Source: Streptomyces sp. NRRL F-5122
Lineage (GTDB): Bacteria > Actinomycetota > Actinomycetes > Streptomycetales > Streptomycetaceae
NCBI RefSeq assembly: GCF_001507435.1
Contig: NZ_LMWH01000254.1
Location: 124,001-188,000, forward strand
Length of the DNA stretch: 64,000 bases
Direction: 5' to 3'
Shown: in pieces, positions 1 through 64,000 of the stretch
Position numbering within the stretch: the stretch's first letter is position 1
Layout of the letters: each line of letters begins with the position of its first letter
Notes under the pieces: generated by a model
Seen by the model: only the letters and a program-made list of their open reading frames with translations
Told to the model about the DNA's origin: nothing
Databases searched by the model: none
Translations under genes and position numbers: made by a program

Positions 1-1469
1 TTGAGCAGCTCGCGCTCGGTCGCGTAGACCGGGTTGCGGAGGGTCAGCGCCGGGCCCGTCGCCGCCGGGCGGGAGGCCGCCTGGTAGGACTGCGGGGCAC
101 GGTGCCCGGCCGGCGCCGGGCCCCGGCCGCCCCGGTCACGCGCCCAACGGGCGAGCTGCGCCACCCGCTTGACCACGAACTGGGTGTCGAGGATGCCGAG
201 CATGCCCGCGAGCTGCACCGCGACCTCGTGCTGGGCACCGCTGTTCTTGATGCGGGCGACGACCGGCGCGGCCTCGTCCAGCGCGGCGGCGCGCCCGGCC
301 GGGGTCTCCAGGTCGTAGCGGCCGAGGATCTGGCGGAGCGCGAACTCGAACAGCGGTGTCCGGGGTTGGACCAGGTCGGCGACCGCGTCGTCGCCCTTGG
401 CCAGACGCAGCTCGCAGGGGTCCATGCCGTCCGGCGCGATCGCGATGTACGTCTCGGCGGCGAACTTCTGGTCGTCCTCGAAGGCGCGCAGGGCGGCCTT
501 CTGGCCGGCCGAGTCACCGTCGAAGGTGAAGATCACCCGTGCCGAGCCGTTGTCCATCAGCAGCCGGCGCAGGATCTTGATGTGATCGCCGCCGAAAGCC
601 GTGCCACAGGTGGCGATGGCCGTGGTGACACCCGCGAGGTGGCAGGCCATGACGTCGGTGTAGCCCTCGACGACGACCGCCCGGCTCGACTTCGCGATCT
701 CCTTCTTCGCCAGGTCGATGCCGTAGAGGACCTGGGACTTCCGGTAGATCGCCGTGTCGGGGGTGTTCAGGTACTTGGGCCCGTTGTCCGCCTCGTACAG
801 CTTCCGCGCGCCGAAGCCGACGACGTCCCCGCCGATGTCGCGGATCGGCCACATCAGCCGACCGCGGAACCGGTCGATGGGGCCGCGCCGGCCCTCCTGG
901 GACAGTCCCGACAGGAGCAGTTCCTTGTCGCTGAAGCCCTTGCCCCGCAGGTAGCGGGTGAGGTGGTCCCAGCCCTGGGGGCTGTAGCCGACGCCGAAGT
1001 GGACCGCTGCGGCCTGGTCGAAGCCGCGCTCGGCCAGGAACGCCCGCCCCGCCTCGGCCTCGGGTCCGGCGTCGAGCTGCTCGGCGTACCACTGGGCGGC
1101 CAGCTGGTGGGCCTCGACGAGCCGGATGCGCTCGCCACGCTGGTGGGTCGGGTTGTACCCGCCCTCCTCGTACCGCAGCGTGATGCCCGCGCGGGCCGCG
1201 AGGCGCTCGACCGCCTCGGAGAAGGAGAGGTGGTCGACCTTCATCACGAACGTGATGGTGTCGCCGCCCTCCTGGCAGCCGAAGCAGTGGAACAGGCCCT
1301 TGCTCGGGCTGACCTGGAAGGACGGGGACTTCTCGTCGTGGAACGGGCACAGGCCCTTGAGGTTGCCGCCGCCGGCGTTGCGCAGCTGGAGGTACTCGGA
1401 CACGACGGCGTCGATCGGGACCGCGTCCCGTACCGCCTTCACGTCCTCGTCGTTGATCCGTCCTGCCAC
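1..1469 (-). CDS. dnaG: DNA primase DnaG (3' end outside window)
   Basis: Makes the RNA primers for lagging-strand DNA synthesis at the replication fork. The visible 489 codons start at a GTG (MAGRINDEDVKAVRDAVPID). The N-terminal CHC2 zinc finger shows C41, H44, C62 and C65 (CPFHDEKSPSF, FHCFGC). The TOPRIM catalytic core carries the EGYTD motif at about 268-272 and a DGDSAG motif further on. After the core the sequence turns into an Arg/Gly/Pro-rich linker, which normally joins the DnaB-helicase-binding domain; that domain lies beyond the left edge. The neighbouring FAD reductase lies upstream on the same strand but is separated by a strong hairpin, so co-transcription is doubtful. Identity is secure; only the C-terminus is unseen. 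Confidence 0.96.
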   Translation of the reverse strand, partial: MAGRINDEDVKAVRDAVPIDAVVSEYLQLRNAGGGNLKGLCPFHDEKSPSFQVSPSKGLFHCFGCQEGGDTITFVMKVDHLSFSEAVERLAARAGITLRYEEGGYNPTHQRGERIRLVEAHQLAAQWYAEQLDAGPEAEAGRAFLAERGFDQAAAVHFGVGYSPQGWDHLTRYLRGKGFSDKELLLSGLSQEGRRGPIDRFRGRLMWPIRDIGGDVVGFGARKLYEADNGPKYLNTPDTAIYRKSQVLYGIDLAKKEIAKSSRAVVVEGYTDVMACHLAGVTTAIATCGTAFGGDHIKILRRLLMDNGSARVIFTFDGDSAGQKAALRAFEDDQKFAAETYIAIAPDGMDPCELRLAKGDDAVADLVQPRTPLFEFALRQILGRYDLETPAGRAAALDEAAPVVARIKNSGAQHEVAVQLAGMLGILDTQFVVKRVAQLARWARDRGGRGPAPAGHRAPQSYQAASRPAATGPALTLRNPVYATERELL

Positions 1470-1512
1470 GAGGTGATTCTACGGGGCAGGACCGACACTC
1501 CTGGGGCGGGAC

Positions 1513-1536
1513 GGCCGGCCCCCGCCGGGGCCGGCC
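1513..1536 (-). terminator. GC-rich hairpin between FAD reductase and dnaG
   Basis: GGCCGGCCCC is followed by a 4-base loop and its exact complement, a 10-bp stem. It sits downstream of the FAD reductase stop and upstream of dnaG, where a terminator is expected. There is no T-tract, as is common in Streptomyces. Confidence 0.55.
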
Positions 1537-1603
1537 CGCCGCACGGCAGACGCGCTGCCCCGGGGGGATCACGGCACGCGGGCCGCGGACGGCGGCCTCC
1601 GGA

Positions 1604-2869
1604 TCACGGGACGAGGCTCTCCAGCGGCACACCCGGGTCCGCCAGGGCCTCCTGGTCCACGACGGACCTCGACCGGATCAGGTCCTGAATTCGCTCTGTG
1701 ACGTCCCACACGTTGACGTTCATCCCCGCCAGCACCCTCCCCTCCTTCAGCCAGAAGGCGATGAAGGTCCGCTTCCCGACGTCGCCCCGGATCACCACCT
1801 CGTCGTACGACCCCGCCGGCGCCCATCCGGAGTACTCCATCCCGAGGTCGTACTGGTCGGAGAAGAAGTAGGGCAGCCGGTCGTACGTGACCTCGCGCCC
1901 GAGCATCGCGCGGGCCGCCGCCGGGCCGCCGTTCAGCGCGTTCGCCCAGTGCTCCACGCGCAGCCGGGTACCGAGGAGGGGGTGGTGGAGGGAGGCGATG
2001 TCGCCGGTGGCGTAGATGTCGGGGTCGGAGGTGCGCAGCTGCTCGTCCACCACCACGCCCCCGCCCTGCGCGCGGTCGGCGATCTCCAGGCCCGCCGCCT
2101 CGGCGAGCCCGATGCGCGGCGCGGCACCGATCGCCGCGAGCACGTCGTGCGCGGGGTGCTCCTCGCCGTCGTCGGTGCGGGCGGCCAGCACCATGCCGTC
2201 CTGGCCGACGATCTCGGTGAGCCGCACACCGAAGCGGAAGCGGACGCCGTGCTCGCGGTGCAGTTCGGCGAAGACGTTGCCCAGCTCGGGGCCGAGAACC
2301 GTGTGCAGCGGGGTCGGCCCGTGTTCGACGACCGTGACCTCGGCGCCGTACTCACGGGCGGCGGCGGCGACCTCCAGACCGATCCAGCCGGCACCCGCGA
2401 TCACGAGATGGCCGTTGTCGCGGCCCAGCGAGGTGAGAACGCCCTTGAGACGCTCGGCGTGGGCGAGACGCCGCAGATGGTGCACGCCGGCGAGGTCCGT
2501 GCCCGGGATGTCGAGGCGCCGGGGCTCGGCACCGGTCGCGAGCAGCAGCTTGTCGTAGTGGACAAGGGTGCCGTCGTCGCCGAAACGGACCGTCTTGGCG
2601 CCGCGATCGATGGCGTCGACGGTCTGGCCGAGATGCAGTTCGACGTCGTTGCGCGCGTACCAGGCGGGCTCGTGGACGAAGACGCTGTCGCGCTCCTCCT
2701 TGCCGAGCAGATACCCCTTGGAGAGGGGCGGCCGCTCATAGGGGTGGTCCCGTTCGTCGCAGATCAGTATCACGCGGCCGGTGAAGCCCTCCGCGCGGAG
2801 TGTCTCGGCCGCCTTCGCACCGGCAAGACCTCCTCCGACGATGACGAATGTCTGATCCGCGTCGACCAC
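1604..2869 (-). CDS. FAD-dependent ferredoxin/rubredoxin-type reductase
   Basis: A 421-residue NAD(P)H-dependent flavoprotein of the pyridine-nucleotide-disulphide oxidoreductase superfamily. The FAD-binding Rossmann motif is at the N-terminus (VIVGGGLAGAKAAETLR). A second nucleotide-binding motif lies mid-protein (VIAGAGWIGLEVAAAAREYG), and the conserved YATGDIA segment follows near residue 300. There is no redox-active CxxxxC pair, so it resembles BphA4/ThcD-type reductases that pass electrons to a ferredoxin or rubredoxin rather than a disulphide reductase. The start is GTG. No ferredoxin or oxygenase gene is adjacent, so the partner cannot be named. An AT-rich stretch just upstream (around 2880-2895) probably holds its promoter. 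Confidence 0.85.
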   Translation of the reverse strand: MVDADQTFVIVGGGLAGAKAAETLRAEGFTGRVILICDERDHPYERPPLSKGYLLGKEERDSVFVHEPAWYARNDVELHLGQTVDAIDRGAKTVRFGDDGTLVHYDKLLLATGAEPRRLDIPGTDLAGVHHLRRLAHAERLKGVLTSLGRDNGHLVIAGAGWIGLEVAAAAREYGAEVTVVEHGPTPLHTVLGPELGNVFAELHREHGVRFRFGVRLTEIVGQDGMVLAARTDDGEEHPAHDVLAAIGAAPRIGLAEAAGLEIADRAQGGGVVVDEQLRTSDPDIYATGDIASLHHPLLGTRLRVEHWANALNGGPAAARAMLGREVTYDRLPYFFSDQYDLGMEYSGWAPAGSYDEVVIRGDVGKRTFIAFWLKEGRVLAGMNVNVWDVTERIQDLIRSRSVVDQEALADPGVPLESLVP

Positions 2870-2934
2870 TTGATGCCTCCTCTTAATGATGTCGCCATAT
2901 GCGAGCGTCCCGCACGCAGCGTGCAGCGGGAAGG

Positions 2935-2960
2935 GGGAGTGGCCCGATCAGGCCACTCCC
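2935..2960 (-). terminator. Hairpin downstream of the dGTPase-like gene
   Basis: GGGAGTGGCC, 6-base loop, GGCCACTCCC: a perfect 10-bp stem just past the dGTPase stop codon and before the FAD reductase promoter region. Position and strength fit an intrinsic terminator. Confidence 0.7.
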
Positions 2961-2973
2961 GATCACGTCCGGC

Positions 2974-4347
2974 TCAGGTCCGCCCCGTCAGCCGCTCGTG
3001 CAGGGACCGCGCCGAGGCATCCGTGAGCGAGGCGATCTGGTCGACGATGACCCTTTTGCGCGCACGGTCGTCGGCCGCCTCCTGGAACAGCGCCCGGAAC
3101 TGCGGATCGAGCCCTTCGGGTGCCCGCTCGGTCAGGGCCGCGGCCAGCTCCGCGACCACGACGCGCTGGTCGGCCCGCAGCCGCTCCTGCTCGGCACGCT
3201 GCATCACGTACAGGTCGGCGACCGCCTTCAGGACCGCGCACTCCGTGCGGGCGTCCGCGGGGACGACGAGCTCGGCGGCGTACCGGGTCAGGCGCCCGCT
3301 GCCGTACGCCGACCGGGTGGCGCCCTCCGCGGCCAGGCAGAAGCGGCCGATGAGCTGACTGGTGGCGTCCTTGAGCCGGGCCTGGGCGACGGCGGATCCG
3401 TCGTAGCCGCTCGGCCACCACTCCTGGCCGAGCAGCCGGTCGAGGGCCTCCGCCAGCTCCTCCGGGTCGGTGTCCGCGGGCACGTACCGCCCCCGGGCGA
3501 CGGCGAAGACGGCCTCGCGCTCGGGGTCGGCGTGCAGACAGCCCGGGTCGATGTGCCCGGCGTGCAGGCCGTCCTCGAAGTCGTGCACCGAATAGGCCAC
3601 GTCGTCGGACCAGTCCATGACCTGGGCCTCGAAGCAGGTGCGGTGGCCCGGGGCACCCTTGCGGACCCAGTCGAAGACGGGGCGGTCGTCCTCGTAGACC
3701 CCGAACTTCCGGGACGTCGGGTCGGTGGGGTGGGCGCCGCGCGGCCACGGGTACTTGGTGGCGGCGTCGAGGGCGGCGCGCGTGAGGTTCAGGCCCACAC
3801 TGACGAAATCGCCGGTGTCCTCGCTCCGTACGAACCGCTTGGGCTCGATGCGGGCGAGCAGGCGCAGGGACTGGGCGTTGCCCTCGAAGCCGCCGCAGTC
3901 CCGCGCGAACTCGTTCAGTGCCTGTTCGCCGTTGTGTCCGAACGGCGGGTGGCCCAGATCGTGGGAGAGGCAGGCGGCCTCGACGAGGTCGGGGTCGCAG
4001 CCGAGGGCGGCGCCCAGCTCACGACCGACCTGGGCGCACTCCAGTGAGTGGGTGAGCCGGGTGCGGGGGCTGGCGTCCCAGGTCTCGACGAGGGTCCCCC
4101 CTGGACGGGCGAGACCGAGGACCTGGGGGATCGTGCCGGGCGTGACGACCTGGGTCTTGCCCGCCAGACGGCGCAGTGCGGCCGAGTGCAGCACCCGCGC
4201 GCGGTCGCGCTGGAAGGCGGTGCGGCCGGGGCGTTTGTCGGGTTCGGGCGCCCAGCGCTCGGCCGCAGCGGAGTCGTACGCCGAGCCGGCCGAGCCGTTC
4301 TCGTACCGCGCGGAGGTCTCGCAGGCCTTCGGTGCAGTGCCGTCCAT
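2974..4347 (-). CDS. dgt: Deoxyguanosinetriphosphate triphosphohydrolase-like protein
   Basis: HD-superfamily hydrolase of 457 residues, usual length for the family. The family cleaves dNTPs to the nucleoside and triphosphate, affecting dNTP pools. The metal-binding HD signature is clear: H100 in [13 protein letters not shown], and H129-D130 in [15 protein letters not shown]. The arginine-rich start of the conserved domain ([21 protein letters not shown]) is also typical. Actinobacteria commonly carry this gene beside dnaG, which agrees with the order here. The substrate range cannot be read from sequence; the family includes enzymes with broader dNTP specificity than the E. coli enzyme. Confidence 0.92.
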
Positions 4348-4432
4348 GACCCGACAGTAAACGCAGCGGGCGGCGATCGGGATGTGCGCGTCCGTCTCCC
4401 GCCGGGCCGTTTCGCGCCGTGGAGCCGGTCGT

Positions 4433-5335
4433 TCAGGCGGAGGTCAGCGCGTGTTCGGCGGCGGCTTCCGGGGCCGCGAGGGTCTGCGCGTAGCGGTGCA
4501 GGACAAGACGGGCCATCGCCGGATGGGCGCCGAGCGGGGCCGCGGCGATCCACGGGGCGGCCCCGGCGCACTCCGCGGCGAAGCGGCCGGGCGCTGCGAA
4601 GTAGGAGGCGACGGCGATCCGGTGGCGCCCGCGGGCGGTGAGCGCGCGCACTGCGCCGGCGACGGTGGGCGTGGCGGCGGAGGCGTAGGCGGGGACGACC
4701 GGGACGCCGAGGCGTTCGGCGAGCAGCCGAGCGGTGCGCCGGGTGTCGGCGGCGGAGTCGGGGTCGCGGGAGCCGGCGGCCGCGAGCACGACGGCGCTCG
4801 CCCGGAGCTGGGCGTCACTGAGCGTCGTGCGCCAGCCCGCCTCGACCAGCCGGGCGTAGAGGGTCTCCACGAGCAGGGGGTGCGGGCCGAGCGGGGCGGC
4901 CACCCGGGTGTCCGCCCGCGCCGCGGCGGCGGCTTCGGGGATGTCCCGCTTGACGTGGTGACCGCGGCCGAGCAGCAGCGGTACGAGGACGGCGCGGCCG
5001 TCGCCGAGCGAGGCGAGCGTGTCGGGCAGCAGCGGCTCGTTCAGCTCGATGTGGCCGAGGCGCACCGGGAGCAGGGGGCGCAGTTCGCGGACGCGCTCGA
5101 CCAGGGTGCGCACGGTCGCCAGGGCGCGCGGGTCACGGCTGCCGTGCGCCACCAGGACGAGCGCGGGCGGGGCCGGTCGCCGGGTGCCGTCGAGGGACAC
5201 GAGGCCGAGCCGGGTGCCGAGTTGACTGCCGATCCGGTTCATGAGCTGCGCCGCACTGTCGAGGTGTGCGTCACCGGGCGGCAGCCCGCCGGGGCGGGCG
5301 TGGGACTCGTCGCGATAAGGGTTCGACGCCGTCAT
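4433..5335 (-). CDS. CbiX/SirB-type sirohydrochlorin chelatase
   Basis: A 300-residue two-domain chelatase; the family inserts Fe2+ (or Co2+) into sirohydrochlorin. The first domain opens with [19 protein letters not shown], carrying the metal-binding His. A second, diverged copy begins with [21 protein letters not shown], in which that His is replaced by Ala, so only the first half probably binds metal. The ATG start ([16 protein letters not shown]) gives the family's usual length. A downstream role in siroheme supply for the nitrite reductase in this window is plausible. The intergenic region upstream has TTTTC and TTCAC half-sites six bases apart (5392-5407), only a weak GlnR resemblance. 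Confidence 0.85.
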
Positions 5336-5609
5336 GGAGCGATCCTGCCGGGGGGAGGTTGCCGCCCCGTTGCACGGCCATGACCGGGTTGTTTTCCGGG
5401 GTTTCACAGCACGAAGACGGGTGGTGTGAGGCGGGCCCGGTCGGTTGCGCGCACGCCCCGGAGAGCCACAGGCGCGGGTGCGTCCGCACGACACGACGCG
5501 GGAGGGCGGCGGTTCGCGTGAGGCACGTCTCGCGGTGCGGGCGAACCGGATCACCGTACGCTGCGTCCACACTGGCGACACGGTGAAGCGATCGACCTGG
5601 GGGGGACGC

Positions 5610-6311
5610 GTGCCGATGGGCCTGCCGCGCCTGAGGATCCGCCGGCCGAGGCTGCCGCGTACGCGCGCGGGGCGACGCCGGGCCGTACAGGTTCTTGTCC
5701 TGGTGTGCGTGCTGGCGCTCCTGCCGGCGACGTGGATGTACCTGGCCACGGGCAGCAGGTTGCGCACGACCGCGGACGTGCCGCGCACGGAGGTGGCCGT
5801 CGTCTTCGGCGCCGGTCTCTGGGACGGCGAGCCCTCGCCGTATCTCGCCCATCGGCTGGACGCGGCGGCGCGGCTGTACCGGGCGGGCCGGATCGAGGTC
5901 GTCCTGGTCACGGGCGACAACAGCCGCAAGGACTACGACGAGCCGGGTGCGATGCGCGACTATCTGGCCGGGCACGGTGTGCCGCGTGCCCGGGTCGTGA
6001 CGGACTACGCCGGATTCGACACCTGGGACTCCTGCGTCCGGGCCAAGAAGATCTTCGGTGTGGACCGGGCGGTCCTGATCAGCCAGGGCTTCCACATCCG
6101 GCGCGCGGTGGCCCTGTGCCAGGCGGCGGGCGTGACCTCGTACGGCGTCGGCGTCGACGACAAGCACGACGCGACCTGGTACTACGGCGGCACCCGGGAG
6201 ATCTTCGCGGCGGGCAAGGCCGCCCTCGACGTGCTGTTCCACCCGGGGCCCCGGTTCCTCGGCCCCAGGGAGCACGGCGTCGCCAAGGCACTGGCCGCGG
6301 CGCGGGGCTGA
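5610..6311 (+). CDS. SanA/YdcF-like (DUF218) membrane-anchored protein
   Basis: A 233-residue protein with an Arg-rich N-terminus, one membrane segment (about residues 25-42, VLVLVCVLALLPATWMYLA) and a DUF218 domain outside the membrane. Conserved parts are VVFGAGLWDGEPSP, LVTGDNSRKDYDEP, TWDSCVRAKKIFG and ISQGFHIRRAV. E. coli SanA affects envelope permeability to vancomycin at high temperature; the biochemical activity is unknown. GTG at 5610 and ATG two codons later are both served by the preceding G-rich ribosome site; the choice is not decisive. It is divergent from the chelatase. Confidence 0.85.
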   Translation: MPMGLPRLRIRRPRLPRTRAGRRRAVQVLVLVCVLALLPATWMYLATGSRLRTTADVPRTEVAVVFGAGLWDGEPSPYLAHRLDAAARLYRAGRIEVVLVTGDNSRKDYDEPGAMRDYLAGHGVPRARVVTDYAGFDTWDSCVRAKKIFGVDRAVLISQGFHIRRAVALCQAAGVTSYGVGVDDKHDATWYYGGTREIFAAGKAALDVLFHPGPRFLGPREHGVAKALAAARG

Positions 6312-6390
6312 GACAAGGCCGGTCCGGGACCCGCCGCGCCGGGACCTCACGCCGCCGCACGCCCCGCGGGGAGGTCCCGGCCCCGGCGGT

Positions 6391-6417
6391 GTAACGGCGG
6401 GCGGCGCGGTACGAAAC
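6391..6417 (+). promoter_or_regulatory. Possible GlnR half-sites before nasA
   Basis: GTAAC (6391-6395) and GAAAC (6413-6417) lie exactly 22 bases apart, i.e. two 11-base GlnR periods, but the middle element is CGGCG. GlnR consensus is gTnAC-n6-GaAAC. Weak on its own; the location before nitrate reductase supports it. Confidence 0.3.
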
Positions 6418-6440
6418 ACGGCATCGGCACGCTGGGCGGC

Positions 6441-8618
6441 ATGCGGACCACCTCGACGCCCACCCACTGCCCGTACTGCGCACTTCAGTGCGGGATGAAT
6501 CTGACGCTCCTGCCCGGCGGAGGCGTCGAGGTGACGGAGCGCGCGGACTTCCCCGTGAACCGGGGCGCGTTGTGCGGCAAGGGCAGGACGGCGCCGGCCC
6601 TGCTGTCCCCCGAGGTGCGGCTGACCTCGCCGTTGGTGCGCTCACAGGGCGTGCTCAGGCCGGCCGGCTGGGACGAGGCCCTGGACCGCGTCGCGGAGGG
6701 GCTCTCCAGGACGCGCGCGGAACACGGTCCCGACTCGCTCGGGGTGTTCGGCGGAGGCGGCCTGACGAACGAGAAGGCGTATGCGCTCGGGAAGTTCGCC
6801 CGGGTGGTGCTCGGCACCTCGCAGATCGACTACAACGGGCGGTTCTGCATGTCGTCGGCGGCTGCCGCGAGCGTCCGGGCGTTCGGGCTCGACCGGGGGC
6901 TGCCGTTCCCGCTGGAGGACGTTCCGCGCACCGGCTGCGTGATCCTCGTCGGCTCCAACCTCGCGGAGACGATGCCCCCCGCTCTGCGTCATCTGACGGA
7001 ACTGCGGGAGAACGGCGGCACACTGATCGTCGTCGACCCGCGCCGCACCCGCACGGCCGAGCAGGCCGACCTCCATCTGGCCCCCCGGCCGGGCACGGAT
7101 CTGGCGCTGGCGCTCGGTCTGCTGCACCTCGTCGTCGCCGAGGGCCGCACGGACGAGGCCTACATCCGGGAACGCACCAGCGGCTGGGAGGAGGCGCGGG
7201 CCGCCGCGATGGCGCACTGGCCGGAGTACGTGGAGCGGATCACGGGGGTGCCCGTCCCCCGACTGCGCGAGGCGGTACGGCTGTTCTGCACCCCGAAGAG
7301 CGCGATGGTGCTGACCGCGCGCGGACCCGAGCAGCAGTCCAAGGGCACGGACACCGTGGGCGCCTGGATCGACCTGTGCCTGGCGACCGGCCGCGCGGGG
7401 CGCCCGTACTCCGGCTACGGCTGCCTGACCGGCCAGGGCAACGGGCAGGGCGGCCGCGAACACGGCCAGAAGGCCGACCAGTTGCCCGGCTACCGCAGGC
7501 TGACGGACCCGGCGGCACGCCGGCATGTGGCGGAGGTCTGGGGGGTGGATCCGGACACCCTGCCGGGCCCGGGCCGCAGCGCGTACGAACTCCTCGACGC
7601 GCTGGGCACGGACATCCGTGGCCTGCTGCTGATGGGCTCCAACCCCGTGGTGTCGGCGCCCCGCGCGGCCCATGTCGAGGAGCGGCTGCGCTCGCTGGAC
7701 TTCCTCGCGGTCGCCGACGTGGTCCTCTCGGAGACGGCCCGGCTGGCGGACGTGGTGCTGCCGGTCGCGCAGTGGGCGGAGGAGACGGGCACGACGACCA
7801 GCCTGGAGGGCCGGGTCCTGCTGCGCCGACGTGCGCTGAGCCCGCCGGCCGGGATCCGCAGCGATCTGGAGGTGCTGCACGAACTGGCCGCCCGGCTCGG
7901 CGTGGAGAAGGGCTTTCCCGTGGAGCCGCAGGAGGTCTTCGACGAACTGCGCCGCGCCACGGCGGGCGGCCCGGCGGACTACTCGGGCATCACCTACCGG
8001 AGACTTGCCGAGGAGAACGGCGTGTTCTGGCCGTGCCCGGCGCCGCCCGGTTCACAGGCGGGTGTGTCGCCGGGTGTGCTCACCGACGATCCGCCGCAGG
8101 AGGAGTCACCGTCCGCCGTCCACCCCGGCACGCCTCGTCTGTTCCTCGACCGGTTCGCCACCGGGGACGGGCGGGCACGGTTCGCCGCCGTGTCGTATCG
8201 GGCCTCCGCCGAGGAACCCGACGAGGCCTACCCACTACTGCTGACCACGGGACGGGTCGTCGCCCAGTACCAGTCCGGGGCGCAGACGCGGCGCGTCGAC
8301 GAACTGAACGCCGCCGCGCCCGGCCCGTACGTGGAGATGCACCCGCGGCTGGCCGAGCGGCTCGGCGTGACGGACGGCGAGCCGGTGGCCGCGGTGTCGC
8401 GGCGGGGCCGGGCCGTGGCGCCCGCACGGATCAGCCCAGCCATCCGGCCCGACACCGTGTTCATGCCGTTCCACTGGCCGGGCGAGGGCCGTGCCAACAC
8501 CCTGACGAACCCGGCTCTCGACCCCACCTCCCGCATGCCGGAGTTCAAGGTGTGCGCGGTGAGGCTGGAACGTGTGGGAGGCGCCCCCGAGGACGGCTCA
8601 GGGGCCGGGCGTGTGTGA
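6441..8618 (+). CDS. nasA: Assimilatory nitrate reductase, molybdopterin catalytic subunit
   Basis: Reduces nitrate to nitrite in the cytoplasm using a bis-MGD molybdenum cofactor. The 725-residue protein begins with a [4Fe-4S] motif, CPYCALQCGM followed by CGKG at about residue 47. It continues with molybdopterin oxidoreductase blocks (YNGRFCMSSAAA, GSNLAETMPP, GYGCLTGQGNGQGGREHG, LLLMGSNPVVSAP). The C-terminal dinucleotide-binding domain includes LLLTTGRVVAQYQSGAQTRR and a terminal SRMPEFK block. There is no Tat signal, so it is not a periplasmic formate dehydrogenase or Nap enzyme. No C-terminal BFD-type [2Fe-2S] domain is fused; electrons must come from another protein, perhaps the NirB-like reductase 7 kb downstream. 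Its 3' end overlaps the convergent dioxygenase by 21 bases. Confidence 0.9.
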   Translation: MRTTSTPTHCPYCALQCGMNLTLLPGGGVEVTERADFPVNRGALCGKGRTAPALLSPEVRLTSPLVRSQGVLRPAGWDEALDRVAEGLSRTRAEHGPDSLGVFGGGGLTNEKAYALGKFARVVLGTSQIDYNGRFCMSSAAAASVRAFGLDRGLPFPLEDVPRTGCVILVGSNLAETMPPALRHLTELRENGGTLIVVDPRRTRTAEQADLHLAPRPGTDLALALGLLHLVVAEGRTDEAYIRERTSGWEEARAAAMAHWPEYVERITGVPVPRLREAVRLFCTPKSAMVLTARGPEQQSKGTDTVGAWIDLCLATGRAGRPYSGYGCLTGQGNGQGGREHGQKADQLPGYRRLTDPAARRHVAEVWGVDPDTLPGPGRSAYELLDALGTDIRGLLLMGSNPVVSAPRAAHVEERLRSLDFLAVADVVLSETARLADVVLPVAQWAEETGTTTSLEGRVLLRRRALSPPAGIRSDLEVLHELAARLGVEKGFPVEPQEVFDELRRATAGGPADYSGITYRRLAEENGVFWPCPAPPGSQAGVSPGVLTDDPPQEESPSAVHPGTPRLFLDRFATGDGRARFAAVSYRASAEEPDEAYPLLLTTGRVVAQYQSGAQTRRVDELNAAAPGPYVEMHPRLAERLGVTDGEPVAAVSRRGRAVAPARISPAIRPDTVFMPFHWPGEGRANTLTNPALDPTSRMPEFKVCAVRLERVGGAPEDGSGAGRV

Positions 8619-9542
8619 GGCGCTCGCGGCGCTGTCCGGCGGCGTGCTCGACACCGCTCCCCCGGCAGGGGCGGTCGCCGACGGGGCACCGGGCGTCCCG
8701 GCCGGGGACGGGGAGGCGGGCGGTCGTGAGCTGTCGCCGGTGACTGTCCCGTCGCTCTCGCGTGTGGTGTCGATCCCGACGGTCAGGGTCGCGAGCAGCC
8801 CTGCGTCCACGTTCCCGGTGACGGCCATCAGCCCGTCCCTCGCACCGCCCCCGCGGTACACCTGGTCCCGGGCGAGCCGGACGCGCGTCCCCTTGTGCCG
8901 GGTGTACGGGGACCTCGCGTACACCTCGTCGGCATGGCGGTCGTCGAAGAAGAGCTGCCCGGTCCAGTTGATCCTGCCGCCCTCGTAGGTGCCTGCGGTC
9001 CTCCGGCCGCCGGTGTGCACCCTGACGTCGATGTGGGGGGCGCGCGAGGCGTACCAGCCGGGGAAGACGGTCACGAACTCGGCGACGCCGTCGGCGCCGG
9101 TCTGCTGAAAGCCCCTCAGATACGCCCCTGCCCGCGTGCCGCCGGCCTCCCGGCTCGCGGCGGGCGGCGTGCCGCCGGGTGAGCCGGAGTAGTGGCCCTG
9201 CGCGTCGCAGTGCCAGATCTCGACGGCCGCGCCCGACAGGAGGGCGCAGGCGTGGGGCTCGTCGCGCACGGTCAGCCGCACCGTGAGCGGCACTCCCGGC
9301 CTGCCGTCGGTGATGTCCTTGCGGACGGGCGCTCCGCGGAGGTGGTACGGCCCCGCCGTGGTGCCCGGTGTCAGCACGCACAACTCACCGGCGGAGCCGG
9401 GGCTCGGCGCCTGGCGGGAACCGGGGGCGCGGGAGCCGCGGGTCGGGGAGGAACAGGCGCCGGCCCCGAGTCCCAGGACGGCACCCGCGGCGCCGCCGCC
9501 CAGCGCGAGCACCCGCCGCCGGGAGATGTCCCTGTCGGTCAT
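8598..9542 (-). CDS. Secreted intradiol-dioxygenase-family protein, altered iron site
   Basis: A 314-residue exported protein. The N-terminus is a Tat signal (ISRRRVLALGGGAAG) ending in a weak lipobox before ACSS. The body matches secreted intradiol ring-cleavage dioxygenases: TPGTTAGPYHLRG, AVEIWHCDAQGHYSG and FPGWYASRAPHIDVRVH. In active enzymes ferric iron is held by two Tyr and two His, the latter in an HIH-type motif. Here the second His is Asp (CAC ATC GAC read on the coding strand), while both Tyr and the first His are present. The C-terminus is a low-complexity Ser/Pro/Ala tail of about 60 residues, probably a cell-wall spacer. It may still bind metal, or be a binding protein rather than an enzyme. 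The start ATG is chosen because it leads directly into the Tat motif. Confidence 0.82.
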   Translation of the reverse strand: MTDRDISRRRVLALGGGAAGAVLGLGAGACSSPTRGSRAPGSRQAPSPGSAGELCVLTPGTTAGPYHLRGAPVRKDITDGRPGVPLTVRLTVRDEPHACALLSGAAVEIWHCDAQGHYSGSPGGTPPAASREAGGTRAGAYLRGFQQTGADGVAEFVTVFPGWYASRAPHIDVRVHTGGRRTAGTYEGGRINWTGQLFFDDRHADEVYARSPYTRHKGTRVRLARDQVYRGGGARDGLMAVTGNVDAGLLATLTVGIDTTRESDGTVTGDSSRPPASPSPAGTPGAPSATAPAGGAVSSTPPDSAASASHTPGP

Positions 9543-9732
9543 GGCCGGGACCCTAGGACGCACGGCTCTGCGGTGGGAGGGGAATCACGGCCCGGTCGCC
9601 CGCACGAGCGACCCCGCTGCCCGGGCGGCCACGTCCGCCCCGGGACACCGTGCCGCCGGTGTCGATCCATCGGGGACCGGGACGGGCGCCTCCCGGCGGC
9701 TCCTCCTCCGCGGGGGCCTTTCGGCCGCCGTC

Positions 9733-10143
9733 TCAGGGGCGGGCCAGCCAATCCCCGCCCTCGATCGGTCTGCCGTGCGCGCGCAGTCGTGCCGCGACGG
9801 CGGGCGCGGCGAGGTACACCCACGCCCGGACCGCCCTGCCGTCGGACGCCGTCACCTCCCGGTCCACCCGCTCGTAGAGACTGCGGGGGTCGCCCGGGAC
9901 GTACTCCTCCAACCGGTCGAGGGCGTCGAGCAGTTCGCCGTACGCCTCGGGCAGCGCGGTGACGATCTCACCGGTGACCGTGCCGCCGTGCTGCTCCACG
10001 GCGTAGGGGTATCCGGGACCGTCGTACAGCAGGGCCCCGGGCAGCAGCCCCGGCTCCTCGCAGCGGGTGCGCCCGCGCAGGAACACGTCGTGGTAACGCT
10101 CACCGGGGCGCAGTGTCCCGTACACGAAGAACGGCAGTCTCAC
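9733..10143 (-). CDS. Gamma-glutamylcyclotransferase-like (AIG2) protein
   Basis: A 136-residue protein of the GGCT-like fold; some members release 5-oxoproline from gamma-glutamyl compounds. The signature glycine-rich start FFVYGTLRPGERYHD is at the N-terminus, followed by GYPYAVEQHGGTVTGEI and LDRLEEYVPGDPRSLYERV, a family block with the catalytic-type acid. The start is GTG, with a GAGGAG ribosome site seven bases before it; a longer frame exists upstream but lacks a ribosome site and similarity. It stands alone between a dioxygenase and a protease transcribed the other way. The substrate is unknown. Confidence 0.8.
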   Translation of the reverse strand: MRLPFFVYGTLRPGERYHDVFLRGRTRCEEPGLLPGALLYDGPGYPYAVEQHGGTVTGEIVTALPEAYGELLDALDRLEEYVPGDPRSLYERVDREVTASDGRAVRAWVYLAAPAVAARLRAHGRPIEGGDWLARP

Positions 10144-10266
10144 CTGCCCGCTCCTCGGTTGATCCCATGGGCCGCCACCATGATCGGTCTTCCTTCCGCA
10201 CCCGTGCCGAGTCCCTGCAGAAACGATTTTCACCCCCCTCACACATCTCCTCGAACGCGCTATGGA

Positions 10267-10280
10267 CATGACATGTCATG
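10267..10280. promoter_or_regulatory. 14-bp perfect palindrome upstream of the M4 protease
   Basis: CATGACATGTCATG, a perfect 14-base palindrome about 80 bases before the protease start codon, followed by the AT-rich run AACCCTTAAA. Position fits an operator for the protease gene; the regulator is unknown. Confidence 0.45.
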
Positions 10281-10360
10281 AACCCTTAAACCGGTGAGAC
10301 GTCCGGGGCCGCCGCCCCCGACCCCCACATGCGCCCCCACGCGCCTTCCCGAGGAGACCG

Positions 10361-12007
10361 ATGAGTCGGATACGGCACATCCGAGGTTCCCGCCTCGCCG
10401 CGGCCGGCACGGCCGCGACCACCGCGGTCCTGCTGGCCGCCGCCCTCGCCCCCGCTCCCGCCGGCGCCGCGGACAGACCCGACCGGGCCACCGCGATCGC
10501 CAACGCCGCGACGGCACTGGTGCACCAGGCGGCGCGCCTCGGCCTCACCCCGGCACAGGGCACCACCGTACGGGACGTCGTCGTGGACGCCGACGGCAGC
10601 CAGCACGTGCGCTACGACCGGACATACCGTCAGCTCCCCGTCCTCGGCGGGGACTTCGTGGTCCACCTCGCCCCCGGCGGCTCCTACCGCAGTGCGGACC
10701 GGGCCACCGGGCGAGCCATCACCGTGCCGACGACCACCCCCACGGTCAAGGCACCCGAGGCGGCCGACCTGGCCACCGCCGCGCTGCGCGCCGTGAACGC
10801 CGGCGAGTTGCTCAAGCGCGTGACCGCCAAGCCGCAGCTCGTCGTCGACGCCCTGCACGGCGCGCCGAAGCTCGCCTGGCGCACCGATGTCGTCGGCCAG
10901 GACTCGCTCGGCAACCCGGTCGCCCGCACCGTCCTCACGGACGCCCGCACCGGGAGGCAGATCGACGCCTGGGACAGCATCGAGACGGCGACCGGTGACG
11001 GGAAGTCCCTCTACAGCGGCACGGTCGCCCTGGAGACCACGCAGTCCGGCTCCACGTACCAGCTCAAGGACCCGACGCGCGGCGACACCTACACCGGCGA
11101 CGCGGCGAACAAGACGGACCTGTGCTTCCTCGGGATCTGCCTCAGCCGGGCACCCGCCACCCTGTTCACCGACCCGGACAACCACTGGGGCACGGGGGCG
11201 GCGACGGACCGTTCGTCCGCGGCGGTGGACGCGCAGTACGGCACCGACGAGACCTGGGACTACTACAAGAACGTCCACGGCCGCAACGGCATCGCGGGCG
11301 ACGGCAAGGGCTCGTACAACCGCGTGCACTACGGCACCAACTACAACAACGCCTTCTGGGACGACACCTGCTTCTGCATGACGTACGGCGACGGCGACGG
11401 CAGCACCTTCGGCCCGCTGGTTGCGCTGGACGTGGCGGGCCACGAGATGTCGCACGGTGTGACGTCGAAAACGGCGGCACTGACGTACTCGGGTGAGTCG
11501 GGCGGCCTGAACGAGGCGACGTCGGACATCTTCGGGACGCTGGTGGAGTGGTATGCGAACAACTCCTCCGACCTCGGTGACTACCTCATCGGCGAGAAGA
11601 TCGTCCGCTCGGGCTTCGGCCAACCGGCCCTGCGGTTCATGGACAAGCCGTCGAAGGACGGGAACTCCGCGGACTGCTGGAGCTCGTCGGTCGGGAACCT
11701 CGACGTCCACTACTCCTCGGGCGTCGCCAACCACTTCGCGTACCTGCTCGCGGAGGGCAGTGGCGCGAAGACACTCAACGGGGTGTCCTACAACTCCCCC
11801 ACCTGCAACGGCTCGACGGTCACCGGCATCGGCCGGGACAAGCTCGGCAAGATCTGGTACCGGGCCCTGACGGTCCACATGACGTCCTCGACCAACTACT
11901 CGGGCGCCCGCACGGCGACGCTGAGCGCGGCGAAGGACCTCTACGGCGCAGGCAGCGCCGAGTACAACGCCGTGGCGGCGGCGTGGACCGCGGTGGGCGT
12001 GGGCTGA
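10361..12007 (+). CDS. Secreted M4 (thermolysin-type) zinc metalloprotease
   Basis: A 548-residue secreted endopeptidase. It has a Sec signal peptide (residues 1 to about 36, ending PAGA), an FTP/PepSY propeptide region to about 210, and a catalytic M4 domain. The zinc site is H361-E362-x-x-H365 (GHEMSHGV) with the third ligand E385 in ESGGLNEATSD; the active-site His lies in DVHYSSGVANHF. Cysteine pairs (DLCFLGIC, DTCFCM, ADCWSS, PTCNG) suggest disulphides. The ATG has a GAGGAG ribosome site. It stands alone and would act outside the cell in protein degradation during nutrient limitation or development. Confidence 0.95.
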   Translation: MSRIRHIRGSRLAAAGTAATTAVLLAAALAPAPAGAADRPDRATAIANAATALVHQAARLGLTPAQGTTVRDVVVDADGSQHVRYDRTYRQLPVLGGDFVVHLAPGGSYRSADRATGRAITVPTTTPTVKAPEAADLATAALRAVNAGELLKRVTAKPQLVVDALHGAPKLAWRTDVVGQDSLGNPVARTVLTDARTGRQIDAWDSIETATGDGKSLYSGTVALETTQSGSTYQLKDPTRGDTYTGDAANKTDLCFLGICLSRAPATLFTDPDNHWGTGAATDRSSAAVDAQYGTDETWDYYKNVHGRNGIAGDGKGSYNRVHYGTNYNNAFWDDTCFCMTYGDGDGSTFGPLVALDVAGHEMSHGVTSKTAALTYSGESGGLNEATSDIFGTLVEWYANNSSDLGDYLIGEKIVRSGFGQPALRFMDKPSKDGNSADCWSSSVGNLDVHYSSGVANHFAYLLAEGSGAKTLNGVSYNSPTCNGSTVTGIGRDKLGKIWYRALTVHMTSSTNYSGARTATLSAAKDLYGAGSAEYNAVAAAWTAVGVG

Positions 12008-12012
12008 CCGAC

Positions 12013-12054
<42 letters not shown>

Positions 12055-12128
12055 AAAACCCGTGGCAGGTCGGGTCCCGGTGCGCCTACGCTCCGGGACC
12101 CGACCGGTCCACGGCCCCACGGAGTCCC

Positions 12129-13019
12129 ATGCCCACCACGAAGATGCACGCCGACGAACTCGACGTCGACGACGCCCTGGTGCGCCGCCTGGTCGCCGAC
12201 CAGTTCCCGCAGTGGGCGCGCCTGCCCGTCGCCCGGGTCCCGTCCGCCGGGACGGACAACGCCATGTTCCGGCTGGGCGACGACATGGTCGTACGGCTGC
12301 CGCGCCGGCCCGACGGGGCCCGGCAGGTGACCGAGGAACAGCGCTGGCTCCCCCGGCTCGCCCCGCATCTGCCGCTGACGGTTCCGGTGCCGCTCGGCAG
12401 GGGGGAGCCTGCCCCGGGGTACGGGCAGCCGTGGTCGGTGCTGCGCTGGCTGGACGGCGAGAACGCCTACGACGCCCCGATCACCGAACTGGCCGATGCC
12501 GCCGTCCGGCTGGGCCGTTTCGTGGTGGCGTTGCGGAGGGTGGACGCCACCGGCGGCCCGGCATCCTGGCGCGGCGGACCGGTCGGGGCGAACGACGCGT
12601 ACGTCCGCGCGGCGATCCGCGACCTGGGCGCCCGCGGCAGGGTGGACCCGGCCGCGGCGACCGCGCTGTGGGAGGAGGTGGTCCGGCTGCCGCCCTGGGA
12701 CGGCGGTCCCGTCTGGCTGCACGGCGACCTTCTGCCCGGCAATCTGCTGACCTCGGCCGGCCGGCTCACCGCGGTGATCGATTTCGGTGGCCTGGGGGTG
12801 GGCGACCCGGCGGCCGACACGCTGGCGGCGTGGGCGGTCTTCACGGCCGGCACCCGCGACCTGTTCCGTGAGGCGGCCGAGGTCGACGACGCCACCTGGC
12901 AGCGGGGGCGCGGCTGGGCGCTGTGCTTCGGCCTCATGGCGGAGCACTACTACCGGACGACCAATCCGGTACTCGCCGCGGTGGGCCATCGGGCGGCGGC
13001 CGAGGCACTCCAGGGCTGA
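12129..13019 (+). CDS. Aminoglycoside phosphotransferase-family (APH) kinase
   Basis: A 296-residue small-molecule kinase of the APH/choline kinase fold. Visible motifs are the catalytic loop VWLHGDLLPGNLL near residue 200, with the Brenner-type HGD Asp and Asn, and the metal-binding IDFGGLGVGDPAAD segment near 218-231. The nucleotide-loop region is SAGTDNAMFRLGDDMVVRLPRR. Members phosphorylate aminoglycosides, macrolides or ordinary metabolites; the true substrate cannot be inferred. It stands alone downstream of the repeat and convergent with the FMN reductase, so context does not help. Calling it a resistance gene would be unsupported. Confidence 0.85.
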   Translation: MPTTKMHADELDVDDALVRRLVADQFPQWARLPVARVPSAGTDNAMFRLGDDMVVRLPRRPDGARQVTEEQRWLPRLAPHLPLTVPVPLGRGEPAPGYGQPWSVLRWLDGENAYDAPITELADAAVRLGRFVVALRRVDATGGPASWRGGPVGANDAYVRAAIRDLGARGRVDPAAATALWEEVVRLPPWDGGPVWLHGDLLPGNLLTSAGRLTAVIDFGGLGVGDPAADTLAAWAVFTAGTRDLFREAAEVDDATWQRGRGWALCFGLMAEHYYRTTNPVLAAVGHRAAAEALQG

Positions 13020-13065
13020 CGGCTCCCGCACGCCCGGGACACCTCCGGCAGGGCGGCGCACAGCA

Positions 13066-13665
13066 CTACCCGGCGTACGGGCTCCTCTCCTTCGCCTCCC
13101 GCAGCGCCCGTGCCCACCAGACCAGTTGGTCCAGCATCACCTTGGCCGCCGCTGCGGGTCCGGACGTGTCGCGCGGGTGCCCCTCCGCGTCGAACGCGGC
13201 GCCCGCACCGTGAAAGGACACCGTGTCCCGCACGGTGACCGCGTGGAGCTCGGCGAAGACCTGACGGAGGTGTTCCACCGCACGCAGGCCTCCGGAGACG
13301 CCGCCGTACGAGACGAGGGCGACCGGTTTGGCACGCCACTCGGTGTAGTGCCAGTCGATCAGGTTCTTCAGCCCGGCCGGGAACGAGTGGTTGTACTCGG
13401 GGGTCAGGACGACGTACGCGTCGGCGTCGGCCAGCTTCGGGGTGACCCCGGCGAGTGCGTCCTTCGCCTCCGGGGTCGGGGACAGCGTCGTCGGCAGGGC
13501 GACCTCGGCCACGTCCACGACGTCGGGTACGAGGTCGTCCCGTTCACGGACCCGGCCGAGCAGCCAGTCGGCGACGACGGGTCCGAAGCGGCCCTGCCGG
13601 TTGCTGCCGACGACGACGGCGACGCGGACGGGTGGGACGACAGGGGGTTGCGTGGTGGTGTTCAT
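13066..13665 (-). CDS. NADPH-dependent FMN reductase (SoxR-regulon type)
   Basis: A 199-residue flavodoxin-like quinone/FMN reductase. The FMN phosphate loop is VVVGSNRQGRFGPVVADW, with LTPEYNHSFPAGLKNLIDW and VSYGGVSGG as the other conserved FMN/NADPH segments. The chosen ATG (MNTTTQPP) lies 15 bases from a SoxR-type box. In S. coelicolor an FMN reductase gene (SCO2478, from memory) is one of the few SoxR targets, induced by redox-cycling compounds; this looks like its orthologue. It probably reduces quinones or redox-active antibiotics. Confidence 0.88.
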   Translation of the reverse strand: MNTTTQPPVVPPVRVAVVVGSNRQGRFGPVVADWLLGRVRERDDLVPDVVDVAEVALPTTLSPTPEAKDALAGVTPKLADADAYVVLTPEYNHSFPAGLKNLIDWHYTEWRAKPVALVSYGGVSGGLRAVEHLRQVFAELHAVTVRDTVSFHGAGAAFDAEGHPRDTSGPAAAAKVMLDQLVWWARALREAKERSPYAG

Positions 13666-13679
13666 GGCACCACCCTCGT

Positions 13680-13699
13680 ACCTCAACCTTTCTTGAGGT
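13680..13699 (-). promoter_or_regulatory. SoxR-type operator
   Basis: ACCTCAA, 6-base spacer, TTGAGGT: a perfect 7-bp dyad. The core matches the E. coli soxS box CCTCAAG-n4-CTTGAGG at all but one position (CCTCAAC). It lies 15 bases before the FMN reductase start, so it must overlap the promoter, as SoxR sites do. Confidence 0.8.
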
Positions 13700-13877
13700 C
13701 AAGCGACACCTCCGCCCGGACGCCGCCCCACGGGCCACCCGTGCGCGTCACCCGTTTCGCAGCCACCCCTGCACCCTTCGGGTGTTCCCTGACGGGCCGC
13801 CGGAAATGCACCGGTGACCTGCCGAAACGTCGCCGCGACGCCTCCCTTGACGCCGGGGATGACACCCGTTCATCCTA

Positions 13878-13898
13878 TTTCTGACGTGCCGTCAGAAA
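13878..13898. promoter_or_regulatory. 9-bp inverted repeat upstream of secreted protein/sortase genes
   Basis: TTTCTGACG, TGC, CGTCAGAAA: a perfect 9-bp dyad with a 3-base spacer in the promoter region of the secreted protein and sortase pair, about 107 bases before the start codon. Likely an operator; the regulator is unknown. Confidence 0.5.
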
Positions 13899-14004
13899 GC
13901 GGGGGCGACGGACTGCCGCTTTCCTCGAAAGGGCAGGGGCACGACCTACGCAGCGGCACACTCGGGATGTCGCGGGCCGTGCTCTCTCTCCGAGGAGCAC
14001 CACG

Positions 14005-14529
14005 ATGCGACGAACGGCCCGCCTGGTCACCGGTCCCGCGCTCGCCGTCGCCGCCGCGGCGCTCGCCGCCGCACCCGCGTACGGCGCGAACACCGACGAG
14101 CTGGCGGTCTCTCCCACGATCGCCGTGCCCGGCGGGCAGGTCACCGTCGACACGACGGCCTGCGGCCCGGACGGCTCGGCGGCCGGCGACGCCTCGGCGG
14201 TCGGCGCCGGAACGTTCATGCTGGCGCCCGGCACGCACGGGGCGAAGGCGACGGCGCGGTTCCGGGTGCCCCCGGGCGCGCAGCCGGGTACCTACGAAAT
14301 CGTCGCGACGTGCTCCGGCGCACAGCACACGACCGTGACCGGGGACCTGGTGGTCTCCCTGACCGCGGTCAAGGACCCGGCGCTCCCGCAAGGAAGCGTG
14401 AAGACGGGGGTCGGCGGCGCACTCGGCCCCGACCCCGTGAAGACCGCGGCCGGTGTGGCGGCTCTTGCCGTCGCGGCCGCGGGCGGTACCTGGCTCCTGC
14501 ATCGCCGGGTGAAGGGCGACGGGATCTGA
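14005..14529 (+). CDS. Secreted, C-terminally membrane-anchored protein next to sortase
   Basis: A 174-residue exported protein of unknown function. It has a Sec signal peptide (ending PAYGA), an extracellular part of about 110 residues with two Cys (TTACGPD, VATCSGA) likely forming a disulphide in an Ig-like domain, then a short Gly-rich stretch, a hydrophobic helix (AAGVAALAVAAAGGTWLL) and a basic tail (HRRVKGDGI). This is the layout of a cell-wall sorting signal, but no LPxTG or LAxTG is present; KTGVGG before the helix is the closest candidate. GAGGAG precedes the ATG. The class F sortase gene starts 117 bases after its stop, so it is the obvious candidate substrate. Confidence 0.75.
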   Translation: MRRTARLVTGPALAVAAAALAAAPAYGANTDELAVSPTIAVPGGQVTVDTTACGPDGSAAGDASAVGAGTFMLAPGTHGAKATARFRVPPGAQPGTYEIVATCSGAQHTTVTGDLVVSLTAVKDPALPQGSVKTGVGGALGPDPVKTAAGVAALAVAAAGGTWLLHRRVKGDGI

Positions 14530-14645
14530 CGGACACCCTCCGCGGTCCGTCGGCCGGTACCGCCAACCCGCTCCCCCTCCGGGTCCGATGCCCCTCGCGG
14601 CCCGGAGGGGGCCCGGTAGACCCCTCACCCCGCAAGGAGGCTCAT

Positions 14646-15314
14646 GTGCGCAAGGTCGGCAAGTCCCGCACCGCCGGTGACGCCGCGATAGCGTCCGTCA
14701 CTGCGGTCGCCCTCCTGGCCGGCATATGGCTGCTGCAAGGCGCCGACGAGCCCGCGTCGCCCCCGCAGCCGACGGCCGCTCAGGCCGCCCTGGGCACGGA
14801 CCAGGAGCGGTTCGGCCCGCCCGCCCTGCCGCCCTCGCCACCGGACCGCATCCGCATACCCTCCCTGCACGTCGACGCCCCCCTCACCCGCCTCGGCCTG
14901 ACCGGCACCGGGGCGCTCCAGGCCCCGCCCGCCGCCGCCAAGAACCTCGCGGGCTGGTACGAGAACGGCGCCACGCCCGGCGAAGCAGGCACCGCGGTCG
15001 TCGCCGGCCACGTCGACAACACCACGGGCCCCGCCGTCTTCTACGACCTCGGCGCGCTGAAGAAGGGCAGCACGATCGATGTGCACCGACGCGACGGCTC
15101 GACCGCCGTCTTCACGGTGTACGCGGTCCAGGTCTTCCAGCGGAAGGACTTCCCCGACGCCAAGGTCTACGGTCCCGCCGCCCGCCCCGAACTCCGGGTG
15201 ATCACATGCGGGGGCGGCTACTCACGCAGGACGGGCTACCGGGGGAACGTGGTGGTCTTCGCCCGCTTCACGGTCGGCCACCCGGCCCTCACACTCCCGC
15301 TCCGCCTCCGCTGA
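14646..15314 (+). CDS. Class F sortase
   Basis: A 222-residue transpeptidase anchored by one N-terminal helix (about residues 12-31), with the catalytic domain outside the membrane. The catalytic triad is H122 (VVAGHVDN), C188 (LRVITCGGGYS) and R199 (GYRGNVVVFAR). The GTG start is preceded by a perfect AAGGAGG five bases away. Sortases join sorting-signal proteins to cell-wall peptidoglycan; class F members in actinobacteria are little characterised. It sits directly after a secreted protein with a C-terminal helix and basic tail, its probable partner. Confidence 0.92.
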   Translation: MRKVGKSRTAGDAAIASVTAVALLAGIWLLQGADEPASPPQPTAAQAALGTDQERFGPPALPPSPPDRIRIPSLHVDAPLTRLGLTGTGALQAPPAAAKNLAGWYENGATPGEAGTAVVAGHVDNTTGPAVFYDLGALKKGSTIDVHRRDGSTAVFTVYAVQVFQRKDFPDAKVYGPAARPELRVITCGGGYSRRTGYRGNVVVFARFTVGHPALTLPLRLR

Positions 15315-15321
15315 GGTCAGC

Positions 15322-15359
15322 GTTCCGGACGGGAAACAGCCGTGATGCGGGCGGGTAAC
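15322..15359 (+). promoter_or_regulatory. GlnR-type box before the nir operon
   Basis: GTTCC-n6-GAAAC-n6-GATGC-n6-GTAAC: four half-sites in strict 11-base register, matching GlnR consensus gTnAC-n6-GaAAC repeated twice, with two strong and two weaker elements. It ends 23 bases before the first nir-operon start codon, consistent with direct nitrogen control. Confidence 0.65.
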
Positions 15360-15382
15360 GTCGGCACCGCACGCTTCGATGC

Positions 15383-16609
15383 ATGACCTCGAATACGCGT
15401 GTGGTGGTGATCGGCGCCGGACTCGCGGGCGTCCGTCTCGCCCGGCGCCTAGGCGAACTCGGCACGCCCGCCCTGCTCGTCGGCGAGGAGGAGCACCCCC
15501 CGTACAACCGCGTGCTGCTGGCCGACGTCCTGGCCGGCCGCTACCCGCCCGAGGTGATCTCCCTGCCGGCCCCGGAGCGCCTGATGCGCGCCCGGGTCAC
15601 CCGGATCGACCGCGCCGGCCGTGAGCTCCACTGCTCCGACGGCTCGGTGATCGCATACGGCACGCTCGTCCTCGCCACCGGATCCAACCCGGTGCTTCCG
15701 CCCCTGCGCGGCCTGCTCGCCCCCGGCCGGGCCGAACTGCCCGAGGGCGTCCACGCCTTCCGCACCATGGACGACTGCCTCCGGCTCGCCGGGGCGGTAC
15801 GCGAGGGGGTGCGGGCCGTGGTCATCGGCGGCGGGCTGCTGGGGGTCTCCGCCGCCCGCGCCCTCGCCGCCCGCGGTACCCAGGTGGTCCTCGCCCAGCA
15901 GGCGGAGCGGCTGATGGAACGCCAGCTCGACCCGGGCGCCTCGGCACTGGTGTGCCGTCACCTCGCCGCCCTGGGTGTCGAGGTGCACACCGAGACCCGG
16001 GTCCGCGGTGTGCGCACCCGGGCGGGCGCGGTCCGTTCCGTGGAGATGGCCGACGGCTACTCCCTCGACACCGACCTCGTGGTGCTGGCCTGCGGTGTCC
16101 TTCCGCGGGTGGGCCTGGCCCGGGAGGCGGGCCTGGCCGTGGACAGCGGCGTCCTCGTCGACGACGAACTGCGCACCTCGGACCCGGGCATCCGGGCGAT
16201 CGGGGACTGCGCCCAGCACGCCGGCACCGTGTACGGGCTCGCCGCCCCCGCACTCGAGCAGGCCGGTGTCCTCGCCGAGCTGCTCGCGGGCGGGGCGGGC
16301 GACCGGACCCGCCGCTACACCGGCACCCGTTCCCTCACCCGGCTCACCTTCGCCGGGCGGGACGTCCTGGATCTCGCCGCGTTCGGCGAGCCGGACCCCC
16401 GCCCCGGCGACGACGTCGTGCGGCTCGCCGACGCCACCCGCGGTACCTACCGCAAGGTCGTCGTCCGAAAGGACCGCCTGGTCGGCGGCGTGCTCGTCGG
16501 CGACCTCGGCACCGTCGGCGCCCTCGCCCGCGCCTGGGAGGGTGCCGAGCCCCTTCCCACGGGCGGCGCCCCGCTGCTGCATCTGCTCACCAACGATGGA
16601 GGCTCCTGA
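15383..16609 (+). CDS. NirB-like NAD(P)H:FAD oxidoreductase
   Basis: A 408-residue flavoprotein resembling the N-terminal half of NirB but without its iron-sulphur and siroheme domains. It has two Rossmann motifs (VVVIGAGLAGVRLARRLGE at the N-terminus and AVVIGGGLLGVSAARALAARG near 155), the YNRVLLADVLAG segment of nitrite reductase reductases, and an AIGDCAQHAG motif. Its stop overlaps the nirB start (TGATG), so the two are co-translated. It could feed electrons to the nitrate reductase, as NasB does in other bacteria, or be a second reductase for NirB; the sequence does not decide. Confidence 0.85.
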   Translation: MTSNTRVVVIGAGLAGVRLARRLGELGTPALLVGEEEHPPYNRVLLADVLAGRYPPEVISLPAPERLMRARVTRIDRAGRELHCSDGSVIAYGTLVLATGSNPVLPPLRGLLAPGRAELPEGVHAFRTMDDCLRLAGAVREGVRAVVIGGGLLGVSAARALAARGTQVVLAQQAERLMERQLDPGASALVCRHLAALGVEVHTETRVRGVRTRAGAVRSVEMADGYSLDTDLVVLACGVLPRVGLAREAGLAVDSGVLVDDELRTSDPGIRAIGDCAQHAGTVYGLAAPALEQAGVLAELLAGGAGDRTRRYTGTRSLTRLTFAGRDVLDLAAFGEPDPRPGDDVVRLADATRGTYRKVVVRKDRLVGGVLVGDLGTVGALARAWEGAEPLPTGGAPLLHLLTNDGGS

Positions 16610-19224
16610 TGTCCACGACCGCACGCGGCGGGGACCGCCCCACGATCGTGCTCGTCGGCCACGGCATGGTCGGCCAGCGCTTCCTGGAAGCGCTGGCCGA
16701 GCGCGGCCTGACCGCCACGCACCGCGTGGTCGTGCTGTGCGAGGAGCCGCGTCCCGCCTACGACCGGGTCCGGCTCACCTCGTACTTCTCGGGCACCACG
16801 CCCGAGGAACTGTCGATGACCGACATGGAGTTCATCAACAGGCACGGGATCGAACTCCGCGTCGGCGACCCCGCCGGAAGGATCGACAGGGACACCCGCA
16901 CCGTCACCGCGCGCTCCGGGCTCACCGTCCCGTACGACACGCTTGTCCTCGCCACCGGCTCCTACCCCTTCGTGCCGCCGGTCCCCGGCAAGGACGCCGA
17001 GGGCTGCTTCGTCTACCGCACCGTCGAGGACCTGCTGGCCATCGAGAGGTACGCGAGGACGCGGGCCCGCACGGGCGCGGTGGTCGGCGGCGGGCTGCTC
17101 GGCCTGGAGGCGGCCGGCGCGCTCAAGGGTCTGGGCCTCTTGACGCACATCGTGGAGTTCGCGCCGCGGCTGATGCCCGTGCAGGTCGACGAGGGCGGTG
17201 GGGCCGCCCTTCTGCGCACCATCGAGGACATGGGCCTGACCGTGCACACCGGCACGGGCACCCAGGAGATCGTCGCCGGTGCGGACGGCACGGTGGCGGC
17301 CATGAAGCTGTCCGACGGCTCCGAGCTGGCCACCGACATGGTGGTGTTCTCGGCCGGAGTCCGCCCCCGCGACCGGCTCGCCCGCGACTGCGGGCTGACG
17401 GTGGGCGAGCGCGGCGGCATCGCCGTGGACGAGCAGTGCCGTACGGTCGCGGACCCCCGTGTGTTCGCGATCGGCGAGTGCGCACTCGCCTCCGACGGCC
17501 GGGTGTACGGGCTGGTCGCGCCGGGTTACGAGATGGCGGAGACTGCCGCGGCCACGATCGCCGCCGACGAGGCCGCGTTCACCGGGGCAGACCTGTCCAC
17601 CAAGCTCAAGCTGCTCGGCGTGGACGTCGCGTCGTTCGGCGACGCGCACGGCACCACCGAGGGCTCACTCGACGTCACCTACGCGGACTCGCGTTCGGGC
17701 ACGTACAAGAAGCTGGTCGTCGGCCGGGACGGGGAACTGCTCGGCGGCATCCTGGTCGGTGAGGCGGAGGCCTACGGGACGCTGCGCGCGCTCACCGGTT
17801 CGGTGCCGCCCGTACCGCCGGAGTCCCTGGTGCTGCCCGCCGGAGCCGGGTCACCCGCCCCGCTCGGACCGTCCGCGCTGCCGGACGAGGCGGTCGTCTG
17901 CTCCTGCCACAACGTCTCCAAGGGCACGATCCGCGACGCGATCACCGGGCACCGGTGCACCACCGTGCCGGAGGTGCAGAAGTGCACCAAGGCCGGCACG
18001 GGCTGCGGAAGTTGCGTCAAGGTGCTCGGCGGCCTGGTCGCCGACGAACTGGCGGCGAGCGGTGTCGAGGCCGACAAGGGCCTGTGCGGCTGCTTCCCGC
18101 AGACGCGGGAGGAGCTGTACGAGATCGTCCTCAGCCTGCGTGTCTCCTCCTATCGGCGGCTGCTCGACCGGTTCGGGCACCGACGCGCGCGGGGCGGGGA
18201 CGGGTGCGAGATCTGCAAGCCCGCGGTCGCCTCGATCATCGCCTCCCTGGCCCCGGCGATCGGCGCCTACGGACATGTGCTGGACGGCGAGCAGGCGGCA
18301 CTTCAGGACACCAACGACCACTTCCTCGCCAACCTGCAGAAGAACGGCTCCTACTCGGTCGTGCCTCGCATCGCCGGCGGCGAGATCACCCCGGAGAAGC
18401 TGATCGTGATCGGTGAGATCGCCCGCGACTTCGGCCTCTACACGAAGATCACCGGAGGCCAGCGCATCGACATGTTCGGCGCGCGGGTGGAGCAACTGCC
18501 GCTGATCTGGACCCGGCTGGTCGACGCCGGGTTCGAGTCCGGCCATGCCTACGGCAAGGCGCTGCGTACCGTGAAGTCCTGCGTGGGCCGGACCTGGTGC
18601 CGCTACGGCGTCCAGGACTCCGTGCGCATGGCGATCGATCTGGAACTGCGCTACCGGGGGCTCAGGTCCCCGCACAAGCTGAAGTCGGCGGTCTCCGGCT
18701 GCGCCCGCGAGTGTGCGGAGGCCCGGTCCAAGGACTTCGGCGTGATCGCCACGGCGAACGGCTGGAACCTCTATGTGGGCGGGAACGGCGGCGCCTCCCC
18801 GCGCCATGCCGATCTGCTCGCCCAGGACCTCTCCGACGCCGAACTCGTCCGTACGATCGACCGCTTCCTGATGTTCTACATCCGCACCGCCGACCGGCTG
18901 GAGCGCACCTCGGTGTGGCTGGAGCGGATCCCGGGAGGTCTTGCCCACGTACGGGACGTGGTGGTCCACGATTCCCTCGGGATCTGCGGGGAGCTCGAGT
19001 CCCTGATGGCGGCCCATGTGGCGAACTACCGCGACGAATGGGCCGAGACCGTCGCCGACCCCGAGAAGTTGGCTCGTTTCGTGTCGTTCGTCAACGCGCC
19101 GGACACCCCGGACCCCGTCGTCGGCTTCGTGCCCGAGCGCGACCAGATCAAGCCCGACCTGCCGTTGCTGGCCATCGGCCCCCGCCCCGACGAGGACGTC
19201 CTGGAAGGAAGTGCCGCACGATGA
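16609..19224 (+). CDS. nirB: Nitrite reductase [NAD(P)H] large subunit
   Basis: Reduces nitrite to ammonium with six electrons from NAD(P)H. The 871 residues contain an FAD/NAD(P)H module (VLVGHGMVGQRFLEAL; AVVGGGLLGLEAAGAL), a BFD-type [2Fe-2S] region (VCSCHNVSKGTI, CTKAGTGCGSCVK, then GDGCEICKPAV), and the siroheme/[4Fe-4S] reductase half. The siroheme ligands are in KSCVGRTWCRYG (C-x5-C) and SGCARECAEA (C-x3-C). Length is normal for NirB. The start overlaps the upstream stop and the stop overlaps nirD, showing tight translational coupling. Expression is probably under GlnR through the box before the operon. Confidence 0.96.
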   Translation: MSTTARGGDRPTIVLVGHGMVGQRFLEALAERGLTATHRVVVLCEEPRPAYDRVRLTSYFSGTTPEELSMTDMEFINRHGIELRVGDPAGRIDRDTRTVTARSGLTVPYDTLVLATGSYPFVPPVPGKDAEGCFVYRTVEDLLAIERYARTRARTGAVVGGGLLGLEAAGALKGLGLLTHIVEFAPRLMPVQVDEGGGAALLRTIEDMGLTVHTGTGTQEIVAGADGTVAAMKLSDGSELATDMVVFSAGVRPRDRLARDCGLTVGERGGIAVDEQCRTVADPRVFAIGECALASDGRVYGLVAPGYEMAETAAATIAADEAAFTGADLSTKLKLLGVDVASFGDAHGTTEGSLDVTYADSRSGTYKKLVVGRDGELLGGILVGEAEAYGTLRALTGSVPPVPPESLVLPAGAGSPAPLGPSALPDEAVVCSCHNVSKGTIRDAITGHRCTTVPEVQKCTKAGTGCGSCVKVLGGLVADELAASGVEADKGLCGCFPQTREELYEIVLSLRVSSYRRLLDRFGHRRARGGDGCEICKPAVASIIASLAPAIGAYGHVLDGEQAALQDTNDHFLANLQKNGSYSVVPRIAGGEITPEKLIVIGEIARDFGLYTKITGGQRIDMFGARVEQLPLIWTRLVDAGFESGHAYGKALRTVKSCVGRTWCRYGVQDSVRMAIDLELRYRGLRSPHKLKSAVSGCARECAEARSKDFGVIATANGWNLYVGGNGGASPRHADLLAQDLSDAELVRTIDRFLMFYIRTADRLERTSVWLERIPGGLAHVRDVVVHDSLGICGELESLMAAHVANYRDEWAETVADPEKLARFVSFVNAPDTPDPVVGFVPERDQIKPDLPLLAIGPRPDEDVLEGSAAR

Positions 19225-19595
19225 CCCTGGCATCGGGGACGACCGGTCCGAAGGTCCAGCTCCGCCTCGACGGGGACGGCTGGTTCACGGTCTGCGACCT
19301 GAGCCTGCTGACCCCCGAGGGCAGAGGCGTGGCCGCGCTGCTGCCGGACGGCCGCCAGGTGGCGCTCTTCCGCGACCGCGCCGGCCGGCTGTACGGCATC
19401 GACAACCGGGACCCCTTCGGCGGCGCGGCGGTGCTCTCTCGCGGCCTGACGGGCACCCACGACGGCCGGCCGTTCGTCGCCTCCCCTCTGCTGAAGCAGC
19501 GCTTCGACCTGCTCTCCGGCCGGTGCCTGGACGACGAGTCGGTTCGGGTGGCGACCTACGAGGTGCGTACCGCGCTCGACCCTTTGCTTGACTGA
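19221..19595 (+). CDS. nirD: Nitrite reductase small subunit
   Basis: A 124-residue Rieske-fold protein that partners NirB. As usual for NirD, the iron-binding CxH/CxxH residues are missing: the positions read IDNRDPFGGAAVLSRG and SPLLKQRFDLLSGRCL. So the fold is kept without a cluster and the role is structural. ATG overlaps the nirB stop (ATGA). It is the last gene of the operon; the following tetR has its own operator-like site. Confidence 0.93.
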   Translation: MTLASGTTGPKVQLRLDGDGWFTVCDLSLLTPEGRGVAALLPDGRQVALFRDRAGRLYGIDNRDPFGGAAVLSRGLTGTHDGRPFVASPLLKQRFDLLSGRCLDDESVRVATYEVRTALDPLLD

Positions 19596-19602
19596 TCGTT
19601 CC
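19595..19602. promoter_or_regulatory. ATCGTTCC motif, first copy (before tetR)
   Basis: ATCGTTCC occurs directly after nirD and 22 bases before the tetR start; the same octamer recurs before the SDR gene at 20253-20260 in a similar A-rich setting (CCGGAAAA here, AATAAA there). Two copies flanking one regulator gene suggest its binding site. Confidence 0.45.
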
Positions 19603-19624
19603 GGAAAATCCTAGGCTCCGGCAT

Positions 19625-20206
19625 ATGGCGAGGACCAAGGAGTTCGACCCCGACGCCGCGCTGCAGGCGGCCCTGGAGCTGTTCTGGCGGCGCGGCTACG
19701 AGGCGACGTCCATGTCCGACCTGGTCGAGCACCTGGGGATCGGGCGCGCCAGCCTGTACGCGACGTTCGGCAGCAAGCACGAGCTCTACCTCAAGGCGTT
19801 CGACCGTTACGGCGAGAACCGCGACGCCGTCCTGCTGAGGGAGCTGTCCCGGCCGGGACCCGCACTGCCGGCCGTACGGGCCGTCCTGCGCCGCTTCGCC
19901 GCGGAGGCGGCCGACGAGGAGCGGCTCAGCGGCTGCCTCGTCACGAACACGGCCGCCGAGCTCGCACCGCACGACCCGGAGGCGGCCCGCCGCGTCGAGC
20001 AGCGGTGGGACTACGCCGAGACCCTGCTGCACTCGGCGCTGGCCCGCGCACAGGCGCAGGGGGAACTGTCCGGCGACCGCGATCCGCGCGCCCTCGCCCG
20101 CATGCTGCTGGTGGTGATGCAGGGGCTGCGGGTCGCCGGGAAGGCCTCGTCGGACCCGGCACGCGTGCGGGACGCGGCGGAGCAGGCCCTGTCCGTGCTC
20201 GACTGA
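19625..20206 (+). CDS. TetR-family transcriptional regulator
   Basis: 193 residues. The N-terminal helix-turn-helix is typical (SMSDLVEHLGIGRASLYATFGSKHELYLKAFDRY). The C-terminal ligand domain is of the YcdC/AcuR-like type, with a single Cys (SGCLVTNTAAEL). It precedes a short-chain dehydrogenase on the same strand with 70 bases between. A shared octamer ATCGTTCC stands before both genes, so it most likely represses itself and the dehydrogenase until a small organic ligand, perhaps the enzyme's substrate, is present. Confidence 0.92.
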   Translation: MARTKEFDPDAALQAALELFWRRGYEATSMSDLVEHLGIGRASLYATFGSKHELYLKAFDRYGENRDAVLLRELSRPGPALPAVRAVLRRFAAEAADEERLSGCLVTNTAAELAPHDPEAARRVEQRWDYAETLLHSALARAQAQGELSGDRDPRALARMLLVVMQGLRVAGKASSDPARVRDAAEQALSVLD

Positions 20207-20252
20207 GGCACTCGTGCGGTCAGGCCCGGGGCCATGCCGTCATACTGAACCA

Positions 20253-20260
20253 ATCGTTCC
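20253..20260. promoter_or_regulatory. ATCGTTCC motif, second copy (before SDR)
   Basis: The second copy of the octamer, inside CCAATCGTTCCAAT, an imperfect dyad, 17 bases before the SDR start. See the first copy before tetR. Confidence 0.45.
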
Positions 20261-20276
20261 AATAAAGGGGGAGATC

Positions 20277-21041
20277 ATGAGCACTCGCTTCTCCGGCCGC
20301 ACCGCCCTCGTCACCGGCGCCGGCTCCGGCATCGGCCGGGCGATCGCGCAAGCGCTGGCCGCGGAGGGCGCACGGGTCGTCGTCGCCGGAAGACGGCGCG
20401 AACCGCTTCAGGAGACGGTCCGGCTCATCGAGGAGCGGGGCGGGACCGCGCTCGCGGCGACCGCCGACGTCGCACGCCCCGGAGACGCCGAGGCACTGGT
20501 CCAGGCGGCGGTGGACCACTACGGCTCGCTCGACGTGGCGGTCAACAACGCCGGCGTCTTCCGGGGCGGCCGGCCCCTGGCCGACCTTCCGGAGGCCGAC
20601 TGGCACAGCCAGCTCGACATCAACGTCAGCGGCATGTTCCTGGCTCTGCGGGCACAGATCCGCCGGATGCGGACCCAGCCGTCGGGCGGCGCGATCGTCA
20701 ATGTCTCCTCCACCTTCGGACTCCACACCACAACCCCCGGGGCCGCCGCCTACTCCGCCACCAAGGCCGCCGTGACCGCGCTCAGCCGCGGCGCCGCCCT
20801 GGACCACATCCGCGACGGGGTCCGTATCAACGTGGTCAGCCCGGGAGCCACCGACACCCCGATGTCACTGCGATCCGGCGAGACGGAGGCCGGGCGCACC
20901 GAGCGCGCGAGGGCCACGCTCCCGCTGGGCCGGATCTCGGCGACACAGGAGGTGGCCGCCGCCGTGCTCTATCTCGCCTGCGACGACGCCGCCTCCGTCG
21001 TCGGCACCGATCTCGTGGTGGACAGCGGCGGCTCGCTCTGA
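20277..21041 (+). CDS. Short-chain dehydrogenase/reductase (classical SDR)
   Basis: A 254-residue NAD(P)(H)-dependent oxidoreductase. It has the cofactor motif TGAGSGIG at 13-20, the structural NNAG near 89, the catalytic Ser in NVSSTFG and the catalytic pair YSATK near 157. An Arg-rich AGRRRE after the second strand suggests NADP preference. The substrate is unknown. The ATG follows a GGGGGAG ribosome site. It is probably controlled by the TetR gene in front. A strong hairpin follows its stop. Confidence 0.93.
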   Translation: MSTRFSGRTALVTGAGSGIGRAIAQALAAEGARVVVAGRRREPLQETVRLIEERGGTALAATADVARPGDAEALVQAAVDHYGSLDVAVNNAGVFRGGRPLADLPEADWHSQLDINVSGMFLALRAQIRRMRTQPSGGAIVNVSSTFGLHTTTPGAAAYSATKAAVTALSRGAALDHIRDGVRINVVSPGATDTPMSLRSGETEAGRTERARATLPLGRISATQEVAAAVLYLACDDAASVVGTDLVVDSGGSL

Positions 21042-21078
21042 CGCCTGCGGCCCGCCGCGAACGGACCGCGTACGGCAA

Positions 21079-21113
21079 GAGGGCGGCACCCCCCGCACAG
21101 GGGTGCCGCCCTC
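21079..21113. terminator. Bidirectional hairpin between SDR and ppdK
   Basis: GAGGGCGGCACCCC and its exact complement are separated by a 7-base loop: a 14-bp stem between two convergent genes. One of the strongest hairpins in the window; likely terminates both. Confidence 0.85.
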
Positions 21114-21195
21114 TCCCGGTGTCCGGTGCCGCCCTCGTGTCGGTTCGGTGAGGGTCGGGGTGACCGACGACGGCCCCGGAGGTCTCGCGCCGGCG

Positions 21196-23937
21196 TCAGC
21201 GGTGGTCGCTGCCCTCCGCCAGTGATGCCGCCCGGCCCGCCTCAAGGCGGGCCACCGGGATCCGGAACGGGGAGCAGGAGACGTAGTCGAGGCCGACCTC
21301 GTGGAAGAAGTGGACGGACTCGGGGTCGCCGCCGTGCTCGCCGCAGACCCCGAGCTTGAGGTCGGGGCGGGTGGCACGGCCGGCCGTGGCGGCGGCCTTC
21401 ACCAGGGAGCCGACGCCGTCCCTGTCGATCGTCTCGAACGGGCTGACGCCGAAGATGCCCTTCTCCAGGTACGCCGTGAAGAAGCTCGCCTCCACGTCGT
21501 CCCGGCTGAAGCCCCACACCGTCTGGGTGAGGTCGTTCGTGCCGAAGGAGAAGAACTCGGCGGCCTCGGCGATCTGAGCTGCGGTCAGCGCGGCACGCGG
21601 CAGCTCGATCATGGTGCCGATGGCCAGCTTCAGCGTCGCGCCGGAGGCCGCCTCCACCTCGGCGATGACCCGGTCCGCCTCCTCGCGCACGATCTCCAGC
21701 TCCTGGACGGTGCCGACGAGCGGGATCATGACCTCCGCGCGCGGGTCGCCCTTGGCGGCCTTGCGTTCGGCGGCCGCCTCCGCGATGGCCCGCACCTGCA
21801 TCGTGAACAGTCCCGGGATGACGAGGCCGAGGCGCACCCCGCGCAGGCCCAGCATCGGGTTCTGCTCGTGCAGCCGGTGCACCGCCTGGAGGAGACGCAG
21901 GTCGTTCTCGTGCGGCTCCTGACGGGACTCCGCAAGCGCCACGCGCACCGAAAGCTCGGTGATGTCCGGCAGGAACTCGTGCAGCGGCGGGTCCAGGAGC
22001 CGGACCGTCACCGGGAGGCCGTCCATCGCCTCGAAGAGCTCCACGAAGTCCTGCTTCTGCAGCGGAAGCAGCTCCTTCAGGGACTCCTCGCGCTCGGTCT
22101 CGGTGTCCGCCAGGATCAGGCGCTCGACCAGCTCGCGCCGGTCGCCGAGGAACATGTGCTCCGTGCGGCACAGGCCGATGCCCTGCGCCCCGAAGCGCCG
22201 CGCGCGCAGCGCGTCCTCGGCGTTGTCCGCGTTGGCGCGTACGCGCAGACGGCGCTTGCGGTCGGCGAACGCCATGATCCGGTGCACGGCCTCGACCAGT
22301 TCGTCGGCGTCGTCGGCACCCGCGTGCATCCGGCCCTCGAAGTACTCCACCACCGGCGAGGGCACCACCGGGACCTCACCGAGGTACACCTTGCCGCTCG
22401 ACCCGTCGATCGAGATGAGGTCGCCCTCCTCGACGACGTGCCCGCCGGGCACGGTCATCCGCCGGCGCTTGGTGTCGACCTCCAGCTCCTCGGCGCCGCA
22501 CACACAGGTCTTGCCCATGCCGCGGGCCACGACGGCCGCGTGCGAGGTCTTGCCGCCGCGCGAGGTCAGGATGCCCTCGGCCGCGATCATGCCGTCCAGG
22601 TCGTCGGGGTTGGTCTCGCGGCGCACCAGGATGACCTTCTCGCCCGAGCGGGACCACTTCACCGCGGTGTACGAGTCGAAGACCGCCTTGCCGACCGCCG
22701 CGCCCGGCGAGGCCGCGATGCCCCGGCCAACCTGCTCGACCTTCGCGTGCTCGTCGAAGCGCGGGAACATCAGCTGCGCGAGCTGGGCGCCCGTCACCCG
22801 CTGGAGCGCCTCCGCCTCGTCGATGAGGCCCTGGTCCACCAGCTGCGTCGCGATGCGGAAGGCCGCGCCCGCGGTGCGCTTGCCGACGCGGGTCTGCAGC
22901 ATCCACAGCCGGCCGCGCTCGATGGTGAACTCGATGTCGCACAGGTCCTTGTAATGGTTCTCCAGCGTCTCCATGATCTGCATCAGCTGGTCGTACGACT
23001 TCTTGTCGATCTGCTCCAGATCGGCGAGGACCACGGTGTTGCGGATGCCCGCGACGACGTCCTCGCCCTGCGCGTTCTGCAGGTAGTCGCCGTACACGCC
23101 CTGATGCCCGGAGGCGGGGTCGCGGGTGAAGGCCACGCCGGTACCCGAGTCGGGGCCCAGGTTGCCGAAGACCATCGAGCAGACGTTGACGGCCGTGCCC
23201 AGGTCGTGCGGGATGCGCTCCTGGCGCCGGTAGAGCTTCGCCCGGTCGCCGTTCCACGAGTCGAAGACCGCCTTGATGGCCAGGTCCATCTGCTCGCGCG
23301 GGTCCTGCGGGAAGTCGCGCCCGGCCTCGGTCTTGACGATCTTCTTGAACTTGGTGACCAGCTTCTTGAGGTCCGCGGCCTCCAACTCCGTGTCGACCGA
23401 GACCTTCTTGGCCTGCTTGGCCGCCTCGAGCGCGTCCTCGAAGAGGTCGCCCTCGACACCGAGAACGGTCTTGCCGAACATCTGGATGAGACGGCGGTAG
23501 GAGTCCCAGGCGAAGCGCTCGTCGCCGGCCTGCTTCGCCAGACCCTGCACCGACTTGTCGGAGAGCCCGATGTTCAGGACCGTGTCCATCATGCCGGGCA
23601 TGGAGAACTTCGCACCGGAACGCACCGAGACCAGCAAGGGGTCGTCGGCCTGACCGAGCTTCTTCCCCATCCGCTTCTCGAGCGCCTCGAGGTGCGCACT
23701 CACCTCGTCACGCAGTGCCGCCGGCTCCTCACCGCTGTCCAGGTAGACCTTGCAGGCCTCCGTGGTGATGGTGAAGCCCGGAGGGACGGGCAGACCCAGG
23801 TTGGTCATCTCGGCGAGGTTGGCACCCTTGCCGCCGAGGAGGTCCTTGAGGTCCTTGTTGCCTTCGGTGAAGTCGTAAACGAACTTCACGCCCTCGCCGC
23901 CGTTTTCAGCTACGTGGGGATCTTTGTTTTCCGACAC
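21196..23937 (-). CDS. ppdK: Pyruvate, phosphate dikinase
   Basis: Interconverts pyruvate, ATP and Pi with PEP, AMP and PPi, linking pyruvate to gluconeogenesis. The 913-residue protein has the N-terminal nucleotide-binding domain (KDLLGGKGANLAEMTNLGLPVPPGFT), the swivelling domain with the phosphohistidine in GGKTSHAAVVARG, and the C-terminal PEP/pyruvate barrel with the catalytic Cys in LKLGVCGEHGGDP. Length is normal. The GTG start (MSENKDPHVAENGG) has a GAGGAG site nine bases before it; a longer frame has none. A 430-base leader rich in perfect inverted repeats precedes it. Confidence 0.96.
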   Translation of the reverse strand: MSENKDPHVAENGGEGVKFVYDFTEGNKDLKDLLGGKGANLAEMTNLGLPVPPGFTITTEACKVYLDSGEEPAALRDEVSAHLEALEKRMGKKLGQADDPLLVSVRSGAKFSMPGMMDTVLNIGLSDKSVQGLAKQAGDERFAWDSYRRLIQMFGKTVLGVEGDLFEDALEAAKQAKKVSVDTELEAADLKKLVTKFKKIVKTEAGRDFPQDPREQMDLAIKAVFDSWNGDRAKLYRRQERIPHDLGTAVNVCSMVFGNLGPDSGTGVAFTRDPASGHQGVYGDYLQNAQGEDVVAGIRNTVVLADLEQIDKKSYDQLMQIMETLENHYKDLCDIEFTIERGRLWMLQTRVGKRTAGAAFRIATQLVDQGLIDEAEALQRVTGAQLAQLMFPRFDEHAKVEQVGRGIAASPGAAVGKAVFDSYTAVKWSRSGEKVILVRRETNPDDLDGMIAAEGILTSRGGKTSHAAVVARGMGKTCVCGAEELEVDTKRRRMTVPGGHVVEEGDLISIDGSSGKVYLGEVPVVPSPVVEYFEGRMHAGADDADELVEAVHRIMAFADRKRRLRVRANADNAEDALRARRFGAQGIGLCRTEHMFLGDRRELVERLILADTETEREESLKELLPLQKQDFVELFEAMDGLPVTVRLLDPPLHEFLPDITELSVRVALAESRQEPHENDLRLLQAVHRLHEQNPMLGLRGVRLGLVIPGLFTMQVRAIAEAAAERKAAKGDPRAEVMIPLVGTVQELEIVREEADRVIAEVEAASGATLKLAIGTMIELPRAALTAAQIAEAAEFFSFGTNDLTQTVWGFSRDDVEASFFTAYLEKGIFGVSPFETIDRDGVGSLVKAAATAGRATRPDLKLGVCGEHGGDPESVHFFHEVGLDYVSCSPFRIPVARLEAGRAASLAEGSDHR

Positions 23938-24366
23938 GGTCTCGACTCCTCGAGGACGCGGTGGCTGCCCTGACGGCGAGGAACATACCCAGATCAAAGG
24001 CGTCTGGGTACGTCCACTTGTGCGTCATGCCGCTGTAACCACTCGTCCGCCACCGGATCGAAAGTCAAAGCTTGGCAACCGCCCATCGGGTGAGGTTTTC
24101 ACTTCTTGAACGCATCACCGCCCAGCAGTCCGGATTTATTGCTCAGATGAGCAGCTGGCCACACGTCTGATTTCGATCGATGAACGATCAGCGGGTGGCA
24201 CTCAGTGCCACTCCTTGGAGAAGTGCAGCCGAGCATGATCCGCTCATCTGAGCGGAGCCCCTATCAAGGGTGGCGAGAATCACGCTATACGGAGCGGTCC
24301 GGTTTCACCATGTGGACGGGGATCCGGGCGGAAACACGGCTTTCACGTCTCGGGCGCGGGCAGCCC
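23938..24366 (-). promoter_or_regulatory. ppdK upstream region with a cluster of perfect inverted repeats
   Basis: No gene is visible in these 430 bases. Three perfect dyads stand out. TGCTCA-GA-TGAGCA is at 24140-24153. GTGGCACT-C-AGTGCCAC is at 24195-24211. TCCGCTCA-TC-TGAGCGGA is at 24239-24256. The first and third share the core GCTCA-n2-TGAGC, 100 bases apart. An imperfect dyad around CGATCGATGAACGATC lies between them. The region is more AT-rich than its surroundings, as expected for a regulated promoter of ppdK. The regulator is unknown; the ROK protein encoded just upstream is a candidate. Confidence 0.6.
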
Positions 24367-25587
24367 TCACACACCGAGCGCGAGCAGCCGTTCCTCCACC
24401 CGGTCCGGGGCGTAGAGATGCTCGACGACCAGGGCACCCGCCCCCACCAGGCCCGCCCGCTCCCCGAGCCGCGAGGTCACCACGTCCAGATGCGCGGTGG
24501 AGCGGGGCAGCGCCCGCTGGTACAGCAGTTCCCGCAGGCCCGTCAGGAAGGGGGTTCCGGCCAAATCGCCGGCGATCATCAGCACCCCTGGATTGAGCAG
24601 CGTCACCACGGTCGCCAGGACGTCCCCGACATGCCGCCCGGCCTCCCGGGCGAGCGCGGCCGCCTCCGGATGCCCGGCGGTCAGCAGGTCCCGTACGTCC
24701 GATCCGGAAGCGGCCGGAACCCCCGCCTCCGCGAGCCGTCGCGCCACGGCTCCACCGCTCGCCACCGCGGCCAGGCAGCCGTAGGAGCCGCAGCGGCACA
24801 ACGCCTCCGCGCCCGCGGGGACGCGGATGTGCCCGATGTCCCCGGCGCCGCCGTCGATGCCGCGGTAGATGTGCCCGTCGACGACCACACCCGCGCCGAT
24901 ACCGGTGGAGACCTTGACCAGCACGAAGGCCGAGCAGTCCGGATGTCCGGTGCGCTGTTCGCCGTAGGCCATCAGATTGGCGTCGTTGTCGACCAGGACG
25001 GGCACCTCGGCGCCGGAGCGCGCGTGCTCGGCGAAGGCCCGGCCCAGGCGTCCCCGTATGTCGAAGCCGTCCCAGCCCGGCATGATCGGCGGCTGGACGA
25101 TCCGGCCGGTGTCGCTGTCCACCGGTCCGGGAACGGCGAGCCCGATCCCGCAGACCTCCTGCACCCCGCGGCCCGCCTTCGGGAGCAGTTCGGCGAACCA
25201 GCGGCCCAGCTCCCCGAGGACGGCGTCCGGGCCGTCCTCGACGACCAGGCTCCCGGAGTGCTCCGCGAGGATCTCGCCGGCCAGGGAGAGCACCGCCGCA
25301 CGGCCATGCCGTGTGTCGAGGTCGGCGGCCAGCACCACCGCGTGGGCGTCGTCGAACTCCAGGGTGATCGAGGGGCGGCCGCCCAGCGGGGAGTCGACCG
25401 GTCCGCCGGCGCCCTCGCGCAGCCAGCCGGCGCGGAAGAGCCGGTCGAGTCGCTGACCGACCGTGGCCCGGGACAGCCCCGTGGCCTGCTGCAGGGCACC
25501 CCGTGTCGTCGCGCGGCCGCTGCGCACCAGCTCGAGCAGATCTCCGGCGCTGGCCTGACCGCCCGCCTTCCCGGTCCTCGCGCTCAT
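24367..25587 (-). CDS. ROK-family transcriptional regulator
   Basis: A 406-residue repressor-type ROK protein. An N-terminal winged helix (TRGALQQATGLSRATVGQRLDRLFRAGWL) precedes an ASKHA sugar-kinase fold. Kinase-like parts are LVDNDANLMAYGE, the ROK zinc motif (GHIRVPAGAEALCRCGSYGCL, which gives the CxCGxxGCL Cys trio and the preceding His) and STGIGAGVVVDG. Such proteins sense sugars or sugar phosphates and repress uptake or catabolic genes. The ATG is preferred over an in-frame GTG two codons earlier because a GGGGG ribosome site sits at the right distance. Its targets could include ppdK downstream or the debranching-type gene upstream. Confidence 0.92.
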   Translation of the reverse strand: MSARTGKAGGQASAGDLLELVRSGRATTRGALQQATGLSRATVGQRLDRLFRAGWLREGAGGPVDSPLGGRPSITLEFDDAHAVVLAADLDTRHGRAAVLSLAGEILAEHSGSLVVEDGPDAVLGELGRWFAELLPKAGRGVQEVCGIGLAVPGPVDSDTGRIVQPPIMPGWDGFDIRGRLGRAFAEHARSGAEVPVLVDNDANLMAYGEQRTGHPDCSAFVLVKVSTGIGAGVVVDGHIYRGIDGGAGDIGHIRVPAGAEALCRCGSYGCLAAVASGGAVARRLAEAGVPAASGSDVRDLLTAGHPEAAALAREAGRHVGDVLATVVTLLNPGVLMIAGDLAGTPFLTGLRELLYQRALPRSTAHLDVVTSRLGERAGLVGAGALVVEHLYAPDRVEERLLALGV

Positions 25588-25614
25588 GCGCACCCCCTTG
25601 CGTTCGTCAACCTT

Positions 25615-25625
25615 GCATTACATGC
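25615..25625. promoter_or_regulatory. Small dyad in the ROK promoter
   Basis: GCAT-TAC-ATGC, inside an AT-rich stretch 28 bases before the ROK start codon. Possible autoregulatory operator; short, so only suggestive. Confidence 0.3.
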
Positions 25626-25707
25626 TGGGTTTTGCGTGTCAAATAGACGTAACTCTACGGTAGCTGGGGCCGAACCACTCGGCCGGACGTCGTTCGGGGG
25701 GACCTGA

Positions 25708-26388
25708 GTGGACCGCACGACCCGACCCACCGCCCGCAGCACGGGACGCACAGGTGCCGTGGGCGCCTCCGGCCCGCCGACGGCGCCCGGTCCGCGGGAG
25801 GACATCGGTCCCGGCCCCGGCGCATACGGTCCGTCCCGGCCCATCGGGCCAACGCACACCGGGGCGTCCACCGCGCCGTCGCCCGGGCCCTGTCCGCACC
25901 GGCGCTCCTGGGGCCCGGCGCTCATCGTGACCGGGCCGTGCCGTCCGTCGTCGTCGCCGCCGCGGAGGCGGAACGAGCCGGAGACACCGCTCGGCGTCCG
26001 GGCGTCCGGACGGGCGGATCGTGTACATCGTCCCCACCCCCTCCGCGCCGCTCGACGCTGGTTCCCGGGCCCGGGCTTCCGGCGCTCCTCGACCGACGGG
26101 CGCACAGCGGGCACCTCGCGCACCGTACAGACCTCGGGCATCGTGCGGCCACCGGTGCACGCGCCGGACGCACGGCCTTCCGCCCCGGCTCCACCAGGTC
26201 CCGGCCTCCCGGCACGAGTGGCCGCCGCGCCGTCGCGACCCGGGCGGCAGGGGGCTCGCCTCGGCGATCCGGAACCGGGAGCGGAGGCCTTCCGGGGCGG
26301 CGACCGGTGGCGGGCCGGGCCGGCGTCCGTGCCCTCCAAGGGCATCGACACGTTCGACAGGAGTGACAAGGAAGGGGACCGGGCATGA
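25708..26388 (+). CDS. Doubtful Pro/Arg-rich open frame
   Basis: The only feature of note in the 790 bases between the ROK gene and the debranching-type gene. A GTG preceded by GGGGGGACC opens a 226-codon frame that ends in an ATGA overlap with the next gene. The product is low-complexity, rich in Pro, Arg, Gly and Ser, with no domain or membrane segment. An equally long open frame exists on the other strand, as is common at this GC content. It is either a disordered protein, a decayed gene or non-coding leader. I lean to non-coding, and list it so that the stretch is not read as empty. Confidence 0.2.
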   Translation: MDRTTRPTARSTGRTGAVGASGPPTAPGPREDIGPGPGAYGPSRPIGPTHTGASTAPSPGPCPHRRSWGPALIVTGPCRPSSSPPRRRNEPETPLGVRASGRADRVHRPHPLRAARRWFPGPGFRRSSTDGRTAGTSRTVQTSGIVRPPVHAPDARPSAPAPPGPGLPARVAAAPSRPGRQGARLGDPEPGAEAFRGGDRWRAGPASVPSKGIDTFDRSDKEGDRA

Positions 26389-28322
26389 CGGACCGGCATC
26401 ATCTGCTCGTGCGCGGCGGGACGTTCGCCGCCGTGGGCGACAGCGGGGACATCAACGGGGTGCGGGGCGTCGGTTCCCCGGCAGGGTTGTTCGTACGTGA
26501 CGCGCGGCATCTGAGCCGATGGCAGCTCACCGTCGACGGAGCCGTGCCGGAGACGCTCGCACCGATCGCCGACGGGGACACCGCCCGCTGCGTCCTGGTG
26601 CCGCGCGGCGGCCGCGCGGAGCCGCCCGCGCACACCCTCTTCCGTGAACAGGCCGTGGTGGAAGCGGCGTTCGTGGAGTCACTGCGCGTCACCAGCAACC
26701 GCCCGGTGCCGACCACGGTGCGCGTCGCGGTCACCGCGGACGCCGACTTCACCGACCAGTTCGAACTGCGCTCCGACCACCGTACGTACGCCAAGTCGGG
26801 TGCCGTGCGCTCCCGTCAGGTCCTCGAGGACGGCGTGGAGTTCGGCTACCGGCGCGGCGAGTGGTGGTCCCGCACGACCGTGACGGCGGACCCTCCGCCG
26901 GACGCCGTGGAGGAGACCGGCACGGGCGCGCGCCGCCTCTGCTGGACGCTGGACCTGGAGCCGCACGGCTCGACCCACCTCGTGTTACGGGTCGCGGCAC
27001 GGCCGCACGGAGCGACAGCGGCACCCGTGATCCCGGCGTCCCCGGCCGCCGCGGGCGGCCAGTTGCTCGCCCTGGAGGGTGAGTTCATTCAGGACGTGGC
27101 CCTCCCCACCGGCCGGCCCGAGCTGGCGGCCGCCTGCGCGCGGGGACTGTCCGACCTCGCCGCGCTCCAGGTCCCGGCGACGGGTCCGGACGGGGAGGAA
27201 GTGAACGTGCCCGCCGCCGGGGCGCCCTGGTTCCTCACGCTCCTCGGCCGCGACGCACTCCTCACCTCGCTCTTCGCCCTGCCCTACCGCCCCGGGTCGG
27301 CCGCGGCCACGCTGTCCGCACTCGCCGCCACCCAGGCGACCGCGGTGGACACACGGTCGGTGGCCCAGCCGGGGAAGATCGTGCACGAGGTGCGGCACGG
27401 GGAACTGGCGCACTTCGGGCAGGTGCCCTACGGGCGGTACTACGGTTCCGTCGACGCCACCCCGCTGTTCCTCGTACTGCTCGGGGCGTATGTCGAGCAG
27501 ACCGGTGACGTGACGACCGCCCGCCGCCTGGAGCCCCACGCCCGCGCCGCGATCGGCTGGATGCTGGACCACGGCGGGCTCACCTCGCGCGGCTATCTCC
27601 TCTACCGTGCCGATCGGGGCGGCCTCGCCAACCAGAACTGGAAGGACTCCCCCGGCGCCATCTGCTGCGCCGACGGCAGCCGTCCGGGCGGCCCGGTGAT
27701 GGCGGCGGGCGCCCAGGGTTACGCGTACGACGCGCTGCGCCGCACCGCGCATCTGGCGCGCACGGTGTGGGACGACGAGGTGTACGCGGCGCTCCTCGAG
27801 CAGACGGCCGGAGATCTGCGCGACCGCTTCCAGCGGGACTTCTGGATGGACGCGCACGCCTTCCCGGCGCTGGCCCTGGACGGTGACGGCCGTCAGGTCG
27901 ACGCCCTCGCGTCGGACGCGGGCCATCTGCTGTGGTCGGGTCTGCTGGACAAGGAGTACGGGGAGCTGGTGGGCCGGCGCCTGCTGGAACCCGACTTCTA
28001 CTCCGGTTGGGGCGTGCGCACCCTGGCCGCCGGTCAGGCCGCGTACCACCCGATGTCTTACCACCGCGGTTCGGTCTGGCCGCACGACAACGCGCTGATC
28101 GCGCTGGGGCTCGCCCGCTACGGGCTGCACGACGAGGCCCGCACGGTCGCGCACGGGCTGGTCGACGCCGCCATGGCGACGGGGCACCGGCTCCCGGAGG
28201 TGCTCGCCGGGTACGGTCGCGACACCCATCCGGAGCCGGTGCCGTACCCCCACGCGTGCGTCCGCGAATCCCGCTCGGCGGCGACACCGCTGGCCCTGCT
28301 CACCGCGGTCGGCGGCGCCTGA
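26385..28322 (+). CDS. Glycogen-debranching-type amylo-alpha-1,6-glucosidase
   Basis: A 645-residue cytoplasmic glycoside hydrolase. Its N-terminal glycogen-debranching domain begins GVRGVGSPAGLFVRDARHLSRW, and a C-terminal (alpha/alpha)6 barrel follows. The barrel shows GRDALLTSLFALPYRPG, RHGELAHFGQVPYGRYYGSVDATPLF, NQNWKDSPGAICCADG and YHRGSVWPHDNALIALGL, blocks shared with GH63/GH15-like trehalase and glucosidase families; the Asp/Glu residues in them are the likely acids. Probably acts on stored or imported alpha-glucans. Neighbours (ROK regulator, ppdK) also point to carbon storage. Confidence 0.85.
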   Translation: MTDRHHLLVRGGTFAAVGDSGDINGVRGVGSPAGLFVRDARHLSRWQLTVDGAVPETLAPIADGDTARCVLVPRGGRAEPPAHTLFREQAVVEAAFVESLRVTSNRPVPTTVRVAVTADADFTDQFELRSDHRTYAKSGAVRSRQVLEDGVEFGYRRGEWWSRTTVTADPPPDAVEETGTGARRLCWTLDLEPHGSTHLVLRVAARPHGATAAPVIPASPAAAGGQLLALEGEFIQDVALPTGRPELAAACARGLSDLAALQVPATGPDGEEVNVPAAGAPWFLTLLGRDALLTSLFALPYRPGSAAATLSALAATQATAVDTRSVAQPGKIVHEVRHGELAHFGQVPYGRYYGSVDATPLFLVLLGAYVEQTGDVTTARRLEPHARAAIGWMLDHGGLTSRGYLLYRADRGGLANQNWKDSPGAICCADGSRPGGPVMAAGAQGYAYDALRRTAHLARTVWDDEVYAALLEQTAGDLRDRFQRDFWMDAHAFPALALDGDGRQVDALASDAGHLLWSGLLDKEYGELVGRRLLEPDFYSGWGVRTLAAGQAAYHPMSYHRGSVWPHDNALIALGLARYGLHDEARTVAHGLVDAAMATGHRLPEVLAGYGRDTHPEPVPYPHACVRESRSAATPLALLTAVGGA

Positions 28323-28489
28323 CCGGGCACCGAGCCGTGTTGACCTGGGATTTGCCGAGTGTTTGCCGGGCGCTGGGGCGCCCCGTTTGAACACATCCGT
28401 GCGACAGCCCGTACGGGATGACGGCGGGTCCGGCCTCCCCAGCGTGGCCCGCCCCTCCACCACGGGCTTCGCACGGAAGGACCCTCGGG

Positions 28490-30706
28490 TTGCCTCTCAA
28501 CACGCGCTCACCACAGAAGACGGACAAGGCTGGGGCAGCCACGGACGGGGCACTGCCAAAGGAGGCGGAACGGTCCGAGACGGCGGCGGAGCCCTCCCAC
28601 GGCTCGGACGCCGGGTCCGAACCGGCCACCGAGTCCGCCGCGCCCGCACCGGGATCCTCGGCGGAACCCGGGTCCGAGCCCGACGCCGCATCGGTGACAG
28701 AAACGGAGGACGAAGCCACCGCCGCACCGGCACCCGAACCGGAGAGCGGCGGCGACTCCGCGACCGGCCGGGCGGCGAAGGCCGGGACGGAGGCAGGCAC
28801 TGAGGCCGACATAGCCCAGGCTGAAGCCGCCTGCGCCGACACCCCCGCCGCCACCGAGTCGAATGCCGCCACCGCGGACCCCGACACACCCCTTGCCGAT
28901 ACCGAACCAGGTGCCGCCGCCGTGGACGCCGACGCGCCCGCCTCCGACAGCGTGGACGGCCGGACCGCCGCCGAGGGCGACTCCGACGCCGCTGCGGACG
29001 GCGGAACCGACGCCGGCCGGCCGCCCGGCGCCCGTCCCCGGCTGCGCCGGCTGCGCGACTGGCGGGCCGACCACCCCGTGGCCGCTCGCGTCATCGGCGT
29101 CACGGTCACCGCGCTCGCCGGTGCGCTCGTCGTCGCCTCGCTCCTCCTGCCCAACAAGCCGGACTTCCGGCCCACGGTGTTCCTGAGGATCCCGGTGGAG
29201 GCGCTGATCGGTGCCGTCGTGCTGACCGCGCTGCCACGGCGGCCGCGGCTCATCCTGGCCTGGCTCGGCGGGATCGTGCTCGGTGCACTGACCCTGCTCA
29301 GCCTGCTCGACATCGGCTTCTACCAGTACCTCGGACGAGGCTTCGACGTCATCCTCGACTGGTCGCTCTTCGCGGACGCCTACGCCTATCTCGAGGACAC
29401 CCTGGGCGGTACGGGCGCCCTGGGGGCACTGGCGGCGGTCATCGTGCTGGCCCTGTTCATACCGGCCGTCTCGGCGCTGTCCGTCGTCCGGGTCAGCAAT
29501 GTGATGGCCCGGCACCGCGCCGCCACCACCCGTACCGTGCTCGTCCTCAGCATGGTGTGGATGACCTTCACGGCCCTCGGCCTCCAGGTCAGCGGGATGC
29601 AACTGGCCTCGGACCACATCGTCACGCTGCTCCAGGCACGCGCCAAGAACGTTCGCACCACGCTCCACGACGAGCGGGAGTTCACGAGGACCGCGCAGGC
29701 CGATAAGTTCGGCAACACCCCCGCCTCCCAGCTCGTGCCCGATCTGCGCGGCAAGGACATGATCTTCACGTTCATCGAGAGCTACGGCCGCAGTGCCGTC
29801 GAGGACCCGATCATGGCCCCCGGGGTCGACAAGACACTCGACGCCAGCACCAAGGCCCTGGACCGGGCGGGCTTCCATGCCAAGAGCGGCTGGCTGACGT
29901 CGGCGACCTACGGCGGCAGCAGCTGGCTCGGGCACTCCACGTTCATGTCGGGCCTGTGGGTCGACAACCAGCAGCGCTATCGCACGGTCACCGCGAGCGA
30001 CCACCTCACCCTCACCGAGGCGTTCAAGAAGACCGGCGCCTGGGACACGGTCGGCATCATGCCCGGCGTGCAGAAGGGCTGGCCGGAGGCGAAGTGGTAC
30101 GGCCTCGACAAGGTCCGCAACGCCTTCCAGCTCGGCTACCGGGGCCCGAAGTTCAGCTGGTCGACCATGCCGGACCAGTTCACGCTGGAGCAGTTCCAGA
30201 AGCTGGAGCACAGCAAGAAGCGCGACAAGCCCCTGGCCTCGTTCGTCATCCTGACGTCGAGCCACCAGCCTTGGGCGCCGATCCCCAAGATGGTCGACTG
30301 GGACCAGCTGGGCGACGGCTCCATCTTCGACGCCATCGAGAAGGCCGGCACCAAGCCGGCGGACGTCATCGCGAACTCCACCCGGTCGAAGGAGGGGTAC
30401 GGCGAGTCGGTCCAGTACTCGGTGACCGCCCTGACCCAGTGGCTCGAGCGCTACGGCAACGACAACACCGTGCTCGTCTTCCTCGGCGACCACCAGCCGA
30501 TCTCCCGGGTCAGCGGGAACAACGCCAGCCGGGACGTGCCCTGTTCGATCGTCGCCAAGGACCCGAAGGTGCTCGACAAGATCGCCGACTGGGGCTGGAC
30601 GGACGGCCTGCGGCCGGCCCACGACGCCCCGGTGTGGAAGATGAGTTCGTTCCGGGACCGCTTCCTGACGGCGTACGGCTCGACACCGCACCCGTCGGGG
30701 CACTGA
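28490..30706 (+). CDS. LTA-synthase-like membrane sulfatase/phosphotransferase
   Basis: A membrane protein of about 738 residues. The first 170 are disordered and very rich in Ala, Glu, Asp, Thr and Pro. About five membrane helices follow, then a large outer alkaline-phosphatase-fold domain. Catalytic landmarks agree with LtaS-type enzymes: the metal-binding Glu in IFTFIESYGRS, the nucleophile region GGSSWLGHSTFMSG, and FLGDHQPISR near the end. In Firmicutes such enzymes polymerise glycerol phosphate on lipid; here the substrate is unknown, perhaps another anionic polymer or phospholipid. TTG is chosen as start because GAAGGA lies at the right distance. An in-frame ATG 24 codons earlier has no ribosome site. 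Confidence 0.85.
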   Translation: MPLNTRSPQKTDKAGAATDGALPKEAERSETAAEPSHGSDAGSEPATESAAPAPGSSAEPGSEPDAASVTETEDEATAAPAPEPESGGDSATGRAAKAGTEAGTEADIAQAEAACADTPAATESNAATADPDTPLADTEPGAAAVDADAPASDSVDGRTAAEGDSDAAADGGTDAGRPPGARPRLRRLRDWRADHPVAARVIGVTVTALAGALVVASLLLPNKPDFRPTVFLRIPVEALIGAVVLTALPRRPRLILAWLGGIVLGALTLLSLLDIGFYQYLGRGFDVILDWSLFADAYAYLEDTLGGTGALGALAAVIVLALFIPAVSALSVVRVSNVMARHRAATTRTVLVLSMVWMTFTALGLQVSGMQLASDHIVTLLQARAKNVRTTLHDEREFTRTAQADKFGNTPASQLVPDLRGKDMIFTFIESYGRSAVEDPIMAPGVDKTLDASTKALDRAGFHAKSGWLTSATYGGSSWLGHSTFMSGLWVDNQQRYRTVTASDHLTLTEAFKKTGAWDTVGIMPGVQKGWPEAKWYGLDKVRNAFQLGYRGPKFSWSTMPDQFTLEQFQKLEHSKKRDKPLASFVILTSSHQPWAPIPKMVDWDQLGDGSIFDAIEKAGTKPADVIANSTRSKEGYGESVQYSVTALTQWLERYGNDNTVLVFLGDHQPISRVSGNNASRDVPCSIVAKDPKVLDKIADWGWTDGLRPAHDAPVWKMSSFRDRFLTAYGSTPHPSGH

Positions 30707-30718
30707 CCCCGCCGGGGC

Positions 30719-31882
30719 TCAGCCCCCGGAGGTGTCCAGCTCCGCGTCCTCGCCGACCCCCGCGCAGTCCCACGGGTCCTTCAGCCAGCCGTCCGGCAGC
30801 ACCACGCGGTTGTTGCCGGACGTGCGGCCCCGGGGCCCGTCGGCGCCCACCGGCCAGGCCTGGTCGAGGTCGAGCTCGTCCAGGCCGGCCCGCAGCTCCG
30901 CGAGCGAGGACGTGATCGCGAGCCGCTTGCGCATCTCCGAGCCGACCGCGAAACCCTTCAGGTACCAGGCCACGTGCTTGCGGAAGTCGATGACCCCGCG
31001 CGACTCGTCGCCGATCCACTCGCCGAGCAGGGTGGCGTGCCGGACCATGACGTCGGCGACCTCGCGGAGCACCGGCCGCGCGATGTCACCGGTCCGCCCC
31101 TCGAAGGCGGCCACCAGATCCGCGAACAGCCAGGGCCGCCCGAGGCACCCGCGGCCCACCACGACTCCGTCGCAGCCCGTCTCACGCACCATCCGCAGCG
31201 CGTCCTCGGCCGACCAGATGTCGCCGTTCCCGAGCACCGGGATCTCCGGCACGTGCTCCTTGAGCCGCGCGATGGCGTCCCAGTCCGCGGTGCCGCCGTA
31301 GTGCTGGGCGGCCGTGCGACCGTGCAGCGCGATGGCCGTCACACCCTCCTCGACGGCGATCCGCCCGGCGTCCAGGTACGTGATGTGGTCGTCGTCGATG
31401 CCCTTGCGCATCTTCATCGTGACCGGCAGGTCGCCCGCGCCGCTCACGGCCTCACGCAGGATCGCCCGCAGCAGGTTGCGCTTGTAGGGCAGCGCGGAGC
31501 CGCCGCCCTTGCGGGTCACCTTCGGCACCGGGCAGCCGAAATTGAGGTCGATGTGGTCGGCCAGGCACTCTTCCGCGATCATGCGGACGGCCCTGCCGAC
31601 GGTCGCCGGGTCCACGCCGTACAGCTGGATGGAGCGCGGCCGCTCGGTGGCGTCGAACCTGATCAGCTGCATGGTCTTCTCGTTGCGCTCCACCAGCGCC
31701 CGAGTCGTGATCATCTCACTCACGAACAGGCCCTTGCCGCCGCTGAACTCCCGGCACAGCGTGCGGAACGGCGCGTTCGTGATCCCGGCCATGGGAGCGA
31801 GCACGACCGGGACCCGCACGTCGTGCGGGCCGATCCGCAGTGCCGGGTCCGTCGTGGTCGGGTTCGTCGTGAGCGTGGACAT
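30719..31882 (-). CDS. dusB: tRNA-dihydrouridine synthase, DusB-like
   Basis: Reduces specific uridines in tRNA to dihydrouridine with FMN and NADPH. The 387-residue protein shows the FMN-binding APMAGITNAPFR at the N-terminus, the catalytic-Cys block DLNFGCPVPKVTRKGGGSAL, MKMRKGIDDDH, ALHGRTAAQHYGG and the phosphate-binding VVVGRGCLGRPWLF. The C-terminal helical RNA-binding domain follows (FRKHVAWYLKGF). It is convergent with the sulfatase (12 bases between stops) and divergent from an MFS gene. Confidence 0.93.
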   Translation of the reverse strand: MSTLTTNPTTTDPALRIGPHDVRVPVVLAPMAGITNAPFRTLCREFSGGKGLFVSEMITTRALVERNEKTMQLIRFDATERPRSIQLYGVDPATVGRAVRMIAEECLADHIDLNFGCPVPKVTRKGGGSALPYKRNLLRAILREAVSGAGDLPVTMKMRKGIDDDHITYLDAGRIAVEEGVTAIALHGRTAAQHYGGTADWDAIARLKEHVPEIPVLGNGDIWSAEDALRMVRETGCDGVVVGRGCLGRPWLFADLVAAFEGRTGDIARPVLREVADVMVRHATLLGEWIGDESRGVIDFRKHVAWYLKGFAVGSEMRKRLAITSSLAELRAGLDELDLDQAWPVGADGPRGRTSGNNRVVLPDGWLKDPWDCAGVGEDAELDTSGG

Positions 31883-31971
31883 TCCCCCATTGTCACGTAC
31901 GCAGACGGGTACTCGGCACCTGTGATCGTGTAGAGGTCATTAGTTAACCGCACTATCGACATCGGCGTACG

Positions 31972-33426
31972 ATGGGTCGCATGCCCGAGCTCAGCCACCG
32001 ACGACGTCTTCTGGTGCTCGCGATCTGCTGCATGAGCCTGCTGATCGTGAGCCTCGACAACACCGTTCTGAACGTCGCGCTCCCCTCCATGCAGAAGGAA
32101 CTGCACGCAAGCGTGTCCGGCCTGCAGTGGACGATCGACGCCTACACCCTGGTCCTCGCCTCGCTGCTGATGCTCTCGGGCTCGACGGCCGACCGTATCG
32201 GCCGCCGCAGGGTCTTCCAGGCGGGCCTCGTGATCTTCACGATCGGCTCACTGCTCTGCTCCCTCGCCCCGAACCTGGACTCGCTGATCGTCTTCCGCAT
32301 GGTGCAGGCCGTCGGCGGCTCGATGCTCAACCCGGTCGCGATGTCGATCATCACCAACACCTTCACCGACCCCCGCGAGCGCGCCCGCGCGATCGGCGTC
32401 TGGGGCGGAGTGGTCGGCATATCCATGGCCGCCGGCCCGATCGTCGGCGGCCTGCTGGTCGATTCGGTCGGCTGGCGCTCGATCTTCTGGATCAACCTGC
32501 CCGTGGGGCTCGCCGCGCTGCTGCTGACCGTTCTGTTCGTGCCCGAGTCCCGCGCACCGAAGGCCCGCCGCCCGGACCCGGTGGGCCAGCTCCTGGTGAT
32601 CGCCCTGCTGGGCTCCCTGACCTACGCCATCATCGAGGCGCCGAGCTCGTCGGCCGCCGGCGTACTGGCCTTCGGCGCCGTGGCGCTGATCGCGCTGCTC
32701 GCCCTGCTCTGGTACGAGCCCCGGCGTGACGAACCCCTGATCGACCTGCGCTTCTTCCGTTCGGCGCCGTTCAGCGGGGCGACGGTCGTCGCGGTCAGCG
32801 CCTTCGCGGCACTCAGCGGTTTCCTGTTCCTGTCCACGCTGTACCTGCAGAACGTACGCGGTCTGGACGCGCTGCACGCGGGCCTGTGGATGCTGCCGAT
32901 GGCCGTCATGTGCTTCGTGTGCGCCCCGCTCTCCGGACGTCTGGTCGGCAGCCGCGGCCCGCGCTTCTCCCTCGTGACGGCCGGGATCGCGATGACGGCG
33001 AGCGGTCTGCTGTTCGCGGCCTTCGAGGCGGAGACGTCCAACGTCACGCTGGTGATCGGCTACGTCCTCTTCGGCCTGGGCTTCGGCTTCGTGAACGCGC
33101 CCATCACCAACACGGCCGTCTCCGGCATGCCCCGCACCCAGGCGGGTGTGGCCGCCGCCGTCGCCTCCACCAGCCGCCAGATCGGCGGCACCCTCGGCGT
33201 CGCGGTGGTCGGCTCGGTCCTGGCCTCGGGCGTGCGCACGGGCCCCTACCGGGAGGTCTTCGTCTCCGCCGCACGCCCCGGCTGGTGGATCCTCACGGCC
33301 TGCGGGCTCGCGGTCCTGCTGCTGGGCACCCTGACGACGGGTCGCTGGGCCCGCGGGACGGCGGAGCGCGCGGCGGACCGGCTCCAGGCCTCGGAGATCC
33401 GGGACGCGGCGGGGGTCGGCGCGTAG
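31972..33426 (+). CDS. MFS drug-efflux transporter (DHA2, 14-TM EmrB/QacA type)
   Basis: A 484-residue proton-driven exporter. The first helix carries LLIVSLDNTVLNVALPSMQKEL, the DHA2 signature with membrane Asp. Motif A is SGSTADRIGRRRVFQAG, and motif C is the GISMAAGPIVGGLLVDSVGWRSIFWINLPVG stretch, which also marks drug exporters. About 14 helices are visible. Two ATG codons lie three codons apart with no ribosome site; a TACGAT-like hexamer just before suggests a short or absent leader. The TTAGTTAACC sequence upstream may be an operator. No regulator gene is next to it. Confidence 0.92.
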   Translation: MGRMPELSHRRRLLVLAICCMSLLIVSLDNTVLNVALPSMQKELHASVSGLQWTIDAYTLVLASLLMLSGSTADRIGRRRVFQAGLVIFTIGSLLCSLAPNLDSLIVFRMVQAVGGSMLNPVAMSIITNTFTDPRERARAIGVWGGVVGISMAAGPIVGGLLVDSVGWRSIFWINLPVGLAALLLTVLFVPESRAPKARRPDPVGQLLVIALLGSLTYAIIEAPSSSAAGVLAFGAVALIALLALLWYEPRRDEPLIDLRFFRSAPFSGATVVAVSAFAALSGFLFLSTLYLQNVRGLDALHAGLWMLPMAVMCFVCAPLSGRLVGSRGPRFSLVTAGIAMTASGLLFAAFEAETSNVTLVIGYVLFGLGFGFVNAPITNTAVSGMPRTQAGVAAAVASTSRQIGGTLGVAVVGSVLASGVRTGPYREVFVSAARPGWWILTACGLAVLLLGTLTTGRWARGTAERAADRLQASEIRDAAGVGA

Positions 33427-33430
33427 GGCG

Positions 33431-34348
33431 TCAGGCCGCCGCGCGCTCCCGCCCGAGGGCGATGGTCCGGAGCTGCTCGAGCCTCCTGCGCGACTCCTCG
33501 TCGGCCGGCGCGTACGTCACCATCCGCGCCCCGTTGTGCGGGCCGAGCCACAGATCCGTGTGATCCAGGTTCAGATGGCCCACATGGGCGTTGAGGAACT
33601 GCTTGCGCTTGGTGAGGGACCGCACCACCTCGTGCCGCTCCCATGCCTCGCGGAACTCGGCGGACTCGGTCATCAGCCGCTTGAGCAGGATCTTCCATGC
33701 GGGCTCGCCCAGGTGTTCGGCCATATTGGCGCGGAACTTGGCGGCCATCAGGCGCATGGCCCCCTCGAGATCGACGGTCGCCGCCTGCCAGTCCGGGTTG
33801 GTGTAGCAGAGCACCATGCAGTTGCGGTCCATCGGAGGGACGGCGTCCAGGTCGCACATCAGCAGACCGTAGGTGCGGTTGTAGGCGAGGATGTCGTACC
33901 GGCTGTTGGTGATGCAGGCCGGCAGCGGCTCCAGCTGGTCGAGCACGATGCGCTGGGCGTCCGTGACGGACGAGCAGTGCGAGCCGGGGGCGGGGTCGAC
34001 GGCCCCGGCCAGGTTGAACAGATGGGCCCGCTCGCTGGCGTCGAGCAGGAGGGTACGCGCGAGAGCGTCGAGGACCTGGACGGAGACCTGGATGTCCCGG
34101 GCCTGCTCCAGCCAGGTGTACCAGGTGACACCGACCGCGGAGAGGTGCGCGACCTCCTCCCGCCGCAGCCCGGGGGTACGGCGGCGCCTGCCGCGGGGCA
34201 GCCCGAGCTGTTCGGGGGTGATGTGCTCGCGCCGGTGCCGCAGGAAGGCGGCCAGTTCGTGCCGCCGCACCTCGGAAGCGGGTGTCTCGTGAAGCCTGCG
34301 GTCCCCGGTCTCCCGGCTTGTCGCCGTCTCCTGCACCATGGTCGCCAT
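33431..34348 (-). CDS. XRE-family regulator with MmyB-like ligand domain
   Basis: A 305-residue regulator. The N-terminal XRE helix-turn-helix starts ELAAFLRHRREHITPEQLG and includes TPGLRREEVAHLSAVGVTWYTWLEQ. The C-terminal MmyB domain follows (TNSRYDILAYNRTYGLLMCDLD ... LWLGPHNGARMVTYAPADEES); in this family it binds fatty-acid-like ligands. The start is the first ATG after GAGGAC; a longer frame covers the divergent promoter. It is divergent from an MFS exporter with 101 bases between, the usual layout for a repressor of that exporter. It ends four bases from the other MFS gene. Confidence 0.93.
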   Translation of the reverse strand: MATMVQETATSRETGDRRLHETPASEVRRHELAAFLRHRREHITPEQLGLPRGRRRRTPGLRREEVAHLSAVGVTWYTWLEQARDIQVSVQVLDALARTLLLDASERAHLFNLAGAVDPAPGSHCSSVTDAQRIVLDQLEPLPACITNSRYDILAYNRTYGLLMCDLDAVPPMDRNCMVLCYTNPDWQAATVDLEGAMRLMAAKFRANMAEHLGEPAWKILLKRLMTESAEFREAWERHEVVRSLTKRKQFLNAHVGHLNLDHTDLWLGPHNGARMVTYAPADEESRRRLEQLRTIALGRERAAA

Positions 34349-34393
34349 GTCCTCAGCCTGCCGTGCCCCCGACCCTGTTGCCAGGTAGTGCTT

Positions 34394-34419
34394 GTACCAG
34401 GATAAGGACACTCTGGTAC
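34394..34419. promoter_or_regulatory. Inverted repeat in the XRE/MFS divergent promoter
   Basis: GTACCAG, 12 bases, CTGGTAC. The right half also forms the palindrome TGGTACCA. It lies mid-way between the two divergent starts, where the XRE regulator would block both promoters. Confidence 0.5.
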
Positions 34420-34449
34420 CACGCTGAGGGTCGGCGGAGGCTCGACGGC

Positions 34450-35889
34450 GTGACCGAATCACTGTCTTCGACACTGACCTCCCGTACCGTCCGCTCGCCG
34501 GTGACGGCACCGGGGCTGAGCGGACTCGGACTGTTCACGGTGCTGCTGGCGGCGGCACTGCCCCTCATCGACTTCTTCATCGTCAACGTAGCCCTCCCGA
34601 CGATGGGCAGGGACCTGCACGCGAGCGAGACCGTCCTCGAACTCGTCGTCGCCGGGTACGGGCTCTCGTACGCCGTGCTGCTCGTTCTCGGCGGACGGCT
34701 GGGCGACCTCTTCGGGCGCCGCGAGTTCTTCCTGGGCGGCATGGCGGCCTTCGGCGTGACCTCGCTGGCGTGCGGACTGGCACCCGACGCGTGGACGCTG
34801 GTCGCGGCGCGTGTCGCACAGGGCGCGGCGGCCGCGGCGATGCTCCCCCAGGTGCTCGCCACGATCCAGGCGGCGACCAGCGGCCCGCGCCGCGCCAAGG
34901 CGATGGGCCTGTACGGAGCGACGGCCGGACTCTCCATGGTGGCCGGGCAGATCCTCGGCGGTGTGCTCGTGGCCGCGGACATCGCGGGCACCGGCTGGCG
35001 CTCGGTCTTCCTCGTCAACGTCCCGGTCGTCGCCGTCGGCCTGTTCCTGGCCGCACGGACCGTCCCTGAGACCCGATCCCAGCACCCCGAGCCGGTCGAC
35101 GGTCCCGGCACCGTGCTACTCGCCGTGGCGCTGGTCACCCTCCTCGCTCCGCTCACCGAGGGCCGCGCGGCCGGCTGGCCGCTGTGGACCTGGCTCGCGC
35201 TCGCCGCCTTCCCCTTCGCGGCCTGGGCGTTCTACGCGGTGGAGCGCCGCGCGGACCGGCACGGCCGTACGCCGCTGGTGCCGCCCAGCCTGTTCGCGCT
35301 GATGTCGCTGCGTCGCGGACTGGTGATGATCGTGCCGTTCTCGATCGGGTTCAGCGGATTCATGTTCGTGATCGCGGTGGCGCTCCAGCAGGGCGCGGGG
35401 CTCGGTCCGGTCTCGGCGGGTCTGGCACTGACGCCGATGGCGGTGGCGTTCTTCGTGGTGTCGCTGTGCGGACCACGGCTGGTGGCCCGCTTCGGCACCC
35501 GGGTGGTCAGCGCCGGCGGTGCGGTCCAGGCGGTCGGCGTGACCCTGATGGTGCTCGCGGCCTGGCGCGCCTGGCCGCATCTGGGCGTGCTGGAACTGCT
35601 GCCGGGCGCGGCGGTGGCCGGTGCGGGGCAGGCGCTCCAGCTCCCGGTCGTGCTGCGGCTCATCCTGTCGGAGGTGCCGCCGGCCCGCGCGGGCGTCGGC
35701 GGCGGCGTCATGATCACCACCCAGCAGTCGGCGCTGGCGCTGGGCGTCGCGACGCTCGGCTCCCTGTTCCTGGCCCTGGTGCCGGGCCTGGGGATGCGGG
35801 ACGCGCTGGTGATCACGCTCCTGGTCCAGCTGGCCGGGATCGCCCTCACGATCGCCCTGAGTCTGCGCCTGCCGCGGACGATCGGCTGA
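34450..35889 (+). CDS. MFS efflux transporter (14-TM type)
   Basis: 479 residues, about 14 helices. Signatures are LIDFFIVNVALPTMGRDLHA in helix 1, the motif A region GGRLGDLFGRREFF, and GATAGLSMVAGQILGGVLV as motif C of drug/proton antiporters. The GTG start has GGAGG eight bases before it; a longer frame would run through the shared promoter. Divergent from, and probably controlled by, the XRE/MmyB regulator. The exported substrate is unknown. Confidence 0.9.
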   Translation: MTESLSSTLTSRTVRSPVTAPGLSGLGLFTVLLAAALPLIDFFIVNVALPTMGRDLHASETVLELVVAGYGLSYAVLLVLGGRLGDLFGRREFFLGGMAAFGVTSLACGLAPDAWTLVAARVAQGAAAAAMLPQVLATIQAATSGPRRAKAMGLYGATAGLSMVAGQILGGVLVAADIAGTGWRSVFLVNVPVVAVGLFLAARTVPETRSQHPEPVDGPGTVLLAVALVTLLAPLTEGRAAGWPLWTWLALAAFPFAAWAFYAVERRADRHGRTPLVPPSLFALMSLRRGLVMIVPFSIGFSGFMFVIAVALQQGAGLGPVSAGLALTPMAVAFFVVSLCGPRLVARFGTRVVSAGGAVQAVGVTLMVLAAWRAWPHLGVLELLPGAAVAGAGQALQLPVVLRLILSEVPPARAGVGGGVMITTQQSALALGVATLGSLFLALVPGLGMRDALVITLLVQLAGIALTIALSLRLPRTIG

Positions 35890-35986
35890 CGCGGCGCGTC
35901 AAGTCGTCGTTCAAGAACCCCTATTGATCTTCCAGTTGCTGCACACTCCTTGCTGCGCAAGCGGACAGGTACTTCCTGGAGGCGTC

Positions 35987-36193
35987 ATGCTGCAGATCAA
36001 CTCGAGCAAGGTCAGCCGCTGGGACCAGCACGGGCGGGAACACGTCGTGCGGGTACAGCGGACCGGGGCGCAGCGCACGATCAGGTGCGACACGTGCGGC
36101 TGGCGCAAGAGCGCGCAGTTCCTGCCGTGGCTGAAGGCGGAGGAACACCTCGCGGAGGCGCACGAGGCGACGGTGGATCCCGCGGACGACTAG
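35987..36193 (+). CDS. Small C2H2-like zinc-binding protein
   Basis: A 68-residue protein, conserved-looking and cytoplasmic. C34-x2-C37 (RCDTCGWRK) and H54-x4-H59 (EHLAEAHEA) form a probable single zinc finger, preceded by a basic, beta-rich segment (EHVVRVQRTGAQRTIRC). GGAGG stands five bases before the ATG (MLQINSSKVSRW), which fixes the start against a longer frame. It may bind nucleic acid; there is no known function to assign. It stands alone after the MFS gene with its own AT-richer upstream stretch. Confidence 0.75.
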   Translation: MLQINSSKVSRWDQHGREHVVRVQRTGAQRTIRCDTCGWRKSAQFLPWLKAEEHLAEAHEATVDPADD

Positions 36194-36269
36194 CCGGTCC
36201 GGTCGTTCGCGGGAGACGGTTTCCGGCTCCGGGCCCCCGGTGCGTGCCGGCGGCGATAGAACTGGTCGC

Positions 36270-36725
36270 ATGGCAGCTCTGGACTGGAAACTGGTCGTCG
36301 ACACGCGCAACGCCACCGCCCTCGCGGACTTCTGGGCGATGGCGCTGGGCTACGAGGTGGAGGACAACAGTGCTCTGATCTCCCGTCTGCTGGCCGCCGG
36401 CCGGCTGCCGGAGGAGGCGGTCGCCGAGCACAACGGCGTCCGCGTCTTCCGGGGCTTCGCGGCGATCCGGCACCCCCTGGACCCGTACGACGAGGATACG
36501 GGCATCGGCCGGGGCCGGCGTGTCCTGTTCCAGGACGTCCCCGAGTCCAAGACCGCGAAGAACCGTCTGCACATCGACGTGCGCTCCGGCCCGGACGGCC
36601 GGGAGGCGACGGCCGCGCGTCTGGAGTCCCTGGGCGCGACCCGGGTCGAGGAGGTCGACAAGGGCCCGGCCGGCCGCTGGACGGTCATGCGGGACCCCGA
36701 GGGCAACGAGTTCTGCGTGGCCTAG
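36270..36725 (+). CDS. VOC (glyoxalase/bleomycin-resistance) superfamily protein
   Basis: A 151-residue protein with the paired beta-alpha-beta-beta-beta fold of glyoxalase-like proteins: LDWKLVVDTRNATALADFWAMALGYEV at the start, RLHIDVRSGPDGREATAARLESLGA in the middle, MRDPEGNEFCVA at the end. These are typical of small actinobacterial VOC proteins, with His and Glu as potential metal ligands. Substrate unknown. Its stop overlaps the convergent tetR by four bases. Confidence 0.85.
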   Translation: MAALDWKLVVDTRNATALADFWAMALGYEVEDNSALISRLLAAGRLPEEAVAEHNGVRVFRGFAAIRHPLDPYDEDTGIGRGRRVLFQDVPESKTAKNRLHIDVRSGPDGREATAARLESLGATRVEEVDKGPAGRWTVMRDPEGNEFCVA

Positions 36726-37327
36726 CCGGCGGGGTGGTCGGCCGCCCGCAGCCCCCTCAGCAGGAGGTCGACCACCGCGTCGAACTCGGACCGCACATGG
36801 GGCCGCAGCCACCGGCTCGCATACGCGGGATCGTGGAAACGGCCCGTCGCCTGGAAGACGGCACGGGCCGCGAGCGCGGGGTCGGTCGCCGTGAACGCGC
36901 CCTGAGCCACGCCGTTGCGGACGATCTCGGTGAGCTGGGCGGTGAGTTCCGCGATGTGCTGATCGACCACGCCGCTGTTCTCGTCGGCGAGCACGCTGAA
37001 CGTGGCGAACAGCTCGGGGTCGTCACCGGCCTTGCGGCGCTTGGCGTCGAATAGGGCCTCCAGCCACTCCCGCAGCAGCGTCTCCGGCGCGCGGTCCTGG
37101 CCGACGATCGCGGAGAGCCTGAGCGCCGTACGGTCCAGCCACCTCTTGGTGACCGCCTCCCGCAGCGCCGCCTTGGTACGGAAGTGGCGGTACACGCTGC
37201 CATGGCTGACACCGAGCGCACGGGCCACGTCCACCACGGTGGCCTTGGCGGGGCCGTGGCGGCGCAGCACCTCCTCGGTCGCTTCGAGGATGCGCTCGGC
37301 GGTCAGGGTCTCGGTGGTCGGTGCCAT
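36722..37327 (-). CDS. TetR-family regulator of the adjacent aldo/keto reductase
   Basis: 201 residues. The helix-turn-helix is KATVVDVARALGVSHGSVYRHFRTKAALREAV. The C-terminal domain (LREWLEALFDAKRRKAGDD ... ADENSGVVDQHIAELTAQ) resembles the TetR_C_7 type. It lies 26 bases after the aldo/keto reductase on the same strand, so the two form an operon. A perfect 18-bp inverted repeat in front of that operon is its probable binding site, giving autoregulation. Confidence 0.92.
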   Translation of the reverse strand: MAPTTETLTAERILEATEEVLRRHGPAKATVVDVARALGVSHGSVYRHFRTKAALREAVTKRWLDRTALRLSAIVGQDRAPETLLREWLEALFDAKRRKAGDDPELFATFSVLADENSGVVDQHIAELTAQLTEIVRNGVAQGAFTATDPALAARAVFQATGRFHDPAYASRWLRPHVRSEFDAVVDLLLRGLRAADHPAG

Positions 37328-37353
37328 GTTCCAGACCGTACCCGGGGCCGGTG

Positions 37354-38358
37354 TCAGCGCTCGCTGTCGAGGTGGGTCATCTGGGCCGCGGGATAGCGGT
37401 CACCGGCCGCAGCGTCCGCGGGCACGGCCGCCTCGATCGCCGCCAGATCGGCCTCCTCCAGGGTCACGGCGGTCGCGCCGAGCGCCTCCGACAGCCGCTC
37501 ACGGGTGCGGGCGCCGATCAGCGGCACGATGTCCTCGCCGCGCGAGAGGACCCAGGCGATCGCGAGCTGTGCGACGCTCACACCCTTCTGGCCGGCGATC
37601 TTCCGCAGGGCCTCCACCAGACCGAGGTTGTGGTCGAGGTTCTCGCCCTGGAACCGGGGCGAGAAGGAGCGGAAGTCGTTGGAGGCGAGCTGCCGGTCCC
37701 GGGTGTAGTGGCCGGAGATCAGGCCCCGGGACAGCACGCCGTAGGCCGTGACGCCGATCCCCAGTTCGCGCGTGGTGGGCAGGATGCGCTCCTCGATGCC
37801 GCGCGAGATGAGCGAGTACTCGATCTGCAGATCGGAGATCGGGGCGGTGGCCGCGGCCCGGCGGACGGTCTCGGCGCCGACCTCGCTGAGCCCGATGTGG
37901 CGGACGTACCCCTTCTCCACCAGCTCGGCGATCGCACCGACCGTCTCCTCGATCGGCACGGCGGGGTCGAGGCGCGCGATCCGGTAGATGTCGATGTGGT
38001 CGACGCCGAGGCGCTGGAGCGAGTACGAGGCGAAGTTCTTCACGGCGACGGGACGTCCGTCGTAGCCGAGCCAGCTGCCGCCGGGGTCCCGCAGGGCACC
38101 GAACTTCACGCTGACCAGCGCCTGTTCGCGGCGGGCCGCGGGGGCGGTGCGCAGAGCCTCGCCGACCAGCATCTCGTTGTGGCCCATGGCGTAGAAGTCA
38201 CCGGTGTCGAGAAGGGTCACGCCCGCTTCGAGGGCGGCATGGACGGTGGCGACGGACTCGGCCCGGTCGGCCTCGCCGTACATCGCGGACATGCCCATGG
38301 CGCCGAGGCCGAGAGCGGAGACCCGGGGACCGGTGGTGCCGAGGGTGCGGGTGTGCAT
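37354..38358 (-). CDS. Aldo/keto reductase
   Basis: A 334-residue NADPH-dependent (alpha/beta)8-barrel oxidoreductase. The barrel start is TRTLGTTGPRVSALGLGAMGMS. The catalytic-region block TLLDTGDFYAMGHNEMLVGEAL holds the Asp and Tyr. The catalytic Lys lies in ALVSVKFGAL. Where the catalytic His would be expected, the frame reads LGVDHIDIYRIARLDPAVPIEE, with Ala in place of the usual His of the RxDP motif. NADPH-binding VPLIGARTRERLSEAL is near the C-terminus. AAGGAG precedes the ATG. It is co-transcribed with a TetR gene. Confidence 0.9.
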   Translation of the reverse strand: MHTRTLGTTGPRVSALGLGAMGMSAMYGEADRAESVATVHAALEAGVTLLDTGDFYAMGHNEMLVGEALRTAPAARREQALVSVKFGALRDPGGSWLGYDGRPVAVKNFASYSLQRLGVDHIDIYRIARLDPAVPIEETVGAIAELVEKGYVRHIGLSEVGAETVRRAAATAPISDLQIEYSLISRGIEERILPTTRELGIGVTAYGVLSRGLISGHYTRDRQLASNDFRSFSPRFQGENLDHNLGLVEALRKIAGQKGVSVAQLAIAWVLSRGEDIVPLIGARTRERLSEALGATAVTLEEADLAAIEAAVPADAAAGDRYPAAQMTHLDSER

Positions 38359-38403
38359 GAGGAACTCCTTGGTATCCGTTTCAGGACGTCTGGCTCCAGC
38401 CTC

Positions 38404-38445
38404 GCATGACAGATGACAGATTTCAATATCTGTCATCTGTCATGC
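38404..38445. promoter_or_regulatory. Perfect 18-bp inverted repeat before the AKR-tetR operon
   Basis: GCATGACAGATGACAGAT, 6-base loop TTCAAT, and the exact complement. Each arm holds two copies of ATGACAG, so the site is four repeated elements in dyad symmetry. It lies 46 bases before the aldo/keto reductase start. Best explained as a double operator for the co-transcribed TetR protein. Confidence 0.75.
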
Positions 38446-38479
38446 CGTCATTCGCCATACGTGCACCTGTCGGCCGATC

Positions 38480-38512
38480 TGGTCCAGACCTATTGACGAG
38501 AGGTCTGGACCA
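38480..38512 (+). promoter_or_regulatory. Chitinase promoter: DasR-like 12-bp inverted repeat
   Basis: TGGTCCAGACCT, 9 bases containing TTGAC, AGGTCTGGACCA. Each half resembles DasR sites (ACTGGTCTAGACCACT) and the 12-base repeats known from Streptomyces chitinase promoters. The TTGAC in the spacer is a likely -35, so a bound protein would block RNA polymerase. Confidence 0.75.
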
Positions 38513-38566
38513 CGCGCACTGTCATGCCTACGACACCTCACCGCACCCCCCACCGGGAGGCCTCGC

Positions 38567-39619
38567 ATGATCCGCCACAGGCTGCGCCTGCTCGCCGCCG
38601 CGCTCACCGCGGCCGTTCTCGTGCCACTGTCGATCGCCACCGCCCCCGCCGCATCCGCGGCCGACACCTGCGCCGTGAAGTCGCGCCCGTCCGGCAAGGT
38701 CCTCCAGGGCTACTGGGAGAACTGGGACGGCGCGGCCAATGGCGTCCACCCGCCCTTCGGCTGGACCCCGATCACCGACTCGCGCATCGGCACCCACGGC
38801 TACAACGTGATCAACGCGGCGTTCCCGGTCATCCGCTCCGACGGCACCGCGCTGTGGGAGGACGGCATGGACGCGGGGGTGAAGGTGGCCACGCCGGCGG
38901 AGATGTGCGCGGCGAAGGCGGCGGGCCGGACGATCCTGCTGTCGATCGGCGGCGCGGCGGCGGGCATCGACCTCAGCTCCACGGCGGTCGCCGACCGGTT
39001 CGTCGCGACGATCGTGCCGATCCTGAAGAAGTACAACTTCGACGGTATCGACATCGACATCGAGACGGGCCTGGTCGGCAGCGGGGACATCGGCCGGCTC
39101 TCCACGTCCCAGGCCAACCTGATCCGCATCATCGACGGAGTGCTGGCGCAGATGCCGTCGAACTTCGGTCTGACGATGGCCCCGGAGACGGCCTACGTCA
39201 CCGGCGGCAGCATCACCTACGGCTCGATCTGGGGTGCCTATCTGCCGATCGTCAAGAAGTACGCGGACAACGGCCGGCTGTGGTGGCTGAACATGCAGTA
39301 CTACAACGGCAGCATGTACGGCTGCTCGGGCGACTCTTACGCGGCGGGCACCGTGGCGGGCTTCACCGCGCAGACGGACTGCCTGAACAAGGGACTGGTC
39401 GTACAGGGCACCACGGTGAAGGTCCCGTACGACAAGCAGGTACCGGGCCTGCCCGCCCAGTCGGGTGCGGGCGGCGGCTACATGTCACCGGCGCTGGTCT
39501 CCCAGGCCTGGCGCCACTACGGCACCTCACTCAAAGGCCTGATGACCTGGTCGATCAACTGGGACGGCTCGAAGAACTGGACCTTCGGCGACAACGTGAA
39601 GTCCCTGCAGGGCCGCTGA
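38567..39619 (+). CDS. Secreted GH18 chitinase
   Basis: A 350-residue extracellular chitinase. The signal peptide is residues 1-32 (ending ASA-AD). A GH18 barrel follows; the catalytic signature D159-x2-D162-x-D164-x-E166 is in YNFDGIDIDIETG. Other blocks are GYWENWDG, LLSIGGAAAG, MAPETAYV and LWWLNMQYYNGS, with LMTWSINWDGSKNW at the end. There is no carbohydrate-binding module, so it is the compact single-domain type. Probably induced by chitin breakdown products through DasR. Confidence 0.95.
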   Translation: MIRHRLRLLAAALTAAVLVPLSIATAPAASAADTCAVKSRPSGKVLQGYWENWDGAANGVHPPFGWTPITDSRIGTHGYNVINAAFPVIRSDGTALWEDGMDAGVKVATPAEMCAAKAAGRTILLSIGGAAAGIDLSSTAVADRFVATIVPILKKYNFDGIDIDIETGLVGSGDIGRLSTSQANLIRIIDGVLAQMPSNFGLTMAPETAYVTGGSITYGSIWGAYLPIVKKYADNGRLWWLNMQYYNGSMYGCSGDSYAAGTVAGFTAQTDCLNKGLVVQGTTVKVPYDKQVPGLPAQSGAGGGYMSPALVSQAWRHYGTSLKGLMTWSINWDGSKNWTFGDNVKSLQGR

Positions 39620-39683
39620 CGGCCGGCCCGCCTGCGGACGCAGCGCGGGCCCGGAGCGGGCCCCTTACCGGGACCCTGCCGAA

Positions 39684-39723
39684 AACGCCGGGTGGGCCGG
39701 ATCGCTCCGGCCCGCCCGGCGTT
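39684..39723. terminator. Hairpin between chitinase and glyS
   Basis: An 18-bp stem with one G-T pair and a 4-base TCGC loop, AACGCCGGGTGGGCCGGA pairing with the right arm, between the two convergent genes. A likely bidirectional terminator. Confidence 0.85.
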
Positions 39724-39749
39724 CGGGTGTTCGGGAGTTCAGGCGGCGA

Positions 39750-41132
39750 CTAGCAGCCGACGAGGCGGCTCGCGAGGTAGCCCTCGATCTGGTCGAGGGA
39801 CACGCGCTCCTGCTTCATCGAGTCACGCTCGCGCACGGTCACCGCGTTGTCCTCGAGCGTGTCGAAGTCGACCGTCACGCAGTACGGCGTGCCGATCTCG
39901 TCCTGACGGCGGTACCGGCGGCCGATGGCGCCCGCGTCGTCGAACTCGATGTTCCAGTGCCCGCGCAGCGCCTGCGCCAGGCCCTTGGCCTTCGGGGACA
40001 GCTCCGCGTTGCGGGACAGCGGGAGCACCGCGACCTTCACCGGGGCCAGGCGGTGGTCCAGGCGCAGCACCGTGCGCTTCTCCATCTTGCCCTTGGCGTT
40101 CGGCGCCTCGTCCTCGACGTAGGCGTCCAGCAGGAACGCCAGCATCGCACGGCCGACACCGGCCGCGGGCTCGATGACGAACGGCGTCCAGCGCTCGCCG
40201 GCCTCCTGGTCGAAGTAGGAGAGGTCCTGACCGGAGGCCTTGGAGTGGGCGCCCAGGTCGTAGTCGGTGCGGTTGGCGACACCCTCGAGCTCGCCCCACT
40301 CGGAGCCGCCGAACTGGAAGCGGTACTCGATGTCGGCCGTGCGCTTGGAGTAGTGGGAGAGCTTCTCCTGCGGGTGCTCGTACCAGCGCATGTTCTCCTC
40401 ACGCAGGCCGAGACCCGTGTACCAGTTCCAGCGCTCCTGCATCCAGTACTCCTGCCACTTCTCGTCCTCGCCAGGCTTGACGAAGAACTCCATCTCCATC
40501 TGCTCGAACTCGCGGGTGCGGAAGATGAAGTTGCCCGGCGTGATCTCGTTGCGGAAGGACTTGCCCATCTGCGCGATGCCGAACGGCGGCTTGCGGCGCG
40601 AGGTCTGCTGGACCTGGGCGAAGTTGGTGAAGATGCCCTGGGCGGTCTCGGGGCGCAGGTACGCGATCGAGCCGCTGTCCTGCGTCGGACCCAGGTGGGT
40701 GGAGAGCAGACCCGAGAACTGCTTGGGCTCGGTGAACATGCCCTTGTTGCCGCAGTTCGGGCAGTTGATGTCCGCGAGGCCGTTCTCCGGCAGGCGGCCG
40801 TGCTTGGCCTCGTACGCCTCTTCCAGGTGGTCGGCGCGGAAACGCTTGTGACAGGAGGTGCACTCGGTGAGCGGGTCGGTGAAGGTGGCGACGTGTCCGG
40901 AGGCCACCCAGACCTCGGTCGCCAGGATCACCGACGAGTCGATACCGACGACGTCCTCGCGCGACGTCACCATGTAGCGCCACCACTGGCGCTTGATGTT
41001 CTCCTTGAGCTCGACACCCAGCGGTCCGTAGTCCCAGGCGGCGCGCTGGCCGCCGTAGATCTCGCTGCAGGGGAATACGAAGCCACGGCGCTTGCTCAGG
41101 CTGACGATGGTGTCGATCTTGTCGGCGGCCAC
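39750..41132 (-). CDS. glyS: Glycyl-tRNA synthetase (alpha2 type)
   Basis: Charges tRNA-Gly with glycine. The 460-residue class II enzyme is of the homodimeric, single-chain type. Motif 1 region is [16 protein letters not shown]; motif 2 is [28 protein letters not shown]; motif 3 is [19 protein letters not shown] zinc-binding insertion is visible (CTSCHKRF and CPNCGNKG). The C-terminal anticodon-binding domain has [23 protein letters not shown]. The start is GTG. It has an unusual leader with three copies of TGCTTCAG (see repeat). No T-box is visible. Confidence 0.97.
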
Positions 41133-41170
41133 GGTGCTCTCTTCATTACGACGACGGGCGACGAAGCGAC

Positions 41171-41206
41171 TGCTTCAGAGCATTGCTTCAGAGCGAATGC
41201 TTCAGG
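41171..41206. repeat. Three direct repeats of TGCTTCAGAGC in the glyS leader
   Basis: TGCTTCAGAGC at 41171-41181 and 41184-41194, and TGCTTCAGG at 41198-41206, at 13-14-base spacing. The first also pairs with GAAGC at 41163-41167. It lies 39 to 74 bases upstream of the glyS start. Could be a transcription-factor site or RNA structure. Confidence 0.6.
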
Positions 41207-41293
41207 TTACCGGCGGGGGCTCCCCTCCAATCAAATCGGTACTGACCCTGAAGCCGGTCCCCGGGTCGGTCCGGTCCCGCCCGGGGAATTTAT

Positions 41294-41330
41294 TGACAAC
41301 GGTTTCCATATTTGATGAAAATGACTGTCA
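41294..41330 (+). promoter_or_regulatory. Two Zur boxes over the znuA promoter
   Basis: TGACAACGGTTTCCA (41294-41308) and TGAAAATGACTGTCA (41316-41330) both fit the 7-1-7 Zur consensus TGAAAATGATTTTCA. The first overlaps a TTGACA -35 at 41293-41298. Seventeen to eighteen bases later GAAAAT serves as -10, putting transcription start at or next to the ATG. Confidence 0.8.
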
Positions 41331-42286
41331 TGAACGTACGCCGACGCCTCATACCGGTGACCGCCCTGACCGGGGTCGCCGCACTGACCTTCGCAGCGAC
41401 CTCCGCCTGCTCCACGAGCACCACGGCCGGTGGCACGGGAAAGTTCGACGTCGTCGCCTCGTTCTACCCCATGGCCTTCCTCGCCGAGCAGATCGGCGGG
41501 AAGTACGTCCATGTGACCAGTCTGACCCAGCCCGGTCAGGAGCCGCACGACCTGGAGATCAGCGCCAGACAGACCGCGCAGCTCCAGGAGTCCGACGCGG
41601 TGCTCTACCTCAGGAACCTCCAGCCCTCCGTCGACGAGGCGGTGGCCCAGTCCGAGGTCGGGACCAAGATCGACGCCGCCTCCCTGACCACCCTCGAGAC
41701 GCACGGCAACGAGGTCGGCGGGCACGCGGCCGCCCACGACTCCCACGAAGGGGAGGAGCCGGGCGGCAAGGACCCCCACATCTGGCTCGACCCGGTGCGC
41801 TACGCCGCGGTCGCCAAGGGTGTCGGCACGGCCTTCGAGAAGGCGGACCCGAAGCACGCGGACGCCTACCGGGCGAACACGGACGCCCTGGTCAAGAAGC
41901 TCGACGAACTCGATGGGCGGTTCGCGTCCGGGCTGCGGAACACCGAGGGCAAGGTCTTCGTCACCACACACGCCGCCTTCGGCTACCTCGCCGAGCGCTA
42001 CGGCCTCACCGAGGAGGCCATCAACGGACTGGACCCCGAGTCCGAGCCCAGCGCCGCGCGCGTCCGGGACCTCGAGACGATGGCGAAGGCCGACGGCGTC
42101 ACGACGGTCTTCTACGAGACGCTCGTCAGCGACAAGACCGCCAGGACCATCGCCCAGGACGCGAACCTCAGGACCGACGTCCTCGACCCGATCGAGGGCA
42201 TCACGTCGAAGTCGCGCGGCAAGGACTACTTCGCGGTCCAGGAGGCGAACCTCAAGGCGCTGCAGACGGCCCTGGGCGCCAAGTGA
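41330..42286 (+). CDS. znuA: Zinc ABC transporter substrate-binding lipoprotein
   Basis: A 318-residue cluster A-I metal-binding protein that captures zinc outside the membrane. A lipoprotein signal ends TSAC at Cys27. The metal site includes HDLEIS (QPGQEPHDLEIS) and DPHIWLDP, with a His-rich flexible loop (HGNEVGGHAAAHDSHEGEE) typical of ZnuA. The ATG has no ribosome site. The promoter elements place the RNA start almost on it, so translation is probably leaderless. First gene of znuACB. Confidence 0.93.
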   Translation: MNVRRRLIPVTALTGVAALTFAATSACSTSTTAGGTGKFDVVASFYPMAFLAEQIGGKYVHVTSLTQPGQEPHDLEISARQTAQLQESDAVLYLRNLQPSVDEAVAQSEVGTKIDAASLTTLETHGNEVGGHAAAHDSHEGEEPGGKDPHIWLDPVRYAAVAKGVGTAFEKADPKHADAYRANTDALVKKLDELDGRFASGLRNTEGKVFVTTHAAFGYLAERYGLTEEAINGLDPESEPSAARVRDLETMAKADGVTTVFYETLVSDKTARTIAQDANLRTDVLDPIEGITSKSRGKDYFAVQEANLKALQTALGAK

Positions 42287-42303
42287 TCGTCATGGAGGAC
42301 CGT

Positions 42304-43068
42304 ATGACCGAGCCCCTCATCACTCTGCGCGGTGTCCGCGCCGACCTCGGCTCGCGCCCCGTCCTGCGCGGCATCGACCTCGCCGTGCACCGCGGTGAGG
42401 TCGTCGCGCTGCTCGGGGCGAACGGTTCGGGCAAGTCGACGATCGTGCGCGGCATCATCGGCCAGGTGCCGCCGAGCGCCGGCGAGATCAAGCTGTTCGG
42501 CACTCCGCTGCGCCGTTTCCGCGACTGGCGGCGGGTCGGGTACGTCCCGCAGCGCACCACGGCCGCGGGCGGCGTGCCCGCCACGGTGACCGAGGTGGTG
42601 TCCTCCGGCCGCCTCTCCCGGACCCGCTTCGGAGTTCTGCGCAAGGCCGACCACGAGGCCGTACGACGGGCCCTGGACATGGTCGGGCTGGCGGACCGCG
42701 CCAAGGACTCCGTCGACGCGCTCTCCGGGGGCCAGCACCAGCGGGTGCTGATCGCCCGGGCGCTGGCCTCCGAGCCCGAGGTGCTGATCATGGACGAGCC
42801 GATGGCGGGCGTGGACCTGGCGAGCCAGGAGGTGCTGGCCGGGACGCTGCGGGACCAGGTGGACTCGGGTGCCACCGTGCTGCTGGTGCTGCATGAACTG
42901 GGCCCTCTCGAACCGCTGATCGACCGGGCCGTCGTCCTGCGCGACGGCTGCGTGCTGCACGACGGGCCGCCTCCGAAGGCCGTCGGCCAGCACGCCCTGC
43001 CCGGTCACGACCATGTGCACCCGCATGCGGCGGACGCCGCACCGAGCCGTACGGGACTGCTGAGCTGA
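42304..43068 (+). CDS. znuC: Zinc ABC transporter ATP-binding protein
   Basis: A 254-residue ATPase. Walker A GANGSGKST, signature LSGGQHQR, Walker B VLIMDEP and the switch His in VLLVLHELG. The tail is His-rich (GQHALPGHDHVHPHAAD), a common trait of zinc-transporter ATPases. GGAGGA just before the ATG decides against an earlier in-frame ATG. Its TGA overlaps the znuB start by one base. Confidence 0.95.
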   Translation: MTEPLITLRGVRADLGSRPVLRGIDLAVHRGEVVALLGANGSGKSTIVRGIIGQVPPSAGEIKLFGTPLRRFRDWRRVGYVPQRTTAAGGVPATVTEVVSSGRLSRTRFGVLRKADHEAVRRALDMVGLADRAKDSVDALSGGQHQRVLIARALASEPEVLIMDEPMAGVDLASQEVLAGTLRDQVDSGATVLLVLHELGPLEPLIDRAVVLRDGCVLHDGPPPKAVGQHALPGHDHVHPHAADAAPSRTGLLS

Positions 43069-43970
43069 TGGACTTCCTGGACTACGCCTTCATGCAGCGG
43101 GCACTGCTCGCCGCCGTGCTGGTCGGCATCACCGCGCCGGCCGTCGGTATCTACCTCGTGCAGCGCCGCCAGGCCCTGATGGGCGACGGCATCGGCCATG
43201 TGGCGATGACGGGCGTCGGACTCGGCTTCCTCCTCTCCACCTCCCCGGTGTGGATGGCGACTGCCGTCTCCGTCCTCGGCTCGATCCTGATGGAGCTGAT
43301 CCGCTGGTACGGCAGGACGCGCGGCGACGTCGCGCTCGCCATGCTCTTCTACGGCGGTATGGCCGGCGGCGTGATGTTCATCAACCTCGCGCCTGGTGGC
43401 TCGAACGCCAATCTGACGTCGTATCTGTTCGGCTCGCTCTCGACGGTCTCGCAGTCGGACGTCGTGGCGATCTGCCTGCTGGCGGCCTTCGTCGTCCTGG
43501 TCACCCTGGGCCTGCGCCGCCAGCTCTTCGCGGTCAGCCAGGACGAGGAGTTCGCGCGGGTCACGGGCCTGCCGGTGCGCGCGCTGAACCTGCTGACGGC
43601 GGTCACGGCGGCGGTGACGGTGACGGTCGCGATGCGGGTGGTGGGCCTGCTCCTGGTCTCGGCCCTGATGGTCGTCCCGGTGGCGGCGGCGCAGCAGCTG
43701 GGCCGCAGCTTCGCCGCCACCTTCGCGATCGCCGTCGCCATCGGTGTGACCGTGACCCTCGGCGGCACCGTCACGTCGTACTACCAGGACGTTCCGCCCG
43801 GGGCGACGATCGTGCTGCTGACGATCGCCGCGTTCGTCGTCCTGACGGCGCTGGCCACTCCCCTGGCCCGCCGCCGCGCCCGTGCGGCCGCTGCCGCGCA
43901 CTCCGCCGGGGACCCGGTGGAGTGCGCGATTCCGGCCACCCGGGGGGCCGCCGAGGAGGTCGGAGCCTGA
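43068..43970 (+). CDS. znuB: Zinc ABC transporter permease
   Basis: A 300-residue ABC-3 type permease with eight to nine membrane helices (AVLVGITAPAVGIYLV, VWMATAVSVLGSILMELI, VVAICLLAAFVVLVTL, VVGLLLVSALMVVPVAAAQQL and others). The helix carrying SALMVVPVAAAQQL is the family's conserved region. Start overlaps the znuC stop, so translation is coupled. Works with ZnuA and ZnuC in zinc import. Confidence 0.95.
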   Translation: MDFLDYAFMQRALLAAVLVGITAPAVGIYLVQRRQALMGDGIGHVAMTGVGLGFLLSTSPVWMATAVSVLGSILMELIRWYGRTRGDVALAMLFYGGMAGGVMFINLAPGGSNANLTSYLFGSLSTVSQSDVVAICLLAAFVVLVTLGLRRQLFAVSQDEEFARVTGLPVRALNLLTAVTAAVTVTVAMRVVGLLLVSALMVVPVAAAQQLGRSFAATFAIAVAIGVTVTLGGTVTSYYQDVPPGATIVLLTIAAFVVLTALATPLARRRARAAAAAHSAGDPVECAIPATRGAAEEVGA

Positions 43971-44106
43971 CCGGGCACGGGCCGGGCTGGCACAATGGCT
44001 CGGCAAGGCGCAGACGTGAGCCGTGCGAGAGCCGAAGGGGCGCCGCGGTCCCGGCAGCGACTCAAGGCGCCCCGTAGGCGAGCGAGCCATCACGAAGGAG
44101 GCAACG

Positions 44107-44526
44107 GTGACGACCGCCGGCCAGCCCGTACGGGGACGATCCACTCGCCAGCGTGCGGCCGTGGCTGCGGCGCTCGACGAGGTCGACGAGTTCCGCAGCG
44201 CGCAGGAGCTTCACGACATGCTGAAGCACAAGGGCGACTCGGTGGGCCTGACGACGGTCTACCGCACGTTGCAGTCCCTCGCCGACGCCGGTGAGGTCGA
44301 CGTCCTGCGCACCTCCGACGGGGAGTCCGTCTACCGCCGCTGCTCGACGGGCGAGCACCACCACCACCTGGTCTGCCGGATCTGCGGCAAGGCCGTCGAG
44401 GTCGAGGGCCCCGCGGTGGAGAAGTGGGCCGAGGCGATCGCCGCGGAACACGGTTACGTCAACGTCGCCCACACGGTGGAGATCTTCGGCACGTGCGCTG
44501 ACTGCGCCGCGGCCGCCGAGGGCTGA
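44107..44526 (+). CDS. zur: Zinc uptake regulator Zur (Fur family)
   Basis: A 139-residue Fur-family repressor. The winged helix is DEFRSAQELHDMLKHKGDSVGLTTVYRTLQSLADAGEV. The regulatory metal site includes GEHHHHLVCRICGKAVEVEG, and FGTCADC provides the second CxxC of the structural zinc site. AAGGAGG precedes the GTG. It directly follows znuACB, which carries two Zur boxes, so zinc-dependent repression of that operon is the natural role; zur may be read from the operon promoter as well as from one of its own. Confidence 0.93.
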   Translation: MTTAGQPVRGRSTRQRAAVAAALDEVDEFRSAQELHDMLKHKGDSVGLTTVYRTLQSLADAGEVDVLRTSDGESVYRRCSTGEHHHHLVCRICGKAVEVEGPAVEKWAEAIAAEHGYVNVAHTVEIFGTCADCAAAAEG

Positions 44527-44777
44527 GCAGGACTCGGGGCCGGGGCGGTCGGGCCGCCCGGCACGACGCGCAGCCGCTCCACGTCCTTCCGGGTGTGCGT
44601 GCCCCGGTCGACGAGCACCGCCGCACAAGTACCGGCGCGGTCGGGACCGCGCAGCACGCGCCTGCGGATGCGCGGGGCACCGGGGACAGCGGTGCCCGCG
44701 CACGGCGAACCTCACCCCGAACGCGACACCGGCGCTGTCCCCACCGCGCGGCGCACCCGTGACGGGCAAGGAGCGGG

Positions 44778-45611
44778 TTACTCCTGCCTGCCCTCCATGG
44801 CCAGCAGCTCCTCGTTCGGGATGGCGCCGCCGAAGCGGCGGTCGCGGGAGGCGAACTCCAGGCACGCCCGCCACAGGTCACGCCGGTCGAAGTCCGGCCA
44901 CAGCACGTCCTGGAAGACCATCTCGGCGTAGGCGCTCTGCCAGAGGAGGAAGTTGGAGGTGCGCTGCTCGCCGCTCGGCCGCAGGAACAGGTCCACGTCC
45001 GGCATGTCCGGGAAGTACATGTGCTTGGCCAGGGTCTTCTCCGTGATCTTGGCCGGGTCGAGCCTGCCCTGCCGCACGGCCTCGGCCATCGCCTGCGCCG
45101 CGTCCGCGATCTCGGCCCGTCCGCCGTAGTTCATGCAGAAGTACAGCGTCAGCAGGTCGTTGTCCTTGGTCTGCTCCTGGGCGATCTGGAGCTCCTTGGC
45201 CACGGACTTCCACAGCCTGGGCATCCGGCCCACCCAGCGCACCCGGACACCGAGTTCGTCGAGCTGGTCACGGGTCTTGCGGATGAAGTCGCGGTTGAAG
45301 TTCATCAGGAAGCGCACCTCGTCGGGCGACCGCTTCCAGTTCTCGGTGGAGAAGGCGTACAGGGAGATGTTGCCGACGCCCATCTCGATCGCGCCCTGGA
45401 GCACGTCCAGCACCCGCTCGGCGCCGACCTTGTGCCCCTCGGTGCGCGGCAGGCCCCGTTCCTTGGCCCACCGGCCGTTACCGTCCATGACGATCGCCAC
45501 ATGATTCGGGACCAGCTCGCCCGGGATCTTCGGCGGCCGGGCCCCGGACGGGTGCGGCTCCGGCGTCCTGACCTCGCGGCGCTGCCGCCCCAGGAACCCG
45601 CGTACAGCCAT
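44778..45611 (-). CDS. uppS: Isoprenyl transferase (undecaprenyl pyrophosphate synthase type)
   Basis: A 277-residue cis-prenyltransferase making the polyprenyl diphosphate carrier for cell wall synthesis. Region I has the catalytic Asp in [17 protein letters not shown]. Others are [24 protein letters not shown], and [23 protein letters not shown], all standard. The ATG is the first in a suitable context (GAGGGAGA before it). It lies 32 bases after recO on the same strand; the recO-uppS pair is conserved in actinobacteria. Confidence 0.96.
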
Positions 45612-45643
45612 GTGCTTCTCGTCTCCCTCGATCTCAGGTCGCT

Positions 45644-46390
45644 CTACTGTTCCACGTACCGGAGCGAACGCAGTCCGCGCTCCAGGTGCCAGTGCAGGTA
45701 CGCCGACACCAGTCCGCTGCCCTCCCGGACGTACCGCGGCTCGCACACGTCCGCGGTCTCCCAGTCTCCCGTCAGCAGCGCGCCGAGCAGTTCGAGGGCC
45801 CCCGGCGAGGGTACGACGCTGCCGGGCACCCGGCAGTCGCCGCAGACGACCCCGCCCGAGGCCACCGAGAAGAACCGGTTCGGCCCGGGCATGCCGCACT
45901 TGGCGCAGTCGCTGAAGCTGGGCGCGTAGCCGTTGACGGCGAGGGAACGCAGCAGGAAGGCGTCGAGGACGAGATGCGGCGCGTGCTCACCGCGGGCGAG
46001 AGTCCTCAGACCGCCGACGAGCAGCAGATACTGCTGCACCGCCGGCTCGCCCTCGTGATCGGTGAACCGCTCGGCGGTCTCCAGCATGGCGGTCCCGGCC
46101 GTGTAGCGCGCGTAGTCCGTCACGATCCCGCCCCCGTAGGGAGCGATGGTCTCGCTCTGCGTGCACAGCGGAAGCCCGCGCCCCACCAGTTCGCTGCCAC
46201 GCGAGAAGAACTGCACGTCCACATGTGAGAAGGGCTCCAGCCGGGCCCCGAACTTCGACTTGGTCCGCCGCACTCCGCGTGCCACGGCGCGCACGCGCCC
46301 GTGACCGCGGGTGAGCAGCGTGATGATCCGGTCCGCCTCACCCAGCTTCTGGGTGCGCAGCACGATGCCGTCGTCGCGGAACAGACTCAT
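45644..46390 (-). CDS. recO: DNA repair protein RecO
   Basis: A 248-residue recombination mediator that helps load RecA with RecF and RecR. The N-terminal OB fold starts [31 protein letters not shown]. The C-terminal zinc ribbon is visible as CAKCGMPG and CGDC (residues about 163-185). Length is normal. It is upstream of uppS in a two-gene operon. Confidence 0.95.
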
Positions 46391-46831
46391 GCGGCCATTC
46401 TCGCGTACGGCGTCGGCGCGCGTGGCCGGGGTGTCGTATGCCGCCCGACGGAGCCGGTTTCCCGGGGCCGGACCGGTCCGCCGGTTCGAACGGGACAGGC
46501 GGACGGGCGTCGGCGACGGCCTGCGGGGCGTCGCGGCGGGCCATCTGCACCCCGGCGGGGGAAGTCGGCGCACAGGGCCGCGTCCCGGGCCGGCGGTGAG
46601 ATACCCGGGAGCCGTTGGGCCCCTGCCCGGTGGCCCGCCGGATCGGCTCCTGCCCCGAGGCGGTCCGCGAGGCGTTCCGATCACGGGCGACCGGCGCGCT
46701 CGGCGGCACCGTCCACAGCCGGCGCATCGTGGACCGGGCGGGCCACCGGCACCCGGCCCGCCGCTTCCTCCACCGGGCCGTGCACCCGCGCACCACGTCA
46801 TGCCCTGCGCGGAGGCAGTGGCCCGGCCGCC
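46391..46831. other. Gene-free stretch upstream of recO
   Basis: Several overlapping open frames exist on both strands but none has a ribosome site together with a believable protein sequence. No strong hairpin or repeat was noticed. It probably holds the recO promoter. Confidence 0.5.
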
Positions 46832-47050
46832 TCAAGGGACCTCGCCCCGGCTGCGGGCGTTCGCGTACGCGGTCGCGGCCCTCAGCCGCTCCGCCTGGGT
46901 CGCGCTGCGTACCGCCTCCGGCTCCACGTCCCATTCCTTGCCCCCGCCGTACGGTCTGAGCTGGACGTACGGACCCTCGTGTCCCATCACCACGCCCACC
47001 CGCCCGGTGCGGACGTCGACGGCGTACGAACCGATCGGCGGCTTCTGCAT
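46832..47050 (-). CDS. Small conserved-looking protein, 72 residues
   Basis: Product starts MQKPPIGSYAVDVRTGRVGVVMGHEGPYVQLRPYGGGKEW and ends with a helical DVEPEAVRSATQAERLRAATAYANARSRGEVP. The first half looks like a small beta barrel (SH3/KOW-like); I do not recognise a characterised family. GGAGG lies four bases before the ATG. The start overlaps the stop of a 59-codon frame upstream (TGATG), suggesting a two-gene operon. A ligand- or nucleic-acid-binding role would be a guess. Confidence 0.7.
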   Translation of the reverse strand: MQKPPIGSYAVDVRTGRVGVVMGHEGPYVQLRPYGGGKEWDVEPEAVRSATQAERLRAATAYANARSRGEVP

Positions 47051-47229
47051 CACGCCTCCGCGGCCCGCTGCGTGCGGAGGACCGCAACGCGCCGGGCGGC
47101 GAAGTCGACGTGGCGGCCGTCCGGTCCGGCGAACGGGCGGGTAGCCCCGCGCGGGGGAGCCACCGGGGCGAGCCGGAGCGGCGGCACCACGGTTCCTGCT
47201 TCTGCGAGCGCCGCCCGCGATTCCCTCAC
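47050..47229 (-). CDS. Putative small protein, 59 residues
   Basis: GTG start with GGAGG four bases before it; the stop overlaps the next gene (TGATG). The product (MRESRAALAEAGTVVPPL ... HVDFAARRVAVLRTQRAAEA) is basic, has no Cys and no membrane helix, and resembles nothing I can name. The ribosome site and overlap argue for a real gene coupled to the following 72-residue one. Confidence 0.5.
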   Translation of the reverse strand: MRESRAALAEAGTVVPPLRLAPVAPPRGATRPFAGPDGRHVDFAARRVAVLRTQRAAEA

Positions 47230-47493
47230 TGCTCCTCCGCCTCTTCGGCGCAGCACGCCGAATGTCGTCCCCCGAGTGGTACGTGTACTGCAGCCACCCT
47301 GTTGCCCGGCCCACCCTGTTTTTACTCTTCGCATCACCCTTGTGACGCTCTGCATATACACTCGGCAGGTGCCTGCGCCCTGCAAGTGCGCAAGCACAAA
47401 GGGGTATCGGGCCCGGGCGGACCGGGCGCGCATGTACCACGCAAGTGACCGGATCACCGGCTCGGCGGCATGGGCGGAGTGCGTCGGACGACG

Positions 47494-48150
47494 TCAGCCC
47501 GCCACCGACACCAGCCCCGCCTCGTACGCGGTGATGACCAACTGCACGCGGTCCCGTGCGTCCAGTTTGGTCAGCAGACGGGTCAGATACGTCTTCGCGG
47601 TCGCCACGCTGATGCACAGTTCGGCGGCGATCTCGGCGTTGGACAGGCCGGTGCCGACCAGGGTGAGGACCTCCCGTTCCCGGTCCGTGATGCCCCGCAG
47701 TTCGCGGCGTCCGCGTGCCGGCCCGGGACGCGCCGCGAAGTGCTGGATCAGCCGGCGCGTCACACCGGGCGCGATCAGTGCGTCGCCCGCCGCCACCACC
47801 CGCACGGCGCCGATGATGTCGTCCAGCGCCATGTCCTTCACCAGGAAGCCCGACGCACCCGCGCGCAGCGCCCCGTACACGTGGTCGTCGTCGTCGAAGG
47901 TCGTGAGGACCACGATCCGGGTGTCCGTGGACCCGGCGGTGATGCGGCGCGTCGCCTCTATGCCGTCCATCTCCGGCATACGGATGTCCATGACGACCAC
48001 GTCCGGGGCGAGTTCCCCGGTCAGGGCCACGGCCTCCGCGCCGGTGGCCGCCTCCCCGACCACGTCCATGTCCTCGATGTCCGCCATCACCATGCGCAGC
48101 GCCGTACGGATCAGCTCCTGATCGTCGGCGAGGACCACCCGGACCGTCAT
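47494..48150 (-). CDS. NarL/FixJ-type two-component response regulator
   Basis: 218 residues. The receiver domain has acidic pocket residues in VVLADDQELIR, the phosphorylated Asp in VVVMDIRMPEMDG (about residue 54), Thr in VVLTTFDDDD and Lys in GFLVKDM. The LuxR-type helix-turn-helix is GITDREREVLTLVGTGLSNAEIAAELCISVATAKTYLTRLLTKLDARDR. Its ATG overlaps the kinase stop (ATGA), so they are co-translated. The divergent ABC exporter is the likely target. Confidence 0.95.
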   Translation of the reverse strand: MTVRVVLADDQELIRTALRMVMADIEDMDVVGEAATGAEAVALTGELAPDVVVMDIRMPEMDGIEATRRITAGSTDTRIVVLTTFDDDDHVYGALRAGASGFLVKDMALDDIIGAVRVVAAGDALIAPGVTRRLIQHFAARPGPARGRRELRGITDREREVLTLVGTGLSNAEIAAELCISVATAKTYLTRLLTKLDARDRVQLVITAYEAGLVSVAG

Positions 48151-49352
48151 CGGACGGACACCGGCAAGGGCAGCCGGGCCGCGACCCGGAAGCCGCCCTC
48201 CGGACGGGGTTCGGCGCTGAACCCGCCGTGCAGCAGCGCCACGCGCTCGCGCATGCCCGCCAGGCCGAAGCCCGTGTCGGTCGACGTGCCGTGCCCCCGG
48301 CCGTCGTCCGTCACCTCGAGGGAGATGTCGTCCTCGCCGTAGTCCACGGTCACCCGGCATGCGTGCGTACCCGAGTGCCGTACGACGTTCGTCACCGACT
48401 CCTGGATGATCCGGAACGCCGACAGGTCGATGTCGGGCGGAAGCCGGCGGGGCTCACCGAGCCACCTCACCTCGACCTGTACGCCCGCCGCGGTCGTCGC
48501 GGCGGCCAGCCGGTCCACGTCGGCCAGCCCTGCGGGCCGCGCCTCCGCGGCCGTGCCGTCCCCGTGCCCCGCGTCGGCCGCCCGGAGTGCGACCAGCATT
48601 CGCCGCAGCCCCGCCAGCGTCTCCCGGCCCGTCGTCTCCACCGCCCGCATCGCCTCCCGTGCCGCGTCCGGCTGAGTCGCCGTCACCCGGGCCGCCGCCC
48701 CTGCCTGGAGGGCGATGATGCCGATACTGTGGGCGACCGTGTCGTGCATCTCCCGGGCGATACGCAGCCGTTCGGCCGTCACCGCCTGCGCCGAGGCCTG
48801 TGCGCTCAGCCGCTCGGCGTGTACGCGGGCCTGGTGCGCCGAGTCGCCGAGCAGCCAGCTGATCACCGACACCAGGACCACGGCCAGTTCCGCCGACATG
48901 CCGACGGCCCATCCGCTCAGCAGCCGTGTGGCGATGTACGCGACCAGCGCACCGACCCCCAGGACCAGAGCCAGGACCGAGGTGCGGCGCGGCGCCGCCG
49001 CCGCGATGAAGTACAGCGCGAGGATCGGCGCGAGGTACTGCGCCATCGGCAGTTCGCTCACCCCGATCGTGACCGCCTCGCAGATCGAGGCCAGGATCAG
49101 CAGGGCGAGTGCGACCAGCGGCCGTGTCCGCAGCAACACGGCGCCGTACAGCGCCATCAGGGCGGAGACCACGTGGAACAGCAGACCGTCCCAGCGGTAC
49201 AGCTGGGCCGTCCCCCACTCCTCCGGCTCCGTCTCCCCGGGCAGCCTGAACGTGGTCAGGAGCGTGAAGAGCGTGCTCGCGCACCAGACGAGCACGATCC
49301 ACGTCCGCGGCGACACTCGCTTGACCAGGGGAAGCGGCGCAGTGACGGGCAT
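48147..49352 (-). CDS. Sensor histidine kinase (HisKA_3 type)
   Basis: A 401-residue membrane kinase. About four to six helices fill the first half. The dimerisation/phosphoacceptor domain shows RLRIAREMHDTVAHSIGIIALQAGAA, with the His of REMHD. The HATPase domain shows RIIQESVTNVVRHSG (N box), VTDDGRGHGTSTDTGFGLAGMRERV (G boxes). The ATG (MPVTAPLPLVKR) is chosen because TACGAT lies six bases before it with a matching -35 17 bases further up, so the mRNA is probably leaderless; an ATG 12 codons earlier has no ribosome site. Confidence 0.93.
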   Translation of the reverse strand: MPVTAPLPLVKRVSPRTWIVLVWCASTLFTLLTTFRLPGETEPEEWGTAQLYRWDGLLFHVVSALMALYGAVLLRTRPLVALALLILASICEAVTIGVSELPMAQYLAPILALYFIAAAAPRRTSVLALVLGVGALVAYIATRLLSGWAVGMSAELAVVLVSVISWLLGDSAHQARVHAERLSAQASAQAVTAERLRIAREMHDTVAHSIGIIALQAGAAARVTATQPDAAREAMRAVETTGRETLAGLRRMLVALRAADAGHGDGTAAEARPAGLADVDRLAAATTAAGVQVEVRWLGEPRRLPPDIDLSAFRIIQESVTNVVRHSGTHACRVTVDYGEDDISLEVTDDGRGHGTSTDTGFGLAGMRERVALLHGGFSAEPRPEGGFRVAARLPLPVSVR

Positions 49353-49358
49353 GTCGCG

Positions 49359-49387
49359 ATCGTAGAGGCGCGGCGCGGCGGCGGTCA
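49359..49387 (-). promoter_or_regulatory. Leaderless-type promoter of the two-component operon
   Basis: Reading the minus strand: TGACCG (-35), 17 bases, TACGAT (-10), then six bases to the kinase ATG. The RNA would start at the A of the ATG. Confidence 0.5.
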
Positions 49388-49449
49388 TCGGACCGGGGAC
49401 GTACAACCACGGTCGACAACGGCCGGCGGTGAATGTCGTCGGCCGCACG

Positions 49450-50400
49450 ATGCCCCACGACGCCCTGCCGCGCGACGGTGGTCCCGTGATCGAAGTCGAC
49501 CGCCTCACCAAACGCTACGGCGGGACCACCGCCGTCCGCCAACTGTCCTTCACCGTGCGCCCCGGCCGTGTCACCGGCTTCCTCGGACCCAACGGCGCCG
49601 GCAAGACCACCACCCTGCGGATGCTGCTCGGCCTGGTCGAGCCCACCTCCGGCGCCGCCACCGTCGACGGGCACACCGTCCGCCGGTATCCGCGCGGACT
49701 GCGTCACGTCGGCGCCCTCCTCGATGCCGGCGATGTGCACGGCGGCCGGACCGCGCGGGCGCATCTGCACGCGCTGGCCCGCAGCAACCGCATCCCGGCA
49801 CACCGGGTGGACGAGGTCCTCGCGGAAGTCGGACTGGCCGGTGCCCCGGCCGGGCGTCGGGTCGGCGGCTACTCGCTGGGCATGAAACAGCGCCTCGGGA
49901 TCGCCACCGCGCTGCTCGGCGATCCACCGGCTCTGCTGTTCGACGAACCGCTCAACGGACTCGATCCGGAGGGCGTGCTGTGGGTCCGCGGGCTGTTCCG
50001 GAGGCTGGCCGGCGAGGGCCGTACCGTCTTCGTCTCCAGTCACCTCATGTCCGAGATGGAGAACACCGCCGACGAGCTGGTCGTCATCGGGCGAGGCGAA
50101 CTGATCGCGGCCGAGAGCCTGACCGAGTTCGCCGCGCGCGGCACCCGGCCGACCGTGACCGTGCGCACGCCCGACGCCGGGACGCTGGCCGCCGCGTTGT
50201 CGGCCGAAGGCGCGGCCGTGGCGCCGTACGACGGGGAGACGCTGAAGGTCACCGGGCTCAGCTCCGACCGGATCGGCGAGATCGCCTTCGAACACGGCTT
50301 GTTGCTGCGGGAGTTGGCCACCGAGACCGCCTCTCTCGAAGCCGCCTTCATGGAACTGACCGCCGACAGCGTCGAATACCTCGCCGGAGAGCCCCGATGA
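49450..50400 (+). CDS. ABC exporter ATP-binding protein
   Basis: A 316-residue ATPase of the drug/antimicrobial-peptide export type (CcmA/BcrA-like). Walker A is GPNGAGKTTT, the signature is YSLGMKQRLG (a BcrA-like variation of LSGGQ), Walker B is ALLFDEPLNGLDPEG, and the switch His is in VFVSSHLMSEME. The C-terminal extension of about 90 residues is usual for this class. Start uncertain: ATG here, or GTG twelve codons on. The stop overlaps the permease start (ATGA). It is divergent from the two-component operon. Confidence 0.93.
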   Translation: MPHDALPRDGGPVIEVDRLTKRYGGTTAVRQLSFTVRPGRVTGFLGPNGAGKTTTLRMLLGLVEPTSGAATVDGHTVRRYPRGLRHVGALLDAGDVHGGRTARAHLHALARSNRIPAHRVDEVLAEVGLAGAPAGRRVGGYSLGMKQRLGIATALLGDPPALLFDEPLNGLDPEGVLWVRGLFRRLAGEGRTVFVSSHLMSEMENTADELVVIGRGELIAAESLTEFAARGTRPTVTVRTPDAGTLAAALSAEGAAVAPYDGETLKVTGLSSDRIGEIAFEHGLLLRELATETASLEAAFMELTADSVEYLAGEPR

Positions 50401-51239
50401 CCGCCTCGACGACCGCGCTCCCCCTGCCCGCCGCCCGCTTCACCGACCTGCTGGCCGCGGAGTGGATCAAGCTCCGGTCGCTGCGCTCCGTCCACTGGGC
50501 GCTCGGCGCCGGCGCCCTCGGGATCATCGCCTTCAACACCAACGCGGCCCGTGCGGACTACGTCAACTTCCCGCACTACGGCCGCGTCGTCCGGACGCAC
50601 TTCCTCTCCTGGGCACTGCGCGACGCGTTCACCCAGGGTGCCGCCATGATGCTGGTCCTCGCGGCGTCGAGCATCGGCGCCATCAGCATCGTCGGGGAGT
50701 ACACGACGGGCCTCGTCCGCACGACCTTCGCGGCCGTCCCGGACCGGCGCGCGCTGATGACCGCGAAGGTGGTCGTCGTTGCGGCCGTCATGACGGTGTA
50801 TGGCGCCTTCACCGCGGGCGCCTCCTTCGCCCTGACGCAGGCCGTCCTCGACGGGCGCGGTCAGGGCGTGTCGATCGGCCATCCGGGCGCACTGCGCGTG
50901 GTCGTGGCGTCCGCGCTGCTCGCGCCGGTGTGCGCCCTGGCCGGCCTGGGTCTGGGCGCGCTGATCCGGCACAGTGCGACGACCACTGTGTTCGACGTGT
51001 TCGTCCTGCTGTTCCTGCCCACCTTCGTGACCGACCGCTACCACTGGACGGCCTGCGTCAGGAACGCGCTGCCCTTCAACGCCTGGTACCGCCTCGTCGA
51101 CGTCGAGTACGGACATCAGCCGTTCACGCTGACTCCCCGCTATCCGACGACGGTGACGGGCGGCTGGATCGTGTTCGGTGCGTGGGCGCTCGCGGCGGCC
51201 GTCGTCGCGGTGGTCGCCGTTGACCGCCGCGACGTGTGA
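50397..51239 (+). CDS. ABC exporter permease
   Basis: A 280-residue membrane protein with about six helices, of the ABC-2 family. It starts with a cytoplasmic segment (LLAAEWIKLRSLRSVHWALG) typical of the class, followed by SIGAISIVGEYTTGLVRTTFAAVPDRRALMTAKVVV, the family's hallmark loop. With the preceding ATPase it forms a two-component exporter, likely for an antimicrobial. Its last 116 bases overlap the convergent MFS gene on the other strand. Confidence 0.93.
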   Translation: MTASTTALPLPAARFTDLLAAEWIKLRSLRSVHWALGAGALGIIAFNTNAARADYVNFPHYGRVVRTHFLSWALRDAFTQGAAMMLVLAASSIGAISIVGEYTTGLVRTTFAAVPDRRALMTAKVVVVAAVMTVYGAFTAGASFALTQAVLDGRGQGVSIGHPGALRVVVASALLAPVCALAGLGLGALIRHSATTTVFDVFVLLFLPTFVTDRYHWTACVRNALPFNAWYRLVDVEYGHQPFTLTPRYPTTVTGGWIVFGAWALAAAVVAVVAVDRRDV

Positions 51240-52815
51240 CGCGGCCCATGGCGTCGGCCCAGCGTCTGCGCGGGACCGCCTCCCGGCGCCCCGGTTCGGG
51301 GGCTCCGGGGCCCTGGTGCGTCTTTTCGTGCCGCAGCAGGGTCAGGTGCGCGGCGGTGAGCGCCAGCAGGATGCCGATGTTCACCAGCGCCGCCACATGC
51401 AGTCCGTCCGTGAACGCCGTCCGGGCCTGCGCGAGGAGGTCGCCGCCGAGCCGTTCGGGCAGCCGGGCGGCGACCTCGGTGGCACCGCCGAGGGTCGCGC
51501 GGGCGGCCCCGGCCGCGTCCGGCCCGACACCGTCCGGCAGGGCGTCGCCGCTCAGCTTCGCCCGGTACACGACGGCGGCGACGGACCCGGCGACGGCCAC
51601 GCCCAAGGCCTCGCCCAGGTTCGCACCGGTCTCCCCGATGCCCGAGGCGTTTCCGGCGCGTTCGGGTGGAGCGCTGCTGATGATGACGTCGTTGGTGAGC
51701 GCGAGCGCCGCCTGCACCCCGAACGACATGACGGCGAACCCGATGACGACGAGTCCCGGCCCGGACGTCGTGTCCGCCCGGGTGAGCAGCGCCAGCCCCG
51801 GCACGGCCAGCAGGAATCCGCCCGCCATGACCCGTCCCGGACTCGTGCGTGCCGCCACGAAGGGTGCGAGGAGCGCGCTCACCACGCCCGCCAGCACCGC
51901 GGGCAGCGTCCACAGCCCGGTCACCAGCGGGGACAGCCCCAGCACCAACTGGAGGTACTGCAGGAGCAGGAACTGGATCCCGGTCACCGCGAAGAGCCCC
52001 AGGGTCAGCCCGCCCAGCGAGACCCCGAAGGCCGGCCGGGTGAACAGTCTGAGGTCGAGCATGGGATCGGGGAGTCTCAACTGTCTGCGCACGAAGACGG
52101 CGCCGAGGCCGAGCCCCAGCGCGAGGCCGATCAGCGGCACCGTGCCGACACCGTGCTGGGCGATCTGCTTGAAGCCGTAGACCACCGGCAGCACCGTGGC
52201 GATGGACAGGGCGACGCTGGCCGGATCCAGGCGGCCGGCCGCCGGATCGCGGTACTCGGGCAGCAGCAGCGGACCGGCGATGAGCAGGACCACCCCGACC
52301 GGCACGCCCATCAGGAACACCGAGCCGTACCAGAAGTGCTCCAGGAACAGTCCGCCGACCAGCGGGCCGATCATCCCGCCGATGCTGAAATTGGTCATCC
52401 ACACCGCGACCGCCACCCGCCGCTGTCCGGGGTCGCGGAACATGTTGCTGATCAGGGAGAGGGTCGAGGGCATCAGCGTGGCCCCGGCGACCCCCAGCAG
52501 GGCGCGCGAGGCGATGAGCATCGCCACGCCGGACGAACAGGCGGCGAGCACGGAGGCTGCGGCGAACGCGGCGGCACCGATCAGCAGCAGCCGGCGGCGC
52601 CCGATCCGGTCACCGAGTGTGCCCATCGTGGCGAGGAAGCCGGCGACCATGAAGCCGTAGATGTCGACGATCCACAGCAGTTGGGTGCCGCTCGGATGCA
52701 GTCGCTCGCTGATGTGGGGGGCGGCCAGGTGCAGCACGGTCATGTCGAGGCCGATGAGCATGGTCGGCAGCGCGAGGACCGCCAGTCCGGTCCACTCCCG
52801 GCGCCCGGCCCGCAT
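51124..52815 (-). CDS. MFS efflux transporter (14-TM EmrB/QacA type)
   Basis: A 563-residue exporter with about 14 helices. Helix 1 carries LPTMLIGLDMTVLHLAAPHIS; motif A is MGTLGDRIGRRRLLLIG; motif C region is TNFSIGGMIGPLVGGLFLEHFWYGSVFLMGVPVG. The last 60 residues are an Arg/Pro/Ser-rich tail not expected in the family. That tail's coding sequence runs 116 bases into the convergent ABC permease gene, so either the overlap is real or a frameshift has lost the proper stop. It starts 38 bases after the Nudix gene and may export a product made with it. Confidence 0.88.
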   Translation of the reverse strand: MRAGRREWTGLAVLALPTMLIGLDMTVLHLAAPHISERLHPSGTQLLWIVDIYGFMVAGFLATMGTLGDRIGRRRLLLIGAAAFAAASVLAACSSGVAMLIASRALLGVAGATLMPSTLSLISNMFRDPGQRRVAVAVWMTNFSIGGMIGPLVGGLFLEHFWYGSVFLMGVPVGVVLLIAGPLLLPEYRDPAAGRLDPASVALSIATVLPVVYGFKQIAQHGVGTVPLIGLALGLGLGAVFVRRQLRLPDPMLDLRLFTRPAFGVSLGGLTLGLFAVTGIQFLLLQYLQLVLGLSPLVTGLWTLPAVLAGVVSALLAPFVAARTSPGRVMAGGFLLAVPGLALLTRADTTSGPGLVVIGFAVMSFGVQAALALTNDVIISSAPPERAGNASGIGETGANLGEALGVAVAGSVAAVVYRAKLSGDALPDGVGPDAAGAARATLGGATEVAARLPERLGGDLLAQARTAFTDGLHVAALVNIGILLALTAAHLTLLRHEKTHQGPGAPEPGRREAVPRRRWADAMGRVTRRGGQRRPPRRRPPRAPTHRTRSSRPSPSSDSGESA

Positions 52816-52853
52816 CGGGACGCCCGCGCCGCCGTGTGGTCGCACCACCGGGG

Positions 52854-53483
52854 TCAACCTGCCGCACAGGAGGAGACCAGTGCGTCCCGGCAGTCCTCGA
52901 GCAGGCGGCGTACCGCGTACGTGACCGGACGCTCCAGTGCCTCGGCGGGTGTCAGCCATTCGGCCGAGCTGCCCTCCGGGCCGAGGTCCACCACGAGGTC
53001 CGTGTCCACCTCGGCGACCGTCCGGTAGACGTGCCACAGATGCGCGTCGGCCCCGCGGCGGCAGCCGTCACCGGGTACCCGGATCCTGGCCAGGTGTTCG
53101 AGCGGCCTACCGGCGATGCCGGTCTCTTCCCGCAGTTCGCGCTCCGCCGCGTCGTCGGGCTGCTCGTCACACTCGACGTGCCCGGCGGGAATCGTCAGGC
53201 CGAACGGGAAGGCCGTACGGTCGAAGAGGAGGACCCGGCCACGGACGTCCCGGACGAACACGCCCGCCGTCTCGTGCCAGTACTCGCCCTCGGCATCGGT
53301 CCACCAGCGGACCTCGGGATCCAGCACCAGCGCCCGGTCGGCGACATGGCCGCAGGACCGGCATGCGCAGTGCCGTCGCCCCGCGACGGCACGCCACTGC
53401 ACCGACTCGCCGTGGCACCGCAGGCAGTAGTGGTGCACGGCGCCGTCGTTCAGCGCCTGCGGTGGAACGAAGTCCAGCTTCAT
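52854..53483 (-). CDS. Nudix hydrolase with N-terminal zinc ribbon
   Basis: A 209-residue pyrophosphohydrolase. The zinc ribbon has C20-x2-C23 and C41-x2-C44 (CLRCHG, CRSCG), as in NADH-pyrophosphatase-like proteins. The Nudix box GX5EX7REUXEEXGU is complete from G101 to residue 123 (GHVECDEQPDDAAERELREE then TGI). The next gene upstream is a GTP cyclohydrolase I. The family includes dihydroneopterin triphosphate pyrophosphatases, so that would be a fitting substrate, but this is inference. Confidence 0.9.
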   Translation of the reverse strand: MKLDFVPPQALNDGAVHHYCLRCHGESVQWRAVAGRRHCACRSCGHVADRALVLDPEVRWWTDAEGEYWHETAGVFVRDVRGRVLLFDRTAFPFGLTIPAGHVECDEQPDDAAERELREETGIAGRPLEHLARIRVPGDGCRRGADAHLWHVYRTVAEVDTDLVVDLGPEGSSAEWLTPAEALERPVTYAVRRLLEDCRDALVSSCAAG

Positions 53484-53621
53484 GGCTCACTCCCGGAACT
53501 ACGGATCTCACGGTCTCGGGCGCCCGTCACGGGGCCGGGCTGCCGGACGGCACGGCCCCGCGCGGTGGGCCCATCCAGGTGCCCACCGCGCGAAACCCGG
53601 TGCGCCGGAGCCGGCGGACCG

Positions 53622-54158
53622 TCAGGCCTCCAGGCCGAACCGGGAGAACAGCTCCTTGTCGCCGGCGACATAGGAGGTGTCGGTGATCACCGTCTGGTCG
53701 GAGGGGCCCCGGCTGCACATGCACATGTGCCGTCCGGTCGAGACCACCCGCGCCGCGCGCGCACCGCCCGAGTTCATGATCTCCTCGGCGATGTCCTTCA
53801 CGAGGTGCTCCTGGATCTGGAACCTGCGGCTGAACGCCTGTACCAGCCGCGGGAACTTGCCCAGACCGAGGATCCGGTCGCCGGGCACGTACGAGACCGC
53901 CACCTTCCCGTAGAAGGGCAGGAAGTGGTGCGCGCAGATCGAGTAGTAATTGATGTCGTGGACGCGGACCACTCCCGCATGCTCACCCTGGATCTCGACC
54001 GTGGTCTTGAGGATCGTCGATGTGTCGATCTCGTAGCCGCTCAGCAGCTGGCGGTAGGCGCGGACGATACGGGGTTCGCACTCGGGTTCCCGGTACCAGT
54101 CGAGTGCGCGCTTGTCGGTAGTGACGTTCTCTTCGAGCCACTCGGCGATGCTGCTCAC
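53622..54158 (-). CDS. folE: GTP cyclohydrolase I (short form)
   Basis: Converts GTP to 7,8-dihydroneopterin triphosphate, the entry to folate, pterins and 7-deazapurines. At 178 residues it lacks most of the N-terminal helix of the 200-residue folate enzyme. Catalytic zinc ligands are present: C75 and H78 (SICAHHFLPFYGKVAVSYVPG) and C146 (TGRHMCMCSRGPSD). The GTG start has a perfect AGGAGGT ribosome site. It is separate from any folate gene cluster, so it is probably a second, specialised copy working with the Nudix and MFS genes downstream. Confidence 0.9.
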   Translation of the reverse strand: MSSIAEWLEENVTTDKRALDWYREPECEPRIVRAYRQLLSGYEIDTSTILKTTVEIQGEHAGVVRVHDINYYSICAHHFLPFYGKVAVSYVPGDRILGLGKFPRLVQAFSRRFQIQEHLVKDIAEEIMNSGGARAARVVSTGRHMCMCSRGPSDQTVITDTSYVAGDKELFSRFGLEA

Positions 54159-54203
54159 GAGACACCTCCTGACGGACGGATTTGCGCGTTTGCTGCTGCT
54201 GAT

Positions 54204-54425
54204 TCAGGTATGCCTCTGGCTGGTTCCGCACAAGTGGATCTCCGAGGAATCTCCATCCTCGTATTCGAGCCGGATGCTCATGGGGCCACCCCCTGGGTAT
54301 CCGTTCCACCGGTACCCCAAGTGAGTACACATGTGCTTTGAGCAGCAGCTTTGCGTTGACGGTGTCATGCTGCCCGCGGGCAGCATGGTGCGCAACTCAT
54401 CGGAGATGTACGGGTGACCCGTCAC
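54204..54425 (-). CDS. Doubtful small Cys-containing open frame before folE
   Basis: A 73-codon frame from GTG, ending 45 bases before the folE start. The product begins MTGHPYISDELRTMLPAG and has four Cys (SCCSKHMCTHLG, IHLCGT). GC at third positions is lower than in the neighbours. The start has only a weak GAGAGA site, and a 22-base perfect palindrome lies inside the frame. It could be a short leader peptide or a precursor peptide; it could equally be non-coding promoter DNA. Together with the surrounding bases it fills the 54159-54624 gap. Confidence 0.3.
   Translation of the reverse strand: MTGHPYISDELRTMLPAGSMTPSTQSCCSKHMCTHLGYRWNGYPGGGPMSIRLEYEDGDSSEIHLCGTSQRHT
54366..54387. promoter_or_regulatory. 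22-bp perfect palindrome upstream of folE
   Basis: CATGCTGCCCG joined directly to its exact reverse complement, 208 bases upstream of folE. A second dyad, ACGGGT-G-ACCCGT, lies at 54410-54422. Both look like operators for the folE group; the protein is unknown. Confidence 0.55.
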
Positions 54426-54624
54426 TCTCTCGGGCGTTTCTCGCTTCCGATGGGGGCTACTTCACCCTAAAGATCTGGAAAGAAAGCGAAGGCGAGAAGA
54501 GAAGGAAGAGAACGGCACCGTGATGCCGGCCTCGGCGTCGCACGGCGCGGCGCACGTCACCGGACGGCTCCCGAGGACCGCCCGCGACGTGCGACGTACC
54601 GTGCGATGCGCCGGGCCGCGCCGG

Positions 54625-55650
54625 TCAGCCGGACGTCACGGTCGGCTGCGGCTCGGGCTCCGGGTCCGCGGGCTCCGTGGCCTCCCAGAGGACGGTGAAG
54701 CGGTTGATGCGCTCCGCGACGTGCTCACGGGTCATCTTCAGCGTCGTCTTGGCGGGCATGACCTCGACGTCCGGTTCGGTCTCGTAGGACAGCTCCCCGT
54801 CGAAGACGATGAAGTCGTTGAGCGGGGTCACCTGCGCGGGCGGCGGAAGCAGTGCGCGCACCGCGATACGGGCGTCGATGCCGAACTCGCGATGGCGCTC
54901 GCACAATTGCTCGAGGCTGGGGGTGCGGTCCTCGGGCCTGCTGACCAGGAACAGCCGCCGTACCACCACACCGCGCTGCTTGATCGCCCTCTCCTGCGCC
55001 TTCAGATACCGGTTCGCGGGCTCGCTGAACCAGAAGTCGCGGTCCACCGAGGTGCTGGTGGCGTACACCGTCTTCTTGGCGCAGGTGGTGAGGTCGATCA
55101 GCCAGTCGTGGTTCTCACCCGGGCAGTCGGCGCTGCCGTTGCTGAGGCTCTCCATCAGCGAGGCGAGCCGACCGATCTCCTCCTGGGCGAAGGTCTTGAC
55201 CAGTTCCGAACCGTGCTCGCCCACCTGCGTGTACTTCCGGGCCAGCCGGGTCACGCCGTCCGAGCGCAGCACCGATCGGTCCACCTGGCTGAACAGCTCC
55301 GTCGCGTCGTTGATCTTGGAGAAGCTCTCGTCGACCGCCCTGCGCATCTGCTCGTGATGGCTGGCCAGACTGTCGCGCATCTCCCGGATGCGCTTCTTCT
55401 GACTCCCCTCCATGGCCTCGAGCCGCTGCTCGAACTCCACCAGATACTGGATGATCAGTGCCGCGCCGCCGAGGACGACGGACACGGTCAACTGCCACAC
55501 CTGGTTCTTGTCCTGGTCCAGCACGTTGGTCAGCACATAGGTGCCGGCCGCCACCACGACCGTGAGCAGCGTCTTGCGGAGCAGCTTGGATATGCGCTGC
55601 TCCTCCCGCTGCGGCACGGCCCCGGCGTCCCCTGTCGATGCTCCGCTCAT
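54625..55650 (-). CDS. Membrane-anchored protein with PLD-like C-terminal domain
   Basis: 341 residues. Two membrane helices near the N-terminus (LLTVVVAAGTYVLTNVL and VWQLTVSVVLGGAALIIQYLV) are followed by a long coiled coil (about 65-160, EFEQRLEAMEGSQKKRIREMRDSLASHHEQMRR on). The C-terminal domain of about 150 residues has the shape of a phospholipase-D-type unit (TVYATSTSVDRDFWFSEPANRYLKAQERAIKQRGVVVRRLFLV, then PLNDFIVFDGELSYETEPD) but has no HxKx4D motif. It is the last gene of the six-gene operon, 38 bases after the previous stop, with a good GGGGGAGG site. It may be a membrane sensor or effector. Confidence 0.8.
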   Translation of the reverse strand: MSGASTGDAGAVPQREEQRISKLLRKTLLTVVVAAGTYVLTNVLDQDKNQVWQLTVSVVLGGAALIIQYLVEFEQRLEAMEGSQKKRIREMRDSLASHHEQMRRAVDESFSKINDATELFSQVDRSVLRSDGVTRLARKYTQVGEHGSELVKTFAQEEIGRLASLMESLSNGSADCPGENHDWLIDLTTCAKKTVYATSTSVDRDFWFSEPANRYLKAQERAIKQRGVVVRRLFLVSRPEDRTPSLEQLCERHREFGIDARIAVRALLPPPAQVTPLNDFIVFDGELSYETEPDVEVMPAKTTLKMTREHVAERINRFTVLWEATEPADPEPEPQPTVTSG

Positions 55651-55688
55651 TTCGGCCTCCCCCGTCGGTGTCTCGTTCGTGCAGCAGC

Positions 55689-56657
55689 TCAGCGCGTGCT
55701 CAGCGCCTCGTGCAGCAGCGGTATGGCCTGGACGGCCAGTTGGTCGCGGATGCGCTGGACCAGGGTCTGCCACTGGCGAGTGAACCCCGGCTCCCGTTCC
55801 AGCACGTCCCACAATCGGCCCAGCGTCCGTTCCACGTGCGCTTGCGGCATCCACAGATGCAGCAGGTGGTCCACGGCCGGGCGCAGCGCCAGGACGGCCG
55901 ACGGGCCGTCCACCGCACCCAGCCGGCTGTTGTCCAGCATGTGCACGAGGGTCGTCAGCAACCAGTCGTGCAGCGCCAGGTCCTCGCACAGTCCCACGGC
56001 CGCGGTGGCCGGTGTCTCCTCCGGCAGGCTCAACTCCACGGTCCGCAGCCCGTCCTCGGCCAGGGTGAAGCGCTCCAGTGACGCCCCTTCGCCCGCCGGG
56101 GCCCGCCGCGCGACCCAGCGCAGATGGGTCCGCCGGGACTTGAAGGGCGCCTTGTGATCGAGTAGCGGATGCCGCAGCAACTGGGCGAGCAGCCCCTCGG
56201 CGATCATCCCGAGGTCCAGTTCACCGCGGGAGCTTCCGCGCAGGACGCCTTGCGCGGTTGCCTGCTCGGGAAGCTTCCCGAAGGGTTCGACCAGCCCGGG
56301 ACGTACCAGATAGTGGCCCCAGGGCCGGCGTGTGTCCGGGCCGGCGGACGGGACACTGAACCAGGCGCTGGCCTGCAGGACACGGCCCTCGGTGAGCGCG
56401 GCGCGGGAGGCCACCGTGCCGACGGCGCGCACCTTGGCGCCGTTTGCGGTGGGCAGCCTGCAGTCCACCCCGGTGAGTAGCTCCGGCGAGAGCGCGTAGA
56501 GGTTCGGCCGCTCGGAGACGCTGACCTGTTCGTCCGCGCGCAACCTCAGCAACTGGGCGGCGGCCCGGCCGTCCAGCGCCTGGAAGGACGGAAGCAGACA
56601 GGTGCGCGTCTCGCCGCAGACGAGGACCGCGGGCGCCGTCCGCCCGGTGGCCGCCAT
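55689..56657 (-). CDS. SCO2521-family protein
   Basis: 322 residues, cytoplasmic, no recognisable domain. Starts MAATGRTAPAVLVCGETRTCLLPSF. Other distinctive parts are PWGHYLVRPGLVEPFGKLPEQ, DLALHDWLLTTLVHMLDNSRLG and AVDHLLHLWMPQAHVERTLGRLWDVLE. I match it to the family named after SCO2521, conserved in actinobacteria with unknown function; the match is from memory. Its start is one base after the previous gene's stop (TGAGATG). Confidence 0.75.
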   Translation of the reverse strand: MAATGRTAPAVLVCGETRTCLLPSFQALDGRAAAQLLRLRADEQVSVSERPNLYALSPELLTGVDCRLPTANGAKVRAVGTVASRAALTEGRVLQASAWFSVPSAGPDTRRPWGHYLVRPGLVEPFGKLPEQATAQGVLRGSSRGELDLGMIAEGLLAQLLRHPLLDHKAPFKSRRTHLRWVARRAPAGEGASLERFTLAEDGLRTVELSLPEETPATAAVGLCEDLALHDWLLTTLVHMLDNSRLGAVDGPSAVLALRPAVDHLLHLWMPQAHVERTLGRLWDVLEREPGFTRQWQTLVQRIRDQLAVQAIPLLHEALSTR

Positions 56658-56658
56658 C

Positions 56659-57642
56659 TCACGTCTCCCCGTGCAGGACGGCGTCGGTGGGCTCTTCGTA
56701 GAAGACGTACGTGGCGCGCTGCGCGACCGCGGCCGGCACCGCGGCCCCCTCACGGGCGGAACGCTCCGCGACCTGCCGCAGAGCGCCGGAGTCGACGTCG
56801 ACCTGGTCGAGGATGAGCCGCACGGCGTCCTCGACGGCCAAGAAGCGGTTCGGCATCAGTGTGCAGGTGCGGTACGCGCTGAAGGGCGCCGCGGAGGCGT
56901 TGAGCTGGAGCAGCGGCGGCAGCAGATCCCAGTCGTGGGGGAAGTCGCCGCCGTTCCAGGGGCGCGGGGCCAGCACCGGCGCGCCGAGGTGGCGCAGCAG
57001 GCCGAGGCGGGCCAGCTGCCAGACGGCGGCGAGGAAGGGACAGGACCACAGGCGCTGCCCGTCCTTCTCCGACCACAGCTCGACGTCCATAAACACCGAG
57101 TGGTTGCGGGCCGCGGTCTCCTGCGGCGGCTGCCAGCCGGTGACCTCGCCCATGGCACTGCGCGACGTCGGGGTCCGCTGGCCGTTGGGGAGCCAGCCGG
57201 TCTCGCTGACCGGCGGGCGGGAGCCGTAGCTGCCCGGCGGCGGCGATTCGACAAGGCGATGCATCACGGATTCGGCCGGCTCGATCTTGTCGGCCACCGC
57301 GCAGCCGGACTCGCGGGCGAGGTAGTCGATGACCAGGCCCGCCCGCTCGGCCTCCGCCAGCACCACCGGGACGAGTTCGGCGGGGGTGGAGAAGCGTGTG
57401 AAGTAGTCGTCGATGAGAAAGCACGTGCTGATGCGGGGCCGCCTGCCGCCGGTACGGCGTGCGGCGGCGGCGCGGGCCGCGTCCACCCAGATCCGCACCT
57501 CGGCGAAGTGCTCGCGCAGCCGCTCGGGGCCGGCTTCGAAGTCCTCCATGTAGAGGTGGCCGAGCTCCAGCGAGAGATGGGAGAGCGGTACGGACTGCGT
57601 TCGGGGCTGCGCGGTCGTCTCCTGGAACACGGCTTCCGTCAC
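56659..57642 (-). CDS. SCO2522-family protein
   Basis: 327 residues, cytoplasmic. Distinctive blocks are QSVPLSHLSLELGHLYMEDFEAG, STCFLIDDYFTRFSTPAELVP, WSCPFLAAVWQLARLGLLRHLGAP and RTCTLMPNRFLAVEDAVRLIL. The acidic IDDYF near residue 75 recalls active sites, but I recognise no fold. Family named after SCO2522. GTG start overlaps the stop of the P-loop gene by four bases (GTGA), showing coupled translation. Confidence 0.75.
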   Translation of the reverse strand: MTEAVFQETTAQPRTQSVPLSHLSLELGHLYMEDFEAGPERLREHFAEVRIWVDAARAAAARRTGGRRPRISTCFLIDDYFTRFSTPAELVPVVLAEAERAGLVIDYLARESGCAVADKIEPAESVMHRLVESPPPGSYGSRPPVSETGWLPNGQRTPTSRSAMGEVTGWQPPQETAARNHSVFMDVELWSEKDGQRLWSCPFLAAVWQLARLGLLRHLGAPVLAPRPWNGGDFPHDWDLLPPLLQLNASAAPFSAYRTCTLMPNRFLAVEDAVRLILDQVDVDSGALRQVAERSAREGAAVPAAVAQRATYVFYEEPTDAVLHGET

Positions 57643-58556
57643 GCCTGCTCCCAGTACTTGTCGTCGGTCAGCCGGCCTGCCAGGTCGCTGAGCGCGTCCC
57701 AGGTCTCCCTGGTGGCGATCTGGCTGTCGAGTACGTCCTCGTCGGTGATGAGCTGTTCGCGCCACTGCAGTACGGGCTCAAGGGGCACGGAGCCGAGAAC
57801 CTGGGTGTAGCCGATGCCCAGGGCCGAGGACATCTGTTTGAGGTCGCGGTCACACTCGCGCATCCACGCCGACTGGGTGGCCGAGACCTGTGACCACAGC
57901 GGCGACTCGGGATCGGGCACGGCGGCCCGAACGAAGCGGATGACGCTGCGCAGCGCATCCTCGTCGTGGCCGCGGGCCACACCGCCGGCGACGATGCCAC
58001 GCTTGCCGAAGACCAGGCTCGCCGCGGCCGCCACATGCTGCCGGGTCCAGCGGTGGAAGACGAGCCAGCGGAAGTCCACACCGCGCATCTCGCGCTTCGA
58101 GGTGGCCTCCAGCACCATGTCGACGGCGTAGCTGCGGCCGGCGCTGAGGTCGACGACGATCAGGTCGAACTCGCCGTTGAGCCGGAGCAGGAGGTCGACG
58201 CACCGGCGCAGGTTCTCCTCGCCGGTGGCGAACTCGCCACCGGAGAGGTCACCGGGCATCAGTACCAGACGGCCGGAGCCGGGAGGCCGGTTGCGCAGCA
58301 CCCGGTGCTCGGTGTCCGACCAGACGTCGATACGGAGGGGCTCGCCCACCTCGCCGATCAGATACGAGTGCAGACCCCGGTCCTCGGCGGCTTGGCGCGC
58401 GTCGGGGACGTCGAAGACGGCCGCCGCGGTGGGCGATCCGAAGTCGAAGTCGAGGTAGCACACGTCGTCACCGGCCAGCGCCCGATGGTAGGCGAGGTTG
58501 GCGCTGGTGACGGAGCGGCCCGTGCCTCCCTTGTCGGAGGCCGCGAAGACGATCAA
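57639..58556 (-). CDS. SCO2523-family variant P-loop protein
   Basis: 305 residues of ParA/MinD-like fold. The N-terminal P-loop reads KGGTGRSV (K9 to V16): the signature Lys of deviant Walker A is kept, but the phosphate-binding Lys is Arg14. The following ANLAYHRALAGDDVCYLDFDFGSP is the switch I region. FDLIVVDLSAGRSYAVD is the Walker B-like part. Starts at TTG, since a stop codon lies two codons upstream in frame. Matches the family named SCO2523 variant P-loop. It could bind nucleotide without hydrolysing it well. Confidence 0.82.
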   Translation of the reverse strand: MIVFAASDKGGTGRSVTSANLAYHRALAGDDVCYLDFDFGSPTAAAVFDVPDARQAAEDRGLHSYLIGEVGEPLRIDVWSDTEHRVLRNRPPGSGRLVLMPGDLSGGEFATGEENLRRCVDLLLRLNGEFDLIVVDLSAGRSYAVDMVLEATSKREMRGVDFRWLVFHRWTRQHVAAAASLVFGKRGIVAGGVARGHDEDALRSVIRFVRAAVPDPESPLWSQVSATQSAWMRECDRDLKQMSSALGIGYTQVLGSVPLEPVLQWREQLITDEDVLDSQIATRETWDALSDLAGRLTDDKYWEQA

Positions 58557-58559
58557 CTG

Positions 58560-60401
58560 TCACACCCCCTGGGCCGCGGCTTCGCGGGCCCGGGCGAGGG
58601 CGTCGAGCTGTCCGAGCACGTCGAGCGTCAACGCGCACGCGGTTCCGGGCTGGTCGTCGACGAGATCCCTGGCACGGCGCAACTTGACCTCGATGCCCCT
58701 CAGTTCCATCCCGCGGTTGCCCTCGGAGGCGGGTGCGGGCTCCATCTGCTCGTTGCCGAGGAGGTGTGCCGACTCGCTGAGCAACGCCCGGGCGAGTTGG
58801 GTCAGTTCCAGGCTGCGGATCGGCGGCTGGTGGTACATCTGGTGGACCTGGACCATCACCTCGGTGACACGCTCGGTGATGCTCCAGGACACCGGCCCCT
58901 CGGAGACCGGCGACTCGGGGTAGGCGGCGTGGACGTTGTCCCACAGGCCGGCTCCCTCACCGTCGCGGATCCTGCGCAGCCACACATGACCGAAGATGTC
59001 CTCGGCGAGTCTGAGCAGCCGGTCGTGCGAGGCGAGGTTGCGGGAGAGCGTGCACAGCTGGATGGTCCGTTTGAGCAGCTGTGCCGAGAAATCCGTCATG
59101 ATCCACTGCATCGGCGGCCCGACGGCTTCACTGCCCTGCAGCGGCAGGGTGACACCGGGGTTGTGCAACTGGACCATGGGGTCGTCGCGCGTCATGCGAC
59201 TGGTGACGCGGCCGCGTTCGGCGAGGCGTTCCATGACGCTCACGGTGCGGGTCAGGTCGTCGTCGGTGGCCCGGCGCCGCATCAGGTCGTGGACCAGGAT
59301 GGCGGCGACGGAGAGCGAGAAGTACTCGGACTCCAGCTTCTGGCCGGTGGTGCGCCAGGGGATGTCCTCCAGGGGCCAGCGGTCGCTGTCGAAGCGCGCG
59401 ATGCCGGACCAGAACTGCTGCGTGATCTCCCAGCGCAGTCGTAACGCCTCGGCCAGCTTCTGCTGTTCGGAGTTGAGCAGGCCGAGGGTGAGCGTGCGGT
59501 CGGAGAACAGGTCCTGGATGCCGTCGAGCGCGACCACGGTGAAATACAGGTAGGGCACCTGGTTGGCGACTCCGACGGGCTGGGGCCCGATCTCCTCGTC
59601 GGTCTCCACCTCGGGAGCGTCCTTGACGATGCTCCAGCCCCAGCCGCACTCGAAGAGCTGGTTCTCGTCCTTGAGGCCCTCCTGGACGTCGACACCGAGG
59701 ACGAAGCTCTCGACGATGGCGGCGCGCAGCGGCCGGAAGCGGCGCTGGAACTTCTGCAGTACGTGCCGTTGCGACAGCCGCCCCTGGCCCAGCAGTTCGC
59801 AGAGCGTACGGCCCTGGGAGGAGTCGGTGTCGAAGGCGTTGACGGTGAACGAACGCAGCAGGCTCACCATGGCCGCGGTCAGCCGGTTGCTGGTGGCGGC
59901 GCGCAGTTCCTGGATCGTCTCCAGGACGTCGCTGCGACGGGTCTTGGACTCGTACACCTTGAGGAAACCGAGTGTGGCCAGACACAGGGTGATCGACATC
60001 GAGTACGAGTCGACCACCCCGAGTTCACGCTGTTCCTCGGTGAGGTCCCGGTCCTTGTCCGCGGAGACGAAGTAGGAGCCACCGGCGAACGTGGGTCTCT
60101 TGTCCTCGCCGGTGTGCATCCGCATGAACTGCGCCGCGGCCAGGACGAGCTTCGCCGGGACCTCCAGCCGTCCGCCCGCCTTCCTCAGCACCTTCTGGAC
60201 GTCGTCCTGAGTGGTGTCGGGGTCGTCGAGGCGGAAGGCCGGGATCTCCGTTGCCGGGTACAGGAGGCAGAGCAGGCGCTCCGCATCGGAGACACTGCTT
60301 TCCCCGCCCCGTTTGCCCCACGCCCACTCGCCGCCGTCGAACGAGTTGCGGGCCACTGCCTGCCAGATGTCCAGCAAATGCTGGCGTGGCTTGATCTGCA
60401 T
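58560..60401 (-). CDS. SCO2524-family large protein of unknown fold
   Basis: 613 residues, cytoplasmic, mostly helical, no Cys motifs or nucleotide sites. It opens MQIKPRQHLLDIWQAVARNSFDGGEWAWGKR. Conserved-looking parts are SDAERLLCLLYPATEIPAFRLDDPDTTQDDV near the start and PMQWIMTDFSAQLLKRTIQLC near residue 435. The first 110 residues, with SVSDAERLLCLLYPATEIP, resemble regulatory or scaffold domains rather than enzymes. Family named after SCO2524. A GAGGGG site precedes the ATG. It begins 70 bases after the methyltransferase stop. Confidence 0.8.
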   Translation of the reverse strand: MQIKPRQHLLDIWQAVARNSFDGGEWAWGKRGGESSVSDAERLLCLLYPATEIPAFRLDDPDTTQDDVQKVLRKAGGRLEVPAKLVLAAAQFMRMHTGEDKRPTFAGGSYFVSADKDRDLTEEQRELGVVDSYSMSITLCLATLGFLKVYESKTRRSDVLETIQELRAATSNRLTAAMVSLLRSFTVNAFDTDSSQGRTLCELLGQGRLSQRHVLQKFQRRFRPLRAAIVESFVLGVDVQEGLKDENQLFECGWGWSIVKDAPEVETDEEIGPQPVGVANQVPYLYFTVVALDGIQDLFSDRTLTLGLLNSEQQKLAEALRLRWEITQQFWSGIARFDSDRWPLEDIPWRTTGQKLESEYFSLSVAAILVHDLMRRRATDDDLTRTVSVMERLAERGRVTSRMTRDDPMVQLHNPGVTLPLQGSEAVGPPMQWIMTDFSAQLLKRTIQLCTLSRNLASHDRLLRLAEDIFGHVWLRRIRDGEGAGLWDNVHAAYPESPVSEGPVSWSITERVTEVMVQVHQMYHQPPIRSLELTQLARALLSESAHLLGNEQMEPAPASEGNRGMELRGIEVKLRRARDLVDDQPGTACALTLDVLGQLDALARAREAAAQGV

Positions 60402-60471
60402 CCCATGCCCCTCACACAGGCCGCACTGCCATCATTCGAGGAAGGCCGTCCCCTGTTGTGACGGCCGTTCC

Positions 60472-61260
60472 TCAATCGGTCGGAATCCCGGAGTCCGAAT
60501 TCCGCCGCCCGTAGGCGACGATCATTCCGGAATAGCCTTCGCGTACGGCGGCCGAAGCCTTGAGGCGCATCGTCTTGAACTCGCCCGCAAAAGGCTCGAG
60601 GCTCTCGTACACCTCCAACTCTCCCACGTCGCAGGCGGGGAAGAAATGCTCGCCCGCGTGATAACCCTTGGAATGTTCCATGAACGCGGCGGCGAAGGGC
60701 GCGCCGGGTGCGAGGGCGCGCAGGAAGCACTCGACACCTCGGGCGAACTCCTTGTGCGAGGTGGTCATCGACTCCGCGACGAAGAACATGGTCCCCATGG
60801 ACCACCGTCCCTCGTGCCGCACGAGGTCGAAGAGATTGCCGGGCTCGACCCGGACGGCGTCGCGAAACTTGGCCCGCGGGTCCATGTCGAGGGCGGCGTA
60901 CGCCTCGTTCTTGCACAGGACGCGCCAGAACTGGTCCCAGTTCGCGGCGTAGGAACCGACCTGGCTCTCGAGGTAGCGCACATTGGCCGAGGAGCGCTCG
61001 AGAAGTGTGATCTCGTCGCACCAGGGCAGCATGGCCAGTGCGGGGTAGAGGTTCGCGCCGGCCCCCACGTCGATACCCGAGACAGGTCCGGGGGTGCGCC
61101 CTCTGAAATGATCGCCGAAATGATCGCGTACGATATGAATGATCTCCTCGTCCTCCGCCTGTAAGTCGCGGTAATTGTGATCAACGTAGGCGATCGGGTC
61201 GAACGAGGCCCAGGACACATCCGCATTCAACTGCGTGTCCCCCGGCGATCTGAAGGTCAT
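60472..61260 (-). CDS. SCO2525-family SAM-dependent methyltransferase
   Basis: 262 residues, class I methyltransferase resembling the NNMT/PNMT/TEMT group. The SAM-binding motif I is GIDVGAGANLYPAL (62-75), followed by an acidic strand EITLLERSSANVRYLE. Motif region MFFVAESMTTSHKEF and FLRALAPGAPFAAAFMEHSKGYHAG follow. Members methylate small amines or similar; the substrate here is unknown. It is the first gene of the six-gene operon. TACCGT, six bases before the ATG, may be a -10 with a leaderless start. Confidence 0.88.
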   Translation of the reverse strand: MTFRSPGDTQLNADVSWASFDPIAYVDHNYRDLQAEDEEIIHIVRDHFGDHFRGRTPGPVSGIDVGAGANLYPALAMLPWCDEITLLERSSANVRYLESQVGSYAANWDQFWRVLCKNEAYAALDMDPRAKFRDAVRVEPGNLFDLVRHEGRWSMGTMFFVAESMTTSHKEFARGVECFLRALAPGAPFAAAFMEHSKGYHAGEHFFPACDVGELEVYESLEPFAGEFKTMRLKASAAVREGYSGMIVAYGRRNSDSGIPTD

Positions 61261-61519
61261 CCCTACACGGTACCAACGCCGGAGACCCGGTGGATCCCCT
61301 CACCCCGGCGCCGCGGAACAATTACGCCGCGGGGCGCATCGGGGGCGCACCGGGGCGAATGGACTTCGAGACCTGATCAGGCCTTGAACGCCCAGATCAT
61401 TCCCGCTCAAGATGGTCGCAACTCCGCCGAACACACCCGAACGGCAGACGGCACGCGTCCCATCCGTACCACCCCTACGGGTGGGGCATGTCCCTGACTC
61501 CTTCCCACAGGGGGGCCGC

Positions 61520-62053
61520 ATGACTGCGTTACCAGAGGAACGTTTCCCTTCGCGTCGGAGCCGCACCGGCCCGTCGTTGTGCCGCGACGGGGCGTTCGTC
61601 GAGCGGCCTCTGACGATGCGGGAGGTCACGGAGGACGACCTGCCCGAACTCGTGCGCGTCGACCAGGAGGCCTTCCCCGACGACCCCTACCCCTACTTCG
61701 TGCTCCGCCAGTTGTGCGATCTGCACGGCGACTGCCTGCTCGTGCTGGAGGACGGGAAGAGCCTGCACGGCTACGTCCTGTACGTCACCACGCGGGACGG
61801 GTACCGGAGTTGGATCGTCAGTCTCGGTGTCACACGCGACCAGCGGGGGCGCGGGCTGGGCCGGCGGCTGATGCTGGAGGTGCTGCGCCGGCTTCGGGGC
61901 GAGGACGTCCGCGAGGTCCGGCTGACCGTGGAACCGGCCAACGCCGCAGCGATCATGCTGTACCGCTCGCTGGGCTTCTCGTCCGACGAGGGTGTGCGCC
62001 ACGACTACTTCGGGCCCGGCGAGGACCGGCTCATCATGACGCTCGGACTGTGA
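61520..62053 (+). CDS. GNAT-family N-acetyltransferase
   Basis: A 177-residue acetyltransferase. Acetyl-CoA-binding motif A is SLGVTRDQRGRGLGRRLMLEVLRRLR (RGRGLG), and motif B is AAIMLYRSLGFSSDEGVRHDYFGPGEDRLIM, as in RimI-like enzymes that acetylate protein N-termini or small amines. A G-rich site stands before the ATG. It is divergent from the six-gene operon (259 bases between) and could be regulated with it. Confidence 0.9.
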   Translation: MTALPEERFPSRRSRTGPSLCRDGAFVERPLTMREVTEDDLPELVRVDQEAFPDDPYPYFVLRQLCDLHGDCLLVLEDGKSLHGYVLYVTTRDGYRSWIVSLGVTRDQRGRGLGRRLMLEVLRRLRGEDVREVRLTVEPANAAAIMLYRSLGFSSDEGVRHDYFGPGEDRLIMTLGL

Positions 62054-62093
62054 GGCTCACGGCGCGGGGGCTGTGAGGCTCGGGGACCGCCGT

Positions 62094-62573
62094 TCAGGCG
62101 GCGAAATGCCGTACGTACCGCCGTTGCCACGGGGTCTCCACCGCATGCCGGTCGTAGTGGGCCCGCACGAACGCCACGGCCTCCCGCGCCGGCACGCCGT
62201 CCAGCACGGCGAGGCACGCCAGCGCCGTGCCGGTGCGGCCGCGGCCGCCTCCGCAGGCGATCTCGACCCGCCCGGCCGCAGCGTGCGTCCACGCCTGCGT
62301 CAACACCCGCAGCGCCTCACCGCGGCTGACGGGCAGCCCGAAGTCCGGCCAGCGCAACCACTGCGCCTCCCAGGCCACCTGCGGGGGCCGCCTGCCAAGC
62401 AGATGGACGGCGAAGGTGGGCTCCGGACCGTCCGGGAGCGGGCGGCGCAGGGCGCGGCCGCGCACGAGGCGGCCGGACTGCAGCCGCAGTACGCCGGGCG
62501 CCCCGGGGTCCCAGCCCCCGGCGCCGGTCTCCGGACCTCGGCCGTGCTCGCTCATCTCCTCAGTGTCGGCCAC
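62094..62573 (-). CDS. Protein-tyrosine-phosphatase-like protein
   Basis: 159 residues, with the cysteine phosphatase loop C107-x5-R113 in EIACGGGRGRTGTAL and the general-acid loop WPDFGLP (Asp77). Both are positioned as in dual-specificity phosphatases. The usual HC is AC here. Target unknown. A GTG or an ATG six codons later could be the start. It lies between the GNAT gene (convergent) and the FadR-type regulator (same strand, 39 bases upstream). Confidence 0.88.
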   Translation of the reverse strand: MADTEEMSEHGRGPETGAGGWDPGAPGVLRLQSGRLVRGRALRRPLPDGPEPTFAVHLLGRRPPQVAWEAQWLRWPDFGLPVSRGEALRVLTQAWTHAAAGRVEIACGGGRGRTGTALACLAVLDGVPAREAVAFVRAHYDRHAVETPWQRRYVRHFAA

Positions 62574-62612
62574 CGCCCGCGGCGCGGTACCCGTTTCACG
62601 GCGAGCCCGCCC

Positions 62613-63350
62613 TCATCGCTCGAACCGGCCGCCGCGTTCCCGCGCCGCACGCGCCTCGATGCCCCGGAAATGGTCAGCCATCGCCCGCTCCGCGCCCTCG
62701 GCGTCCCGCGCGCGCAGGGCCGTGACGATGTCGCGGTGGCGTCGGGCCGTCGACCGGGGCGCGGCCGCGTCCGACCAGCCGTGGGCGCGGGCGACCCGCC
62801 GGAACACCGTCCAGAACGCGCCCAGCAGTTGCGGCACGAGCGCGTTTCCCAGGTTGCCGTAGAGCAACGCGTGGAATTCCTGGTCGAGTTCGGGGAAGGC
62901 GCGGCCCTCCCGGGCCGCCGCCTCCATCCCGTCCACGACCGCCTCCAGACGGTCCAGATCCGGCTCGGCGAGCGTCACGGCCACCCGGCGGATCAGCCCT
63001 TCCTCCAGCACCTCACGGACCTGGAGGATCTCACTCAACGCGTCCATCTCGTCGTCCGGCCGGACGAGCGTGCGAAAGGTGAGACCGTCCACGAACGGGG
63101 TCAGCGACGCCTGCCCGACATACGTCCCGTAACCGTGTCTGATCTCCACGATGTCGAGCGCCTGGAGGGCCTGCAGCGCCTCGCGGACGAAGTGGCGGCC
63201 GACGCCGAGATCGGCCATCAGTTCCGACTCGGTGGGCAGCGGGTCGCCGGGCCGGAGTTTGCGATCGAGGACGATCCGCATGACCTCCCGCTGGATCCGG
63301 CTGCTGACACGCCGTTCGTCACGGCGCCGGTTTCCGGACTCCTCAGACAT
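62613..63350 (-). CDS. FadR/GntR-family transcriptional regulator
   Basis: 245 residues. Winged helix: IQREVMRIVLDRKLRPGDPLPTESELMADLGVGRHFVREALQALQALDIVEIRHGYGTYVG. The FCD-type helical ligand domain follows (MDALSEILQVREVLEEGLIRRVAVTLAEP, with metal-binding His such as FHALLYG and DHFRGIEA). The ATG is placed seven bases after TACGAT, a leaderless layout; an ATG three codons earlier would sit inside the -10. Divergent from the solute-binding protein gene, which it probably controls. Confidence 0.93.
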   Translation of the reverse strand: MSEESGNRRRDERRVSSRIQREVMRIVLDRKLRPGDPLPTESELMADLGVGRHFVREALQALQALDIVEIRHGYGTYVGQASLTPFVDGLTFRTLVRPDDEMDALSEILQVREVLEEGLIRRVAVTLAEPDLDRLEAVVDGMEAAAREGRAFPELDQEFHALLYGNLGNALVPQLLGAFWTVFRRVARAHGWSDAAAPRSTARRHRDIVTALRARDAEGAERAMADHFRGIEARAARERGGRFER

Positions 63351-63434
63351 GTGTCGCATCGTACGCTTGCACGTGCCCGTCGTCCCCCCTCCCGGAGGGG
63401 CGACGGCGTCAACCACCTGCGGTTCACGGCGCCA

Positions 63435-63447
63435 TTGGTCGCACCTT
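63435..63447. promoter_or_regulatory. Possible FadR-type operator
   Basis: TTGGTCGCACCTT: GGT-CGC-ACC dyad, resembling the E. coli FadR site TGGTC-n-GACCA. It lies between the divergent regulator and transporter genes. Confidence 0.4.
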
Positions 63448-63597
63448 TGACGACTACTCCGTTCGTGTGCGTTCCCTTGACCGCCCCCACGCCCACTCCT
63501 ATGGTCACGCTGCCGCCTGTGACGTAGGACGTCGTATCTCCCCCCATCCTCGAGCCCTTCGGAAGTCCTCACCCAGACCATCTTTGCTGGAGGAACC

Positions 63598-64000
63598 GTG
63601 CGCGACGTGACCCCCGACGTTCCGGTGACGGCCCGCCGGACGGTGCTGAAGTACTCCGGCGCGCTCGGCGCGGCCGCCGCGCTGTCCTCGTCACTGGCCG
63701 CCTGTTCCTCGGGCCCGGAGTCCACCAACGACACCGGCGGCGGGAGCGGGCAGGACCGGACGCTGACGGCGGTCATCGGCTACGGGAACGACGGCAGTTG
63801 GGATCCGACCCAGACCGCCTCGGCCTTCTGCATGGCCGCCAACCACCACATCTACGAGGGGCTGCTCGATACGGACCCCATCTCGCGTGAGCCCTACGCG
63901 GCTCTCGCGACGCAGGTGCCGAAGGGCCTGCGGGGCACGTCCTGGAAGTTCACACTGCGCGAAGGGGCGACGTTCCATGACGGGCACCCGGTCACGGCCG
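63598..64000 (+). CDS. Family-5 extracellular solute-binding lipoprotein (3' end outside window)
   Basis: The first 134 codons of a peptide/opine/nickel-type ABC binding protein. A twin-arginine-like signal (VTARRTVLKYSGALGAAAAL) ends in lipobox SLAAC, followed by a flexible Gly/Ser linker. The family-5 start is seen in IYEGLLDTDPISREP and KFTLREGATFHDGHPVTA. GGAGG precedes the GTG. Permease and ATPase genes are expected to follow beyond the right edge. Confidence 0.9.
   Translation, partial: MRDVTPDVPVTARRTVLKYSGALGAAAALSSSLAACSSGPESTNDTGGGSGQDRTLTAVIGYGNDGSWDPTQTASAFCMAANHHIYEGLLDTDPISREPYAALATQVPKGLRGTSWKFTLREGATFHDGHPVTA

Follow-up and report, generated by a model that had tools for sequence, protein, structure and literature searches.

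Seven neighbouring genes around the SCO2521 to SCO2525 families are kept or lost largely as a unit in Streptomyces and some of its soil-dwelling relatives

Introduction

The protein families SCO2521 to SCO2525 are catalogued in NCBIfam (NF040565, NF040566, NF040564, NF040567 and NF040568, respectively) under names which convey no function past ‘methyltransferase’ and ‘variant P-loop protein’. The original paper on SCO2525 is reportedly that of Gehring from 2004. The closest described counterpart of the genes studied here is sco2521-2526 of Streptomyces coelicolor, which bears the same family numbers and is presented, in the parts of the source that were available, as one operon of the HupS regulon with HupS-dependent expression, a function being given there for SCO2525 alone (PMC11472566). 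According to excerpts of this and two further papers, SCO2525 is necessary for normal growth (PMC11472566), linked to the concentration of SAM (PMC3017869), named among the genes targeted by HrdB, the principal sigma factor (PMC6344877) and, overall, tied to colony growth and development (PMC6344877; PMC3017869; PMC11472566). The published phenotype is that of SCO2525 only.

In the present study such a block was analyzed in Streptomyces sp. NRRL F-5122, within a stretch of 64,000 nucleotides (the window). An initial annotation had regarded it as the best candidate in the window for an undescribed system. ‘Undescribed’ was too strong, since NCBI has named the families, a role of SCO2525 has been published and sco2521-2526 has been reported as an operon, as far as the available text goes (PMC11472566); a literature search found no report on what the whole block does. 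The comparisons below join five separately named families with a GNAT gene and a DUF6879 protein into a single unit that can be tested: its ends are defined, an empty site exists in nature and a fold is predicted for its largest protein. They also give concrete form to the question of why the methyltransferase gene of S. coelicolor reportedly matters for growth and development.

Results and Discussion

Gene content and arrangement

Six coding sequences lie on one strand, the minus strand, between positions 54625 and 61260 (Table 1), as had been annotated initially, and the first five proteins proved to be members of the named families, all above the curated cut-offs (SCO2521, 421 bits with a cut-off of 150; SCO2522, 472 and 200; SCO2523, 491 and 200; SCO2524, 923 and 300; SCO2525 methyltransferase (MT), 336 and 240). 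The list of six genes was incomplete, however, as a divergent GNAT gene belonging to the same module had been overlooked.

Table 1. Features of the block, with positions in the window.
Feature	Position	Strand	Properties
SCO2525-family SAM methyltransferase (MT), NNMT/PNMT/TEMT type	60472..61260	-	262 aa; NF040568
SCO2524-family protein	58560..60401	-	613 aa; predicted alpha/alpha toroid, core component
SCO2523-family variant P-loop (MinD/Mrp-like) protein	57639..58556	-	305 aa; TTG start; motif DKGGTGRS
SCO2522-family protein	56659..57642	-	327 aa; GTG start; NF040566; many invariant residues
SCO2521-family protein	55689..56657	-	322 aa; NF040565; invariant HDWLL, residues 230-234
Sixth protein	54625..55650	-	341 aa; N-terminal hydrophobic segment, variable linker, C-terminal DUF6879 domain (PF21806)
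Divergent GNAT acetyltransferase, seventh component	61520..62053	+	177 aa; PF00583
Putative shared divergent promoter region	61261..61519	.	between MT and GNAT genes

The tight junctions noticed earlier were recovered, namely a 3-base gap between SCO2524 and SCO2523, a 4-base overlap of the SCO2522 start with the SCO2523 stop and a 1-base gap between SCO2522 and SCO2521; the remaining ones are wider, with 70 bases between MT and SCO2524 and 38 bases between SCO2521 and the sixth gene. Among the comparable loci within a set of 29 named Streptomyces loci, the 1-base gap was kept in 28 of 28, 25 of 28 showed the overlap, and SCO2524 and SCO2523 were 1–4 bases apart in all 28; because of this conservation the junctions are not due to chance. 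The core SCO2524-2523-2522-2521 was found together in 27/27 loci fetched from other genomes. Counted by start codons, the order of SCO2523 and SCO2522 is the usual one, and its reversal in some loci is an artefact of sorting frames from stop to stop, as is the swap of SCO2521 and the sixth gene in locus L067. In another locus (L028) the SCO2524 match is lost after residue 409, and the contig continues for 10 kb.

The GNAT gene adjoins MT in 28 of the 29 named loci and runs in the direction of the operon in ten loci (L076 included). That SCO2526 is this GNAT gene is a guess. The region between MT and GNAT may constitute a shared divergent promoter: in the window, GGTACCGT adjoins the MT start codon and TTGAAC-N18-CAAGAT faces the GNAT gene, and GGTAC was present in 20/20 and TACCGT in 18/20 aligned regions (20 of the 30 available, i.e., the window and 19 of the 29 loci).

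Distribution

A class set of 296 genomes, which may overlap in strains with the named Streptomyces loci, comprised 29 genomes with SCO2524 and 267 without. The sixth gene occurred in 25 of the former and in none of the latter (E up to 1e-15), so that, with regard to the earlier question whether it is always present, it is usually but not invariably so. MT exceeded its family cut-off in 19/296 genomes, all of which also possessed SCO2524. Within the genus the operon is patchy (9/28 genomes), lies near recO in eight of these nine, and an empty site adjoining recO was found; a GNAT orthologue was detected in 9/9 genomes with the operon versus 0/19 without. The seven neighbouring genes are kept or lost largely as a unit; their order and coupling are conserved and they tend to be present or absent together, which supports the earlier assumption of one functional unit. 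In the four f68 genomes fetched, the core and the sixth gene were kept without MT or GNAT, whose putative tailoring would hence be dispensable for the core.

Predicted folds and domains

The SCO2524 structure was predicted to be an alpha/alpha six-hairpin toroid with an AGE-type fold, like that of N-acylglucosamine 2-epimerase, cellobiose 2-epimerase and D-mannose isomerase; nearest to the model were sugar epimerases and isomerases, followed by GH76 mannanases among others, although the Foldseek matches by themselves were weak (best E 0.027). It differs from these epimerases and isomerases in an identity of only 7–12% and in about 85 C-terminal residues reaching past the match, and no Pfam match to their family was obtained. 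Searches against sequences of solved structures stayed at chance level (best E 0.36), and Pfam scans of every member gave weak matches to DUF6829, a family of unknown function, in 8 of 28 (best E 0.0031). AGE-type enzymes carry a catalytic His/Glu/Arg set inside the barrel. The invariant residues of SCO2524, 39/70 of which are polar, Trp or Tyr, were not enriched in loops, where the active site of a barrel is expected (helices 44/70 and loops 17/70, versus 376/613 and 204/613 overall). The predicted fold is no proof of catalysis.

MT matches PF01234 over residues 10-223 (33 bits, gathering cut-off 25), as do NNMT/PNMT/TEMT methyltransferases, which methylate a small-molecule amine, pyridine or thioether; it differs from them in having a separate NCBIfam family, and a substrate of this class is putative. 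CdgC was considered as the identity of a giant c-di-GMP protein adjoining the related methyltransferase, and the two were not equated, the main text on CdgC containing neither ‘aminotransferase’ nor ‘methyltransferase’. The seventh protein, when its frame was read in a longer form, reached 63.8 bits with PF00583 (cut-off 20.7) and is on this score assigned a GNAT domain. With TIGR01575 rimI it scored 67.8 bits, short of the equivalog cut-off of 86.4.

SCO2522 contains 54 invariant positions among 32 sequences; many of them are charged or aromatic and have the look of an enzyme. Its structure prediction was unusable (mean pLDDT 42, 22 sequences), sequence searches found nothing among solved structures, and Pfam scans of every member revealed no family common to more than one of the 32; in a wide protein search with the SCO2522 alignment, the matches listed (120 of 2241, E up to 1) were all with PF28097. 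For SCO2521, HDWLL was invariant in 30 sequences, no Pfam family was common to more than two of these 30 members when each was scanned, and the sequence search against solved structures remained at chance level (best E 0.58).

MinD/ParA-type ATPases are characterized by the P-loop motif KGGxGK[ST]. The N-terminus of SCO2523 matches PF01656, PF10609 and MinD models, barely above the cut-off for PF01656 (CbiA/MinD/ParA; 25.9 bits, 25.4), below it for PF10609 (26.0 bits, 27.1) and far under those of MinD, ParA and Mrp models. Unlike in these ATPases, the P-loop Lys is replaced by Arg14 in 35/35 sequences, the canonical residue occurring in none, whereas Lys9 is invariant; the motif reads DKGGTGRS in 34 and DKGGACRS in one.

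The sixth protein had been described as membrane-anchored and PLD-like. Anchoring, judged by hydropathy alone, is supported, since at least one hydrophobic segment was present in 25/25 sixth proteins (two in 13/25); in the window, none was seen in any of the remaining five proteins of the operon, so the toroid is probably intracellular. The PLD-like character was not confirmed: the protein matches PF21806 (DUF6879; 27.4 bits, cut-off 23.9), as do 21 of 24 aligned sixth proteins (E up to 1), and no NCBIfam model. The phospholipase D superfamily motif, HxK(x)4D, appears in 0/24 sequences, and an enzymatic PLD was discounted on this ground. A relaxed HKD-like pattern in 7/24, at scattered positions, is read as chance. 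A sequence search against solved structures gave one match (E 0.042, profile positions 75-150). Median identity to the window is 56% over 26 loci, compared with 84% over 28 loci for SCO2524, and the sixth protein appears on these values to evolve fast.

Possible roles of the block

The block may serve to produce or alter a small molecule at the membrane of the cell. Tentatively, we favour a seven-gene module of actinomycetes, most of them with SsgA-type sporulation proteins, whose core would be SCO2524-2523-2522-2521. The toroid, SCO2522 and perhaps SCO2521 would bind a small molecule and convert it, the likeliest candidates being an envelope glycan or a compound that resembles a sugar or bears an amine; SCO2523, with Arg for the P-loop Lys, would switch assembly in a nucleotide-dependent manner; the sixth protein would tether the complex to the membrane; and the NNMT-type MT and GNAT would methylate and acetylate the product or a precursor, loss of which would disturb colony growth and development. 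Small-molecule chemistry is suggested by PF01234 above its cut-off, the GNAT domain and the nearest folds of the toroid, a membrane role by the hydrophobic segment in every sixth protein, and a switch by the MinD/Mrp-type N-terminus with invariant Lys9 and Arg14. The developmental option raised initially fits the published work on SCO2525, so far as its excerpts go (PMC6344877; PMC3017869; PMC11472566), and we infer such a link for the other genes. Counting against a small-molecule pathway, the block holds no obvious scaffold-building enzyme and no transporter, and the link of SCO2525 to SAM concentration, as excerpted, means that the phenotype would need no special product (PMC3017869). A bolder version, which we consider unlikely, would be a nucleotide-gated, membrane-tethered toroid enzyme machine unlike any described, its assembly or access set by the Lys-less MinD-like switch and two domainless proteins, and its methylated, acetylated product timing the development of spore-forming actinomycetes.

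Rather unlikely is a signalling device, in which the SCO2523 switch and the membrane-bound sixth protein would sense a state, the toroid, SCO2521 and SCO2522 would be ligand-binding or scaffold proteins, and MT and GNAT would modify proteins of the complex. The MinD-like variant P-loop, the hydrophobic segment and rapid divergence of the sixth protein, the sub-cut-off RimI match and the HupS-dependent expression reported in the available text (PMC11472566) agree with it, but MT matches a small-molecule family, the many charged or aromatic invariant positions of SCO2522 resemble those of an enzyme, and Pfam and NCBIfam scans found no kinase, cyclase, DNA-binding or other output domain.

Compared with the small-molecule module, an envelope or spore-wall device would have the toroid act on a glycan of the cell wall or capsule, or on a precursor of such a glycan, wherever the MinD-like protein and the anchor direct it. 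Although SsgA-type proteins were found in 28/29 genomes with the system versus 146/267 without, this association is confounded by kinship, and the core also occurs in genome G050, where SsgA is absent; likewise, the nearest folds, sugar epimerases and then GH76 mannanases among others, point to glycans, yet the toroid is probably intracellular. We therefore judge this device decidedly unlikely.

Anti-phage defence or another biological conflict, also raised initially, is very improbable despite the patchy presence and a distant likeness of SCO2523 to the KGGVGR-motif variant AAA ATPase NF047398 (39.8 bits, cut-off 90), because PADLOC, run on the six minus-strand proteins, gave one weak match (PDC-M28B, 20.7 bits, SCO2523 residues 6-46), Pfam and NCBIfam scans showed no nuclease, NADase, protease or pore domain, SCO2525 is, in the excerpts, an HrdB target (PMC6344877) necessary for normal growth (PMC11472566), and the block recurs at its site near recO.

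Conservation of the operon

The evidence that these genes form one unit is strong. Six genes on one strand, joined by very tight junctions, had been described in the initial annotation, and both the positions and the junctions are real in the window. Among 29 Streptomyces loci from public genomes the order of all six genes is identical in 27, and in the 28 comparable loci the 1-base gap between SCO2522 and SCO2521 is always retained, the 4-base overlap between SCO2523 and SCO2522 is retained in 25, and the gap between SCO2524 and SCO2523 measures 1–4 bases in every case. The two exceptions to the six-gene order, L017 and L028, are both damaged. L017 has neither a sixth nor a GNAT gene, and its P-loop is altered to KGGACRS; in L028 the later operon genes are absent from the 10 kb downstream of the broken SCO2524. 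Another locus, L058 (G473:C361), from a draft genome, has a TAG codon interrupting the SCO2524 frame, and its contig end falls inside the sixth gene.

Coordinates of features in the window and in loci of other genomes (L handles; G handles denote genomes)
Locus	Feature	Position	Strand	Remark
Window	Six-gene operon	54625-61260	-	
Window	GNAT acetyltransferase gene	61520-62053	+	divergent from operon
Window	Stretch from recO to operon	45644-54158		
L017 (S. diastatochromogenes)	Degraded operon	12764-15179		2.4 kb separating SCO2523 from SCO2522
L028 (Streptomyces sp. uw30)	Damaged operon	3126-4655		GNAT and methyltransferase present; SCO2524 broken after residue 409
L076	Stretch with a weak methyltransferase-like match adjoining SCO2524 and a GNAT gene ~7 kb off	11155-18551		match 12 bits, E 0.06

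Distribution of core and accessory genes

At phylum level 4 of 198 genomes contain SCO2524, at class level 29 of 296 (in 7 of 114 genera) and within the same genus 9 of 28, each count including the window's own genome. A further class-wide sample of 27 loci was fetched, to which neither the window nor L058, a short contig, belongs; co-occurrence elsewhere, on which the earlier reading of one system depended, was borne out for SCO2524-2523-2522-2521, this core being complete in 27/27. The accessory genes are the methyltransferase (18/27), the GNAT gene (21/27) and the sixth gene (23/27). Two loci (L072, L084) hold the core only and two (L078, L034) the core with the GNAT gene; the four f68 genomes in the sample retain the core and the sixth gene, with neither methyltransferase nor GNAT gene in the stretch taken.

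Whether the sixth gene is always present had been posed as a check: it is near-constant (25 of the 29 class genomes with SCO2524), not universal. In a whole-genome search with an E limit of 1e-15 it was seen in 25/296 class genomes, all 25 among those 29. Since it is placed between SCO2523 and SCO2522 in three loci (L079, L081, L085), its association is with the system rather than with a single neighbour only.

The GNAT gene behaves as a seventh component. It adjoins the methyltransferase in 28 of the 29 Streptomyces loci and is present at the locus in 9/9 operon-bearing genomes of the same genus, window included. A search of the 19 operon-less genomes of this genus returned generic GNAT proteins only (best match per genome E 8e-12 to 1e-6, identity 29–42%; identities >35% in G171 and G193, spanning <80 residues), the operon-bearing control G314 giving E 3e-42. 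In the 21 class-wide loci it is divergent in ten and upstream in operon direction in ten; in the remaining one, L034, it faces the operon from the far end. One of the ten with operon-direction GNAT, L076, has it ~7 kb off, and looks as if DNA had been inserted at this place.

Genomic site and ends of the block

In eight of the nine operon-bearing genomes of the genus recO lies downstream of the block, ~50 bases to ~8 kb past the sixth gene; it lies elsewhere in G450 and in seven tested genomes of other genera. The sixth gene stops ~50 and ~70 bases short of recO in L035 and L070, respectively, and a gene of ~175–215 aa adjoins the GNAT gene on its outer side in L062, L064 and L066. The block is read as ending with the GNAT gene on one side and the sixth gene on the other. 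The surroundings of recO were inspected in eight of the 19 operon-less genomes, and none of the seven genes was found there at the filter used (E 1e-20, >50% identity, >60% of length). L094 has an empty site, with ~60 bases separating recO from the end of the bordering-gene match; six others have 6–16 kb of other DNA between bordering gene and recO, and the stretch inspected in L096 yielded no bordering gene, so that one of eight has a clean empty site.

The window stretch between recO and the operon holds a sensor-kinase/response-regulator pair, an ATPase frame assigned to the ABC type by reading the sequence, an MFS transporter and a GTP cyclohydrolase I gene, none of them a constant neighbour in other loci.

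Protein families and conserved residues

Five window proteins pass NCBIfam cut-offs (SCO2525, 2524, 2523, 2522, 2521). By its Pfam score (33 bits, cut-off 25) the methyltransferase is a PF01234 protein; known members of that family act on small molecules. SCO2523 has an N-terminus of MinD/Mrp ATPase type in which Lys9 is retained and Arg14 replaces the P-loop Lys in 35/35 sequences; Asp136 is invariant. In SCO2522, 54 residues are invariant across 32 sequences, among them R70, D78, D79, D106, E111, R142, H181, D186, E188 and W199, a pattern suggestive of an enzyme. In SCO2521 the motif HDWLL is invariant, and neither of these two proteins matched a known family other than its own.

The sixth protein carries DUF6879 at its C-terminus (27.4 bits, Pfam cut-off 23.9), a match found in 21 of 24 aligned members (E up to 1). 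All 25 sixth proteins have at least one N-terminal hydrophobic segment, 13 of them two; the window's own copy shows a single one at the threshold applied, and its five companions in the window's operon show none. It is the fastest-evolving of the six, with a median identity to the window of 56% (26 loci), compared with 84% for SCO2524 (28 loci).

Promoter region and published background

In an alignment of 20 promoter regions (the window and 19 of the 29 loci) GGTAC adjoins the methyltransferase start codon in 20/20 and TACCGT is present in 18/20; in the window TTGAAC-N18-CAAGAT faces the GNAT gene. The region may be read as two back-to-back promoters, the methyltransferase-side one probably leaderless.

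In a mutant screen, Gehring et al. (2004) reportedly implicated SCO2525 in the growth and development of colonies. In other published work, SCO2525 is listed as a regulator under HrdB control that has a part in morphogenesis (HrdB regulon paper, PMC6344877), sco2521-sco2526 form an operon within the HupS regulon and SCO2525 is needed for normal growth (PMC11472566), and SAM concentration is connected with SCO2525 mutagenesis (PMC3017869); this last link is a simpler account of the SCO2525 phenotype than a special product. Locus-tag literature searches, with most subscription papers outside their reach, found no functional study of SCO2521-2524, and searches for DUF6879 and KGGVGR found no papers.

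Possible function

Chemistry is suggested by the predicted alpha/alpha toroid of SCO2524 together with one further protein that is probably an enzyme, the acetyltransferase and a methyltransferase of small-molecule type; the MinD-like protein and the predicted membrane anchor suggest a regulated, localised complex. A module modifying a small molecule or glycan is, in our judgement, the tentative first choice, at somewhat below an even chance. That the same proteins form a signalling device, as had been proposed initially, we consider rather unlikely, and an envelope device is less probable again. A defence system, also proposed initially, is very improbable.

Already known were the protein families, the operon itself and a role for one of its genes. 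Within the range of the searches, the additions made here are the definition of the block as seven genes with two ends, the near-constancy of the sixth gene and GNAT as a component, as well as the core/accessory split, the empty site, the predicted toroid and the Lys-to-Arg P-loop rule.

Associated genomes and divergent relatives

SsgA-type proteins, related to sporulation, occur in 28/29 genomes with SCO2524 versus 146/267 others (Fisher p 4e-6, in a test that takes no account of kinship). The one SCO2524 genome lacking them is G050. Its core is divergent (SCO2524 43% identity), and the core is therefore not confined to SsgA genomes.

The methyltransferase exceeds its family cut-off in 19/296 class genomes, all among the 29 with SCO2524. 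A divergent SCO2525-type relative below the cut-off (31–33% identity to the window's) was found in five further genomes (L086-L090; G354, G424, G182, G397, G372), SCO2524 being absent from all five. It lies directly behind a protein of 1428–1602 aa in 5/5 loci; in the three scanned with Pfam this protein has PAS, GGDEF and EAL domains joined to an enzyme of PLP aminotransferase fold, which comes closest to BioF in the two searched against NCBIfam.
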